Source: Diphasiastrum complanatum (lineage: Eukaryota > Streptophyta > Lycopodiopsida > Lycopodiales > Lycopodiaceae). Taken from it: 64,000 bases of DNA. The number at the start of each line of letters is the position of its first letter. Positions within the stretch are counted from its first letter, which is position 1. The position numbers and the translations under genes were made by a program. This document shows, piece after piece, positions 1 through 64,000 of this stretch. Below the pieces are notes generated by a model that was not told the origin of the DNA, made no database searches, and was given only the letters and a program-made list of their open reading frames with translations. The stretch is taken from assembly GCA_029204225.1 (NCBI GenBank), contig MU832123.1, forward strand, positions 22,035 through 86,034. Direction: 5' to 3'.

Positions 1-40
1 ATAAGAGTTTAATAGGTGATTTTTTCATAAAGGTCTATGT

Positions 41-316
41 GTGAGATTTCATGTTGATCCGAAAGATTCATTTTTGGATTCTGAGAGGTATATAGTTTTT
101 GATGAGTATGTTGCCAAAGAGATAGATAAGTTAGGAGGTCAATTTTTTTTTTGTCTAGGTTCAATTAATTATGTAAATTACATAAATAAAGACTTTTGTG
201 ATGCCCTGAGAGAGAAGACATCAAATATATCAGATCCAGTTGTGGAGGCTTGTTTGATGTATTTTGTAAATAGCATATCGTGTATACGATGTTGTTATGG
301 GCCAGATCTCAGTTAG
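41..316 (+). other. Unrecognised ORF fragment beside a copia break
   Basis: An open frame of 91 codons encodes a mildly acidic peptide with several cysteines near its end. I recognise no domain. It overlaps the first recognisable copia codons (about position 305) in another frame, so the join near 300 looks like a truncation or insertion boundary. It could be part of a host exon, another transposon or a chance ORF. Nothing upstream is visible. Confidence 0.15.
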
Positions 317-2150
317 TCACGATGTTGTCTTTCTTGAAGACAAGTATCACGATTTCAAACAGAAGCAGCCATTACAAGAGCATGCCATAGCAGCTCCATC
401 CTCCATCGATAGGAAACGACCTACGACTATTCAAACAATGGAGTTCATCCCTACGGCTCCACTTATCGTCGATGGGCCTAGACCCATGATTGTTCAACCA
501 CAAGATGCTACGATCCCAGTCATTCACCAAGGAGAATCATCCACTCAAGCACCTACAGTTAGAAGGTCTACAAGACAACAAAGCAACCTGATCGTTACAC
601 CCCTCAAACATTCGTCAATCATGAAGAACCTACCACTGTTGTAGAAGCACTGTCAATGCCCGATGCAGACAAATGGAAAGCTGTCATGAATGCTGAGTAT
701 CAGTCCTTAATGAAGAACAAGACCTGGAGTCTTGTCAATCCTCCTATAGGTCGAAAACCAATTGACTCCAAGTGGATCTTTGAGCTGAAGCTTAAACCAG
801 ATGAATCAATATCCGAAAGGAAAGCTAGACTGGTTGTTAAAGGATTTGAACAAGTATATGAGATAGACTACACTGAGACCTTTAGTCCAGTGGTAAAGCA
901 TCAATCTATTTGTACCTTATTGGCTATAGCTGCTGCAGAAGATCTGGACATTCACTAGATGGACATCCAGACGACATTCCTACACATATATATACAAGAA
1001 GACGTATTCATCTATCAACCAAAAGGTTACGTCCTTCAAGGCAAGGAGCATTTAGTATGTAAATTGCATAATGCCTTATACGGTCTGAAGCAAGCTTCGA
1101 GGGTCTGGTATGATAGAATAAATCATTTCTTATTGTAGCACGACTTTACCTCCTGATCCGTAGATTCAAATGTGTATCTAAAATGAAAAGGACCAAGCTA
1201 TGTCATAATAGCACTATACATTGATGATTCCCTAATCATCAACAATTTAAATCAGTTATTGTTAGAAACCAAATCCTTACTCTCATCAAAGTTCGAGATG
1301 ACTGATTTAGGTCAAGTCCATTACCTTCACGGTATGGAGATCAGCAGAGATCGCGTGAGCAGAAGGATCACCATAACAATCTTATCTAATCAATGCACTC
1401 CGCAAATATGGCATGGAGGATTGCAAACCCATAGATACTCCTATGGATCCAAGATGCAAGCTATCCAAAGACATGTGCCCCAAAACGAAGGCAGATCAGC
1501 AAGAAATGTGCAAGTACCCCTATCAGTCAGTCATAGGTTCTATCATGTACTCTATGATCTACACATGACCTGATCTTGCATATGTTGTAAGCACATTGTC
1601 GCAATTCATGTCTACTACAAGCCTACAACACTGGAAAGCTTTGCAAAGAGTTCTAAAGTACATTCAAGCCTCAAGGCACTATGCCTTGAGTTATAACGGC
1701 AACACAGAAGTTGCACTCACACTGACTACCTATTCAGATTTCGATTGGGCAGGAGACGTGGATACCAGAGAATCCACATCAGGTTATATTTGTTTCCTTG
1801 CAAGAGGACCCATTTCATGGAACATCAGAAAGTAGAAATGCATTTCGTTGTCCTCTACAGAATTTGAATACATTGCAGCTACATCAACAGTGAAGGAGAT
1901 CATTTGACTGAGGAGGCTGCTGCAGGATCTGCAATTCCCACAGATTGGTCCAACAATACTCCAGTGCAACAATCAGAGCTGCATAGCTCTATCTCTAAAT
2001 TCACATACTCATGCTAGAACTAAACACATAGAAGTTCAGTTCCATTTTCTTAGAGAAAAAGTTCAGAACCAAGATGTTGTACTAAGTTACTGTCATACAG
2101 ACAGTATGTTGGCTGATATTTTGACAAAGCCATTGTCTAGAGATATCTAA
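297..2150 (+). pseudogene. Copia element I: decayed pol (integrase tail, RT, RNase H)
   Basis: Fragments in several frames follow copia order. The integrase-RT linker starts with a degenerate ISVSHDVVFLED block at about 305. The RT N-terminus (KPIDSKWIFELKLKPD, KARLVVKGFEQVYEIDYTET) is at 656-958, and the RT core (NALYGLKQASRVWYDR) at about 1070-1130. The active-site region reads YIDDSLI instead of YVDD near 1220. FEMTDLGQVHYL lies at about 1290. RNase H follows from 1596 (DFDWAGDVDTRESTSGY, then SSTEFEYIAA, NNQSCIAL, TKHIEVQFHFLREKV) and the element ends at LADILTKPLS near 2140. In-frame stops (956-958, 1138, 1833, 1906) and frameshifts rule out function. Gag, protease and the integrase core are missing and may lie left of the window. 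Motif wording (IDYTETFSPVVKH) is closest to element B. Confidence 0.85.
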
Positions 2151-2928
2151 CTCCTACTCATCCCAACAGCCCTTCTTCCTTTTCTAATTTTTACTCTCTC
2201 AAATGTAACCTGTAGAAAATAAACTGTTTTTCAACAATCTGCATATTTGAACTAATTGTCGCCACAGTCTGCATTTTTACTCGAGTTTTTCCATGGGTGA
2301 AAAGCTCGACACTTGACACTGTCGCTTTTTTTTTTTTGCCTTAATTTGCAAGTGTTTAGCGACACTTATCTAAGTTGTTTTTGGGCCAATCAGACACTTT
2401 CAGAAAAGTGACACTTTTTGTGAAAAATGCGACAGTGCATTTTTACATGCTGATAGGCGACAATTAGGGCAAAAAGCGACATTGCATTTTTACATGCAGT
2501 TTCTGACAGGCGGAAAAGGCGAAAAATGCAACACTACATTTTTCCTCGCAGTTTTCGATAGGTGACAAAAAGGCAAAAAACTCGACACTGCAGTTTTACA
2601 TAGGATATTACACAGGCGACAATACAAATTTACACGGGATATTACACAAGCGACACTCTGCAGAAACACATAGTATTTCATGTACAGACTGTCTACGTCT
2701 TCACGCTTCAATAACAACTGTCTAATTAGGCAGTTAATCAGTTGTTAAGCAATTTTGTAAATGTAAAACTAGAATAATGCAAGATCTTCCAGCTGCTATA
2801 AATGTAAATGAGCGATTGAAGATGTTATCAGACCATATAACAGTCATTGTAAGTGTCATCATAAGTCATATGACAGAGATCAAACGACCAGAACGGGTCT
2901 TACAGTAGCTGACTCCTTAGAGTTAGTG

Positions 2929-2964
<36 letters not shown>

Positions 2965-3130
2965 GAACATTAGCTATCATCTTGAGTCTGTAAGTAGGAT
3001 CACGCGCTTATCAGCACAATTGTATTGTGATATGATCGTTGTGTTTACAACTTTATTATACAGATTCGCTATTGTTCTACATCCTTTTGCATTCTTGTTG
3101 AATGATAACTCTCACTCCTCTTACACAAAC
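2151..3130 (+). repeat. Probable 3' LTR region of copia element I
   Basis: This non-coding stretch directly follows the RNase H end, where a 3' LTR is expected. Between about 2280 and 2660 it holds five or six diverged copies of a short hairpin-prone unit with arms like AAAAATGC and GCATTTTT around GACACT. The same unit occurs in the LTRs of element B (20.1 and 24.1 kb). I cannot fix either LTR end: no PPT/TG or CA boundary is clear and no second copy is in the window. Confidence 0.45.
2932..2961. repeat. (AT)n microsatellite
   Basis: A run of alternating A and T about 30 bp long inside the presumed LTR of element I. Confidence 0.9.
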
Positions 3131-3927
3131 ACTATTATCAGATAATTGTATGGTTGTCTTTGACGCCTAAATTGATTCTACATTCTCTTCATACCAGGTT
3201 ATTAGTATTAGAGGATTGCATGGTTGTCTCAAACAGCTAATCATTTTTCCCAGCAATCTTTCTTTCACGATAGTCTATGACTCCTACACTGATAATCTGA
3301 TTCAATGCAAAGAACAGCTCATAAAGCTCCATTCTCTAAGTAATCCACGATCCTGCTATCAAGAATTCTTTGTTTCATTAGTTGACATCAATCCAAACAT
3401 CAACCGATGTGGTATCAGAACTGATAATTCTACATGCATCGCCCACATCGAGTTATGTTACATAGAAGCCACTATGTCAAGAATTGATTGGGCCACATGG
3501 ACATAAAAAACGAGGAAAAAAAAAAAGTTCGTAACAAACAGCTCTTCTAAGTTTGAGAACTCCTGTAATTGACCAAACGCCATCTATGATTGGGCCACGC
3601 TTCTGGTTAAGGAGTTACAAGCCACTTTTAAATGTCTTTCTCGGATCACCTACGATGGTCTGGTTACCACCCCCAACAACTAGTCCATCCCAACCACCTC
3701 CCAAAGACACACTCGTGCAACTGGTTGCAGGCCAACAGTCGCCAACTTTCACCCTATCCCCTAGTCCCTCTCTCATCCACGCACATTCTAGCCCCACATG
3801 CACTAGCCCTTCCGAACTCCTCCTCCTTTCTTAATATCACGTCCCCCACTCCTAGCCCCATCTGTCCAGCCGTCAGTTCTCCCATCTCATCCATTGTCGC
3901 AACATCCACTTCTTCCTCCATCACAAC
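3131..3927. other. Non-coding stretch, no gene recognised
   Basis: Two diverged copies of a short sequence containing TATGGTTGTCT or CATGGTTGTCT lie near 3150 and 3220. From 3550 to 3930 the + strand is rich in C and codes for Pro/Ser-rich peptides in more than one frame, which is composition rather than a gene. The stretch ends at the family-E LTR. Confidence 0.5.
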
Positions 3928-4456
3928 TGTGAAAAATTGTCAAAAATCTATCTTGGTTATTTTATGATTTTATGTTTGTGAATATATTTCACATGTGTGG
4001 AGCATGTTCCCACATGTGTAAAATAGTTAGAAATAGTTTATAATGTTGACTTTAGGGGTATCATAAAGATTGCTGGTCAAACATCTTCGTGTCACTAGGT
4101 GATAGAGCCAATTTTGGCTTTAGAGGTCAAATGGTCAAGTACACATGTTTTGTCATGATTAGGCCAAAATTAAATTGTGATGTAACTCAAGCTAGTTAGG
4201 TTGCTTACACATGTCAAGTTTAGATTTGATGAGTGATGCCCCCTTTTAGTGGCAAAAGTCAAAGGGTCCAATCATACGAGAGAGATGTGTTGGAAGGTTC
4301 CAATCAAAAGTGAGGGAATGCATGTAGAATGGTCTTTTTGCCTTAGATCTTGTCATTGATCTTGGATTTCAATCAATAGGTGATCTGTAGTGCATGAGCC
4401 AAGCTTAGGAGATCAATTTCACCATTAGGACATTCCCATATGTGTGAATCTTCACA
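3928..4456 (+). repeat. Family-E LTR, copy 1 (5' LTR with PBS)
   Basis: It starts TGTGAAAAATTGTC, ends ATCTTCACA and is followed directly by TGGTATCAAAGCC (4457-4469), a tRNA-Met primer-binding site with one change. It aligns to the split copy at 54237-54459 plus 60613-61218. Relative to that copy it lacks about 290 bp after GTGAGGG near 4317. It contains the ACACATGTTTTGTCATG site that is occupied by element D in the other copy. TTCACATGTGTGGAG and similar palindromes occur near 3990, 4010 and 4440. Confidence 0.8.
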
Positions 4457-5320
4457 TGGTATCAAAGCCTACCTAAGCTTTTGATGCATCTATCCACCAT
4501 AGTCTCAAAATTTTTCATGAAAATCTAGATCTAGAGAGTGTTGATTGCATCTCCCATGCTATCTCAAGGAAATTTGGATCAAAAGGGTTAATTATCATAA
4601 TGATTGAATCATTTCAGGTACTGTATGGAATTACCTACTCAGACATGTGTGAAGTACAGCCAAGTTCATTTGGAAAGTTCTCTTCCAAGTTAGATCTAAA
4701 TTTGGTGCTAGATAGCTTGTTTGAAAGCTAGTTTTGTCTAGTTTTTGTAGCAATTTGTTTCAATCCATTTGGTGAGCCAATCAAAAGTTATAAGCTTTTG
4801 AAGAGGGCTAGGTAGGGCACCTAGACCTATGTGGACACATTTGGTTTGATCATATCTTGATAGTTTGACCAAAAAAATCAAGAAAAGGCTTGCCAATGTC
4901 ATCTATTTGAGATCTAGTCATCATTTTGAGGTCATAGCCACTTTCTTTCATACAATTGGCTTGTATTAGAGTGATTTGTGGATTCTTGGAGTGTTTCACA
5001 TGTGCCAAAGATAGTTTGACCCAAACCTTGCCTATACTCCATCGATTGATGAGAGGATGATCTAGTTTGAGAGAGATTGGTAGAGCTAGTGAGATCCATT
5101 TCACATTTTGTTGCAAGATCTTGTAGAGGAGTTGGTAGTACACCTTTATTGGATCCTATAGTGAGAGAAAAACAACATAAGGACTTTGGCTATTTTTGCG
5201 ATGTTTTCGGGAGTCCTCCACTCTATTTTATTGCCGGACTTTGTGCCATCATTAATTTTTCTCAAGATCGACACTTCCAATCATATTGTAGTAACAATAG
5301 CTCCAGTCTGATGTAGCTCA
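4457..5320 (+). mobile_element. 5' untranslated part of a family-E element
   Basis: It begins with the primer-binding site TGGTATCAAAGCC right after the LTR, so it is the start of an internal region. No gag start or other coding is visible before the sequence changes near 5320. In intact element D the comparable leader is about 800 bp, so the element probably breaks before or just inside gag. I saw no matching 3' LTR downstream. Confidence 0.55.
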
Positions 5321-5683
5321 AACTCCAATCTTCCTCAACCTCAATACAAGTTAGAACTTTATTGAAAATTATGTCAATATCCTTTCATTGAGAGTATCCA
5401 TTTTCCTCAATGTCTGGATCAAGTGGCACCCATTTATTTTCAACCATTTTCCATCGCTGGTAATAGAAGCAAAGGCTCAACGTTTGTTTTTCTATCTGAT
5501 AATGAAAGCACATGGAAGACATTTTGATTCTGCATTCTATATCTCCATTTGATTTCTTATCTCATCTCTCATCCATAAGCTCAGATAATAAACTATCAAA
5601 TAAATTCTTACATACAAACATAGTTGGAGTTTTATATACATTGACACTTGAAAAAAAATCCACAAATATATTCAATGTGACAA

Positions 5684-5775
5684 ACGAATTTAATGAAACT
5701 ATTTTTGAGCCTGTACTTATCTTTAACGAATTTAATTGAACTATTTTTGAGCATGTACTTATCTTTAATGAATTT
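5684..5775. repeat. 45-bp tandem duplication
   Basis: Two head-to-tail copies of a roughly 45-bp AT-rich unit (…GAACTATTTTTGAGC…GTACTTATCTTTAA…) with a few differences. They lie in AT-rich non-coding DNA just left of the gag fragment. Confidence 0.7.
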
Positions 5776-5804
5776 CTTACGTCATTATACAACTTACAAC
5801 GAAA

Positions 5805-6327
5805 TGAGAGATTTAAATTTGAGTGTATCAATACGATCAACACCCGTTCTCGTATGTAGAGGGCAAGCTTGAAAGCAATGTCATAATTGTGTCTTGATCG
5901 TCGATGATCGATTCGACAACGGCCATCTGTTGCAAGAGATTCTTAAACTGGTTATTGTGATTTTGAAGTGAATCATCATTTGACATCTTGAGAGTGACGA
6001 ATTTTCTTCTTAGACGTAACTTGGAAGTTACGTCTCTCACATCATATAGTGAGCTCAGGATGTTTCATACTTATTTCGAAGTTTGAGCTTCAGATATGTG
6101 CCCAATTTGAGTGTCTCATATATTGAGGATAATAAGCGCAAAAGTTTACCATCCTTTGACTTTCCCTTTGAGTCAGATGTGCCCCCTTCAAGCTTCACTT
6201 CGATACCTATGACAACAACCCATAATTCATTGGCGATTAGCAAGGTCTTCATCATAAATTACCACAAATAGTAATTGGATCCATTCAGCTTGTCTGCGAT
6301 GAGACCGACTTTACTTTGAGAATCCAT
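5805..6327 (-). pseudogene. Family-B copia gag fragment (copy B2)
   Basis: On the minus strand the peptide starts near 6327 with MDSQSKVGLIADKLNGSNY and includes MKTLLIANELW and DVTSKLRLRRKFVTLKMSNDD, then VVESIIDDQDTIMTLLSSLPSTYEN. It matches the gag of element B (22382-23002) closely in order and wording. It is frameshifted near 6050 and breaks off at about 5805, losing the zinc knuckle and all of pol. The leader (6328-6543), PBS complement (6544-6555) and LTR follow to the right. Confidence 0.8.
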
Positions 6328-6543
6328 CTAGAACTTTAGTCTGTCAATTAAATTGATGACTTTAAGCATGATGTCGTGCGACACTACAATTGGAAATCAA
6401 TTATCTGATACTGAAATTTGATACCACAAATTGAAGAATTAAGAGCGGGTATGCTCTAATGTGATACTATAAAAAGTATCTAATGATATCTCTTTGATAT
6501 TGTGAAAGATATCAAGTAGTAGAGCTTTGGTGTAACAGTATAC

Positions 6544-6555
6544 GCTCTAATACCA
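6544..6555 (-). other. Primer-binding site of B2
   Basis: GCTCTAATACCA on the + strand reads TGGTATTAGAGC on the minus strand, a one-mismatch tRNA-Met PBS. It sits directly inside the LTR end at 6556. Confidence 0.75.
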
Positions 6556-7310
6556 TGTTGGAAAGAGGGAGGTGAAATGAGTTGGTTTGACAAGACGAAG
6601 GTTGTAAACGACTTATCGAATGCAACGGAATAAGCCTTCTTTCCTAATGCATGACTACGCCCATCAATTTGAACAAAGCTATGATGACAGACGTCACATT
6701 CAATCTTTTAGCAATATAATTTGAAATCATTAGCACTAAAGTGATTTTGTAGCCAATGCATGACTATGCCTATCAATTTGAACAAAGCTATAATGACAAA
6801 CATCACATTCAATCTTTTAGCAACTAAATTTGAAATCGTTGGCACTAAAGTGATTTTGTAGCAACTAAATTTGAAATCATTAGCACTCAATTGATTTCGT
6901 TGATGTATTCAACAAAATAAACGAAACAATAAGAGATTTATCAGTTACAAATAACTACAGAGAAGCATGGAATCTGACATGATACTGAACGCAATAAGAA
7001 AGATAGATTGATTAAGTAAGTAGCATGCACAAATCAAATGATGAGAGCACAAAATAATAATGGAGAAAATCGCGCACTCTAAGCTATCTCTGAGTAACTG
7101 AAAACTCTGTCTGATGCACTTCCGCTGATAAGCAGTAAGCACGAGCAACATAAAACTGAACTAAGATAGAAATTAAGCTTTTCTAAGATAGTATTTGATG
7201 ATCAGCTATTTATACTAAAGCAATTAACGCGTATCCAGTAGGACAACTAATCAAGCCACAGTCGCAATTGGTAAATGGCCATAATGCACTGGCATCCATC
7301 CAGTTAGGAC
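6556..7310 (-). repeat. Family-B LTR, copy B2 (5' LTR, partial)
   Basis: It starts TGTTGGAAAGAGGG on the + strand, next to the PBS, and shares blocks with the element-B LTR at 23211-24285. Shared blocks include AATGCATGACTA, CTATCTCTGAG, GCTGATAAGCAGTA, CTATTTATACTAA and CTGGCATCCATCC. A unit of about 108 bp is duplicated at 6646-6754 and 6755-6860, which the B LTR lacks. Similarity fades after about 7310, so the outer LTR end is not fixed. Confidence 0.7.
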
Positions 7311-7470
7311 TTCCGAAAAATTTACTTGCAAAGCAGTTAGGGCAGGACAAAGTTTACTCATAACACGACAAAGTTTCAGGCCAAACCATGTATTAAACTC
7401 ATGGAAAACTTGTGTAAAGCTTTTTACCATTTTAATGGCTTCACATGGGCTCAGAAAGGCATCACCTACG

Positions 7471-8130
7471 TGTGAAAATGTCATAATCATGCTTGATCTA
7501 GGCCAAATCTATGTTCATATCATCATTACACATGTGTGGAGCCTGTTCCCACGTGTGAATTAAATGCATATATCATTTAGATTAATCATACAGGTTGTCC
7601 ATACCATTTGATTTGAGATCTAGTGGCTAAAATGGCCAAAATCTAGTTTTCTAGTTATATGCCACTTGGCACCTTTTTATTGGTAGAATGTGCTACATCA
7701 TAAGTTTAGGAGTGATCTCCCATGTGTAGAGACACTCACATGTGTGGAAGAATTAGTAGAACTCGAGTTCAGACTTGTAGAAGATTTTTATCTAGGTTCT
7801 TATATATTAGGAAGATTGCCCAAAATTAAGGAGGTGGCTTAAATCATGGAAGTCATGGACCATGTGCCAAGTTTGATGTGATTGATGGATCCTTTGGTGA
7901 CTAGGCACCCTCACACGTGCCAGATCAGGTGACTTAGCAGCAGCTCGAGGTCCCACTCATGTATATGTAGAGCCTCATTTGGCCATAATCAACAAGCAAG
8001 TGAAATCTTGGTTTTGGAGCATTTCTTGAGTAATTTCACTATTTGTCTTGTGATTTTATGCTTCTATTGGATTCTAAGCTTAGTGTACTTCATTCTCTGT
8101 TGGCAGGCCATACTCTGACAGGTGTGAAAC
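7471..8130 (+). repeat. Diverged family-E/C-like LTR
   Basis: It begins TGTGAAAATGTC and carries CACATGTGTGGAGCCTGTTCCCACGTGTG near 7530, in the same order and spacing as family-E LTRs (compare 3985-4020). Further CACATGTGTGG and CACACGTGCC motifs follow. The remainder is strongly diverged, the right end is a guess and no PBS is visible. Confidence 0.45.
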
Positions 8131-8846
8131 CCTCTCGACATAGTTTTGATCATAATCAATTGTTCTTGTTAGATTTGTTGATGTAGAATTGATCTAATGC
8201 TATCTAATCTTGTGTAGATTGGTAGATCAATCTAATCTAACACCCGCTCACTCTTGTGGATCTGATTCGGATCCATTGTTGGTTTTTATTTGATGTACTT
8301 TCACACTACGTTCCGTAACTATTGTGCTTAGATTATGTTGGAATAAACAAAGGTTTGTGTTTCCAAAGACCTAGCAATCATGATAGTGGCTCCACATTTC
8401 TTAGTCACAAAGTTTATATCTTAAACTTCAACACAGTCGGTTTTTTTGTCTTTTTTCATTCACAAAAGAATATGAGACCTGGATATGGTCAAGAACTCCA
8501 GAAACAGTAAAGCACCAAAGTTCTGATACCTATTTCTCACATGTACATGTCAAACTGAACATACAGCTGGAAATAAGTCACTTAAATATGCCCATTAATT
8601 TGTAACCTTGCCAGGTTCTAGCACTAATGGCGATGGATGCACTCATTCCAGGCCTTCACCGCAAATACTCATCTGCAGCTATCCATATGCCTAGCCCTAT
8701 GGTTTTTTTCCCTTGCAAACACACACACATCACCAAATTTAAGCTTTTTGGCATAAGTTATGGGGGTTGGGACTCTGATTTCAACTCTTTCCCAGGCAAC
8801 TTGCATAAGGCAATTTTTACAATCAATCTTGCAACGGAACGTCACA

Positions 8847-8939
<93 letters not shown>

Positions 8940-9922
8940 ATCTCTCTGTAAAAAAATGATGACTGGGAAATAGATACCAAGCTCTAGGTTTACAAAGGGG
9001 TAGGGGCCATCGTAGGGGGGCGGAAGCATAGTTTCAAATCGATGGACGAACCAGCAACATAAATAAACACTTTATTGTTATCTAAGAACAAGGATTGAAT
9101 AACATAAATAAACAGCTGATTATTACTTCCATGGAAACACGATTTTGTTCATAATTGTATTTCCAAAAGCAGAGTTGGAAATCTCTGAAAACAGAATTAG
9201 AAGCACAAAGCTCTTGCACCTCTGGTACAGGTATGAAATATATTTATCAAAATCACAGCAAAAATACTGAGACTTGCCAAAAAATGTCCAGTTTGAACAG
9301 ATTATGAACAGATTACCACTAATCTAGATCAAGCAAAAGTTCAAGTAGTCCTAGCCACACGACCTCAGGTTCACTCAATCAGATTTGAAACAACGAGATT
9401 GGAATACACCAATTTTGCTACAGCACTCCAGGTTTAGTCTATCTGATTTCAAGCATTGAAAATGATTGAAAGACGATAGCCGTTCATAGTGTATAATCTC
9501 CAACAGGCAGCGCAGCAAAATTCAGGCATTTCGCAGGCAACAAGAATTCGAAGCTGAAATCCATGTCAGAGCAGATAGCACCGCATGCAATGACAACAAA
9601 CGTTTTCAGAAAACAGCAAATACCCAGTATGCAAAAAAAAAAAAAAACCATGTGTCCAACTCACAAAAGTTGGAAATAGAAATAACAAACATTTATTTAT
9701 GGTCTACAAATTAAAACCCAAACACAAGCACGTCAAAGTTAGAAATGACTAGTAAATGAATGCTAAGTCCTCCTTGCAAAGCAAGGCAGGGCCAAAAAAG
9801 TTATACAAAAGTGACGGTCAATTGTATGGGTTGGTTGAAGGCAATGATATGGAAGGAGCCGAGTAAACCCCATTTTAACATTTAAGACGTTCAAAGGCAT
9901 CAATAAGAAAAGGGCACAATAT
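8131..9922. other. Non-coding stretch, no gene recognised
   Basis: Short ORFs here are interrupted and show no recognisable domain. Apart from the CT microsatellite at 8851-8937 and short A runs (for example 9630-9650) I see no structure. Confidence 0.5.
8851..8937. repeat. (TC)n microsatellite
   Basis: About 43 TC units with a single CCC interruption near 8899. It generates spurious Ser-Leu and Arg-Glu ORFs on both strands. Confidence 0.95.
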
Positions 9923-10007
9923 GCCCCAATGGGGTTCGCTCAATTGATTAGCTTGACATTCATAGTTTGTTTGTCCCCATATTTGAGCCCCCTTGAAAAC
10001 CAAGATG
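9923..10007 (+). mobile_element. tRNA-derived mini-SINE, copy 1
   Basis: This 85-bp copy reads GCCCCAATGGGGTTCGCTC, then AATTGATTAGCTTGACATT (A-box region), a short hairpin-like middle, and TTTGAGCCCCCTTGAAAACCAAG at the end. It aligns end to end with the copies at 43981-44052 and 46662-46748. The B-box is degenerate (ATATTTGAGCCC). No clear target-site duplication remains, in keeping with greater age. Confidence 0.65.
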
Positions 10008-10087
10008 CATATACCAGACCGTGACAACTAAGATATCGAGAGACATTGATATGAAAATGAGTATCATAAACCCAGAAGTGAATGATA

Positions 10088-10260
10088 GTGCATGCCAACC
10101 CACCCTCGTCGGAGGTGAATAATAAAGCTCTAAGATGGATGGTGCATGAACTATGAAAGCACATTCAATTGAAGCAAACTCATGGCCCCACCCTTGTCCA
10201 AGGTGAATAAACCTCCAAGAAGGTGCGCAAATTAAGAAAGCATTCATTTCAGGCAAGATC
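10088..10260. repeat. Two-copy diverged direct repeat
   Basis: Two copies of a unit of roughly 90-100 bp share CCCACCCT-GTC-AGGTGAATAA, a CTCCAAGA/CTCTAAGA block and ATGAAAGCA/AAGAAAGCA blocks. No coding function is visible. Confidence 0.5.
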
Positions 10261-11439
10261 ATAAGTTGGTGGGCCGGCCTTTTATGCACTCTAGCACTTT
10301 GAAGAACTTATCATTTAGACCTAATATGCGAAAATTTAGGTCTACTAGAAACAAATCTACTTTGCAACTCTTTTAATTGTTGTAAAGTTTTGTTTTTCAT
10401 GAAACCATAAAAGTGACCTACTCTTTGAATTCTTGCAAAGTTTCTCACCACACCTTATATCTTGAACTCTAGCAATATGTTCAGGATTTGATGAAAAAGA
10501 TGAAGTAATGGCAAGCTTGAAAACTAGGCTTTCTTTTATTTTGAAGACTTGACAACATTGCTTCATTCTGTAGCTTGCTTTATTAACAATGACAGATTTA
10601 GAGACTTCAGGTCGGGATGCAAGGCTGTTGTTATTCAACCGTCCTAACTTACATTGCAAATATGATAGAATTTTGAAAAATCATTAAGAACATATCAAGT
10701 TGCAAGGATCACAAAGACAATATTAAAAGTATATTATGTGTAGGTCTATTGCATAGTTGCCCAAAAACACGTTTCTGGGCCAGAAACGTGCCATAAAAAA
10801 AAAACCATATGCAGGAGGATAGATGGGGGGAGGGTGGGCAGCTTGACTTAAACTCTGGAATTGACATGCTAACCATTTGGTATGCTTCTTAATTATCTTC
10901 AAGGGTGGGTTCAAAACCATCTGGGAATTTTTGAACAGATTCACTAATTTTTTTCTGTTTCATAGCACCAGCTAAGCATTGGAAAGAAAAAGAACAGCTT
11001 GATACATGTCAACATGAAGGTTCTTTGAAGTTTAACAATTCTTTAGCATCAAATATTTGAGTCTCTTATTTCATATTCAGAGAAGTAGAAGAGGTACTAT
11101 GCGGATGGTTTGTGTACAAAAGATTCTGCAATTCAAGTTCCAGGTATTTGTTATGTTAACTCCTTTGGGTCTATCAAAAAGTTCAAGGAAAACTAAGATC
11201 TGATATATGCAGAAACTACCTTGGCATAGTAACTGCTCATTATCGATGCAGTGATTTGACAGAAAATGGAACACATTTTCATAGAAAACTTTTAACCTTG
11301 ATAGAATCCAACATGCATTGTTGCCCCCAAATTGGACCACATTGTACCCGAAACATTCAGCAACCTACATAAATGAACTGCCCTTAATAAATGCTTGAAT
11401 TTGACACCCCATATTGCCCCCACCCAAAAAAAAAAATCA
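10261..11439. other. Non-coding stretch, no gene recognised
   Basis: Short interrupted frames only, without recognisable domains. The palindrome at 10768-10790 is the only structural feature I can point to. Confidence 0.45.
10768..10790. repeat. 23-bp perfect palindrome
   Basis: Eleven-base arms CACGTTTCTGG and CCAGAAACGTG are separated by one G. It lies in non-coding DNA 0.7-1 kb left of further GAAACG palindromes. Confidence 0.85.
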
Positions 11440-11860
11440 GAAGGAAAACAAAAAACAAACTCAATTCAGAAACGCGTTTCTAGAAATGTGGTGCACCTAT
11501 GAGTCTATTGTTAGAAGCTAGAAGGAAGTTAAAGCGGGAGGGAAACATTGGAGATGCTTTGCATGAAATAAATACAGAGTTTATTTTACCTTTTATTATG
11601 GATTTGTGTTACCAAGCATTGTTAGAAGACTTTTATGACATATGGTCCCATAACATTATTGTTTTTTTGGTTTAGGAGTGGCGATAAGAATGATTTTTTC
11701 AACTAAAGCATAGTATTGGTGAAACGCGTTTCATCTCGTTTCCTTGAACATGGGAAACGCTCCCTAGGAAACAGTCATTTCCCTGATGGGATTCCTTGAT
11801 GGGAAACACTTTGTTTCCCAGAACACCTTCTGTTGGGAAACATTTTTAACTCTTAAAAAA
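11440..11860. repeat. Cluster of GAAACG/CGTTTC palindromes
   Basis: The cluster contains the 14-bp palindromes AGAAACGCGTTTCT (11468-11481) and TGAAACGCGTTTCA (11720-11733), then at least five GGGAAAC, GGAAAC or GTTTCCC motifs up to about 11850. The right edge abuts the presumed leader of element A and is close to the inferred inversion breakpoint. Identity unknown. Confidence 0.55.
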
Positions 11861-11869
11861 TGACCTAGA

Positions 11870-12201
11870 ATACTGCAACAAAGTATTTCGGCTGTAACCT
11901 CCAAACGAAGGGCACTCGGACTGTACCTGCAACTACGGTATAGCAAAACAGAGTGATTGCAGTGGAAAAAGTGTTCAGAGTGCGCCAAAAGTGATTTCAC
12001 CATTTCACTGAGCACGAAGTTGGGAGTTGATGACTGACTGCATTTCGGAAGGCGACGCCGATTTGGCTTTCAAATTGATGGAAAAGCGGCGAGTGGCCTA
12101 GTAAGGGAAAAAGTGCAGGTCATTATTTTCAACTTCTGATATCATTGTTGGCCTCGGCATACTATTTTTAGCCTACGGCAGAAGTTTCAAGTAGTTTTGC
12201 G
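11870..12201 (+). mobile_element. Probable leader (5' UTR) of copia element A, gag-proximal part
   Basis: Non-coding DNA directly upstream of the gag start of element A. No LTR or PBS is found to its left. The LTR/PBS-proximal half of a leader in the opposite orientation lies at 18841-19309. I therefore infer that this is the gag-proximal half, separated by an inversion. The left limit is approximate. Confidence 0.4.
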
Positions 12202-15200
12202 ATGGCAAACATGGGAGAGTCCATTTTGAGTGAAAGTAGCAAATTGGACGGGATTTCCAACTATGCAGTGTGGAAATTCAAAATGAAAAACATACTGATG
12301 GAGAAAGACGTGTGAGAAGTCATCACAGGTGATGAGAGAAGGCCGCCAAATGAAGCGGATATCAAAGTGTTGGACAAAAAGATGAGGAAAGCTTTGACCT
12401 TCATTAACTTGTCAGTGAAGGATCACATCATTACCCACATTTGTGATGTTGTTACACCCAGACAGGCATGGGATGTGCTAAAGGAGCAGTTCGATACGTC
12501 AAATCTGTCAAGAATCATGTTTCTGAAGTCAAAGCTGAATAGTGCCCGCATGGAGCAAGGAGAGCACATTCAGACGTACATGACCAGAATCAAGGCAATG
12601 AGGGATGAACTGCATTCTATTGATGAGCGCATACGTGATGTGGAGCTGGTGCACAATGCATTGTGTAACTTTGCAGAACCCTATCAGATGTTTGTGAGCG
12701 GAATAGCAGCAAGAGAAAGATTGACAACCTTTGACGAGCTCATAGAAATCTTGATGCAGGAAGAACAACGGCGAGAAATGGTAAAAGCTAGACATCAAAA
12801 TACTGACGATCAAGCACTTGCGACACGCCAAAGACAAGGTAAGGGCAAGAGCAAGAAGAAGTCTAAGCAGCAATTTGCCAAGTCTCAGGAGGATGAGGGA
12901 TCTTCCAGTAAGACCAAAAAGAAAGACAAGTGCCTCCATTGTGGTAAAAAGGGCCATTGGAAGAGTGAATGTCGCAAATTCTTGGCAGAATAAGACAAGG
13001 GAAAACCAAAACAAGCAGGTAACCTTCTCGATGAGGGTGAGATTGAAGACTCTAGCATCTTCATATCTGCATTGTCATCTAATCAAGATGATCAAATGTG
13101 GTATATTGACTCGGGAGCCACAAGACACATGACAAGTAACAAGAATTGATTCAGTAGCTTGAAAGTGTTGGATAATGGAACGTCCATTTCACAAGCAAAT
13201 GGTGAGGTGTGAAGGATCAAGGGGATAGGCACCATTTCAGTCCAACTACCTGATGGAAAAAGTAGGATGATCAGAGAGGTACTTTACGTACCAGATTTGA
13301 AAAAAAATCTACTTTCTGTTGGAGTCATTACTGATCAAAAGTTGAAAGTAGAATTTGCCCATGATCGTTGCTTTGTGAAGGATGTGAACCAAAAGTTCAA
13401 AGTTATTGCGGATGGAGTAAGGGAGCCCAATACAAAATTGTACAGGTTGAATGCTACAATCAAGGGCAACATGGACTTGTATCGTCCATTCCATCGCAAA
13501 CTAAGTTGTGGCATAAGAGGCTTGGTCACTTGAACTTGGGAAGCCTCAGTTTGATAAGAAGATTGGAGATGGTAACATGATTGCCTACCATAGAAGATCA
13601 CTTGAAATCGATGTGTGAATCTTGTGTATATGGGAAGCAGCATCGAGAGAAGTTCAATAAAGGGGCTGTTGCAAGAGCAAAGAACATCCTGGATTTAATC
13701 CACACAGATTTATGTGGGCCTATGAGGACCATGTCCTTAGGTAAAGCCTTCTATTTCATGACCTTTACTGATGATATGTCATGTAAGACGTGGATCTACT
13801 TCTTGAAGAAGAAATCGAATGCATTTGACAACTTCAAGAGCTTCAAAGCATTGGTCGAAAATCAGACAGGTAGGAAGATCAAAGTCCTAAGATCAGATAG
13901 TGGAGGTGAGTACAAGTCTAATGACTTCAATGATCTTTGTGACCAATGTGAGATTAAAAGACAATTTACGCAAGCTCATACTCCTGCTCTCAATGGTGTA
14001 GCTGAGCGCAAGAATCGTACGATTTTGGAAAGTGCCAGATCTATGCTAGCTGAGATGAAACTACCAAAAGATTTTTGGTCAGAAGCATGTAGCACGATAG
14101 TCTATCTTCAAATTAGAAGTCTTACCATTGTCATACCAGAGATAACACTTGAGGAAGCATTCACGAAGAAGAAGCCAAAGGTGAACCACTTGCGAATCTT
14201 TGGATGTAAGGCTTTTGTACACGTTCCTAAGGAAGAGAGACGTAAACTTGATGTAAGAGCTATCAAGTGTATATTCCTAGGATATGATGATCGTGTGAAG
14301 GGCTATAGATGTTTTGATCTAGTGAAAAACAAAATCCATATAAGCCGTGATGTTATCTTTGATGAATCCAAGATGTATGAAGACGAGGATGTTGAGAAGA
14401 TAGATACATCCAGTGGGAGAGATGGTATAGTGAGGATACCACCTGATGATGATCCATTCATTGACCTTCCAAGTGATGAAAAAGAGGATACATCTCAAGA
14501 TACTACTACTCAACCTCAAGAGACGGGTTGGAGAGGTAGGGACAAACCTTTTGGTGCAAGAAGGATTGAAGTTGAAGGTGACAAACGCAAGGAGAATGAT
14601 GTAAAGTGGGATACATTTTCACCGGGAAGCCGATCACCTGACAGGAAGCTCCCTAAGTGGTTTGAGAGATTGTTGGAGAGCCGCGACATGGATGACTTTC
14701 TAGGATCATCTAGCCAGGGAGAGCTACGAAGATCAACAAGAGAGAAGACACAACCTGAAAGGTATGAAGCAAATTATGCTCTCCTATCTAGCATTATTCA
14801 AAGCAAAGAACCTTTGACTTATGGTGAAGCGAAGGATGATGACATTTGGGTCAAGGCCATGGGAGAGGAGATGGAGTCAATTGCTAAGCATAGCACATGG
14901 GACTTAGTAGAACCACATGTTGGCAAAAAACCCATTGGTTGCAAATGGGTATACAGTACTAAGTACCATGCAGATGGAAGGATAGCAAAGCACAAGGCAA
15001 GATGGGTGATTAAAGGGTATGCACAAAGTAAAGGCATCGACAATGTGAGACCTTTGCGTCGGTTTGTAAGTGGAATACTCTATGTCTACTTGTTATTTTA
15101 GCTTCACATTTTGGTTGGCCTTTGCATCAGATGGATGTAAATTCTGTTTTTCTAAATGGTGAGTTAGAAGAAGAGGTGTTCATGGATCAACCTGAAGGCT

Positions 15201-16243
15201 TTGTAGTGAAGGGACAAGAAATTAAAGTATGTCACTTGAAGAAAGCGCTTTATGGTCTTAAACAGGCACCACGTGCGTGGTATAGCAGGATTGATGTTGA
15301 TGACTTGATTATTACGGAAAATAATCAAGAGATGATAAATATGATCAAGAAAGATCTCATGGAACAATTCGAGATGACAGATCTTAGTCTAATGTATTAT
15401 TGCCTTGGAGTAAAGGTGTGGCAAAAAGGACACAAAGTGGGTTTAACACAAGTGAAGTATGTCAAAGAGTTGCTGCACAGGTTTAAGTTGCAGGACTGCA
15501 AACCAGTGAATACTCCTATTGAACCAGGTAAAAAGTTTTCTAAGCTTCATGAGTCACAGTCATTTGATGCTACGCTTTATAGGCAATTAGTAGGGAGCTT
15601 GATTTACCTTACCACGACTAGACCAGATATATGCTATGTTGTTGGCATTGTAAGTCAGTTTATGGCAGCACCTACAAAAACGCATTGGAAGGCAGCTAAA
15701 CGCATTTTGCATTATGTGAAAGGCACAACAGAGTATGGCTTGATTTACAGGAAGCATGATGGTTTACCTAAGTTGTGTGGCTATGTGGATGCGGACTAGG
15801 GAGGTGACTATGTTGATCGTAGATCCACCACAGGATATATATTCCAGTTTTGTGGTAATTGCTTTTCCTGGTCTAGTAAGAAGCAAAGTACAATTGCTCT
15901 TTCCACCACATAAGCAGAGTATAAGGCAATGTGTAGTGCTGCACAAGAAGCTATATGGTTGAGACAAATCTTGGAAGAAATTGGCATGAAGCAAAAAAAT
16001 CCCGCGACTTTACATAGCGACAGTCAGAGTGGCATTCAGCTAGCAAAGAATCCAATGTTCCATGCGAGAACTAAACACATTGAGATTTAGTATCACCTCA
16101 TATGTGAGAGGCTGCTGAGTCATGAAATTCATGTTGTTCATTGTAGCACAGAAGAACAACTAGCTGATATTTTCACTAAGCCACTTGTTGGAGAAAAGTT
16201 TGATAAGTTTAGATCAAAGCTTTATGTACTTAAAGTTTGTTAA
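12202..16243 (+). pseudogene. Copia element A: gag-pol, multiply broken
   Basis: Gag starts at ATG 12202 (MANMGESILSESSKLDG, YAVWKFKMKNILMEKDV) and hits a TGA at 12313. It continues in frame with the UBN2-type gag to a zinc knuckle CLHCGKKGHWKSEC (about 12930-12972) and a TAA at 12991. Protease WYIDSGATRHMT is at about 13100. The integrase zinc-binding part (WHKRLGHLN … CESCVYGKQHR) spans a frameshift near 13510. The integrase core includes HTDLCGPM, LRSDSGGEY and VAERKNR (13700-14020). RT starts with KKPIGCKWVYSTKYHADG. A frameshift near 15050 and a deletion that fuses AWYSRID directly to VDDLII (about 15290) remove part of RT. RNase H continues to HTEEQLADIFTKPLVGEK-like sequence, with stops at 15799 and 15913. 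The frame ends at TAA 16241-16243. Confidence 0.9.
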
Positions 16244-16291
16244 CTTTAAAGCTATGTATATGACCGTATAAAGTAGACTCTACTTTGAGAG

Positions 16292-16565
16292 AGTTAGAAT
16301 TAAAGTAGAATCACTGTGCTACTGTAATGTGGGTCCTATCAGTTGATAAGGATCAGTTGGCCTCGCCACGAGGCAACTCGACGGGACACGCGTCCTGCCA
16401 ATGACAACCTGGGTCATGCATGGGTTGCTTGAGTGAACAACTATATGTACAGTGTAATTTCGTTTTGAGAAATACAGTTGCTTTGTGAGCTTGCTGGTGA
16501 GAGTGTTTTCTGTTTGTGTTACTGTGTAGCATGATCTGTGTTCCTGTGCAAAGTAAATTCTAAGT
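16292..16565 (+). repeat. 3' LTR of copia element A
   Basis: This 274-bp sequence matches 19310-19583 in reverse complement over its whole length, with roughly 6% differences by eye. It starts AGTTAGAATTAAAG after the purine-rich TTTGAGAG and ends AAATTCTAAGT, so its ends are not the usual TG…CA. The other copy's 3' end abuts a perfect PBS (19297-19309). The next bases, AGAGT (16566-16570), are the target-site duplication in element B. Confidence 0.85.
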
Positions 16566-16939
16566 AGAGTACACGGCTTTGATCCGCAACTTATTGTACT
16601 CATTTATTTCTGTTTCGTTTTGAATCAATACTATCCTTTATTGCGTTCAGCTTTGTCTCAGAATGTATGCATTTTCTGGAGTTCTTCGCGACTAATTATT
16701 TGTCTGATAATTTGATGCTTAATTGTTTGGCTACGTAATCACTGTAGTACTGACGATTTCAAAGTTAGTTACTATAAGATCAAACGTGATTTCTATCACT
16801 ATTGTTTTTTTTGAAATTGATAGGTGTCATGCATTGTGAAAGAGGAAGATAGTTTATTCCGCCATGCACGAAAAGATTTCTTTCTAGACATTTGTTTCTT
16901 TTCGAACTAGACCTATCTTCACAACACCACTTTCTGACA
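16566..16939 (+). repeat. Inverted piece of element B's 3' LTR
   Basis: It reads as the reverse complement of 23211-23588, the PBS-side part of element B's other LTR. Matches include the blocks around TGATCC…CAACTTATTGTACTCATTT, the GCGTTCAGCTT… block and the end ACACCACTTTCTGACA. It starts exactly where element A's 3' LTR stops. The base after its end begins ACTTT (16940-16944), the reverse complement of AAAGT. AAAGT is also the 5 bp beyond element B's right LTR (24286-24290). The missing rest of this LTR is at 19584-20358. Confidence 0.85.
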
Positions 16940-16944
16940 ACTTT

Positions 16945-18379
<1,435 letters not shown>

Positions 18380-18838
18380 CTAGTTGTTTTGACAACAAAC
18401 AGTCACACGGGAAATCACACAGTGAATGAGTGTCCTCAATTGAAAAAATGAATGGAAATCAATATATGCCAATTGTGCAATTTGCCTGGTCATGAGACTG
18501 CTTTTTGCAACTTCAATCCTCGGATCATTCAGCAACGGTATGTCTAGATGGAATATCGAGAACCACATTATGGAGGAAATCCGACAATTAGACCTCGTCA
18601 ATCTACTCTTGGATACCCGGAACGATTAGCCTAACCTGCCCCACCAAAGCACCCCGCTCCTCCTACCAATTCGATGGAACCAGAACCTTACAGAGGTGCC
18701 GAGCAATGGAATTATAGTAATGATTATGAAGGTGGATCTTTAGAACAATATGCTATTTATGCTGCCGTGCAATAACAAGCATTTAGAGACTGGACCAGAG
18801 CACCACTTGGATGCACTGCTAGGGCGCCCTCCTCCTGA
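18380..18838 (+). pseudogene. Gag-like relic with tandem CCHC zinc knuckles
   Basis: In the + frame through 18452 the peptide contains CQLCNLPGHETAFC, a textbook C-X2-C-X4-H-X4-C knuckle, followed by NFNPRIIQQRYV. Just upstream in the same phase HTVNECPQLKK looks like the second half of another knuckle whose first half (CFDN…) is out of frame. Downstream come Pro- and Tyr-rich segments (PAPPKHPAPPTNSMEP, EQWNYSNDYEGG) with stops at 18546, 18627 and 18771. Two knuckles plus a low-complexity tail suggest a retroelement gag or a host CCHC protein. It does not resemble the gag of A, B, C or D. Confidence 0.5.
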
Positions 18839-18840
18839 AT

Positions 18841-19296
18841 TTTTACAGCTTGCAAAATGAATCAGTATAGAGAGAAATCTTTGATTTTGTGCTCCCAAAC
18901 CCCAAACCAGGGTTTTTCACACAAATCTATTCTTGGCTTCCAATTCACATTGTTCTGACAGGCCTACTCTCTTGCTCTGAGGTCGCCCTACTGCCAGAAC
19001 TTTGATGCTTCAATCCGTTTGTCAAATGGTGTCCGATTGAATGCACACTGACTGCAAACACCAAATAACATGCTTTGGAATTTCAAAATTCTGTTTGCTG
19101 AGGTTCTGATTCAGCCGACAACCCTTGTCTTTGAATCCTCACACAGTCTCAAGCTCACCAAGCTTCCGTGTGCTAAACTCTCTACACCAGTGTTTCTCCT
19201 TCTGTTTTCAACCCGCCGTAAACCCCGAACTCTCAGAAGACAGTTCTCCCGAAGCTCTCTTCAACGACGATGTTGTCCTGTGTACACTCCTTGTAT
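18841..19296 (-). mobile_element. Leader (5' UTR) of copia element A, PBS-proximal part
   Basis: Directly downstream, on the minus strand, of the PBS at 19297-19309. No ORF is evident. The gag that should follow is absent here; the only gag with a fitting context is the + strand one at 12202. This is one of the arguments for an inversion inside element A. Confidence 0.5.
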
Positions 19297-19309
19297 GGCT
19301 CTGATACCA
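19297..19309 (-). other. Primer-binding site of element A
   Basis: The + strand GGCTCTGATACCA is TGGTATCAGAGCC on the minus strand, a perfect 13-base complement to initiator tRNA-Met. It abuts the LTR end at 19310. Confidence 0.9.
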
Positions 19310-19583
19310 ACTTAGAATTTGCTTTGCATAGGAACACAGATCATGCTACACAGTAACACAGACAGAAAACACTCTCACCAGCAAGCTCACAAAGCAACTG
19401 TATTTCTCAAAACGAAATTACATTGTACATATAGTTGTTCACTCATGCAACCCATGCATGACCTAGGTTGCCGTTGGGGGGACGCGTGTCCCGTCGACTT
19501 GCCTTATGGTGAGGCCAACTGATCCTTATCAACTGATAGGACCCACAGTAAAGTAGCACAATGATTCTACTTTAATTCTAACT
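19310..19583 (-). repeat. 5' LTR of copia element A
   Basis: 274 bp, the same length as and collinear with the inverted 3' copy at 16292-16565. On the minus strand it runs AGTTAGAATT … AAATTCTAAGT followed at once by the PBS. The next five + strand bases, ACTCT (19584-19588), are the target-site duplication of element A in element B's LTR, matching AGAGT at 16566-16570. Confidence 0.9.
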
Positions 19584-20358
19584 ACTCTATGCTATCTCTG
19601 AGCGACTAAAATGAAATTATGAATTAATGCGCAATGCTGATAAGCAGTAGCGCAATAGTAATCTCTAAAACAACTCTAAGAAGTAAGCTAGAATGCTCAG
19701 GAGTCTTCAAGCTCACAGGCTTGAGAGAGAGAGAGCTAACTATTCAAAAACTTCTTCTGATAATTCTGGTAATCTAATAATAATGATGTATGAATATGAA
19801 CAACTATTTATACTAAGAAATTAGGTCATCAATTGCGATTGCCAATTGGCTGTGATCCGTTGGCATCCATCCGATCCTTGTCATTGATTGCTGATAAGCG
19901 GTGAAATTGGTCGTAAATGTTGTGTCTGCATAAATGAACCAAAACTGTAGCTCTGCAGAAATGAACTAAAACAGCCACAAGCAACACTATCGGATTTTTC
20001 GCGAAAAAAATGAAGTGCTCTTAATTCTCATTCAGGATTGCCCCACACTTTGCCAGAGTCATTTCCTTGATATTTGAGGCTCTTCGAAAAAAGTGAAAAA
20101 TGCAACACTGTGATTTTACACGAGATTTCTAACAGGCGAAAAATACAAAAAAAGACGACACTGCATTTTTCAGCATGATTTCTAACAGGTGAAAAAGATG
20201 ACACTGTTGTCAACTCTGAGTATTTCTATAGACTGCATAAAAACACTTGTAATTCCGTAGACTATATAAAAACACGAAAAAAATCCACAGAACTAGATAA
20301 ACAATGGATGAAGATTAAAACCAATTAGACGATTGATAAGAAGGAAAATAATCCAACA
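19584..20358 (-). repeat. 3' LTR of element B, remaining piece
   Basis: It aligns base by base with 23584-24285 of the other LTR: CTATGCTATCTCTGAGCG…, GCTGATAAGCAGTAGCGCAAT, GATAAGCGGTGAAATTGG and the hairpin units of CGACACTGCATTTTT type. It ends AATAATCCAACA, followed by the PPT complement CTTCCCCTTA (20359-20368). Its other third was carried away by the inversion and lies at 16566-16939. Confidence 0.9.
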
Positions 20359-20479
20359 CTTCCCCTTAATTTGCATCCTTGAATGCCTTGACCTTCAAAC
20401 TTAGTTCTACATAGAATCTTCTGTGTGACTCCAAACTTAATGCTTTAGTAAAAACATCCGTTGTCATATCTTGCGTTTT

Positions 20480-23002
20480 ACAGTACTACAATCTGACCTC
20501 TTCATTGAGAACTTTGCTTCTAATGAAATGATACTTCAGTTCAATGTGCTTACTCTTGGAATGAAATCTAGGGTTGGTTGATAAAGTGATGGCACTTTGA
20601 TTATCACAAAATAATGTTGTCAGAGCATATTGATTCAGACCAATATCTGAGAGTAAATTCCTCAGCCAAATTGCTTCCTTTGTAGCTTGAGAGGCTGCGA
20701 TATACTCTGATTCAGTGGAAGATAGAGCTATTGAAGATTGTTTGCGACTGCTCCAGAAAATTGGACCATTGTTGAGAAAGAATGTAAATCCAGAAGTAGA
20801 TTTACGAGTGTCTACATCTCCTGCCCAACTTGCATCTGTATAACCATTGAGTAAATTGAGTTTGTCGTTGCCGATTGCTCCAATATAACAAATGCAAAAG
20901 TCCATAGTAGCTCGAACATATCTCATGACTTTGATAAGGCAGAAATGAGCTTCGTCCAGATCGGTCATGTCGAATTCGGAAGATAGCATTGTCTTGGCCT
21001 CTTTTATCAGATCGGTACTATTGTTGAAAAGCAATGTATCATCCACGTATAAAGTAATAATGATAAAAGGCTGCTGCACTGATTTGAAGTAAACGCTTGA
21101 ATCTGAAGAGCCAGACATGTAGCCGTGATCAATAAAGAAAGTATTGATCCTTTGAAACCATGCTCGAGCATATTGCTTCAAGCCATAAAGTGCCTTATGG
21201 ATTTTACACACATGATTGTGTTTACCCTTGATAATATAACCTTCGAAAAGCACCATGTAAATGTCTTCTTTGATAACTCCATTGAGATATGCTGACTGTA
21301 CATCCATTTGATGTACTTCCAAATCTGCTGCAGCGGCAAATGATAGCAAAAGTCGAATAGAAGAATGCTTGACTACTGGACTGAAGGTCTCAGTGTAATC
21401 GACGTTGTATACTTGAGAAAATCCTCTGGCTACAAGTCGTGCCTTTCTCCTGTTGATGCTTCCATCTGCGTTGTACTTGACTTTGAAACTTGTCGATATA
21501 CCGGTTAGGTGGTTTGTTTGTCCTTGATGATCTTCTAGGTAATATAGGAAGTTGATTATTTTCATCATATTGTAGTTGCTGATCTGCAGCATCATCATCT
21601 TCTGATTTGCCATTGATTTTTTGTTTGTCAAGAGTATAGGAGCTTGGACCTTCGATAGGAATAGTCGACTGGGAACTGGAAAGTTCAAAGCATCAGGAGA
21701 ATCTGATAGGTCGGCTACATGGGGGCTACCCTTTCCTTTAAGGTCTTGAAACTGATCTTCGATGAAGATGACATCCCGGCTAGTGAATATCTTCGACTCG
21801 ATGGGATCGAACTACTTGTAGGCTTGATCTGAAGTAGTGTACCCGATGAAAACACATTTGATACTCTGAAAGTCGAGCTTCTTCTTGAGATCATGAGGAA
21901 TCTACGCAAAAGCAGTACATTCAAAAACTTGTAAGTTTGATAAAGAAGGTTTGGTACCTGTCCAAACTTCAAATAGTGTTTTGTCTGAGAGGCCTTTAGT
22001 AAGACATCTGTTCTGAATATTGGTTGTTGTTGAAACAACTTAAGCCCATAAGCACTTCGGAAGTGTTGAATGTAATAACATGCACTTTGCCGATTCAACT
22101 AAGGTTCTATTCTTTCTCTCAACAAGACCATTTCACTGAGGCATATAGGAAGTAATGTATTGTTGCTCAATGTCGTTGTTAAGGCAGTAATCCTTGAATT
22201 TGTTTGAGATGTGCTTGGCTGCGTTCTTCGCTTGGAGAATTCGGTAATCCTTGATCTCATGGTTATTGCGCTTGAAATACCTGCAAAATATCTTCTTCTT
22301 TGACTATGGATCTGATGATTGTACTTGACTTTGAGTCTGTTTCTGATTCATTGCAGCCTTCTTGGAGCTTTTTTGCTTCTGTTACTTAGAGCCTTTGTTG
22401 ACATGTAGGGCATGAGAGGAGGAAGTAGACGAAGTGTCTTGACTTCTTCTATTGTCTTCTTGCAGCAACATAGTGATAACTCTAGTAAGAGTTAAATCTG
22501 AGTGTGTTGAAATGATCATCACCCAGTTCTCATATGTAGAGGACAAGCTTAAAAGCAATGTCATAATTGTGTCTCGATCGTCTATGACTGATCCGACAGC
22601 GGCCATCTATTGCAAGACATTCTTAAACTGGCTAATGTGACTCTGAAGAGAATCACCAGTAGACATCTTGAATGTGAATAATTTTCTTCGTAGATGCAAC
22701 TTACTAGTTACGTCCCTCATGTCATATAGTGAGTTTAGGATGTCCCAAACGTCTTTTGACGTTTTAGCTTCAGCTATGTGTCCAATCTGTGTATCTGATA
22801 TATTAAGAATAATAAGCGCAAAAGCTTTACCATCCTTTGATTTTTACTTTGAGTCGTCGTCTTCAGGTTTTACTATTGTACCTGTAACAAAATCTCATAA
22901 TTCGTTGGCGATTAACAAGGTCTTCATCTTTAATTTTCACAAATGATAATTGGATCCATTCAGCTTGTCTGCAATGAGACCGGCTTTACTTTGAGAATCC
23001 AT
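20480..23002 (-). pseudogene. Copia element B: gag-pol with internal deletions
   Basis: On the minus strand gag starts near 23002 (MDSQSKAGLIADKLNGSNYH, MKTLLIANELW) and runs, with stops and frameshifts, to AAVGSVIDDRDTIMTLLLSLSSTYEN (22606-22400). A damaged knuckle (CRYFKRNNHEIKDYRILQAKN, near 22260) is fused directly to mid-integrase (DYCLNNDIEQQYITSY … GLVERKNRTLVESAKCM, 22200-22060), so protease and the first half of integrase are deleted. A linker leads to RT in the long frame 21688-20486 (KARLVARGFSQVYNVDYTETFSPVVKHSS, LYVDDTLLFNN). There DLDEAHFCL jumps to KVMRYVRATMDF near 20940, losing roughly 100 residues between RT and RNase H. RNase H is complete at its end (DASWAGDVDTRKSTSGF, SSTESEYIAA, DNQSAITLSTNP). 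Confidence 0.88.
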
Positions 23003-23198
23003 CTAGAACTTAGTCTGTCAATTGTATCAATGACGCTAAGATGCAGTAATGCCAACAATAGGAAAATCAATTCTCTGATACTGAAAGGTTGAAAAGAACT
23101 AAAAAGTATGATTGTCAATTTGATATCGCGAAAGATATCAAGTATTAGAGCTTTCGCTCTGATATCATGTTGGAATCAGATAAAGAAGTAGTGAAAAT

Positions 23199-23210
23199 GC
23201 TCTGATACCT
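23199..23210 (-). other. Primer-binding site of element B
   Basis: The minus strand reads AGGTATCAGAGC, a one-mismatch tRNA-Met PBS, directly inside the LTR end at 23211. A second partial match (GCTCTGATATCA) lies about 40 bp further in. Confidence 0.75.
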
Positions 23211-24285
23211 TGTCGGAAAGTGGTGTTGTGAAGATAGGTCTAGCTCAAAAAGAAACAAATGTTTAGAAAGAAATCTTTTCGTGCATGGCGGAATAAACTA
23301 TCTTCCTCTTTCACAATGCATGACTATGCCTATCAATTTCAAACAAAACAATAGTGATACAAATCACGGTTTGATCTTATAGTAACTAACTTTGAAATCG
23401 TCAGTACTACAGTGATTATGTAGCCAAACAATTAAGCATCAAATTATCAGACAAATAATTAGTCGCGTAGAACTCCAGAAAACGCATACGTTCTGAGACG
23501 AAGCTGAACGCAATAAAGGATAGCATTGATTCAAAATGAAACAGAACTAAATGAGTACAATAAGTTGGGGATCAAAGCCGCGTACTCTATGCTATCTCTG
23601 AGCGGCTAAAATGAAAGTCTGAATTAATGCGCAATGCTGATAAACAGTAGCGCAATAGCAATCTCTAAAACAACTCTAAGAAGTGAGCTAGAATGGTCAG
23701 GAGTGTTCAAGCTCGCAAGCTTGAGAGAGAAAGCTAACTATTCAAAAACTTCTTCTGATAATTCTGATAATCTGATAATAATGATGTATGAATATGAACA
23801 ACTATTTATACTAAGAAATTAGATCATCAATTGTGATGCCAGTTGGCTGGTGCTCCGCTGGCATCCATTTGGTCCTTGTCATTGATTGCTGATAAGCGGT
23901 GAAATTGGTCGTAAATGTTCTGTCTGCATAAATGAACCAAAACTGTAGCTTTGCATAAATGAACTAAAATAGCCACAAGCGACACTGTCGGATTTTTCGC
24001 GAAAAAAACGAAAAAAGTGAAGGTGCCCTTAAATCTCATTTAGGGTTGTCCCACACTTTGCCAGAGTCATTTCCTTAACATTTGAGGCTCTTTGGAAAAA
24101 GCAAAAATGTGACATTGTGATTTTACACGAGATTTCTGACAGGCAAAAAATGCGACACTGCATTTTTCAACGGGATTTCTGACAGGCAAAAAAGACGACA
24201 CACGGGAAAATCAACAGAACTGGATTAACAATGGATGAAGATTAAAACTGATTAGATGACTGGTAAGAAGGAGAATAATCCAACA
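23211..24285 (-). repeat. 5' LTR of copia element B (complete)
   Basis: 1075 bp with TG…CA ends: on the minus strand it begins TGTTGGATTATTCTCC and ends CTTTCCGACA. It is the only unbroken LTR of element B and the reference for the split copy (16566-16939 plus 19584-20358). A run of hairpin-prone units lies near its outer (U3) end at about 23990-24200. The next bases, AAAGT (24286-24290), are the target-site duplication. Confidence 0.9.
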
Positions 24286-24389
24286 AAAGTTGCTTGAAAC
24301 ACTCAAGGATTCATTCATATGACTATCTTAGCTATCACGAGCTTCACTTTCAAATATATCAAAGTGCTCAAAATTCTTTAATTTTTTAT

Positions 24390-25190
24390 TCATGGATTAT
24401 TTTTTCCAAGTAAATCATCCAAGAATCGAAGAGAATAATGATCATCTGCAATCTCATCTCTAATTTCTTCAAGTAAACAAGAATCAACATCATCTAAAAC
24501 TGAAAACATTTCATTTTTGTCGACCTCTTTGTTCATCTCATAATCCTTGTCATTTTGGATGTTCTCTTTGTTGGAGTAAAATGCCATGAGTAGCTATTGC
24601 AGCTATTTACTTTTCTTTTTTGTGCATTAAATATATCTCATCTTTGTTGAGTAGTGGTTGGCATGTTTCTTCCTCTCCTTGAGAAAGAATTCACCATAAA
24701 TGCATGATCCATCACTGCACTACTAGAACTTTGAGCATCTCTTCTTAACTCTTCTTAGAAGAGAATTCCAGAAATTTTGTCCAAAGTGGGTGTCGTTTTA
24801 GTGTGCTCACCAATTATTCATAAGATTTTGCTAATCCATTGAGTGTAATACTTACCATATCCACATCTTCAATGAATTTTTGGACTACAATTAGTTAATC
24901 ATGTACCTCCTTGATCCAAGTCAAGTACTTTTTTCATGGTCTCACCTTCAGTCATCTTCATTGTGTGAAACCTCCACTTCAAAAACAATATTCGGGTCAA
25001 TGGCATAGCTTTGATCATGCTTTGTAATGTTTTCAATGCTAGAACAGTTGAAGTTTAAAGCACTAATGTGTGATATCAAGTTATTGTGCACCGACATGTT
25101 GATAAGGCACTTTGCAAGCCCTTTTATCAAAATGATTTTGCTTCTTGATAGATCCATTGTCATCATCTCCAAGCTCACCATGGCCTTGGG
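24390..25190 (-). pseudogene. Ancient copia gag relic (host site of element B)
   Basis: Minus-strand fragments read VVQKFIEDVDMVSITLNGLAKSYE (about 24890-24820), then EELRRDAQSSSSAVMDHAFMVNSFSRRGR (frameshifted, 24760-24660) and a ruined zinc knuckle, MAFYSNKENIQNDKDYEMNKEVD (24587-24520). This is the order of a UBN2-type copia gag. It is more decayed than A or B and lies just outside B's right LTR, so B probably landed in or beside it. Confidence 0.55.
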
Positions 25191-25569
25191 TTGTCCTAAA
25201 TGTCAAAATAAGGATTTTTAAGCAAAATGAGCTAAAACTTCAATCTATTTTTTTTTTACGAAGTTTAGGTGAATCTAAACACCTTCACCCTTCAACATTG
25301 CCAGCTCAACAAAAGAACCCCTTAACTTTACAAAAATGTATAAAGTTGAAGGTTAAGTGGCTTGGCTCTCTGAAAACCTTCAATCTTCTATTCACCAAAC
25401 GGACCTTCTAGTTGACAATTCAAACTTCAAATGCTATTTTCCAACCCTTTGTTAAACTTCTTCGCCAAACCAGTATGAAAACTCCTCTCCTCCTCCATGA
25501 TCCAATAGAAATGAAAGAGAGAATCTTGATGATTTCTCTGTTTGATTTTTCCATTTTAGAGTAATAATT

Positions 25570-26243
25570 TGTGAAACTACAGTACTTTGGGGACCAAAAA
25601 TGGATCCTAAATGATCCACAAGAGTTACTATGTGCTTGCTTACCAATCTATCAGAAAACTAGTTACCAGAAACTTGATCTAGATTGGCAAGTTCACAAAC
25701 AACAAGCAGTGATAACGGAAATACAGATCATAAACATAAATCCAAGTTGGCACGTGTGTACTACAGGCTAAAGTACGACTTGCAAGCTGTGTTTGAAATT
25801 TTCAAAGTGTCGGTTTCATTTGAATCATCAAAAAACAATGTACATGAGAGTAGAAACTCGAGTTGCCAATGTGCTCCAAAAATAATCTATCTTCTCACTA
25901 TGGAGAGATGGAATACATAGCAAAACTCACTTCCTTTGCTAAGTTAGGTGAAAATCCAGCAGTAATAAGAAAGTAGACTCAACTTTCTTGCCCTAAAATG
26001 AAACCCTATCCTAGATCCTAGAGTCATGCTTGGTAGGTGCATGGTGTTGGTAGAAATCTCATCACAAATCAAGGTCTAGATCTTACAAAGTAGGAATCAC
26101 TACCAAATGGACACAACCACTCCTCTTGACTCGAGCTAACCTGCCATGTGGCACTTTGGCCATACAAGTGTCAAACAAAAAATATAGACAAAATGTACAA
26201 TATTCTACATGGCTAGATTTGCCAACATAGGCAATTTTTCACA
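25570..26243 (-). repeat. 3' LTR of truncated family-C element (C2)
   Basis: This 674-bp sequence is the reverse complement of the element-C 3' LTR (53178-53868) along its whole length. It starts TGTGAAACTACAGTAC on the + strand and ends TTTTTCACA, next to the PPT complement CTTCTCCTC. Similarity stops abruptly at 25570, which also fixes the outer end of the C LTR. Confidence 0.85.
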
Positions 26244-26695
26244 CTTCTCCTCAAATCTAGCCTTGGAAACAACAATACTTTTATCAATCACTCCAATTGA
26301 AGATCTAAGCTTGACAAATGAATCTTTAGGTAAAGATTTAGTAAACAAATTAGCCAAGCAACTTCATGATGGCACATATTAGAGCTTGATCTCTTTGGCT
26401 TGCACTTTCTCCCTCACGAACTTATGAGCAATCTCGATGTGCTTGCTCCTTACATGGAATGTAGGATTAGTAGCAAGTGATTGGTCTGATTGGTTGTCAC
26501 AATAGGTGATAGGGATCTCCTCCTCCATGACATGAAGCTCCACCAATAGCCTTTTGAGCCACAAGACCTCCTTGCATGTTGATGGCAAGTCCTTGTACTC
26601 GGATTTTGTCGAAGATAAGGAGATGGTATCTTGCTTTTTAGAAAGCCATGATACTACTCCATCACATAGAAAAGTGGCAAAGGCACTTGTTGATA
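26244..26695 (-). pseudogene. Family-C RNase H remnant (C2)
   Basis: The minus frame 26588-26379 encodes STCKEVLWLKRLLVELHVME, ITYCDNQSDQSLATNP, HVRSKHIEIAHKFVREKV and QAKEIKL, the copia RNase H end, and stops where the LTR begins. Before it, out of frame, lie the counterparts of SWLSKKQDTISLSSTESEYKAL. The element is cut off at about 26695, so only the last part of pol and one LTR remain. Confidence 0.85.
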
Positions 26696-29284
26696 GTATG
26701 TGCCTTGCCGGTCATATTCAACAACTCCACCCACACATTGTGTTGCGATGGAAAAGACTTATTTTAGACAGTTGCTTTAGCAAATGTAGACATAGTTCTC
26801 TTCACCAATTTGTATGATGCATATGCTCCTCTCTAAGCATATTATAATTTCCTACAATTATCAATGAATTGTTATTTGATCTGTTCAATTGTTTTTTTAT
26901 GCCGTGTGCAAAGCTTTGAGTTGGGCCTTATCAATTTCACAGACATTATCAAAGTGTTTGAGATTAGGAACCGAATAGCGATTCTAGGATCAACGTGAGC
27001 TGCAAGAATTTTCATTCATTTTTGCCAAATCAAGCTGGTCCATATGATCACCCCAATGCTGCCTGTGGAGGTCGCTCATCCACCAACGTTTCTAGTATCT
27101 AGAGTCCCTCAATGTATTATCAAGAAGAAGGAAGATTGTGGCCAGCAGATGGCACTTTAATCATGTAGCCTAGGCAAAGCAAGACTAAATGGCCACGAGT
27201 CTGATTCGTTTTTCTACTCTTCACAGCTATTTCCATATCTAAACTCTAATGATTTAAATCTCTACAACACTTTTCAAGTTGGTCTTTCAAAAAGCATTTG
27301 TTTACTACTTTTAGATTTGTGAGTGATAATATGATTATTTAGCTTTTGTTTGGGAATTGATACGATATTGACAGTAGGAGCCTTTAATTGTTTTGTGTAT
27401 AAATCGATGGATCGAATGACTGATTGAGTGAGGTGATGCTACTTTTGATCCCTCTCAAGTATAATTGTTTTAGGGTTTTTGTCTTGCTAGATGGAAGATG
27501 ATGCATTGCACACTGTTGCTACTACATTCGCAATGGTATTGATTTTATGGTTCAGGCATGTGTTTAGGATTTTCAATGTGGATGTTGATGCCAAGTGGAT
27601 GACTATTGTGGGGAGGTACGAACATGGGGTTGTAGAAGAAGATAAACTAGTAATATATCAATTGGATATGTATATAAGCAAAAAAGAAAAGGGCCTTGGA
27701 AATCTATGAGTAATTTATTTGCAAGTTTAGTGAGTTTAGAGTTCAGGGTAGTAATCCAAAAAAGGTAGCACATAGTTTAGGGTTTAGGGTTTAGCGTTCA
27801 TGGTTTAAGGTTTAGGGTTTAGGGTCTATGATCAAGTCCTTTTTACATTTTTGTGTCTAATAATTGATCTGAAACATCATTCATATGTGGTAATGGATTC
27901 TTTTTTTCTTGGGAGATTATTGCGAGCTCAATAATCCGCACACAATCACATACCATTATTAATCTTGATCATTTTTATTTGTGCACTCATTGGACTATGG
28001 CCAATTGAATATTTCCAAGCTTGTTGACTAGATCGCCAAGATATATCTGAATTCTTGGGACTATTTAAATTGTACTTTATAAGAGAGGTGGATTGGAAGT
28101 GAATGGTCATGATAGCATGGTCAATTTTCCATTCCGATCTATTGCGTAGATTGAAATTGAGTACATCAATTATGAGCTAAAATTGAAATTTTATAACATG
28201 AACATGCAATTGCTCTACTATATACATATCACCAATCTTGAGATTGGGCAATATAAACTAAGAGATGTATAAAATAGAACATGGAATCATTTTCCTATGT
28301 ACATGTCACCAGTCTTGAAGAACTTGTGTTGGTACTAGTCCAACATACTTCTTCAACAAGATCATATGGAACTTGTTATGGATATTTCATTCTACAGGTA
28401 CCTCTTCACAAGTGTGATTTTTTATAACTTGAAAAGCAAGCTCTAACAAAAATTCTTTAAATATAACCATAGATGGTAATTTGGGTTTACCAAAAGAAGC
28501 ATTCACAATTTTGTTACAAGGAAATTTTGCAATAGGAAGGTCATTTTAGGCACTACGGGTCACTTCAAATAGGTCTACGAAAACTTTCGGCTCATTGAAA
28601 GTTGTAACATAGAAATATTCAACAACTAAACTGTTTGACATGTAAATTGCCTCGGAATGGCATTATGGACACTTTTGTTTTGGAACACGGAAACATTGTT
28701 TAAAAAAAAAAACTGTGATTTTTTTTATCGCGGGCGAGGACAAATTTCATAGGTAGGCCATTGCTACAACCTTCTTTCCACTGTTCTAAGAATACTCTTA
28801 TCAACATAATGATAAATTTGGCTTCAACAAATGATTTAAGTAGGAGTAATTATTCGATTTGGGAAGCAAATGAGGTGATTAGCTTGAATCATGCAAATTA
28901 TTCGAGCAAAATCTTAAAGTGATTTAAAATGCTGAAGGGCTACAAATGGAGATCGAGATTACAAAGCACAAACTTAAGTTGGTTAATTCAAAGTAGAAAG
29001 TTCTGAAGTGATAAAAAAACTTCGTCTAGCAAAAAATAGAAGGATGACTAGTTGAATTGTCATATCAATAAGCAGTATACTATAACAGAAAATGTGATCA
29101 CCAAAAAACACATGATTTTGGCCTTTTTAGCCAATATAACTTGATTTAAACTATATGTACAAGCTATATGGTTGTACTATTGAAACCAGTCAACTTCTTC
29201 AAAGTTTGGAGTCGAACATCATTTCAAATGTCAACAACAAAGGGGGAAATGGTAAAATTAGATAAAAGTTTGTAAGTACCTGTC
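26696..29284. other. Non-coding stretch, no gene recognised
   Basis: Short ORFs only, including one of 72 codons at 27491-27709 that shows no domain. The telomere-like patch at 27774-27832 is the only structure I see. Confidence 0.45.
27774..27832. repeat. Interstitial telomere-like repeats
   Basis: Six perfect or near-perfect TTTAGGG units in two groups, separated by a diverged stretch (TTTAGCGTTCATGGTTTAAGG). TTTAGGG is the common plant telomere unit; here it is a short internal patch. Confidence 0.8.
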
Positions 29285-29475
29285 GACATGATGAATCAGC
29301 TCCTGCAGATGCCAATTTGCTCTTGCAAATTTGCTCCTCACAGTTCCAATAAGCTCCTACGCTCCTGCAAATCTGCTCCTCACAGTTCCAATAAGCTTCT
29401 TCGGACTCCAATCACCTCCTGCAAACTCAAATCATCTCCTGCATACTCCAATCGGCTCCTGCAAATCTGCTTTTA
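29285..29475. repeat. Degenerate tandem repeat, CTCCTGCAAATC type
   Basis: Repeated blocks of CTCCTGCAAATCTGCTCC, TCACAGTTCCAATAAGC and CTCCTGCA-ACTCCAATC recur with a period of roughly 25-55 bp. Confidence 0.7.
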
Positions 29476-29479
29476 ACAT

Positions 29480-29815
29480 TGGCATGCTGAAAGAAGCCTG
29501 ATATGTGTTGTAGGATGCTTGAAATGCATTTTGGGATGGTGATGGAAGCTTGAAAAGCATTGTGAGATGGTGAAAGAGGCCTGAAATGTGCTGTGGGGAG
29601 GTGAAAATGGCCTGGGATCCACTACGGGATGGTGAGGGAATCAAGAAATGCATTGTGGGTTGTGAAGGAGGCCTGAAATCCGTTGTGGATGGTGAAGGCG
29701 GGCTGAAATCCACTATGGATAGTGAAGGAGGCCAGTTGATCGCTGTGATGGTGAAGGGAGAGCGAGCAAGTGCAGATGATCTCTGCGATGGTGAAGGGAG
29801 AGCGAGCAAGTGCAG
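29480..29815. repeat. Degenerate minisatellite, about 33-36 bp unit
   Basis: Eight to ten units of the type GATGGTGAAGGAGGCCTGAA plus a variable half, decaying toward the GA microsatellite. All frames stay partly open because the unit is close to a multiple of three, but no domain is visible. Confidence 0.75.
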
Positions 29816-29861
29816 AGCGTGAGCAGAAACAAGGAGCGTGAGAGGGAGAGACCCCCCGTGC

Positions 29862-30012
<151 letters not shown>

Positions 30013-30932
30013 TTTGAATTTAGGGAGGGCGACCCCACAAGCATGCCTACCATTTTTTTAGATAAGGTTTTATAAAAATGATGAGTTGGACCCGCATCGC
30101 ACAATCCCGTGGCAAATGTACTGACAAACCTTTTTCTTGGTGTACCTTCGCTTCTCTTAAGATGACAACAATTTTCTAAATCTTCGACTTGTCCTTGGTC
30201 ATTAAGAGGGACAAGTTTTTTTCGAAGAGACAAATTTCCAGTCAGTCAATCCAACGGCTTGTACACTGGCCCGAGCGTTTTAGGTGGCCTACTCAGGAAC
30301 ATGATGTTGCCTTCTCACTTGAGCCTAGGCCACTAGGAATCACCCCAACTTAAACTCATGTAATTGGCAACAGTTATGTCAGAATCATTTTGATCAACTC
30401 AGTATGTTTGTTGTTTAATTTCCCATTTAATTCATCTGTCATCTCAGTTTCCATTCAATTCGTCTGTCGTCTCAATTCACAATCATTTTGTTTGTCGTCC
30501 ACTTGTTTTAATGGCCCAATCTGAAGTTAAAGTGGTCTCATCCACAAACTGGATGGAATTTAATAATCTTCTAAATTGACTTCTAATCAGTTGTTGTGTC
30601 GATTTTACAACACAATTGATGTGGAATTTTATTACATTAAATTTTATTCATTTTGTTTGTGATCCATGCTCCATTGTTGTTCGCATGTTTGATCATTTCA
30701 TCCTCTGGGAGCTGCATAGCATTTGTGCCTAAGACTAAAGGCTCCTATACATAATCTTTTGATTTGACTTCATCACTGAATGGATAGCATATTAATGGTC
30801 ATTTAAATTTCGCGTATTATGACACTCAAGAGTATCACCAACGTATTTTATGAGCTTGGATTGAAGTGACCTATAGAGCAACACAACTCTACTTTTTGAG
30901 CTCTTTGACTCTATTCATGACTGGTTATAGGG

Positions 30933-31572
30933 TACTTTTTTGGGACAAAGGACGTTGGATTTGAGCAGGATTGGATCTGTTTGGTCCGAAATAGGCTCAT
31001 GAACCTGTGGCCACCCCTTGTTGTGATTTCGGTCAGTATGCACCAAATCCGACTGGTGCCGAGAACTATCCGTGAAGCCCTTTTCGGGAGGTCACTTGAC
31101 GTAATAAACTGAGAAACTACCCGTTTCATGTCTGGTCTGTTCCTACAGGTTCCCCGCGAGATTACCCACTGGCCAAAATCGAAAGCTAGCAAAGCCGACA
31201 CTGTTCAAAAAAACCGGAGTCGAAGGACGGAAGAATGTGAAACTAGTCCATTTCTCGTGCCCTAATTGCGTTGTTTCCGGCGTAAAGACTGTTTGGGGCA
31301 AAGGACGTCGGATTTGAGCGAAATTGGATTTGTTTGATCCAAAATAGGCTCACAAACCTGTGGCCACCCCCCGTTTGTGATTCTGGATAGTATGCATCGA
31401 ATCCGACAGGTTCCGAGAACTATCCCTGAGGCCCTTTTTGGGAGGTCACTTCAAATGGACGTAATAGACTGAGAAAATATCCATTTCATGTCTGGTCTGT
31501 TCCTACAGGCTCCCCACGAGATTACCCACTAGCGGAATTGAAAGCTAGCGAAGCCGACACCGTTCAAAGAAA
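30933..31572. repeat. Two-copy direct repeat, about 285 bp each
   Basis: 30933-31215 and 31285-31572 align throughout. Shared blocks include CAAAGGACGT-GGATTTGAGC, AAATAGGCTCA-AAACCTGTGG and TTTCATGTCTGGTCTGTTCC, then CCCACGAGATTACCCACT and GAAACCGGAG. Substitutions run at roughly 10%. About 70 bp separate the copies. No PBS or PPT is seen, so I do not call it an LTR pair. Confidence 0.8.
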
Positions 31573-31739
31573 CCGGAGGGTTGTTGTTGTTGTCAAATCC
31601 GTTAGCATAGTTGTATGGGATGAGCGTGAAAAGGGCCATGACGTCAACATTTGCTGAAATGAACGTTGGTGAAAATGTGAGAAATGCATCACTCTGACGA
31701 AATGCCTTAGGATTTGATTTACAGGGTGCCTTCACTTTT
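31573..31739. other. Short unassigned stretch
   Basis: A minus frame of 85 codons (31786-31529) crosses this region without recognisable domains. Nothing else is seen. Confidence 0.3.
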
Positions 31740-31950
31740 TCTAGAGCACTTTTGGCATTTTTGTAAGGCAGTGTCGCCTTTTTCACCTGTCACAAAACAC
31801 GTGTAAAAATACAGTGTCGCATTTTTCACCTTTTCTTCGCTTGTGAGAATTTACATGTAAATATGCAGACTATGCGACAACGTGAGTCAAAATGCAACAG
31901 AAATGGAGGCAGATTAAAATGGGATTTAGGAGAATAGAGGAAATAAATCC
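31740..31950. repeat. LTR-like fragment with the GACACT hairpin units
   Basis: Contains AGTGTCGCCTTTTTCACCTG, ACAGTGTCGCATTTTTCACC and TATGCGACAACG units followed by an A/G-rich stretch, as in the outer ends of the LTRs of elements I and B. No coding or LTR boundary is visible, so it is at best a relic of that LTR type. Confidence 0.4.
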
Positions 31951-33633
31951 CATTTTCTAAGTGGAAGGATTTGGGATTGGCCATGGACAAAATTATCATC
32001 CATACGTCGAACTAGCCAATCATCCATCAACCACATAGCTGGGAGATATCAGTGGACTTCCATCGAGCCCTACAGGCATACCAAGGGGAGTATATCCACT
32101 CTCTCGATCCCACAGTCAGGCAATCGGCATTGTTCGCAAAAGATCTAACCTTATTGGCATCCGTTGCAACGATGGGACGATTGCCTTCCCACTTTGTCAT
32201 TCGATCCAAATAAGCCAATGGCGTCAAATAATATTAAGGATTAACTGCGGTGGCCTGTTGACAGATCCCCTACTCTAGAGGACCTGTTGTTTCTTTGTTT
32301 TTCTGATTCTTTCTACTTCTTCAGAACCGATTCTGCCTATTACCAGGCTTAAAGGCATTCGTTAGATGTCTTCTTGATTTAACAATGCCAACTCAGGTAG
32401 AAGGGACAAAGTGTCGTTTTAGTATTTTCTTTATGTCCTGCCTATCAGAGGACAATGCACTTACATTCTACATGGATGCAAGCCAAGAACGCTCATTCAC
32501 AAATCAGCATACAAAACAATATGTGTTCTACAGATTCTACAGCTACCTACACTTAAAACGGACTGAAATCAGAGCCTACACTACATTAATACTGAACTAC
32601 CTTGCATAAATTGACAAAACAAGAAACAAGAAACTAATCTACAGCATGTTAGACGTCCAAGAATCAAGAAACCAACTAGCCTTTTGATTCTTGGACATCC
32701 CAAGAACATCAAGAACTGGATTGTACAGAGATATGCAAGAATCACACCACAAATCCAGCCTATTTAGTTTCCTTGAATACTGGCTTCTACATTAATTCAC
32801 AAGAAAAGAAGAAAGCTAATCCACAACTAGGAAAGCAAGAAAACTAATCCACTCTAAATCCACAACCACACACAATATGAATGGAAGGGCATGATCATAG
32901 GGGCATCACTCAAGAAAACCATCATGATCAAGGAGCTTAGTGTAGCATCAAACTCATGGAAAATCTTCTTATTAAGCATGGAGTAGATACAATGCAAAAG
33001 CTCCTCTTCACAAAGAGAGTCTCTTAAATAAGCAAGAGAGCTCCTTAGGTGGCATCCTAGTGGAATTTTCACATTTCTCAAATTACAAGTGGAATAATGC
33101 TCTCCACTAGAAGTCGCCATCAAAAGGTGGCTCACTCTACTTTCTTTAAGAGGGGTCTACTTGCATTTATTACATTTGCTTACAAATACTAGTTCCTACA
33201 TGGTCATTCCATCTTCTGGAATTCACCATGAGGCTTACACAGTTCTTGCATGTCTATATTGGCTAGTATTTCTCGGCTCTCAGTCTTCATTAGTCTCGTC
33301 TTCTCAGAGACCTCCTCGGTCTAAGGTGAGAGGTGCTCTTGAGTTGCTCTATCCGAGTATCTTGGGGATTCGTCAGAATCAGCCAACATGGCCAGATTAT
33401 ATTTCCATGCTACAATGATGGGAGGTTCCTGGGAATCTCGATTTCTAGCCTGGACGACTTCAAAGTGGATCGTCGAAGCCCATCATTGTTTTTTTGCCGC
33501 ACAACCTAGATTTCAACACTGTCCGACTCGATTTCATGGAGAAGATGCAGTATCATTTAATAAAAATTTGAGTGATGCAAATAAAAGCCCACAGTAGCTG
33601 CATCTTGCAGGTGTCATGGGACCGCCACCAGTT
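31951..33633. other. Non-coding stretch, no gene recognised
   Basis: Contains a minus-strand frame of 66 codons (32227-32027) whose product I do not recognise, and a 13-bp-arm hairpin at 32655-32696. No conserved domain was found on either strand. Confidence 0.4.
32655..32696. repeat. Perfect inverted repeat, 13-bp arms
   Basis: GTCCAAGAATCAA (32655-32667) and TTGATTCTTGGAC (32684-32696) with a 16-base loop. It is too short for a typical plant miRNA precursor. Confidence 0.85.
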
Positions 33634-34260
33634 TTGGTGGGGGATACTGTTGGAGGGTTTGCGGATCCCAAGGCAATCCTAACCCTAGTTAATAAGTGAG
33701 AGGGATTTAATGCCCTGCGTGAGTAAGTCCAATCCGATGATCACATAGAGATTTGATAAAAAGTCAATAAAATGACTTTAGGCCTTTTTGCGGGACTTTT
33801 AATGTCGCAGGGCCAAAATGTCAAGTTAGTGAATAAAGTTGGGTTCCCCTCCAATTTGGATGGTTCTCACTCTTTTTTAAAATTTGAATAATTAGGGAGG
33901 TAGAAATGGGCCAATAGGATCTTGAGGCCAAGGCCCTACTCTCTACTATAAAAAGAGACCAGCTTGAGTTTTCTACACATGTACATATCTTCATTTCAAT
34001 CAAGCAGATTGGTTCTCTTGTGAAATGGATTTATGAATGTCCTTGCTCTCTATCACTTTTCCTCCATCTCTCATGCTTTTATTGTGTTTGCTAATTGTTG
34101 GATCTAAGTGTTATTGGGATTGCATGTTTTTATACTTTTTGTGAGAGAGAAGAGGGCAAAGAGAAAGAGTAAGCTATCTTCATTGTGGATCGTAGTGTTA
34201 ATGGATGTGTAGTGTTAATGATTGTAGTGTTAATGCTTAGGGTTAATGGATGTTAGAGTA
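33634..34260 (+). repeat. Putative 3' LTR (element K) with PPT and TATA box
   Basis: The purine-rich TTGGTGGGGGAT is followed by TGTTGGAGGGTTTGCGG at 33648, as at a PPT/LTR junction. Inside lie a CCAAT box (33911) and TATAAAAAG (33947-33955), followed after about 60 bp by an AAGCAGATTGG block. Short TGTAGTGTTAATG tandem units occur near 34200. Upstream coding is not recognisable and the right end is not fixed. Superfamily unknown. Confidence 0.45.
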
Positions 34261-34559
34261 GATGTGGATCTTCCATTCATGCTGAAGTATGAAATATGTT
34301 ATCACTCTCATGGGAACAAACCTACACATGACAACTAACTTCATCTCCTTGATGCTAGATTGATTAGATCTTGGGTTGAGGATAGGCAGGGAAAGTAACC
34401 GAAATAGAACATAACCTCAAAGATGAAGATGAGTAGAATGCATTCATGGTGAACCATCACCATATCGATCAACATGAGGAATGATTCCTCAATTTCTAAG
34501 TGACACAATATATGACAATCCATCAATACAGATTATTCGGCTTACAATACAGATAAATT

Positions 34560-35470
34560 TGTTTACCTTTGAGACAACAATTCACACATGATCAAAGGTG
34601 AAGATAATGTCCGGCTGAATTTTTAGAATGGAGAATCCAAAGTCATTCTAAAAATATATAAAGTTCCAAATCTAGCAACTAATCTATTGTAAATTACTGA
34701 TTTAGGACAGTAGAGTTTGGATCAGATTCATGTAAGATTTTTGATAAATTGAAGAGAGTCCTTGCACTAGGAAAAAGACAAGTATATCTTTATCAACTTA
34801 CTCATTGCTATTCTGTGACTAACCGTGCTTTAAACAACTCAGTCTTGACTAATAAAGAATTAATTTGGCATTATAGACTTGGGCATTTGAATCATGTATT
34901 GATTGCTAATATGTCTAAACAATTTTTAATTTTTGATCTTGATTATCAAAGTATTGACTCTCCAGTCTGTCAAAGCTATACCATAGGAAGCAAGCCTTTC
35001 AAGTTAAATAAAGAACATGTATTTAGAAATCTTTTAGATGTAATTCATTCAAATACATGTGGCTCAATGCAAACACCATTATTACTTGGTGCTACATTCT
35101 TTATGACATTTATTGATAATTATTCAAGAAGAGCTCCTATATATTTTATGAAGCACAAATCTGAAGCCTTCCACTTATTCAAGGTCTATAAAGAGTACGT
35201 TTAGCTGCAGACCGACAATGGTGGTGAATACATATTCAAAGCATTTAAGGAGTATTGATCGACAAATTGGATCGAACAACAGCCTGCTACTTCCTATTCT
35301 CCTCAATCCAATAGACTTGCAGAGAGAAAGCACAGAACCTTAGTTGAATCTGCCAAATGCATGATCGCTCATGCATCATTGCCTAAGTATTTTTGGCAAC
35401 ATGCTATTTCTACAACAGCTTATGTGCAGAATTGATGTGTGACTAGAGGTATATCGAACAACAAAGCTAT
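34560..35470 (+). pseudogene. Copia protease-integrase relic (F)
   Basis: Out-of-frame remnants YKVPNLATNLL and ITDLGQ precede an open frame (34749-35204) with LIWHYRLGHLNHVLIANM, VCQSYTIGSKPF (zinc-binding part, one Cys replaced), DVIHSNTCGSMQTP (catalytic Asp replaced by Asn), and FFMTFIDNYSRRAPIYFMKHKSEAF. After the stop at 35202 come QTDNGGEYIF, YSPQSNRLAERKHRTLVESAKCMIAHASLPKYFWQHA and a break near 35470. Wording is nearest to element B. No gag, RT or LTR is attached. Confidence 0.8.
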
Positions 35471-38400
35471 ACTATTACTACTTGTACAAGGTATTATAAG
35501 TTTCAGTCTATACTTGGTCATTAATTTGCCATCTTTAGGAGCAAGTACTTAACTTGGCAGCTATCATAAATCTTTAAGCACTCTCTATTTATACATGTAT
35601 AGAATCAAAGTAAGAGTATGAATCAAATGATCTACGCATGAGAATAAAGATGCATGCAAATAGATTCATCAAACAAGTTGAGACATAGCGAATAGTGTCA
35701 ACTATCTATGCAATAGCTTTGGTCATCTCAGTATTGTTATTAATCTTCGAACTATTCTGAGAAGTCCATGTAATACTTCAAGTACTTTCTATTAGTGTAA
35801 TACTATAGTTTCCTTATTGAATGAATTACTTTCAAGGATCATTTCAAAACACCATAATAAATGAATGTCGCTTACTAAGCTTTTCCTATTTTCTCACTTT
35901 TAATATAGTTCATTCAGTTCAAGTTCACGGTCCAGTTCATGATGTTTGTTTGTTCTATCTAGTTATGTATATTCCTTACTCCACTATTAGTTGGTTGATC
36001 GAACTAAGCAATTATTTATCAGAACTATTATGGATGTCTACAATGTCTCAAATAGTTTTGAATACCAAGTTAGGTCGATCGTGTGATAGTATTGTTAGCA
36101 TGATAGCAAATTTGTGACAAATGTTATACAATTCATTCTTATCTCATAGAATTTCCTTCTTCTATGGAGAATCGTATTCTCTTGCAAATTTAGTTGCACT
36201 ATATGGCCTTTTTTATTACAATTTGAAGATATAATATTAATTATATTCTCTAAATAATGGATTCTTTCCATTGAAAATGCATTACCATACCCTTCTAATC
36301 TTTCTAGGAAACCATTTTTTCCATGACACAAAATATATATGTAAAGTATTTGAACAAAATTTAGGATGTTGTATGGAATGTACCTTTAGGATAAAATGCC
36401 CTGTATCTCCATAAATCCAAGTTTATTTCTCTGTCAACCCTATAATAACCATCAACTGATAGGCAAAACGCTTTCACACCTCTTTTAACTAAAGGAGCAT
36501 ATTCTTCGAAAAGATCTATATGGAAATGATTTTGTTTTTACTGTCAAAGGAAAAGCATGTTACAATCAATATCAATTGAACAAAAAAATTAAATGTGATA
36601 CACAAAGCATCATTATACATGTCATAATACCATTTTAGCATTTCATGTAGCACTTGAAGATGGGGATTGCTCTTTGATTCAAAATGTTGTCATGGCACTC
36701 AATTTTTTTTGTAGTTCGCTCAATCTTACCCCTTTTTCCAAATCTTGCCCATCTCTCTTTTCTCTCGAGAGATGTAGGCATTTTATGTAGCATTCGAAAT
36801 AAATGTTTTAATTTCTTTAAAATTGCTCAATCTAATGTAACATAGGTGGCGCTCTTCTTTTTGGTTCTTGCCCATGTCTCTTTTCTCCTGAGAGATGATT
36901 TCTCTCAAGGGAAGCCTTCGTTAACCATGGCTTTAACCAAAGTTGTCATTAGAATGGTTATGTATTGTAAGTACTATAGGCAAGCACTTCTTGTGTTTCA
37001 ATTCTTTATTTTGACAAATCACTCTATCCTTTTGTCTTCAAAAACTCCTATAATGGATAATCTTTGTCAATATGTTTCGAAGTAGGTGAATTTGAAGACA
37101 TAATCGAGTGAAGATTGGCATGTCAATCCATAAGCTATGCCAAGGGACATGCAACAAAACAATCATAGTAACTGAGGAAAGTATGGAAATTGTTGAAACA
37201 CTTGGCATGGGACAGTGGTCCTTATGTCCAAATGAACTAGTTTGGTTCTCAAAAAATTTGTTGTACAGATACCATAAAATTTCTATAAACTTTTGTATTA
37301 CCTCATCTCTAGTAAAAAATAAGTTGATTCTCCCTCTACATTATACGAACACTTATCATTACTAGATTGATTATGGTGTGCTCGTGTCCTCCAACATTGT
37401 GATAATTAGGTCTCTTACCACCTACTCTACCAACGTGTTTTTGTAAACTCAAATCCATTTTTAATATTATCCTCAATACCATATGGTCTTATTTTATGTT
37501 GACTCAAAATCTTCTTGAGAACATCCCCTTTGGCTAGCATTGTATTTTTATGTGTTGACTACTTTTTCTCTGGTAGATAAATTTTCTTGTTTGAAAAAAT
37601 TAATATTTATTTGTCTTGTTTTAACGCCATTTGAAAAATATCAGATTACTCTTAGAAAAACCATTGGATTTAAAGCTCCACCAACTCGGGGGACTTTTAT
37701 GTTCAATGAAAATGCACCACATGACAATAGAGATGACTTCATTGGATTTTGTGCAACATTTTTTACTCTCAAATATAATTTTTTGTGGAAATAAACTTCT
37801 TATTTTGTCAAAAGAAACACACATCCCTACCTCGGTCGTATCAAACATGCAAATCTCAAGTATAGTTACCTCTTTCAAATTTTGATAACTATAGGCCCCT
37901 CTACAAATTCTCCCTTAATATTTTATGGACCTACATCCATTGTGTCATGTTTTACTCACACATCATCAATTGGGACTCACCTTGTGAGAGGTCTTACTAG
38001 GACAACTTCCTTCTAAATGTGCATATTTGATCTTGGTGAGAGGTCTTACTAGGACAACTTCCTTCTAATTGTGCATATTTGATCTTGGTAAAATAGATTT
38101 GAATTGTTTCTATTGGAACAAAAAAACAATTGTCTTTGTGATTAATTAAAAGGATTTTCAACATCAAGTAAAACCTTTCTATAAGTGATCATAAAGATGT
38201 ATAACAAATGTGAAATCTTTATAACAAATGTGAGCTAGTTTATGTTACAATTTGTCTTGAATGCATTCACAAAATATTTTGATTTTATTATCTCTTGCAA
38301 TAGCACACATATCATTATGTCATGGTTTAGTTTCACTGTTCTTTTACAAACACAAACGTACTGAATTGTGATTATTTTGTTTCTCACAAATGATATCTTC

Positions 38401-39777
38401 AATTTTGCAGACTTTGGAGCACTAGTCTCAGACAACTTTGAATGCATGTGCTTATTTTTACAATACTTAAAATTGATTTGTCTTTAACATATTTTCGTGA
38501 TTGCATAAGACTTTGGAAAGTTGAAAACTTAAAAATGAACTGAAATTTATGGTCGTAAGCACTAGCATCTGAAAACATTAGCTTTTGTCCAATATCTTGC
38601 ATGTTTAACACATCATATCTTGTTTGACATTTAACTAAAAATCAAGGGTACAAACTCTTACTATATAAAATATACAAACATACATATATATATATATGTA
38701 TATAGACATATATACATGAAAAACATGCATATGCAACAAGAGGCAAATCAAAGCATGCATATGAAAGCATTTCATAAAAATCATCACACAATCAAAAACG
38801 GGTGTTATAGCATTATCATCATCTAACATTCCTATTCTACAATGTTCAATTAGCAAACGGAGAAGATAAAACTTCTACCACAACTTAAGAAATGAAAACA
38901 TAACAGATGCACATTTCGACAAAACCTACTTGTCCAGCCTAAATTAGCACACGCATATTTTGATATGAATAACCAACCATTGAATGCTCACATCATATTC
39001 TTCTCATTTTAAAAGGAAAAACCCAAAAACTGATTTGTCAAATTACCACCATGTCATTCAAGGCTCCATATCCCTCCACCCTTCCACCCTGGTGCCGTGA
39101 TGCCTCAGAACCCACATCTTTCCACCCCTCAAAATTGTACATGGCTCACAAGATTTAGCTTTGCCCAACAGTGATAAACTATGATGATAATTTCCTATCC
39201 GAGATATGATTTCCTTGGAGTGAGTTGGGAGTTATAACACGCATCTCTATTTATATCCTGTTAAATTGCAAGATTTTAAACTTCCAAGTGCAGATACCAT
39301 CAGTTTCTGTGAGACTTCATTCATGGCAGCTGAGTTCCTCCATGACTGGAGCGTGGAACTAACCAGCTCTCGGCCAATTTCACATGACCTGGTGAAAGCT
39401 CTATGAAAAATTCCCTCCCAATCAACATTAATAAGCCTTGCAAGGAAGAAAAAAGCTACTGCACATACCACTTCAAGACAGACGAAGCTTGCATGAAGAT
39501 TGCATAGAGAAAATCATCAAGCTAACAAGAGTTCAAAATAGAATAAGTCGCTGTTGGATGACAGTTAATCAGCTGAAAGTCAGCTGCATGACGATGATAA
39601 TACAAACATCATGCCTAACAAGCAGTGAGAGGCTGAGTTTTTTTTAAGTCGTATCTCTCTGAACACGCTAGGCTTCTAAAAGACTCGTTTTTGCACACAA
39701 AAAGCTGCGAGCATGATCTCGTGAGTTTTACAATCAGCATAAGCTAAAAGCTCCAAGTCTTCAACCGACGCATTTCC
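35471..39777. other. Long non-coding stretch, no gene recognised
   Basis: AT-rich, with many short ORFs (up to 98 codons, 35821-36117) that lack recognisable domains. Visible structure is limited to the 53-bp tandem duplication at 37984-38089 and an AT-rich patch near 38680-38715. The last few hundred bases may carry the 3' UTR of the peroxidase gene. Confidence 0.45.
37984..38089. repeat. 53-bp tandem duplication
   Basis: Two adjacent copies of GTGAGAGGTCTTACTAGGAC… through GCATATTTGATCTTGG that differ at about one base, so a recent duplication. Confidence 0.9.
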
Positions 39778-41651
39778 TCAGTTTACAGAATGGCAGTTGC
39801 GCCTGACTTGACCATTGTTGCCAGTTAGAACGTTGAAATTCGTGAGTTTGTTGTAAGCAGATGTAAAGGTGTTGAAGAACAGCTGTTGGTTTTGAGCAAA
39901 CTGTGCCACAGCTACAGAAGTTCTGGAATCTTGTCCCAGCTCGGCATCGACAGTAAAGAGGCCTCTGCCGTTGTTCAGATCTCGGAAGTATTGGTTATCA
40001 AAGATCAAATTTGTGAGGTCGTTGTTGACGACGGTGTTGTTGTTCAGTAATTGTGGTGTTGCAGTTGGACATTGAAGCCTGAGCTGACTAGAGAAAAGTG
40101 TCCCCAGAAGCTGATCTTGGGTGGGATACAATCGATTCACAATGTTGACGCAATGCCCAACTCCAATGGTATGTGCGCCTGTAACGAATAGTAGAATGTC
40201 TTGAGATCACTCGTCCTCAAACAAAATACTGTAGTTAAAGAAGCAGAATGTACAGTATGGAATTTAGGAATCGGCAGGAATTCTAACACTATTCTATCTT
40301 CGAAGTAAATAGCTGGATTGCAGCAAGATAGAAAAGCAGAGAAGCAAAGTTCACCAAGTAAAGCAACGCTTTCTTGCAAGCTCAGCCCTTTGGATTGAAA
40401 GATACTCAAGAAACCATCTATGCTAACTGAAGCTGGAGGAAGCGAAGTATCTGCTGCTAGGTTGCTGGCAGTTAGAGAGTCTCTTCGGCCAGTTTGAACT
40501 GGAATTCTTGGGCCCCCCGTTATAGCTATGGACTCTCGCCCAACAAGGACGATAATGTCCGCACATGAAACAGTACCAGGACAAACTGCCTCGAGAGATG
40601 CCTTAATTCGATCAATGAAGTCCAGACGTCTGATGCCAAAGTTCCTCTCTGAGACCAGCTCGCTTTTAAATGAGGCTGTAGAGTCCAAAAGGATTGAAGC
40701 GTCGCAAGTCTGTCCATCGTATCACCATTTTAGAACGTAGTTTACTTAAAAGAGTGTCTAGAGCAGGATTCATGCTAAGAAAATAAAATGGAAGGAGACA
40801 ATACGCACCCCAACTTGGCAGTCATGAAAAACCAGACGAAGAAGGGCAGCAGGTGCAGTTGGATCGGACAAGAAGTTGCCAGTAAACGCTGCTCTCACAA
40901 TATTCTCGGCGTTAGGGCAGCTTTGAGAATAGAATCCTTGTCTGAGACCACCAGGATTGTTACCTCCATTACCTGACCCTCCTCCGCCGTTGCCAGATCC
41001 ACCATTATTATTGCCTCCGCCATTGTTATTGCCTCCAGGACCGCCAAACCCATTGTTGTTGCCTCCACCATTGTTATTGCCTCCAGGACCGCCAAATCCA
41101 TTGTTGCCTCCGCCATTGTTATTGCCTCCAGGACCGCCAAATCCATTGTTGCCTCCGCCATTGTTATTGCCTCCAGGACCGCCAAACCCATTGTTGTTGC
41201 CTCCGCCATTGTTATTGCCTCCAGGACCGCCAAATCCATTGTTGCCTCCGCCATTGTTATTGCCTCCAGGACCGCCAAATCCATTGTTGCCTCCGCCATT
41301 GTTATTGCCTCCGGGACCTCCAAACCCATTGTTGTTGCCTCCACCATTGTTGTTGCCTCCGGGACCGCCAAACCCATTGTTACCGCCTCTACCATTGTTA
41401 TTGCCTCCACCGCCTCTACCATTGTTATTGCCTCCACCTCCGCCAAATCTACCGTTGCCACCATTGTTATCGCCTCCAGGCCCGTGGTCATTTCCACCAT
41501 TGCCACCTCCACAAATTCTATTAAAATCTTTATCTCCTCTATCCCGTGGATTATTACACTCCAAGGCAAACATTCTCTCCATTACACATTGCGTTATCAA
41601 TAGAAATAACAGAAACCCAGCTTGAGAGCGTGATAAAGAGCACGCATCCAT
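39778..41651 (-). CDS. Class III peroxidase with N-terminal Gly/Asn repeat domain
   Basis: A secreted heme peroxidase (hydrogen-donor:H2O2 oxidoreductase), of the family that oxidises phenolics and cross-links cell walls. Exons on the minus strand are 41651-40809, 40709-40355 and 40178-39778; introns of 99 and 176 bp have GT…AG ends and the joined frame gives 532 residues. Residues 1-29 look like a signal peptide (AGFLLFLLITQCV core). Residues 48-235 are Gly/Asn-rich repeats. The peroxidase domain follows: GFYSQSCPNAE, distal LLRLVFHDC (Arg272, His276), TCDASILLD, VCPGTVSCADI, GRRDSL, proximal GAHTIG (His402), LRLQCP and RRNCHS. The distal-proximal spacing (126) and all eight conserved Cys match the family. 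Intron positions after HDCQVG and inside ALLG/AHTIG are those common in plant peroxidases. Start 41651 was preferred over 41669 because it gives a cleaner signal peptide. Splice sites are predicted. The Gly/Asn domain is unusual for the family. Confidence 0.9.
40947..41510 (-). repeat. Gly/Asn-rich repeat tract in peroxidase exon 1
   Basis: Encodes residues 48-235. The core is eight units GFGGPGGNNNGGGNN or GFGGPGGNNNGGGNNN (15 or 16 residues), flanked by looser GGNNNGRG and GSGNGGGGSG stretches. The number of Asn before GFGGPGG runs 2,3,2,2,3,2,2,3, so a three-unit block (2,2,3) is repeated. The DNA repeats closely (CCGCCATTGTTATTGCCTCC on the + strand), which implies recent unit duplication. 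It is likely disordered or wall-associated, by analogy with glycine-rich wall proteins. Confidence 0.92.
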
Positions 41652-41739
41652 TGCTGCTCGCGTCCACAAATGTACTGGCTAGCAGAAAGTTACAGACTAC
41701 TGTCTTTAGATCTCTCTGTAAGTAAACTCTTCGTGCAAA

Positions 41740-42160
41740 GTTTACAGACTTACTCTCATCAAAGTTTGGCTGCCACTTTGGCTGTACAGCCACGACCAAC
41801 GCAGCTCACTGCATCAACAGACTCGACCAGATGGCAGCTTTCACAGACGATAGAGCAGAATATACTGTTATCAAAGTTTAGCTGCCACTTTGGCACCTGA
41901 CTGTATAGCAATGACCAACACAACACTTTGGCACCTGGCTGTATATCAATGACCAACACAACTCGCTACAACAGAGACTCTACCAAATGGACTTGCAGCT
42001 TTAACAGACGATAGAGCGACATATACTGTTACCAAAACTTAGCTGCCACTTTCACTGTATAGCAACGACCAACACAACTCACTGCAATAGCAGATACTAC
42101 CAAATAGATTTGCAGCTTTCACAGAGGATAGAGCAGAGCATCAAAATCACTGTCACAACT
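41740..42160. repeat. Tandem repeats upstream of the peroxidase gene
   Basis: Three diverged units begin near 41760, 41881 and 42043. They share GCTGCCACTTT, GTATAGCAA-GACCAACACAAC, ACTACCAAAT/ACTCTACCAAAT, GCAGCTTTCACAGACGATAGAGC and ATATACTGTTA-C. The middle unit has an extra internal copy of the CTTTGGCACCTG block. They lie about 100-500 bp upstream of the start codon, so probably within the promoter. I cannot see a convincing TATA box. Confidence 0.75.
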
Positions 42161-43965
42161 CCTAAACCCCGATTCTACTCAGCTTCCTGAGTCAGTACTC
42201 TACACTTCATCGGCACAACGTGGGCTCCAACAAAAGTTCCCTAAAGCAGTCTCACTGATCACTGAAAGCGGGCAGCAAAGACGAGAGATCCCCCTCAGCC
42301 CTCTCGTTTCCATTCACACACAAAGGGTGATGATCGAGCTAGCTCACAATAGATGATGAGCTGCTTCAGAGATGAGCTGCAGATATAGAGAGGTATCGAC
42401 GATCATACCTTCCCCGAGTGCTAAGCATGCAGCAGCGAGAACTTACAGATGTCACAACGACCAGCGCGGCGAAGTAAATGAAGTAATGACAAGTGTACCT
42501 ACTTCAACTCACCTCAGTGATAAGTGTACTGACCGCTGGGCTGTGCTTTACAAATTGGGTCTCCAACAATAAATGTTTTGAACTTGCCTTGCAACACCCA
42601 AAAGACTCAACACTCCAGTCAAAGACTCATCAAGACTCCAAGGCAAGGCAAGGCAAGAGGAGGTGTGTGTGATCTCAAAATCTCTTCACTTTCCCTCCAC
42701 CACCTTTGAAGGTTTTTCAGAATATGTTGCCTTTTAATTTTTTAACCTAAAATATTGTCTTCTCTCCCAATACAATTCTTTCAATTGCTAAGCTATGCCC
42801 ATAGAACTAAACTCTCTCCCATGAAATTCCTTAGATTGCTAAGAGCAGCCCCCGTGGGCCAAGAGAACCTACGTTCTGTGTCCGGTCGGTCAATATCCAA
42901 AAGCTAGAAGAGTCTTTCATGTTCTATAGAGGCCCCATGAAAAATTGTAGTTCACGAGTTACACAACAAGAGAAACAAAAGTTCCAGGTGTGATAGGGAG
43001 GAGTTGTGCACCATGATTATATAGGAGCTGCGTGTTAGACTGACTGACCGGTTGGTGATCAGCGTGCCTTGCAGCAAATTGGCGTTTCCACAATCTCCGT
43101 CTTTCTGGTTGGGGAGGGTGCTCCTCCCCACCCTTTCAACTGCTCTGGCAGCGTGACGGAGAGATTTATGCCTCATGTTGTTATGCACTCCATGGGGACG
43201 TCGTGAATCGGAATCATGGAGCGAGATGGATGGGCCCATGGGGCCCTGCTCGAAGCTATGCCCATAGATATATAATAATCTATTTATCTATTGACTCAAA
43301 ATATGTTGCATTTTAATTTTTTAAAATGTCTCCCATAAAATTTCTTTAATTTCTAAGTTATGCCCTTAGACAAATAGATAGATACATAGATGGGATATTT
43401 TATCCATCTATTTATCTGACGTGTCACAAATTTGATTACCTTAATTACCTAAATACTCACCTATTGTAGCTATAATAAAGTCAATTTCTTTCAAAGACTG
43501 TTAGTATCGATTATTATTTTTTCCTGTCCATTAAAAAGCACATGAACATGTTAAAATGCACAACAATTTTAGACTCATTAATATAACTTAGTAGATGTTT
43601 AAAATAATGTATAGTTGGTCTTCGTGCAAGGGAGTTTTGGTAGAAATATCTCGGGAGGAAAAATAAACTCATGTTAAGCAAGGGAAAAAAAAAAAAAGTT
43701 AAACCCAAAGCTTGAAGACAATTTTTGACATCCAATTTTGTAAACTTTTGATCTCGTGTCAATTCTAATAGTAAAATTGTGATTGTCATGAGATAAATAA
43801 AAAGATTCAAATCAATTATCAAATCTAACAAATTTCACAACATTTTATATGTGGCTAGTATATTTCTAGTGACCTTTCTGACAAATAGATAGTCACATGA
43901 GGTCATGGCGAGGCAATTAGGTTGAGCTACATAATTGAATGGTTGTTGAACTCCAATGGCCTTGT
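42161..43965. other. Non-coding stretch, no gene recognised
   Basis: Short frames only. A small GGCAA run (AAGGCAAGGCAAGGCAAGAGG) lies near 42640. A CCTGAA-free AT-rich part with TTTATCTATT-like motifs lies near 43260-43420. No recognised elements. Confidence 0.45.
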
Positions 43966-43980
43966 CCATTTGACACAATG

Positions 43981-44052
43981 CTTCTTGGTTTCCAAGGGGA
44001 GGCTCGAACCTGAGACCAAAGAAACTTTGGATGTCAAGCTAACCAACTGAGC
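43981..44052 (-). mobile_element. tRNA-derived mini-SINE, copy 2, with 15-bp TSD
   Basis: On the minus strand it reads GCTCAGTTGGTTAGC (A-box), a CCAAAG…CTTTGG hairpin, AGGTTCGAGCC (B-box, complement at 44001-44010) and ends in CCAAGAAG. Identical 15-bp sequences CCATTTGACACAATG flank it at 43966-43980 and 44053-44067. These are the signature of target-primed retroposition. Compared with copies 1 and 3 its 5' end lacks the first dozen or so bases. It is not an intact tRNA gene: the acceptor stem is missing. Confidence 0.8.
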
Positions 44053-44067
44053 CCATTTGACACAATG

Positions 44068-46645
44068 GAGGAGTAATTGAAAAATCCTTTTAAAAGTAAC
44101 TAAGTAGCAAGGAGACTTCCCAAGTCCACCTATAACAAGAGCTCCAATGACACTTTGATTTTGTAGTAGTCCTTTTCATTAGAGTGTTTTAAAGGCTTTT
44201 TTGGCTTGTTAAAGCTCACATTCTTGTTGTTTTGGCCATTTATTTTTTGTAAAATGCCAATAGGGGAAGTAATTTTGTCAAGAAAAGATAAAAGCCATTA
44301 TCTAAATTGGCAAGCATGAAATTTAGCTTTTTGATAGGAATTTTGATAAGGGAATGATGTGAAGTTAAGAGTTAGAAAGAGAGAGAAAATAGTCCATATT
44401 GATAAATGGAAAGAAATCAACTAGTTCCATATGCATAAAAATAAGGAGTGAGAGCATTGACTTATAAGAGGGTTGGGTGAGCAATGACTCCAAAAAGAAT
44501 ACATGGGAAGAAAACAAGTGGTCCAAAAAAAAGGAAAAAGTGCAAGCATTGACTTATAAGAATGTGGGGGTGAGCAATGACTCCACAAGGAACAAATGAG
44601 AGGTTAGCCCCCACTACATAGTTCCAAGTTCCATGGTTGGCATGAGCATTGACGTCCAAAGATGAAAACTAAAGATCATGGGAGTGGTTGTGGGCAGTAG
44701 GTACACACAAAATTGAAGAACATGCATCGTGATAGGTGAACTTTGCGAACTTTGACTAATAAATAAATAGATAACAACAATGTTTGACTTGAAGTTTTTT
44801 TTTACAATGAGCTTGTATGATGGAAAGATTGTTGACACTTTTGAAGGGCACTTTTATTTTTAGGACATTACCCACGTGTGGGCAAGGGTTTGACCTAGGG
44901 TGGTCAATCACACTCCAAAAACCTCTACCAGCACACTACACAAAGGCGGGGATGAAGGGCATTTTTTTGTATTATCCAATGCCCAATCCTTCTTTGACAT
45001 TGTTAGGTAGCCACACCTCATCTTTCATGACAATTTAAGTGTTATCCTCTATGGATGTAAAAGAGGCCATTTTATTATTGATTACTTATGTGAGTCTAGG
45101 TTGCATCCAATTTAGAATGGGATATTACTTTGCATTTTAAAGACTCCATGCAATGTGTAAGTGCTAGATTTTCTTTTACTTCTTTGAAATAGTATAAGCT
45201 TTTCCTAAAAGATGAAATATCAACCTTAGGTGAGTCTAAGAATTGAGATGCTTTTTAAACATTTTAATACTTCTAAAATGCAATCTTTGTATTTGTATGT
45301 TTGGAAGTTTTGAATGCCATGTCTAGGGGTCTTGTGATAAACTAATGACCTGGGTTATAGTTTGGAGTCACTTGAAAATAAACACTCATTTGGTCAAATT
45401 CTCATGTGGACAACGAGTGCATGGTTGCAATGTAGGCGAGGCAATTTTCACAAAATATGCATGTTACATTCATTGGATGCCTACAAATTCCACCACGCAA
45501 CAATCCAATTAATGAACAATTGCAACATATTATATGCACGTTTGGATAAATTATGCATATTGGGTGGGGTGTTCATTCCAAGAAAAAAAAATCAAAGGTG
45601 TCAACTTAAATGTTAAAATTTGACACCCTTCATCCAATAATGGACCTATTTGATTAAAATTCCACATGATGGTTCTAGACCTTCAAGGCTCGCCATAGTG
45701 GCTAGAAACCTTTTTGAAGATGACCTCCAATGAATCCTGGGGATTTTTTGTTTAGACTTGGTTGTTTTCACCTTAACTTTTTAAACTAATTGATTTTTCC
45801 TTTTTCGGCATGCATTTTGCATCAATTTCATGCTAAAAATTGCTATGAAATGCTAAATCTTTGTTCTTGTTGCAGCCCAATGATGTCATAGTACTTGCTA
45901 GATTGTCAATTAAGTTTCAAGTCAACTGGTTGACTAATAAAATATGGGATGTTCTTTGTGAGCAATGGCTCTAACATTCTAGAATAATAAACATCAACTT
46001 TCTTGGAAATTACCTCCAACATCCTTCTAATAAAATTCCAAGACTTTTTATGGCTCAAATAATGTTATTGAGCTAGCTAAGTCCTACACACTACCCATTG
46101 GTGCCCAATCTAAGGCTTGAAATACCTCACCTACTTTTGTTGAGACATAAAATTTTCTTACAAAAGAAATAAGTGGTTAGTTTCATATAGAATCTTGTTT
46201 TGGGCTCACATGATATTTATTTCACAGTGTAAATGCCCATATACTAATTTTTGTGAAGAACATGTTGTTTACATATGTACAACATACATGAAGATGAAAC
46301 CAATAAACTCCTTATAGAGGCACACCCCAATTTGGAATGTTTGTTTTTTGTTTTTTTCCTAACAAGAAAATTTCTTTGTAAACAAAGTACATGGATGAAA
46401 GCCACTCACATAAAACAACATAGTGCTAAGCTTGTAAAGACTAGCATCTCATCACAAGTATAATATAATAGGAACAAGCACAAAATAATAAGAATAAATT
46501 AAATAGCAAAAGACTCTTCCTTTCCTTCCTATACACTTCTTAGACTATGGAAATGATGAGTCTTTGCAAATTGATGGCTTCAACAATTATTGAGTCCTTG
46601 ATCTTGTTTTGTGCTCCACAATATTCTCACACATTCGTATTGAGC
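44068..46645. other. Non-coding stretch, no gene recognised
   Basis: AT-rich with short ORFs only. It includes the 94-bp duplication at 44454-44605. Confidence 0.45.
44454..44605. repeat. Tandem duplication, about 94-bp period
   Basis: Two copies of GCATTGACTTATAAGA-GGGT(G)AGCAATGACTCCA…, the second truncated. Confidence 0.75.
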
Positions 46646-46661
46646 CATATTTTCCATAGTT

Positions 46662-46748
46662 AACCCAATGGAGTTGGCTTTGTCGGTTAGCTTGCCATCC
46701 AAAGTTTCTTTGGTCCCAAGTTAGAGCCTCCCCTTGAAAACCAAGAAG
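46662..46748 (+). mobile_element. tRNA-derived mini-SINE, copy 3, with 16-bp TSD
   Basis: This 87-bp copy starts AACCCAATGGAGTTGGC, has TCGGTTAGCTTGCC at the A-box, the same ATCCAAAGTTTCTTTGGTC middle as copy 2, a damaged B-box (AAGTTAGAGCC) and the CCCCTTGAAAACCAAGAAG end. Flanking 16-bp repeats (46646-46661 and 46749-46764, CATATTTTCCATAGTT type) match except for one base. This gives the full element length. There is no poly(A) tail and no LINE-like 3' body. Confidence 0.78.
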
Positions 46749-46764
46749 CATATTTTTCATAGTT

Positions 46765-47161
46765 TCTTGATTCGCGTCTGAATTGAATGTGTCAAGTCGA
46801 GTCTCAAATGTGTCTAATCAATTTGAATGTGTCAAGTCGAATTGAATGTGTCGAGTTTAGGCGTGGAATGAACCACAATCATTGGTCTTGACAATCATTG
46901 ATAATTGTGAAGGATTTCAAATCAATGATGATCCAATCCATGAAAAGATCTTGGGTTACAAAAGAAGCTACTCTACCAATCTCACCAATGTAGAAAAATC
47001 AGCATCTACACACAAAATGAGATGCAAACTCTAATAGAACTTGATCAAACATGAATCAAAAGATAAAGTACTATTGTTTTCTGTACAAAACCAACAAGCT
47101 ACTATATTTCACATGTGTGGATAGCAAATATAGATCATTCTAAACATAGAATTGCATGCAA
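46765..47161. other. Unassigned sequence before copia fragment G
   Basis: Small TTGAATGTGTCAAGTCGA repeats near 46780-46860 and a TTCACATGTGTGGATAG motif at about 47110 resembling family-C/E LTR motifs. No gene. Confidence 0.4.
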
Positions 47162-48480
47162 TCACAAGTATAGTGCACAGTTACCAAGATTATGCACCTC
47201 AAACTCCTTAAGAGCACTCTTGATATCCTCCACATCTTCATTGTCTCCACCAGTCAAGATGATATCATCCACATAGATTAGCAAGATGGTAACATCATTT
47301 TTAGCAAACCTATAATAAAGTGAATGATCATACTCACTCATAACAAAGCCTTGAGAGAGTAAAAAAGTGTTAAGCTTAGCATACCAACTTCTTGGTGCTT
47401 GCTTAAGGCCATACAAACTCTTTTGTAGTAGACACACATGAATTGGCTTTGTTGACGAAATGTAGCTCTCGGGTTGCTCCATGTACACTTCCTCCTCAAG
47501 ATCACCATCCAAGAATGCATTTGTAATGTCTATTTGCCATAGATCCCATCCATAAAGTGTAGCAAGTGAGATGATGACTCGAATGCTTACCATCTTTGCC
47601 ACGGGTGCAAAGGTCTCATCATAGTCAATCCCTTGTTTTTGAGCATATCCTTTTGCCACTAACCTTGCCTTGTAGTTGTTGATAGATCCATCTTGGTTTG
47701 TCTTCACCGTGAAGATCCATTGGCATCCAATAGCTTTCTTGTCCTTAGGTAAGTCCACTACATAAGAGCTTGATACTCAAGATCCAATGCTTGGATCCAC
47801 TCCTCTTCTTTCCTTGTGTCATCTACACTTGTAGGTTCATCAAAAGGGGTTAGGAAAGCAACATAATTTCCAGCAACTACTTGCTTACCCTTTTCATCAT
47901 ATGTGAGCCTTGAAGTTACTTGTGTTTCCCTTGATGTTCTCCTTGGTTTTTGACTTGATGAAGATCCATAGATGAAGGTCCATCATCATCACCATCTAAA
48001 GTAGGATCTTTTACATCAACATCAAGAATGTTAGATCCATCCACACCTTTATCAATCATTCTTGAAGACACTTTTGGAATGTTCCCCTCATAAAAAATGA
48101 CATCTCTACCAACAATCACTTTGTTAGTAGAAGGAATGTAAACCTTGTAGGCTTTACTCACCTCACTATATCCAACAAAAATAACTCCTCTTGAAGATGG
48201 ATCCTCCTCGGTCCTATCATCAAGAGTAATGTTGACATAGCATGTGCATCCAAAAGTTCTTAGAAAGTTGACACTCGGCCTCCTCTTGAATAGCATCTCA
48301 AAAGGTGTCCTTCCATCCAAAATAGCACTCGACCACCTATTGCACAAGAAATTGGCACACAACAAAGCTTGATCCCAAAATGGTTTATCAAGATTAGCAC
48401 TTAACCCCATAGCTTTAGCACTTTCACATAAAGTCCTATTCTTCCTTTCAGCCACTCCGATCCTTGATGTTGTATACTCC
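47162..48480 (-). pseudogene. Copia fragment G: integrase C-part, linker and RT
   Basis: On the minus strand: GVAERKNRTLCESAKAMGLSAN, FLRTFGCTCYVNITLDDR and IVGRDVIFYEGN (integrase C-part, 48480-48080), an acidic linker, then after a frameshift near 47920 PRRTSR…RLTYDEKGK. RT follows in 47758-47162: KKAIGCQWIFTVKTNQDG, KARLVAKGYAQKQGIDYDETFAPVAKM, NAFLDGDLEEEVYMEQPE, SLYGLKQAPRSWYAK, LLIYVDDIILTGG. It stops abruptly at HNLG (47170). RNase H, gag and protease are absent. Closest to C and D in wording. Confidence 0.88.
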
Positions 48481-48614
48481 CTCTGGTATCCAGGTTTTGG
48501 TGAGGGAATTTGATCCCAAAGTTTTTGAGGATTAAAATCCATATTGTTCACACGTGTGGGCATCTCTGAACCAGCATTTAATAACCCATATTCATTGGAC
48601 CATAGAAAATTCAT
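48481..48614 (-). other. Non-copia segment fused in frame to fragment G
   Basis: The open frame of G continues upstream for about 45 codons that do not look like integrase (start MNFLWSNEYGLLNAGSEMPT). The DNA contains GTTCACACGTGTGG, as in nearby LTRs. It probably marks where another element or LTR piece was joined. Confidence 0.4.
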
Positions 48615-49018
48615 TTGGTGTCAGTTTGATGTAATTTTTGGTGCAAATCCTAGGATAAGCTACCAAAATTACTTGCCATTGATTAGTTTTGAACCTGTCT
48701 CATGAAAATCAATTAATCTAGGCTGATTTCAGAACTTATTAAAGTGGAAACCAGGTCTTGAAAGTACATCAAAGTGAATGAGAGAGATAGAGTCAGTTTT
48801 TGTCCAAGAATAGCCAAGATTGGCAAGATTTGCTTGAGAGTAGTTTTCATCTCATCTTATCTTCATTCCAGCTTTGTGAGGGAGTGATAGAACTGTGATT
48901 ACAAATCCATCTGTTGGATTAGAAGTCAACATTTGAGTGAAACACTACAAGTTAGAAACCTGTGTGAGTTTTAGGTTCAAACAAATCTATATCTTGTGTG
49001 TAAAATCTTGCTAGTAAG
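48615..49018 (+). mobile_element. Leader region of copia element C (5' LTR not found)
   Basis: Non-coding DNA directly before the C gag start. A weak PBS-like TGGTGTCAG lies at about 48616. No sequence matching the C 3' LTR occurs to the left, so the 5' LTR is lost, probably at the junction with fragment G. Confidence 0.5.
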
Positions 49019-52000
49019 ATGGGATCAGTGGGAGCCTACATTCTAGAAGCTAGTGAGAGGTTAAATTCTACCAATTATGCTATTTGGAAAGTGAGGATGG
49101 AGTCACTAATGGTGCTCCAAGATCTTTATGAGTTTCTAATAGATGATGAAGATGAACCTCTAGGTGCACAGGAATTAGTGAGATACAAGAAGAGGTCTAG
49201 GCTTGCACTTCACTGTATTAAGATGAATGTAAGCAATGATCTTTTAAGGGAAGTATCATCATGTAAGAGTGCTAAAGAGGCTTGGGAATCTTTAAAATCT
49301 ATCTATGAGTCTAGTAACACTTCGAGGGTTCTCAAGCTTAGGAATCAGATTCTACAAAGCATGAAGAGGAGTGATGAGAGTGCACAGGATTATGTGCTAA
49401 GAATCAAGTCTCTCAATAGGGAGCTAGCTTCCATTGGAGAGAAGATTCAAGATAGTGAGCTTGTTCAGATTGTCCTCAATGGTCTAGGGAGTGGCTTTAC
49501 AAATTTGGTCCAAAGCTTTGCAATCCAAGACACTTTGCCTACTATAGAAAAGCTACACAGTGTATTAGTGGCTGAAGAGTGTAGGATGATGCATACCAAT
49601 GCAAGAATGAATGCTATTTCTCTGTAGGATGGTGATGAGAAAGCTAATTTCTCATTCAAAGGCAAGAAGAAGACCAATGGCAAGAAGAAGCACTTCAAGG
49701 AGACCAAGGAGGAGGATGAGGCTTCAAGCTCAAAGGGCAAGATCAAAGACAAGTCTAAGTACAAATGCTTTTTCTGTGGAAAGAAAGGACATTTTGCATC
49801 AGAATGTCTCAAGAAGAAGAAGGCACAAGAGAGCAAACAAAGCAACATTGCACATCAGGAGGAGGAGGAGGATGAAGAGTCATCCTTGATGGTTTCCAGC
49901 AAACCACCATCATCCAAGAGCAACACCAATGATTCTTGGTGGATTGATAGTGGGGCTAGTTCTCACATGACATATCAAAAGGACATATTCTCCACTTTAC
50001 TTTCTTACAATGATTTACATAGATCAATCTATACTGCAAGTAGTCAAGAATGTAAGATAAGTGGAATAGGAACAATTCCCTTGTATGCGGGATCATCCAA
50101 AAGGATGAATCTTGATGATGTTCTTTATGTTCCTAAGTTAACCAAGAATTTGCTTAGTGTTGGCCAATTAATGGATAATGGCCTAGATGTACAATTTAAG
50201 CATGGAGTTTGTTCCATCCTTAGAAATGATGAATGTATAGCCAAAGGCTTTAAGCAAGGTAGATTGTTTAAGCTTGATGCTAATGTTGCAGTGGAGAGTG
50301 CTAACTTGGCAAAGGTGGAGTATCAAAGGTGGAACTGTGGCACAAAAGGTTGGGCCACCCCAACTACAAAGCCATGGAATCTATGGTTGCAAAGGAGCTT
50401 GCAGTTGGAATCCCCAAGCATTTGTCAAAGTGTGGGAAGAGATGTGAAGCATATAGCCTCTCAAAGGCTCACAAACTACCCTTCTCAAGATCTACATCAA
50501 GATCAAACTCTCCTCTTGAACTCATCCATTCAGATGTTCATAGTTTTTCACATGAGTCTAATGGTGGTGCCAAGTACTATGTAATCTTCATTGATGACTA
50601 TTCTAGATTTTGTTGGATGTACCTCTTGTCTAGCAAATCAATGGTGTTTGATTCTTTTGTAAAGTTCAAGACTTTGGTAGAAAATCAGCTTAGTACCAAG
50701 ATTAAGGTATTAAGGAGTGATAACGGAGGTGAATATATCTCCAATAAGTTGATTGACTTTTGTAGTTCTAATGGCATAAGAGAGAGTTGTCATGTCCATA
50801 CACCCCTCAACAAAATGAAGTGAGTGAGAGAAGAAATAGATCTCTTTGTGAGTGTGCTAAGGCCTTAAGACTAGATGCTTCTCTATACAAACCATTTTGG
50901 GGTGAAGCAATAAGTTGTGCTAACTATTTGTGCAATAGATTGCCAAACCAAGCCATTGGAGGAATCACACCATTTGAAGCTCTATTTGGAGAGAAGCCCA
51001 ATCTCAAGGATCTCAAAGTTTTTGGATCCACTTGCTATGTACACCAATCCTTGGATAAGAGAAGAAAGGATGATGCAACATCCATCAAAGGCATCTTTGT
51101 GGGATATGGTGAGAATAGCAAAGGTTATAGAGTCTTCAATCCCATCACTAGCAAGGTGATAGTGAGTAGGGATGTTATTTTTTATGAAGGACATGCTTGT
51201 GATCTGGATGATAATGCTACTAATCATCTTGATGCCAAGGATCATGCTAGGATGGATGAGGAGCTTCCAAGTGAAGAAGAACTTGAGGATCCACCTCAAG
51301 ATGCAAGAACTCCAAGAAGATCTACAAGGGCAAGATCAGAGCCATTGAGGCTCACCTATGATGGTCAAGGTGATCAAAGGGAAGGCTCATCATCTTTCAC
51401 ATCTTACACCTTTCTTACTTCAATGTTAGATGAGCCAACATGCTACAAAGATGCTTGTAAGTCTAAAAGCTGGATGGATGCTATGCAAGTAGAGTATGAT
51501 GCTCTTATTGAGAATCATACTTGGGATCTTGTGGATCTTCCTCAAGGGAAGAAACCTCTTGATTGCAAGTGGGTATTTAGATTGAGGTATAATCAAGATG
51601 GATCAATAAGCAAGCATAAAGCTAGGCTTGTTGCCAAAGGTTTTTGACAAACCAAAGGCATTGATTATGATGAGACTTTTGCTCTTGTGGCTAAGCTTGT
51701 TACTATCAGGTTGATCATTAGTCTTGCTACAACCTTCAATTGGGAGCTATTCCAACTTGACTTCACAAATGCATTCCTCAATGGTTATTTGGAGGAAGAT
51801 ATCTACATGAGGCAACCCGAGGGCTTCATTAAGGCAAAGCATGAAGGAAAGGTGTGTTTTTTGAAAAAGAGCCTTTATGGGCTCAAGCAAGCACCTAGAG
51901 CATGGTACTCCAGGATAAATTCTATTCTCATTTCCATCAACTTTGTAATGAGTGCCTATGATCCATCATTGTATATAAGTTTTCATGATGGCATGATCAT

Positions 52001-53177
52001 TATTCTTGTTTTGTATGTAGATGACATTATCTTCAGTGGTAATGATCTAGATGGAATTAGAGATGTAAAAATTGCTTTAGCAAAAGAGTTTAAGATGGTA
52101 GATCTCGGCCTATTAAGCTTCATTCTTGGAATAGAGGTTATTAGAGGATATGATTTTAGCTTCATTTGTCAATCTAAATATGCTGCATCCATCCTAGATA
52201 GATTTGGAATGAAGAATTGTAAAGGATTGAGACACCAATGGAGCAACATGTAAAAGCATCTCTTGGTTGTGATGAAGCATCCTTTGAGGACATCACATTA
52301 TATAGAAGGCTTATTGGCTCCTTGATCTATTTAACTATAACTAGACCTGATCTTAGTTATAGTGTTGGAAACTTAAGCCAATTCATGCAAAGTCCTCTAG
52401 TTCCACATTGGAAGATGGCCAAAAGAGTTCTTAAATATATTTCATCCACTAAGAATTCTGGTATTTTGTGTAGAGGAACTAATCTTGGCTTAAGAGCCTA
52501 TAGTGACTTGGATTTTGCAGGTGAAAAAGTGGATAAAGATCAACAAGTGCCTTTGCCATCTTTCTATGTGATGGAGTAGTATCATGGCTTTCCAAAAAGC
52601 AAGATACCATCTCCCTATCTTCCACAGAATCCGAATACAAGGCCTTGACATCAACATGCAAGGAGGTCTTGTGGCTCAAAAGGCTATTGGTGGAGCTTCA
52701 TGTCATACTTCACAAGCCATCAGTGATTACTAGCTATTGATTAGGAATTAGTACTTACTACGTACTACAATCCAAGATCTATCAGGCTTCGCGACAGAGG
52801 GAGTTCAAAATAGAGCTGGTTTTTTGCAAACTTTTCGGTTTGCTTTTGTATGTTTTCAAGAACATGTTCAAGAAGCTAGAAGAGTATATATCTCTAAGGA
52901 GGAGATCCCTATCATCTATTGTGACAACCAATCAGCCCAATCACTTGCAACCAATCCTACATTCCTTGCAAGGAGCAAACACATCGAAATTGCTCATCAT
53001 TTCGTGAGGGATTAAGTGCAAGCTAAAGAGATCAAGCTCCAACACGTGCCATCATCAAGTTGCTTGGCTGATTTGTTTACTAAATCTTTACCTAAAGATT
53101 CATTTGTCAAGCTTAGATCTTCAATTGGAGTTATTGATAAAAGCATTGTGATCTCCAAGGCTAGATTTGAGGAGGAG
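49019..53177 (+). pseudogene. Copia element C: gag-pol with stops and frameshifts
   Basis: Gag starts at ATG 49019 (MGSVGAYILEASERLNSTNYAIWKVRMES) and reaches TAG at 49625. The same frame continues through the knuckle CFFCGKKGHFASEC (about 49770) and protease WWIDSGASSHMT (about 49937). A frameshift near 50325 leads to LWHKRLGHPN, LIHSDVHS and LRSDNGGEY. A second near 50790 leads to SERRNRSLCECAKALRL, the linker and RT (KPLDCKWVFRLRYNQDG). TGA at 51645 interrupts KARLVAKGF/QTKGIDYDETF; RT continues with SLYGLKQAPRAWYSR and LYVDDIIFSGN. Frameshifts near 52225 and 52535 follow. The RNase H part is split by about 190 bp of foreign sequence (52706-52895) and resumes with EEIPIIYCDNQSAQSLATNP and VREKV-type sequence with a further stop. 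The element cannot make a polyprotein. Confidence 0.9.
52706..52895. other. Foreign insertion inside element C RNase H
   Basis: Relative copy C2 reads directly from CTTCATGTCAT into GGAGGAGATCCC, whereas here about 190 bp intervene. No ORF, terminal repeat or duplication is obvious. Confidence 0.65.
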
Positions 53178-53868
53178 TGTGAAAAATTGCCTACATTGGT
53201 AAATCTAGCCATGTAGAATATTGTACATTTTGTCAATATTGTTTGTTGGTTACTTGAATGGCCAAAGTGCCACTTGTACATACACACCTAAAGTAGGTTA
53301 CCACGAGTCAAGAGGAGTGGTTGTGTCCATTTGGTAGTGATTCCTACTTTGTAGGATCTAGACCATGATTTATGATGAGATTTGTACCTACCATGCACCT
53401 ACCAAGCATGACTCTTGGATCTAGGCTAGGGTTTTCACATTAGGGCAAGATAGTGGAGTCTGCTTCCTTATTACATGCTGGATTTTCACCTAACTTAGGA
53501 AAGGAATTGTGTTTTACTATGTATTCCCATTCTCCATAGTGAGAAGATAGAAACTTTTTGGAGCCTCAAGGAGAAACTCGAGTTTCCTCTCATTGTATGG
53601 TGATTACTCTTGATTTCCAGTGGAACCCAGCTTTGGCACTTTGTAAACACTGTCTACAGGCTGTACTACAGCCTTATTTCCACACGTGTGGAGTTGTATT
53701 ACACTAATTGATCAATGCTTTGATTGTCTCTACTTGTTTCCTATCAAGCTGCTAAACTAGATCTTGTTTTTCAATGAATAGTTTCTGATAGATTGTTTAA
53801 CAAGCATACAATCACCTTGTGGATCATTCAAAGATCCATGTATGTTCCTTAGTACTGTACTTTTCACA
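53178..53868 (+). repeat. 3' LTR of copia element C
   Basis: It follows the PPT GAGGAGGAG, starts TGTGAAAAATTGCC and ends CTTTTCACA (691 bp). Both ends are supported by the limits of similarity with C2 (25570-26243). It contains CCACACGTGTGGAG at about 53690. The last ORF of C runs about 40 bases into it. Confidence 0.88.
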
Positions 53869-54236
53869 ATAGGTGGTCACATGTTGCTGGTGGGACCATG
53901 TTTGATGGGACTCACTTGATGGGACCCAAGTAGTCTATTATGTACCATGATGATATGTATGGCCTCGCAAGGGGCAAGATGCAAGTCTGGCATTATCGAC
54001 TTGTTTTAGTGTTGTGTGCGTCACCATCCTAGGTGGTCACGTGTTGCTTGTGGGACCATGCTTGATGGGGCCCACTATGTTATGCCTATATAGTGGTGGG
54101 GCTTCCCTTTCGCCATTCACTCAGTCGACCTGGGAGTTGGTGGATGGAGAGCACGTGTAGTAGCCAGGATGTATCTCCAAGCCCATGAGATGTATGCTAG
54201 GGAGAGCTAAGGGTGATGGCGGGTGGTATGGGACGT
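53869..54236 (+). repeat. LTR-like sequence H, left part
   Basis: It contains two copies (about 53870 and 54030) of TAGGTGGTCAC-TGTTGCT, then GTGGGACCATG, a TATATAG box near 54087 and a typical short downstream region. By the nesting it was continuous with 61219-61386, which ends at a tRNA-Met PBS. The left end is not defined. Confidence 0.45.
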
Positions 54237-54459
54237 TGTGAAAAATCGTCAAAAATCTATCTTAGTTATTTTATGATTTTATGTTTGTGAGTACATTTCA
54301 CATGTGTGGAGCATGTTCCCACATGTGTAAAATAGTTAGAATAGTTTATAATGTTGACTTTAGGGGTATCATAAAGATTGCTAGTCAAGCATCTTGGTGT
54401 CACTAGGTGATAGGGCCAATTTTGTCTTTAGAGGTCAAATGGTCAAGTACACATGTTTT
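54237..54459 (+). repeat. Family-E LTR copy 2, left part (split by D)
   Basis: It begins TGTGAAAAATCGTC and aligns closely with 3928-4149 of copy 1. It ends at …ACACATGTTTT, the target of element D. GTTTT at 54455-54459 is repeated after D at 60613-60617. Confidence 0.9.
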
Positions 54460-55137
54460 TGTTAAAAATTCACAATTCTAGCTTGACTAGTTTTGGTCAT
54501 ATGACTTGTAAATAGTTAGATGGTCATGATGTGGCTTGTCACACGTGCCAAATAGCATAGGATTCCATTCATAAGTATGTTCTCAAGTAGAAAGTGTTAG
54601 AACCTTTGGAATGAGTCCAAATTATGCTTAGATACAAGGGAGAAAAAATAGGAGCTATTTTTGGTAGTTTTTGCATTGTTGAGGGATCTCCAAGATTCCA
54701 ACCCTAACTTGGTAGGGATGAAAGATCCACCAAAATTAGCATTAGGGATAGGTTTAGGGCTACTCATACCTGCCCAAAACCGTGATGGATCATGTATATA
54801 TAGGTGATGATATCTCACCAAAATCAATCAAGCAATTTCATGATTTTTCTCTCATAATGGTGCAATTGCTCTCTATGTTCATAATTGTTTGAGTACTTGT
54901 GATTACTAATGATTATAGGATTGAATGTAGGTCTGGTGTACAGTACTCAGACTGTGGGAGGCCGTACTTTCACACATGTGAAGCTTCTTCAAGGATTTGG
55001 GCCATTTAGTGAGGTTCAAGCATAGATTTTTGATGGATTTTGATGGTTCAACTTGTGCTAATCTTATGAAATCATAATCTATTGTTTTCCTCATCATTTC
55101 AAGTGTTTTAGGATCCTTATTTGCTGTAATTTTTACA
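54460..55137 (+). repeat. 5' LTR of element D
   Basis: 678 bp, TGTTAAAAATTCAC … GTAATTTTTACA. A TATATATA box lies at 54795-54802 and TTCACACATGTGAAG near 54968. Transcription of D would start a short way after the TATA box. Confidence 0.95.
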
Positions 55138-55150
55138 TGGTATCAGAGCC
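55138..55150 (+). other. Primer-binding site of element D
   Basis: TGGTATCAGAGCC, complementary to the 3' end of initiator tRNA-Met, directly abutting the LTR. Confidence 0.95.
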
Positions 55151-55948
55151 TAAAGGTTGAATTGAGCTAAATCCTTGGTTTTCATTCAATTTGATCACAA
55201 TTTTTTATCTAAATCTTGTGTAGATTGGATCTTAGCATCTAGTATTGATTCTATAACTCAAAGTGAGTCAAATACATTGGAGATTGGTGTTGTGTGACTT
55301 CATTTGCAGGTGTTTAGGTGTCTAAAACCAGAGGCAAAGTTGAATTCAATTCACATTACCAAGATAGCAAGTTTTGCTTGCTCCAAGCATTGATTTCTAA
55401 GCGAGTTTTGAAGGTGTTTTCATAGAGGAGGATTTCTAGCATTCAAGGAGAGGGAAGATCAGAGTTTTGGGGACTCTTCAAGGCTGTTCTAAGGTGTACT
55501 AGACACCTCCTAAAGTGATTTAGGTTCAGTCCAACCATTGCTTGACTTATGCACCAAATTAGATCAATTTTTCATCAATTTTGATCATTTTTTGCTTGTG
55601 ATTGGATAGTAGATTGTGTTGCATCCTCATTAAGTTCCATTTAGATCTTTTACAAGTGATTTTGGAAGTATATTAGGTTGCTGAAATTCACTCTTGATCA
55701 GATCATTTGGAAGCTTTAATGTTCTTTATAAAAAGAGGGGCAATTCTACTAGTATTGTCTACTTCAATCAAGCAAGTGCATTGTTTCTAGTATTCTATGA
55801 TTTGATTTTGTTAGAGATCATTCTTAGATCTTTATAGGAAGTCTATTACTAATCTTTTCAGGTCCCTAAGAAGTGGGATAAGGTAGACCTTCAATCAAAT
55901 CAATAGAAGTAACCTTCATTTGTGTCAAGTCCTTGACTAGGAGACTAG
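55151..55948 (+). other. Leader (5' UTR) of element D
   Basis: About 800 bp without a long ORF between the PBS and the gag start. It would hold packaging and dimerisation signals, but I cannot identify them. Confidence 0.7.
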
Positions 55949-58900
55949 ATGGCATCTATAAATGCATATCTTTTGGATACTAATGAAAGGCTCAACAAAA
56001 CTAACTATTCCATATGGAAAGTTAGAATGGAATCTATCATGATCATGCAAGATCTGATGGAAATTGTAAATGGTAAGGAGGGTGAACCTATTCATCCTCA
56101 AGAAAAAGCCAAATACATCAAGAGGTGCAATGTTGCACTACATTGCATAAAAATGAATGTTGCAAATGAACTCTTAAGAGAGGTAGGAGATTGCACTTCA
56201 GCTCAAGATGCTTGGGAGACTTTGCAAAAGGTCTATGAATCCAAGAACCAAACTAGAATGTTAGCTTTGAAGAATCAAATCTATAGAAGCTATCAAAAGA
56301 AAGGAGAGAGTGCACATACTTTTGTCCTAAGAGTAAAGGAATTGAACAAAGAGCTAGCCTTTATAGGTGACCCTATCAAGGATGAAGAGCTTGTTCAACT
56401 CATATTGAATGGACTAAGCTTTGAATTTGACAATTTGGTTCAGGGATATGCAATTATGGGTAAGCTACCCATACTTGAAGAACTCCAAGGCACACTCATG
56501 GCCGAGGAATCAAGAAGGAGCCAAATGCAAGAGAGGATGGATAGGCTTTCCATCCAAGGTGGATATGACCAAGCTCTCTTCACCAAAGGCAAAGGCAAGT
56601 CCAAAGGCAAAGGATCAACATTCAAGAAGTCTACAAAGCTTGAGGATCAAGAAGGACCCCCAAAGGCATCTCCATCAACCACCAAAGTCAAGAAGGACAA
56701 ATCAAAGGTGAAGTGCTACTATTGTAGCAAGATGGGGCATTATGCCTCGGAATGCTTCAAGAGGAAGCAAGATCAAAGCCAAGCCAACATGAGCAAAGAG
56801 GAGGAGGAGGAGAGTTCACATGAGGACTCTCTCATGATGTCCATATTTTCTTCAACAAGCTTCAAAGGAGAAGATCCTTGGTGGATTGACTCGGGTGCTA
56901 GTTCACACATGACTAGTAAAAGGGAGTTTTTCTCTTCTCTCTTATCTTATGATGGACCTATAAAGTCTATCTATACAGCAAATGATGAAGCTTGTAAGAT
57001 TGAAGGAGTTGGTAGCATTCCCCTTTGCTTAGGATCTTCCAAAAAGATCAACATAGAAGGTTTTTTGTACATTCCTACAATAACAAAGAATCTACTAAGT
57101 GTTGGCCAAATGGTAGACAATGGTTTCAATGTTGACTTTGCTTCAAATGAATGTTTCATCAAGAAGAAGGGTAAGATAGTGGCTAAGGGCACTAGACTTG
57201 GCAAACTTTATAAGCTGGATGCATTTGTGGATACTATTGTTGTCATGTTGGCCGAGAAGAGCAAGATATCTACCTTTACTTTATGGCACAAAAGACTTGG
57301 ACATGTCAACTCGGGTTCCATGGAGGCTATGATCAAGGAGGAGTATGCTTTAGGCCTACCAAGGTCTATTGGGAAGGAAGACAAGGTTTGTGAAGCTTGT
57401 GCCTTATCCAAGGCACATAAGAAGGTGTTTCCTAACTCCATCACAAAGTCATCTCATCCTCTTGAACTCATACACTCGGATGTGCACATTGCTAGCACCA
57501 AATCTAATGGAGGTTCATCCATGTTTTTAACCTTCATTGATGACTACTCAAGATATTGTTGGGTGTTCTTACTTTCCTTCAAGTCTCAAGTATTTGATAC
57601 TTTTATAAAGTTCAAGTTGTTTGTGGAAAAGCATCATAATCATAGCATCAAGATTCTTAGAAGTGACAATGGTGGAGAATTCATCTCCAATGAGTTCAAG
57701 GCCTTTTGTGAGGAGGAAGGGATCAAGAAAGAGACTTCTTGTCCTTACACTCCTCAACAAAATGGAGTTGCTGAAAGAAGGAATAGAACATTATGTGAAT
57801 GTTCTAAGGCTTTAAGATTAGATGCTTGTTTGCCCAAATCCTTTTGGGGTGAGTCTCTTGTATGTGCAAACTACTTGATGAATAGGGTGTCTTGCAAAGC
57901 AATTGAAGGCAAAACTCCTTATGAGATGTTGTATGGAAAGAAACCCAATCTTAATCACTTGAAAGTTTTTGGGTGTATATGTTATGTGCATGTGCCATTG
58001 GAAACAAGAACCAAGGAGGATCCATCTTCCACAAGAGGGATCATGCTTGGATATGCAAGCTCAAGCAAGGGCTACAAAGTCTATCTCCCATCCTTGAACA
58101 AATTTGTTGTTTCAAGGGATGTCATCTTTGATGAACATCATATGCATATGCTTGAAGAAGGCTCAAGTGCTCCAACAATCAAGAAGAAGATGGCCGAGGA
58201 GCAAGATCTTGGTTTTGAGGAGGAGCTCATGGAGGAGCAAGCACCAAACCCACCTATCACACCAAGGAGATCTTCAAGGGCAAAAGTGGAGCCATCAAGG
58301 CTCACATATCAAGGCAAAGGACAGCAAGTTGAGGGTATCTCATCCACTTCTTATGCTTTATCTAGTTTTGAAGAACCGTCTAATGTTGAAGATGCATTGA
58401 ACTCCAAAGAATGGTATAAAGCTATGTTGGATGAGTATGATGCCTTGATTGAGAATGAAACTTGGTTGCTTGTTGAGAGACCTCAAAGGAATGTAATAGG
58501 ATGCAAGTGGGTCTTCAAGCTTAAGTTGAATGCAAATGGGAGTGTTAACAAACATAAAGCAAGATTAGTTGCAAAAGGTTATGCTCAAGAGAGAGGGATA
58601 GACTATGAGGAAACTTTTGCACCCGTGGCCAAGATGGTCACAATAAGACTAATAATTGCACTTGCATCACATTTTGGATGGATTCTATGTCAAATGGATG
58701 TCTCTAATGCTTTCTTGAATGGTTTTTTGGAAGAAGATATCTATATGGAGCAGCCACAAGGGTTCATCAAGCATGGAATGGAGAACAAAGTATGCCATCT
58801 CCAAAGAAGCATCTATGGCTTGAAGCAAGCCTCGAGATCTTGGAATTCAAGACTACATTGCTATCTTATTTCACTTTCTTTTGTTCAAAGTGAATATGAT

Positions 58901-59917
58901 CCTACTCTTTACATTAAGTTTGATGATGTTGGTATTGTACTTTTACTCATTTATGTAGATGACATCATCATTAGTGGAAATAGTGTTGATGGTATTGAAA
59001 AAATCAAGATAGATCTATCCTTGAAGTTCAAGATGGTAGATCTAGGATGTCTTCACTTCATCTTAGGCATAGAAGTACTTAGAGGGTCTGATTTTATCTT
59101 TATAAGTCAAGTAAACTATGCTCAAAGTCTTTTGAAGAAGTTTAAGATGGAAGTATGCAAAAGTGTTGACACACCAATGGAGCAAGATGTAAAAGTGCCA
59201 AATGAAGATGATGAAAGATCCTTCATGGACATCACTTTGTTTAGGCAACTTATAGGTTCCTTAATGTGGATCACTACAACTAGACCAGATCTTAGTTTTA
59301 GTGTATGTAGGTTGAGCCAATCCATGCAAAAGCCATTGAATATCCATTGGAAAAAGGCTAAGAGGATTCTAAGATACATCTCGGGTACATTGGATTTTGG
59401 GATTCTATATAGAAGAGATGTGATTAACCTTCATGCATTTAGTGATTCAGATTTTGCAGGGGACAAGAGGGATAGGAAATCAACAAGTGCCTATTCAACT
59501 TTCATAGGAGAAGGTGTGGTTTCATGGCTTTCAAAAAAGCAAGAAACTATATCTCTATCTTCAACCGAGGCCGAGTACAAAGCTTTGACAACCACTACAA
59601 AGGAGGTACTTTGGATCAAGAGATTATTGGTGGAACTAAAGATCATGGATTCAGAGGAGGAACCAATCATCTACAATGACAATATATCAGCCCAACACCT
59701 TGCATCTAACCCAATCTTCCATGCAAGATCTAAGCACATTGAGATATGCCATCACTTTGTGAGAGAAATGGTGCAAGCCAAGGAGATTGCTTTGGAGCAT
59801 GTTCCAAGAAATGAATGTGTAGCTGATCTACTTACTAAACCACTTCAAAAGACACCTTTTATGAAGTTCAGATCATCACTTGGAGTGATTAGTAAAGCAA
59901 TGATTGAACCAAGCTAG
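55949..59917 (+). CDS. Copia gag-pol polyprotein, element D (1322 aa, intact)
   Basis: A single open frame encodes all functions needed for copia retrotransposition. Approximate residue positions: UBN2-type gag 1-250; zinc knuckle CYYCSKMGHYASEC 256-269 (RNA binding); aspartic protease WWIDSGASSHMT 310-322; integrase zinc-binding domain LWHKRLGHVN…CEACALSKAHK 444-492; integrase core with catalytic Asp in IHSDVHI (about 510), Asp in LRSDNGGEF (about 573) and Glu in a later block near 608; RT from KVFKLKLNANG with YVDDIIISGN near 1002-1011; RNase H with DSDFAGDKRDRKSTSAY (1165), SSTEAEYKAL (1206) and VADLLTKPL (1292). No in-frame stop or frameshift was found. The first ATG after the leader (MASINAYLLDTNERLNKTNYS) matches the gag start of element C. 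Gag and pol are fused in one frame, so the Gag excess must come from another mechanism. It appears potentially autonomous. Confidence 0.97.
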   Translation: MASINAYLLDTNERLNKTNYSIWKVRMESIMIMQDLMEIVNGKEGEPIHPQEKAKYIKRCNVALHCIKMNVANELLREVGDCTSAQDAWETLQKVYESKNQTRMLALKNQIYRSYQKKGESAHTFVLRVKELNKELAFIGDPIKDEELVQLILNGLSFEFDNLVQGYAIMGKLPILEELQGTLMAEESRRSQMQERMDRLSIQGGYDQALFTKGKGKSKGKGSTFKKSTKLEDQEGPPKASPSTTKVKKDKSKVKCYYCSKMGHYASECFKRKQDQSQANMSKEEEEESSHEDSLMMSIFSSTSFKGEDPWWIDSGASSHMTSKREFFSSLLSYDGPIKSIYTANDEACKIEGVGSIPLCLGSSKKINIEGFLYIPTITKNLLSVGQMVDNGFNVDFASNECFIKKKGKIVAKGTRLGKLYKLDAFVDTIVVMLAEKSKISTFTLWHKRLGHVNSGSMEAMIKEEYALGLPRSIGKEDKVCEACALSKAHKKVFPNSITKSSHPLELIHSDVHIASTKSNGGSSMFLTFIDDYSRYCWVFLLSFKSQVFDTFIKFKLFVEKHHNHSIKILRSDNGGEFISNEFKAFCEEEGIKKETSCPYTPQQNGVAERRNRTLCECSKALRLDACLPKSFWGESLVCANYLMNRVSCKAIEGKTPYEMLYGKKPNLNHLKVFGCICYVHVPLETRTKEDPSSTRGIMLGYASSSKGYKVYLPSLNKFVVSRDVIFDEHHMHMLEEGSSAPTIKKKMAEEQDLGFEEELMEEQAPNPPITPRRSSRAKVEPSRLTYQGKGQQVEGISSTSYALSSFEEPSNVEDALNSKEWYKAMLDEYDALIENETWLLVERPQRNVIGCKWVFKLKLNANGSVNKHKARLVAKGYAQERGIDYEETFAPVAKMVTIRLIIALASHFGWILCQMDVSNAFLNGFLEEDIYMEQPQGFIKHGMENKVCHLQRSIYGLKQASRSWNSRLHCYLISLSFVQSEYDPTLYIKFDDVGIVLLLIYVDDIIISGNSVDGIEKIKIDLSLKFKMVDLGCLHFILGIEVLRGSDFIFISQVNYAQSLLKKFKMEVCKSVDTPMEQDVKVPNEDDERSFMDITLFRQLIGSLMWITTTRPDLSFSVCRLSQSMQKPLNIHWKKAKRILRYISGTLDFGILYRRDVINLHAFSDSDFAGDKRDRKSTSAYSTFIGEGVVSWLSKKQETISLSSTEAEYKALTTTTKEVLWIKRLLVELKIMDSEEEPIIYNDNISAQHLASNPIFHARSKHIEICHHFVREMVQAKEIALEHVPRNECVADLLTKPLQKTPFMKFRSSLGVISKAMIEPS

Positions 59918-59920
59918 ATA

Positions 59921-59931
59921 GTGAGGAGGAG
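59921..59931 (+). other. Polypurine tract of element D
   Basis: GTGAGGAGGAG directly before the 3' LTR TGTTAAAA. The equivalent GAGGAGGAG precedes the C LTR. Confidence 0.85.
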
Positions 59932-60612
59932 TGTTAAAAATTCACAATTCTAGCTTGACTAGTTTTGGTCATATGACTTGTAAATAGTTAGATGGTCATG
60001 ATGTGGCTTGTCACACGTGCCAAATAGCATAGGATTCCATTCATAAGTATGTTCTCAAGTAGACCTAAGCGTTAGAACCTTTGGAATGAGTCCAAATTAT
60101 GCTTAGATACAAGAGAGAAAAAATAGGAGCTATTTTTGGTAATTTTTGCATTGTTGAGGGATCTCCAAGATTCCAACCCTAACTTGGTAGGGATGAAAGA
60201 TCCACCAAAATTAGCATTAGGGATAGGTTTAGGGCTACTCATACCTGCCCAAAACCGTGATGGATCATGTATATATAGGTGATGATATCTCACCAAAATT
60301 AATCAAGCAATTTCATGATTTTTCTCTCATAATGGTGCAATTGCTCTCTATGTTCATAATTGTTTGAGTACTTGTGATTACTAATGATTATAGGATTGAA
60401 TGTAGGTCTGGTGTACAGTACTCAGACTGTGGGAGGCCGTACTTTCACACGTGTGAAGCTTCTTCAAGGATTTGGGCCATTTAGTGAGGTTCAAGCATAG
60501 ATTTTTGATGGATTTTGATGGTTCAACTTGTGCTAATCTTATGAAATCATAATCTATTGTTTCCCTCATCATTTCAAGTGTTTTACGATCCTTATTTGCT
60601 GTAATTTTTACA
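59932..60612 (+). repeat. 3' LTR of element D
   Basis: 681 bp, nearly identical to the 5' copy. The TATA box is at 60270-60277. One difference converts CACACATGTG to CACACGTGTG. Confidence 0.95.
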
Positions 60613-61218
60613 GTTTTGTCATGATTAGGCCAAAATTCAATTGTGATGTAACTCGAGCTAGTTAGGTTGCTTACACATGTCCAGTTTAGGTTTGATGAGT
60701 GATACAGCACCCTATGTGGTGACAACAGTCAAAGGGTCCAATCATAAGAGAGAGATGGTTGGAAGGGTCCAATCAAAAGTGAGGGATGTTGCATCACACA
60801 TCCAATTGGATTAGAGAGGCTATGTTTAAGGGGTCCAATAGGAATTAAGCTTGGATCTCCACGAGTCTGTCCTTTCATTTTCTTCATTAAATTTATCAGA
60901 GATCTGTGAGTTTTTGAGTCAATTTGGAGATTTGCCAATTTTGCTCGTATTGCCTTCTCTCTCTAGATGAGCCCAAAAGTGGTATTTTCTCTCTCTACCT
61001 GAGGAGAGGAGCTTTTTGGGACTTAGTTTATTTCATGAAGTCTTCCACACGTGTGAAACACCTTTTGGTAATGAATGAATGCATGTAGAATGGTTTTTTT
61101 GCCTTAGGTCTTGTCATTGATCTTGGATTTCAATCAATAGCTAATCTATAGTGCATGAGTCAAGCTTAGGAGATCAATTTCACACATTAGGACATTCCCA
61201 CATGTGTGAATTTTCACA
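60613..61218 (+). repeat. Family-E LTR copy 2, right part (split by D)
   Basis: It continues the E LTR after the duplicated GTTTT (GTCATGATTAGGCC…), matches copy 1 to its end …GTGAATTTTCACA and contains about 290 bp (60787-61075) absent from copy 1. No internal element-E sequence and no PBS follow, so this is a solo LTR. I see no clean target-site duplication (GACGT on the left, ACGCC on the right). Confidence 0.88.
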
Positions 61219-61398
61219 ACGCCAGCTATCATCAAAGGCTTGACTGGGCATATTGGTGTCGATAACTCCAGTGCATGGGGGTGGGTTGATAGTGACCCTA
61301 TGGATGGGTGGATATAGTGTGTCATCACTGGTTTTGGGTGTTGTTAACCTTCAAGGCAATCCGAGATCTAAGGGAGTTGTAATGTTTGGTATCAGAGC
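61219..61398 (+). repeat. LTR-like sequence H, right part, and PBS
   Basis: It resumes after the E solo LTR and ends at TGGTATCAGAGC (61387-61398), a tRNA-Met PBS match, followed by AACC. H would thus be a 5' LTR whose internal region starts here. The end before the PBS (GTAATGTT) is not a canonical CA, which lowers confidence. Confidence 0.42.
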
Positions 61399-61893
61399 AA
61401 CCAATTATTGTGTTAGGTGCACACGTTTCCTTGTGACTTTTGTCGTTTATTTTTATTCCTCCTCTTGGAGTGTGGTTGAAATTTTTTTTTACCATAACAG
61501 TTGTATCAAGATGTTTCTTGAAAGGGTTGTGTAAGATTGATGGAGAGTAATATATTAGTTAATTTCAACTTGTTTCTTTTTTCCAAGAATATTTTTTCTC
61601 CTGAGCTTTAAACTTGAACAGTTTAAAGCTTTCCTGCTCCTCTTTAAAGAAAATTACACTTTTACTAGTTCTTTAAAACATTTGTTTTAAAGAGGTCCCC
61701 CCCCCCCCCTCCCTTTTTTTTTATCGAACTCCTTAAAGTAAACTTTTCTTAGTTGAAAATACAAACCCGCCCCCCCCCCCCCGTCTAAGCAATAATTCTT
61801 TTTTGGCTTGTTTTTTACAAAAAACAAGAAACGAATTCATGGACTGGTGTTGTCGTGCATCAGCGCCACCCTAGTGTTTCGTTTTATACGACA

Positions 61894-61929
<36 letters not shown>

Positions 61930-62592
61930 CGTTTATGAACTCCCCCCTCCCTTAATTACCCTCCTACTTGTGGTTGTTGAGCGCGCACCTTTATGAAAGG
62001 AGAAAGGGAGTGTGGATGGCTAAGTTGAAAACCAAAAATTGTTTTGTGCCTAAATCTTGGATTAAAAGATTGAATAAAGGTGTTCTTGGTACTTTGTCCC
62101 TGCTTGGTCTTACCATCTCCATGCTCCTCCTCCCTCTTACTTCAAATCTCCATGGATTGGAATGGGAGTGAGGTACGTAGGAGGGAAAGGAGGGGAGGGG
62201 TGCAAAATTACATTTCATAAGATTTGATGTCCTTATGCTATGTGGCAGCCTTTGGGGCCTCCACATAGAACTAAAGATCTAGAAGGGACAAATGGGGACT
62301 TTCTTGGGCCCCACTTGTCCTTTTTGCATGGAAAAAGAGAGAGGAGCTTGGAAGAGGAGGGAGTAAAAGAACATATATTCACCATTTCTCACCTAGTTTT
62401 CCAAGTCTCAAGTTAAAGTTGTTTTGGGCTCAAGGTTGTGCATCTTTTTGTTTCTTGAGCTATACTTCACAATTTTTAGCGGTTTTGACACCATTGCTTT
62501 CCGTTTCCATTGATAATGCTTAAATTGTATTACTAATGTTACTAAGCAGATGTTTTCATTTTTGAGGACAAAAATGTTTAAGTAGAGGGAGT
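61399..62592 (+). other. Unassigned, probably retrotransposon internal/3' UTR sequence
   Basis: No long ORF. The last part ends in CATTTTTGAGGACAAAAATG followed by a purine-rich AAGTAGAGGGAG, a wording common just before the 3' LTR of plant LTR elements. Homopolymer runs at 61697-61929 lie in the middle. Confidence 0.4.
61697..61929. repeat. Homopolymer cluster: C13, C13 and G36
   Basis: C runs at 61697-61709 and 61770-61782 and an uninterrupted G run at 61894-61929. Such runs can form quadruplex or i-motif structures and are also prone to sequencing and assembly error. Confidence 0.85.
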
Positions 62593-62916
62593 GTCATGTA
62601 CTTTTAGTACATCCATGCTTTACATGCAAGATAATATCCAATGTAAGCTTTGTAGGCGGCCCAAAAGGAGCTATTAGCCTTAAGAACAAGGCGGTTCCCT
62701 CTTTAAAACCTTCAAAGTAATTAATAAGGATAGGCCAATAAGGGCCCAATGTAGTTTAAATAATACTTAACAAGAACTAACTCTCCAACAAGATAGTTAA
62801 GTTAAGTTAATTGAGAGCATTGTCTATAACTAGACAACAGACATCAATTTTGAGATCTTTTGGCTCATTTGCAAGTGAGAGCTTCTTGCTTCCTCCTTGT
62901 GAATGGAGCTATGGCA
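62593..62916 (+). repeat. Putative LTR (L), left part
   Basis: It starts TGTCATGTACTTTTAG right after the purine-rich AGTAGAGGGAG. Its length and end are unknown, since the miniature element at 62917 interrupts it. Sequence beyond 63553 may be its continuation. Confidence 0.4.
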
Positions 62917-63553
62917 TGTTGGAGGATGCAAGCTACGCACAGAGCAGCTGCGTCCGTAAAGGTAGAAAAAAGTATGCATTCGTCCCATAAGTAAATGGAG
63001 AGTAAAATAGCACCCACATATAAGCTCATTGCAGACAATGTACCCTTGTCCCCTGGTATTAGCCCTTTTGGGGTCAAAGGGGAATGATGGTGGATGGCTA
63101 GGCAGTGGGGATGGGATCCCACGCGTGGCCCGCAGGTGCGCACGACATGCCACATCATCTATTGGACCGCTCTCCACTGCCGACAAACTCTGAGTTGGTA
63201 TCAGAGCCATGGTTCTAGTCCTGAACAAGCAAGTGGGGATATCCTTTGCCCTGTACTCGCTTGAGTGGGGGTGTTGGAGGATGCAAGCTACACATAGAGC
63301 AGCTGGGTCTGTAAAGGCACCAAAAAAGAGTGCATTCGTCCCATAAGTAAATGGAGACTAAAATAGCACCCACATATAAGCTCATTGTAGACAATGTACC
63401 CTTGTCCCCTGGTACCAGCCCTTTTGGGGTCAAAGGGGAATGATGGCGGGTGGCTAGGCAGTGGGGATGGGATCCCACGCGCGGCCCGTAGGTGCGCACA
63501 TGACGTGCCACATCATCTACTGGACTGCTCTCCGCTGCCGACAAACTCTAAGT
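62917..63553 (+). mobile_element. Miniature LTR element (TRIM-like), about 637 bp
   Basis: Two direct repeats (62917-63195, 279 bp; 63272-63553, 282 bp) begin TGTTGGAGGATGCAAGC and end ACTCTGAGT or ACTCTAAGT. The 76-bp interior is a perfect PBS TGGTATCAGAGCC (63196-63208), about 50 bases, and a PPT TTGAGTGGGGG (63261-63271). There is no coding capacity. This is the layout of terminal-repeat retrotransposons in miniature. The two LTRs differ by roughly 8%, so it is old. I found no matching target-site duplication. Confidence 0.8.
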
Positions 63554-64000
63554 TTTGCTAGGGAATCTAATGGAGAAAGAGAAATTTCCTCGGTGCGTGC
63601 ACTGTTGGTCACAATAGGCTAACACAATAATAAAATTTGAGCTGCGCGGTTGTGTGCAGTAACGATGAGCAGACAATAAAACAAGTCAATCAGAAGGTCA
63701 AACAAAAAGCAGAAAGCATTGCAATATTGAAAAATTCTAAACATAGAACCAGATAGTAATTTATTCGGATTGAATCTAATACAAGTCAGTGATGCAGGCG
63801 AGCACAAGACAATTGTGGGTGAAATTGCATGATCACAAAGCTAACTACAAACTGTAAAAGCTATGAGCTTATTACTGACAATCCGTCTGAAGAAAGAATC
63901 GATGCATGAAAAGCATCTACAATGTCTATCTCGTTGGACTACATAGATCATAGACTACAATGATCTATATATACAATTTTACATTGTGTAGAAGAAAAGC
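63554..64000. other. Right-hand flank, no gene recognised
   Basis: Non-coding as far as visible. It may continue LTR L. Confidence 0.4.

Follow-up and report, generated by a model that had tools for sequence, protein, structure and literature searches.

Displaced target-site duplications point to an inversion of about 7 kb through two nested Ty1/copia elements

Features of the locus

Two LTR retrotransposons of the Ty1/copia type, here referred to as A and B, and a piece of host DNA lie between about 11.87 and 24.29 kb of the window, by which we mean the whole 64-kb stretch of DNA that was analyzed. The arrangement was deduced from this one genome by means of target-site duplications (TSDs), in a window that contains no N. 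The features are as follows (positions, strand, description; a dot marks features given without strand).

11870-12201, +, second part of the A leader; from the sequence, left limit approximate (11.87 to 11.90 kb), ending at the likely gag ATG
12202-16291, +, gag-pol region of A, Ty1/copia type, decayed; from Pfam domains and open reading frames
16292-16565, +, 3' LTR of A; 257/274 identical to the other A LTR
16566-16939, + (in the sense of B), piece of the B LTR corresponding to 23211-23588, in reverse orientation to the remainder of B; 358/374 identical
16566-16570,., AGAGT, first copy of the A TSD; from the sequence
16940-16944,., B TSD, inverted, ACTTT (AAAGT reversed); from the sequence
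16945-18842,., host DNA that would be the former left flank of B, carried in the inverted segment; right limit approximate
18850-19297, -, first part of the A leader; from the sequence, inner limit approximate
19298-19309, -, primer binding site of A, TGGTATCAGAGC; immediately adjoining the A 5' LTR
19310-19583, -, 5' LTR of A; from global alignment with the A 3' LTR
19584-19588,., ACTCT (AGAGT reversed), second copy of the A TSD; from the sequence
19584-20358, -, piece of the B LTR (3' LTR in the sense of B) equal to 23584-24285; 633/691 identical
20359-23210, -, internal region of B with a copia reverse transcriptase; RVT_2, 4.2e-53
23211-24285, -, 5' LTR of B, unbroken, 1,075 bp, with TG...CA ends; from alignment
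24286-24290,., AAAGT, B TSD; from the sequence

Element A carries the Pfam domains Retrotran_gag_2 (3.4e-26), rve (2.6e-11), SH3_retrovirus (6.5e-34), and RVT_2 (4.3e-43) in its gag-pol region, and the succession of Retrotran_gag_2, rve, and RVT_2 places integrase before reverse transcriptase, which is the copia order. Reading of the open reading frames puts the likely start of gag at the ATG at 12202, and the frames of gag-pol are broken by stop codons and a frame change. The primer binding site is one that we take to match initiator Met-tRNA. Globally aligned, the two LTRs are both 274 bp long, gapless, and on opposite strands. What remains of A is these two LTRs and a single internal region, which is cut once, in the leader; no second copy of the leader or the internal region was found in the 64-kb window by blastn self-comparison (E 1e-8), and outside this comparison 13759-13940 matches elements other than A at 62%, once at 50582 and once at 57528. 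The two LTRs of an element are expected to share one orientation, which those of A at present do not; we attribute this to a later rearrangement, do not take it as excluding A from the Ty1/copia elements, and still count A among them. Programs that search for LTRs in direct orientation would fail to pair those of A.

Both copies of the A LTR have AG...GT termini (AGTTAGAA...TTCTAAGT) in place of the usual, although not defining, TG...CA. Since the unbroken B LTR shows the target site of A, in our reading no placement of the duplication within the shared TAGAGTA yields TG...CA ends. Copia elements with ends other than TG...CA are known, among them TG-TT and AA-CA and, from earlier cases, TA-CA and TG-TA (PMC5659011); AG-GT is absent from the atypical copia ends given in the part of PMC5659011 available to us.

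Searches for other copies of A covered collections of viruses, plasmids, bacteria, and archaea, and their misses therefore say little for a plant-like genome, as this one seems to be from the types of element in the window. The gag-pol DNA (12200-16250) had no match in the plasmid collection in distant mode. Viral contigs yielded 0 matches to a 21-base leader pattern, 2 pattern stretches for the gag protein, and 2 for the integrase-side protein, none of these stretches confirmed. The integrase-side protein gave 13 pattern stretches in prokaryote genome contigs, again none confirmed, and a 26-base LTR pattern gave 0 matches there.

Element B has a copia-type reverse transcriptase (Pfam RVT_2, 4.2e-53) and LTRs with the termini TGTTGGAT...TTCCGACA. 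A polypurine-rich stretch, presumably the polypurine tract, adjoins 20358, and what we take to be the primer binding site adjoins 23210, so named, B has TG...CA ends, a TSD, a primer binding site, and a polypurine tract. Part of a B-like element occurs elsewhere in the window, where 5809-6756 is 74.8% identical to 22488-23427 over 974 columns; this part has with it a 108-bp direct duplication (6646-6753 and 6755-6862).

Nesting and target-site duplications

In global alignments, 16566-16939, taken as its reverse complement, agrees with 23211-23588 at 358 of 374 positions, with 4 gap columns, and 19584-20358 agrees with 23584-24285 at 633 of 691 positions, with 95 gap columns. Jointly, the two pieces account for the full length of the B LTR, and their sole overlap is at 23584-23588, where the sequence is ACTCT, the TSD of A. 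This is what a nested insertion leaves behind, namely, an interrupted outer LTR whose pieces overlap by the TSD of the inner element. The outer ends of both A LTRs are flanked by AGAGT, and A accordingly has both paired LTRs and a TSD. An earlier note on this DNA had described the A LTRs (16292-16565 on the plus strand and 19310-19583 on the minus strand) as facing opposite ways, each joined to a complementary piece of the same B LTR, and had located AGAGT at 16566, ACTCT at 19584, and AAAGT at 24286-24290 and, reversed, at 16940-16944; all of these placements are exact to the base, with the B LTR pieces overlapping by five bases.

Two random 5-mers drawn from the window match with a frequency of 0.0015 (200,000 draws), from which we calculate, as a simple product, a chance of ∼2 × 10−6 for two such matches at fixed places. 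The window is rich in repeats, and unrelated fragments of A and B might in principle have come to lie together by chance, but the pieces are exactly complementary and two TSDs are in register, and we give such a chance arrangement next to no credence.

Divergence of the LTR pairs

The two LTRs of A differ at 17 of 274 positions (K2P 0.065) and those of B at 74 of 1,065 (K2P 0.074), with no difference between the two elements (Fisher p 0.79); the values agree with an insertion of B before A but do not separate the two events. Substitution rates of 1.3e-8 and 7e-9 per site per year, both in use, would put the ages of the LTR pairs at ∼2.5 to 4.7 million years for A and ∼2.8 to 5.3 million years for B. 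The two pieces of the B LTR are unequal in divergence, at 16/374 against 58/691 (K2P 0.044 against 0.090, Fisher p 0.011), and the LTR dates are therefore rough. This inequality is not predicted by one clock; gene conversion or an uneven constraint could explain it. The inversion postdates the insertion of A.

A probable inversion through the nested pair

With the region divided into 11 blocks, each given a sign, 66 single inversions are possible; we went through them all, and 1 rebuilds A inside one B LTR. This inversion begins with the internal region of A and ends with host block 16945-18842, and when the result is read by hand, the two TSDs of B lie in the same orientation at the ends of B. 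As we defined the blocks ourselves, this result is bookkeeping and not independent evidence. Each element has its primer binding site, and B its polypurine stretch, where the inversion model requires it.

An inversion of ∼6.95 kb through the nested pair, following the insertion of B and then of A, is well supported, the order of states being read from the junctions. In its full form, the history very probably consists of the insertion of B, the insertion of A into the 3' LTR of B, and then an inversion between the A leader and host DNA. Element B, on the minus strand, would have inserted and duplicated AAAGT; A, then also on the minus strand, would have inserted into the B 3' LTR and duplicated AGAGT. 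Double-strand breaks in the untranslated leader of A and in host DNA ∼1.9 kb beyond the end of B would have followed, with the ∼6.95-kb piece between them rejoined in turned-over orientation. The breaks may have been repaired by end joining, for which the 7-bp inverted match GCTGTAA perhaps served as a guide.

The earlier note had further held that flipping the segment from about 11.87 to about 18.84 kb restores A on the minus strand inside an unbroken B LTR with the TSDs in place, and block model and hand reading both bear this out. Its order of events, B, then A, then inversion, is also supported, with B before A following from the nesting. Its central claim of an inversion of about 7 kb after nesting stands in substance, given that only 1 of the 66 inversions rebuilds A in B; the word "proven," which it used, is too strong, because each breakpoint carries an uncertainty of some tens of bases and a less parsimonious history could give the same arrangement.

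That history involves no 7-kb inversion. It has a solo A LTR in the B LTR and a second A at a host site ∼2 kb off, the latter inserted as a circle opened in the leader (leader part, gag-pol, LTR, leader part), with recombination between the two A LTRs flipping 16566-19309 as the last step. Flipping the segment between the inverted A LTRs in the block model gives exactly the block order that the circle would have left, and recombination between LTRs is a common process; however, three more events are needed, namely, an insertion of A not made by integrase, the conversion of the original A into a solo LTR, and the LTR flip. We consider the circle, its insertion, and the final flip all quite improbable. 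Were this history the true one, which we doubt to the same degree, the inverted LTR pair may still let the intervening 2.7-kb piece turn.

Breakpoints

The outer breakpoints of the favored inversion, at ∼11.87 and ∼18.84 kb, are approximate to within some tens of bases. The left one lies in the A leader, upstream of the ATG at 12202 with which gag likely starts, and the right one lies between host DNA and the A leader. An inverted-match search gave the following candidate features.

11891-11897,., GCTGTAA, candidate breakpoint microhomology, left
18843-18849,., TTACAGC, candidate breakpoint microhomology, right

Comparison of 11701-12100 with 18701-19000 (400 against 300 bases) recovered four 7-bp inverted matches, one of which is the 11891/18843 pair, and none longer than 7 bp. 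Among 2,000 pairs of shuffled 40-mers of the same composition, a fraction of 0.0595 had a match of at least 7, so that a match such as GCTGTAA has a probability of ∼0.06 of arising by chance. Microhomology-mediated end joining via GCTGTAA is compatible with these data, although not shown by them. A second short match, TGCAA, is present at 11874-11878 and, on the reverse strand, at 18850-18854; it directly adjoins the 7-bp match on the right and is separated from it by 12 bases on the left. It makes an alternative breakpoint possible, and we make no firm choice between the two. The best purine change points were 11580 and 18878, the left one being ∼300 bases off and of no help for the breakpoint. 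In nhmmer searches of the window, two pieces of leader and two of host DNA found only themselves, save for the right host piece, which also had two matches in or beside its (CT)n run.

With a longest inverted match of 7 bp in the regions compared, long inverted repeats are not seen there, and recombination between such repeats at these breakpoints is therefore unlikely. The same figure bears on whether the assembly has 11.89 to 18.84 kb in the wrong orientation. Wrong-way placement in assemblies is expected between long inverted repeats, and the 7-bp maximum argues against a misassembly driven by repeats; nor does the window contain any N. An assembly error could draw on the (CT)n run at about 17536-17703 and on the recurrence that A may have elsewhere in the genome, and we see only a slim chance that it accounts for the arrangement.

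Recombination between inverted copies of an LTR involves LTRs in opposite orientation. In our best reading, by contrast, the inverted LTR pair is the product of the inversion and not its cause. Inversion between the A LTRs was considered as the first cause and set aside, as the two LTRs of an element share their orientation until one of them is turned by some other event.

Comparison with known systems

In a comparison of human and chimpanzee, 203 of 252 inversions fell outside the main class, and 63 of these were associated with L1 or Alu (PMC2603318). The element there spans one breakpoint only, and microhomology is named as one possible cause. The present case resembles that set in having one breakpoint in a retroelement and the other elsewhere; it differs in that an LTR element of a seemingly plant genome was involved and TSDs within one genome were used, whereas PMC2603318 concerns primate L1 and Alu and compares two genomes. 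The REANNOTATE study describes a later rearranged cluster in which COPIA2 LTRs carry nested INVADER1 LTRs at a single, fixed position (PMC2672092). Insertion order is taken from nesting in both cases, but the rearrangement in PMC2672092 is interpreted as a tandem multiplication, and here a single inversion cuts the inner element. The passages on inversions available in PMC2773423 concern large ones. Among the literature searched by title and start of abstract, we found no report in which TSDs revealed an inversion within nested copia elements, although one may exist.

The rearrangement is one of decayed repeats, cleanly readable and ordinary in kind. It provides a clean example from a single genome in which two TSDs reveal and order a small inversion, of a sort that in a repeat annotation might appear as fragments without relation to one another.

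Other features of the window

The host piece 16945-18842 contains a (CT)n run and a broken zinc-knuckle-like frame. The frame, at 18398-18802, includes a zinc-knuckle-like stretch (CQLC..GH..FC) with a Pfam E value of 0.088, below the curated cutoff, and is perhaps the gag of a third element. The long (CT)n run at 17536-17703 and a (GA)n run at 29833-30005 are mutually inverted and 12 kb apart. A tandem array at 41007-41468 has a copy spacing of 45 or 48 bases. A young LTR element occupies 54460-60612, with repeats at 54460-55137 and 59932-60612 that are 98.5% identical over 681 columns and with GTTTT flanking it on both sides. This element sits in a repeat (flanks at 54237-54459 and 60613-60786) of which an empty copy is present at 3928-4456, 90.9 to 95.5% identical to the flanks and with a single GTTTT at 4147-4151.
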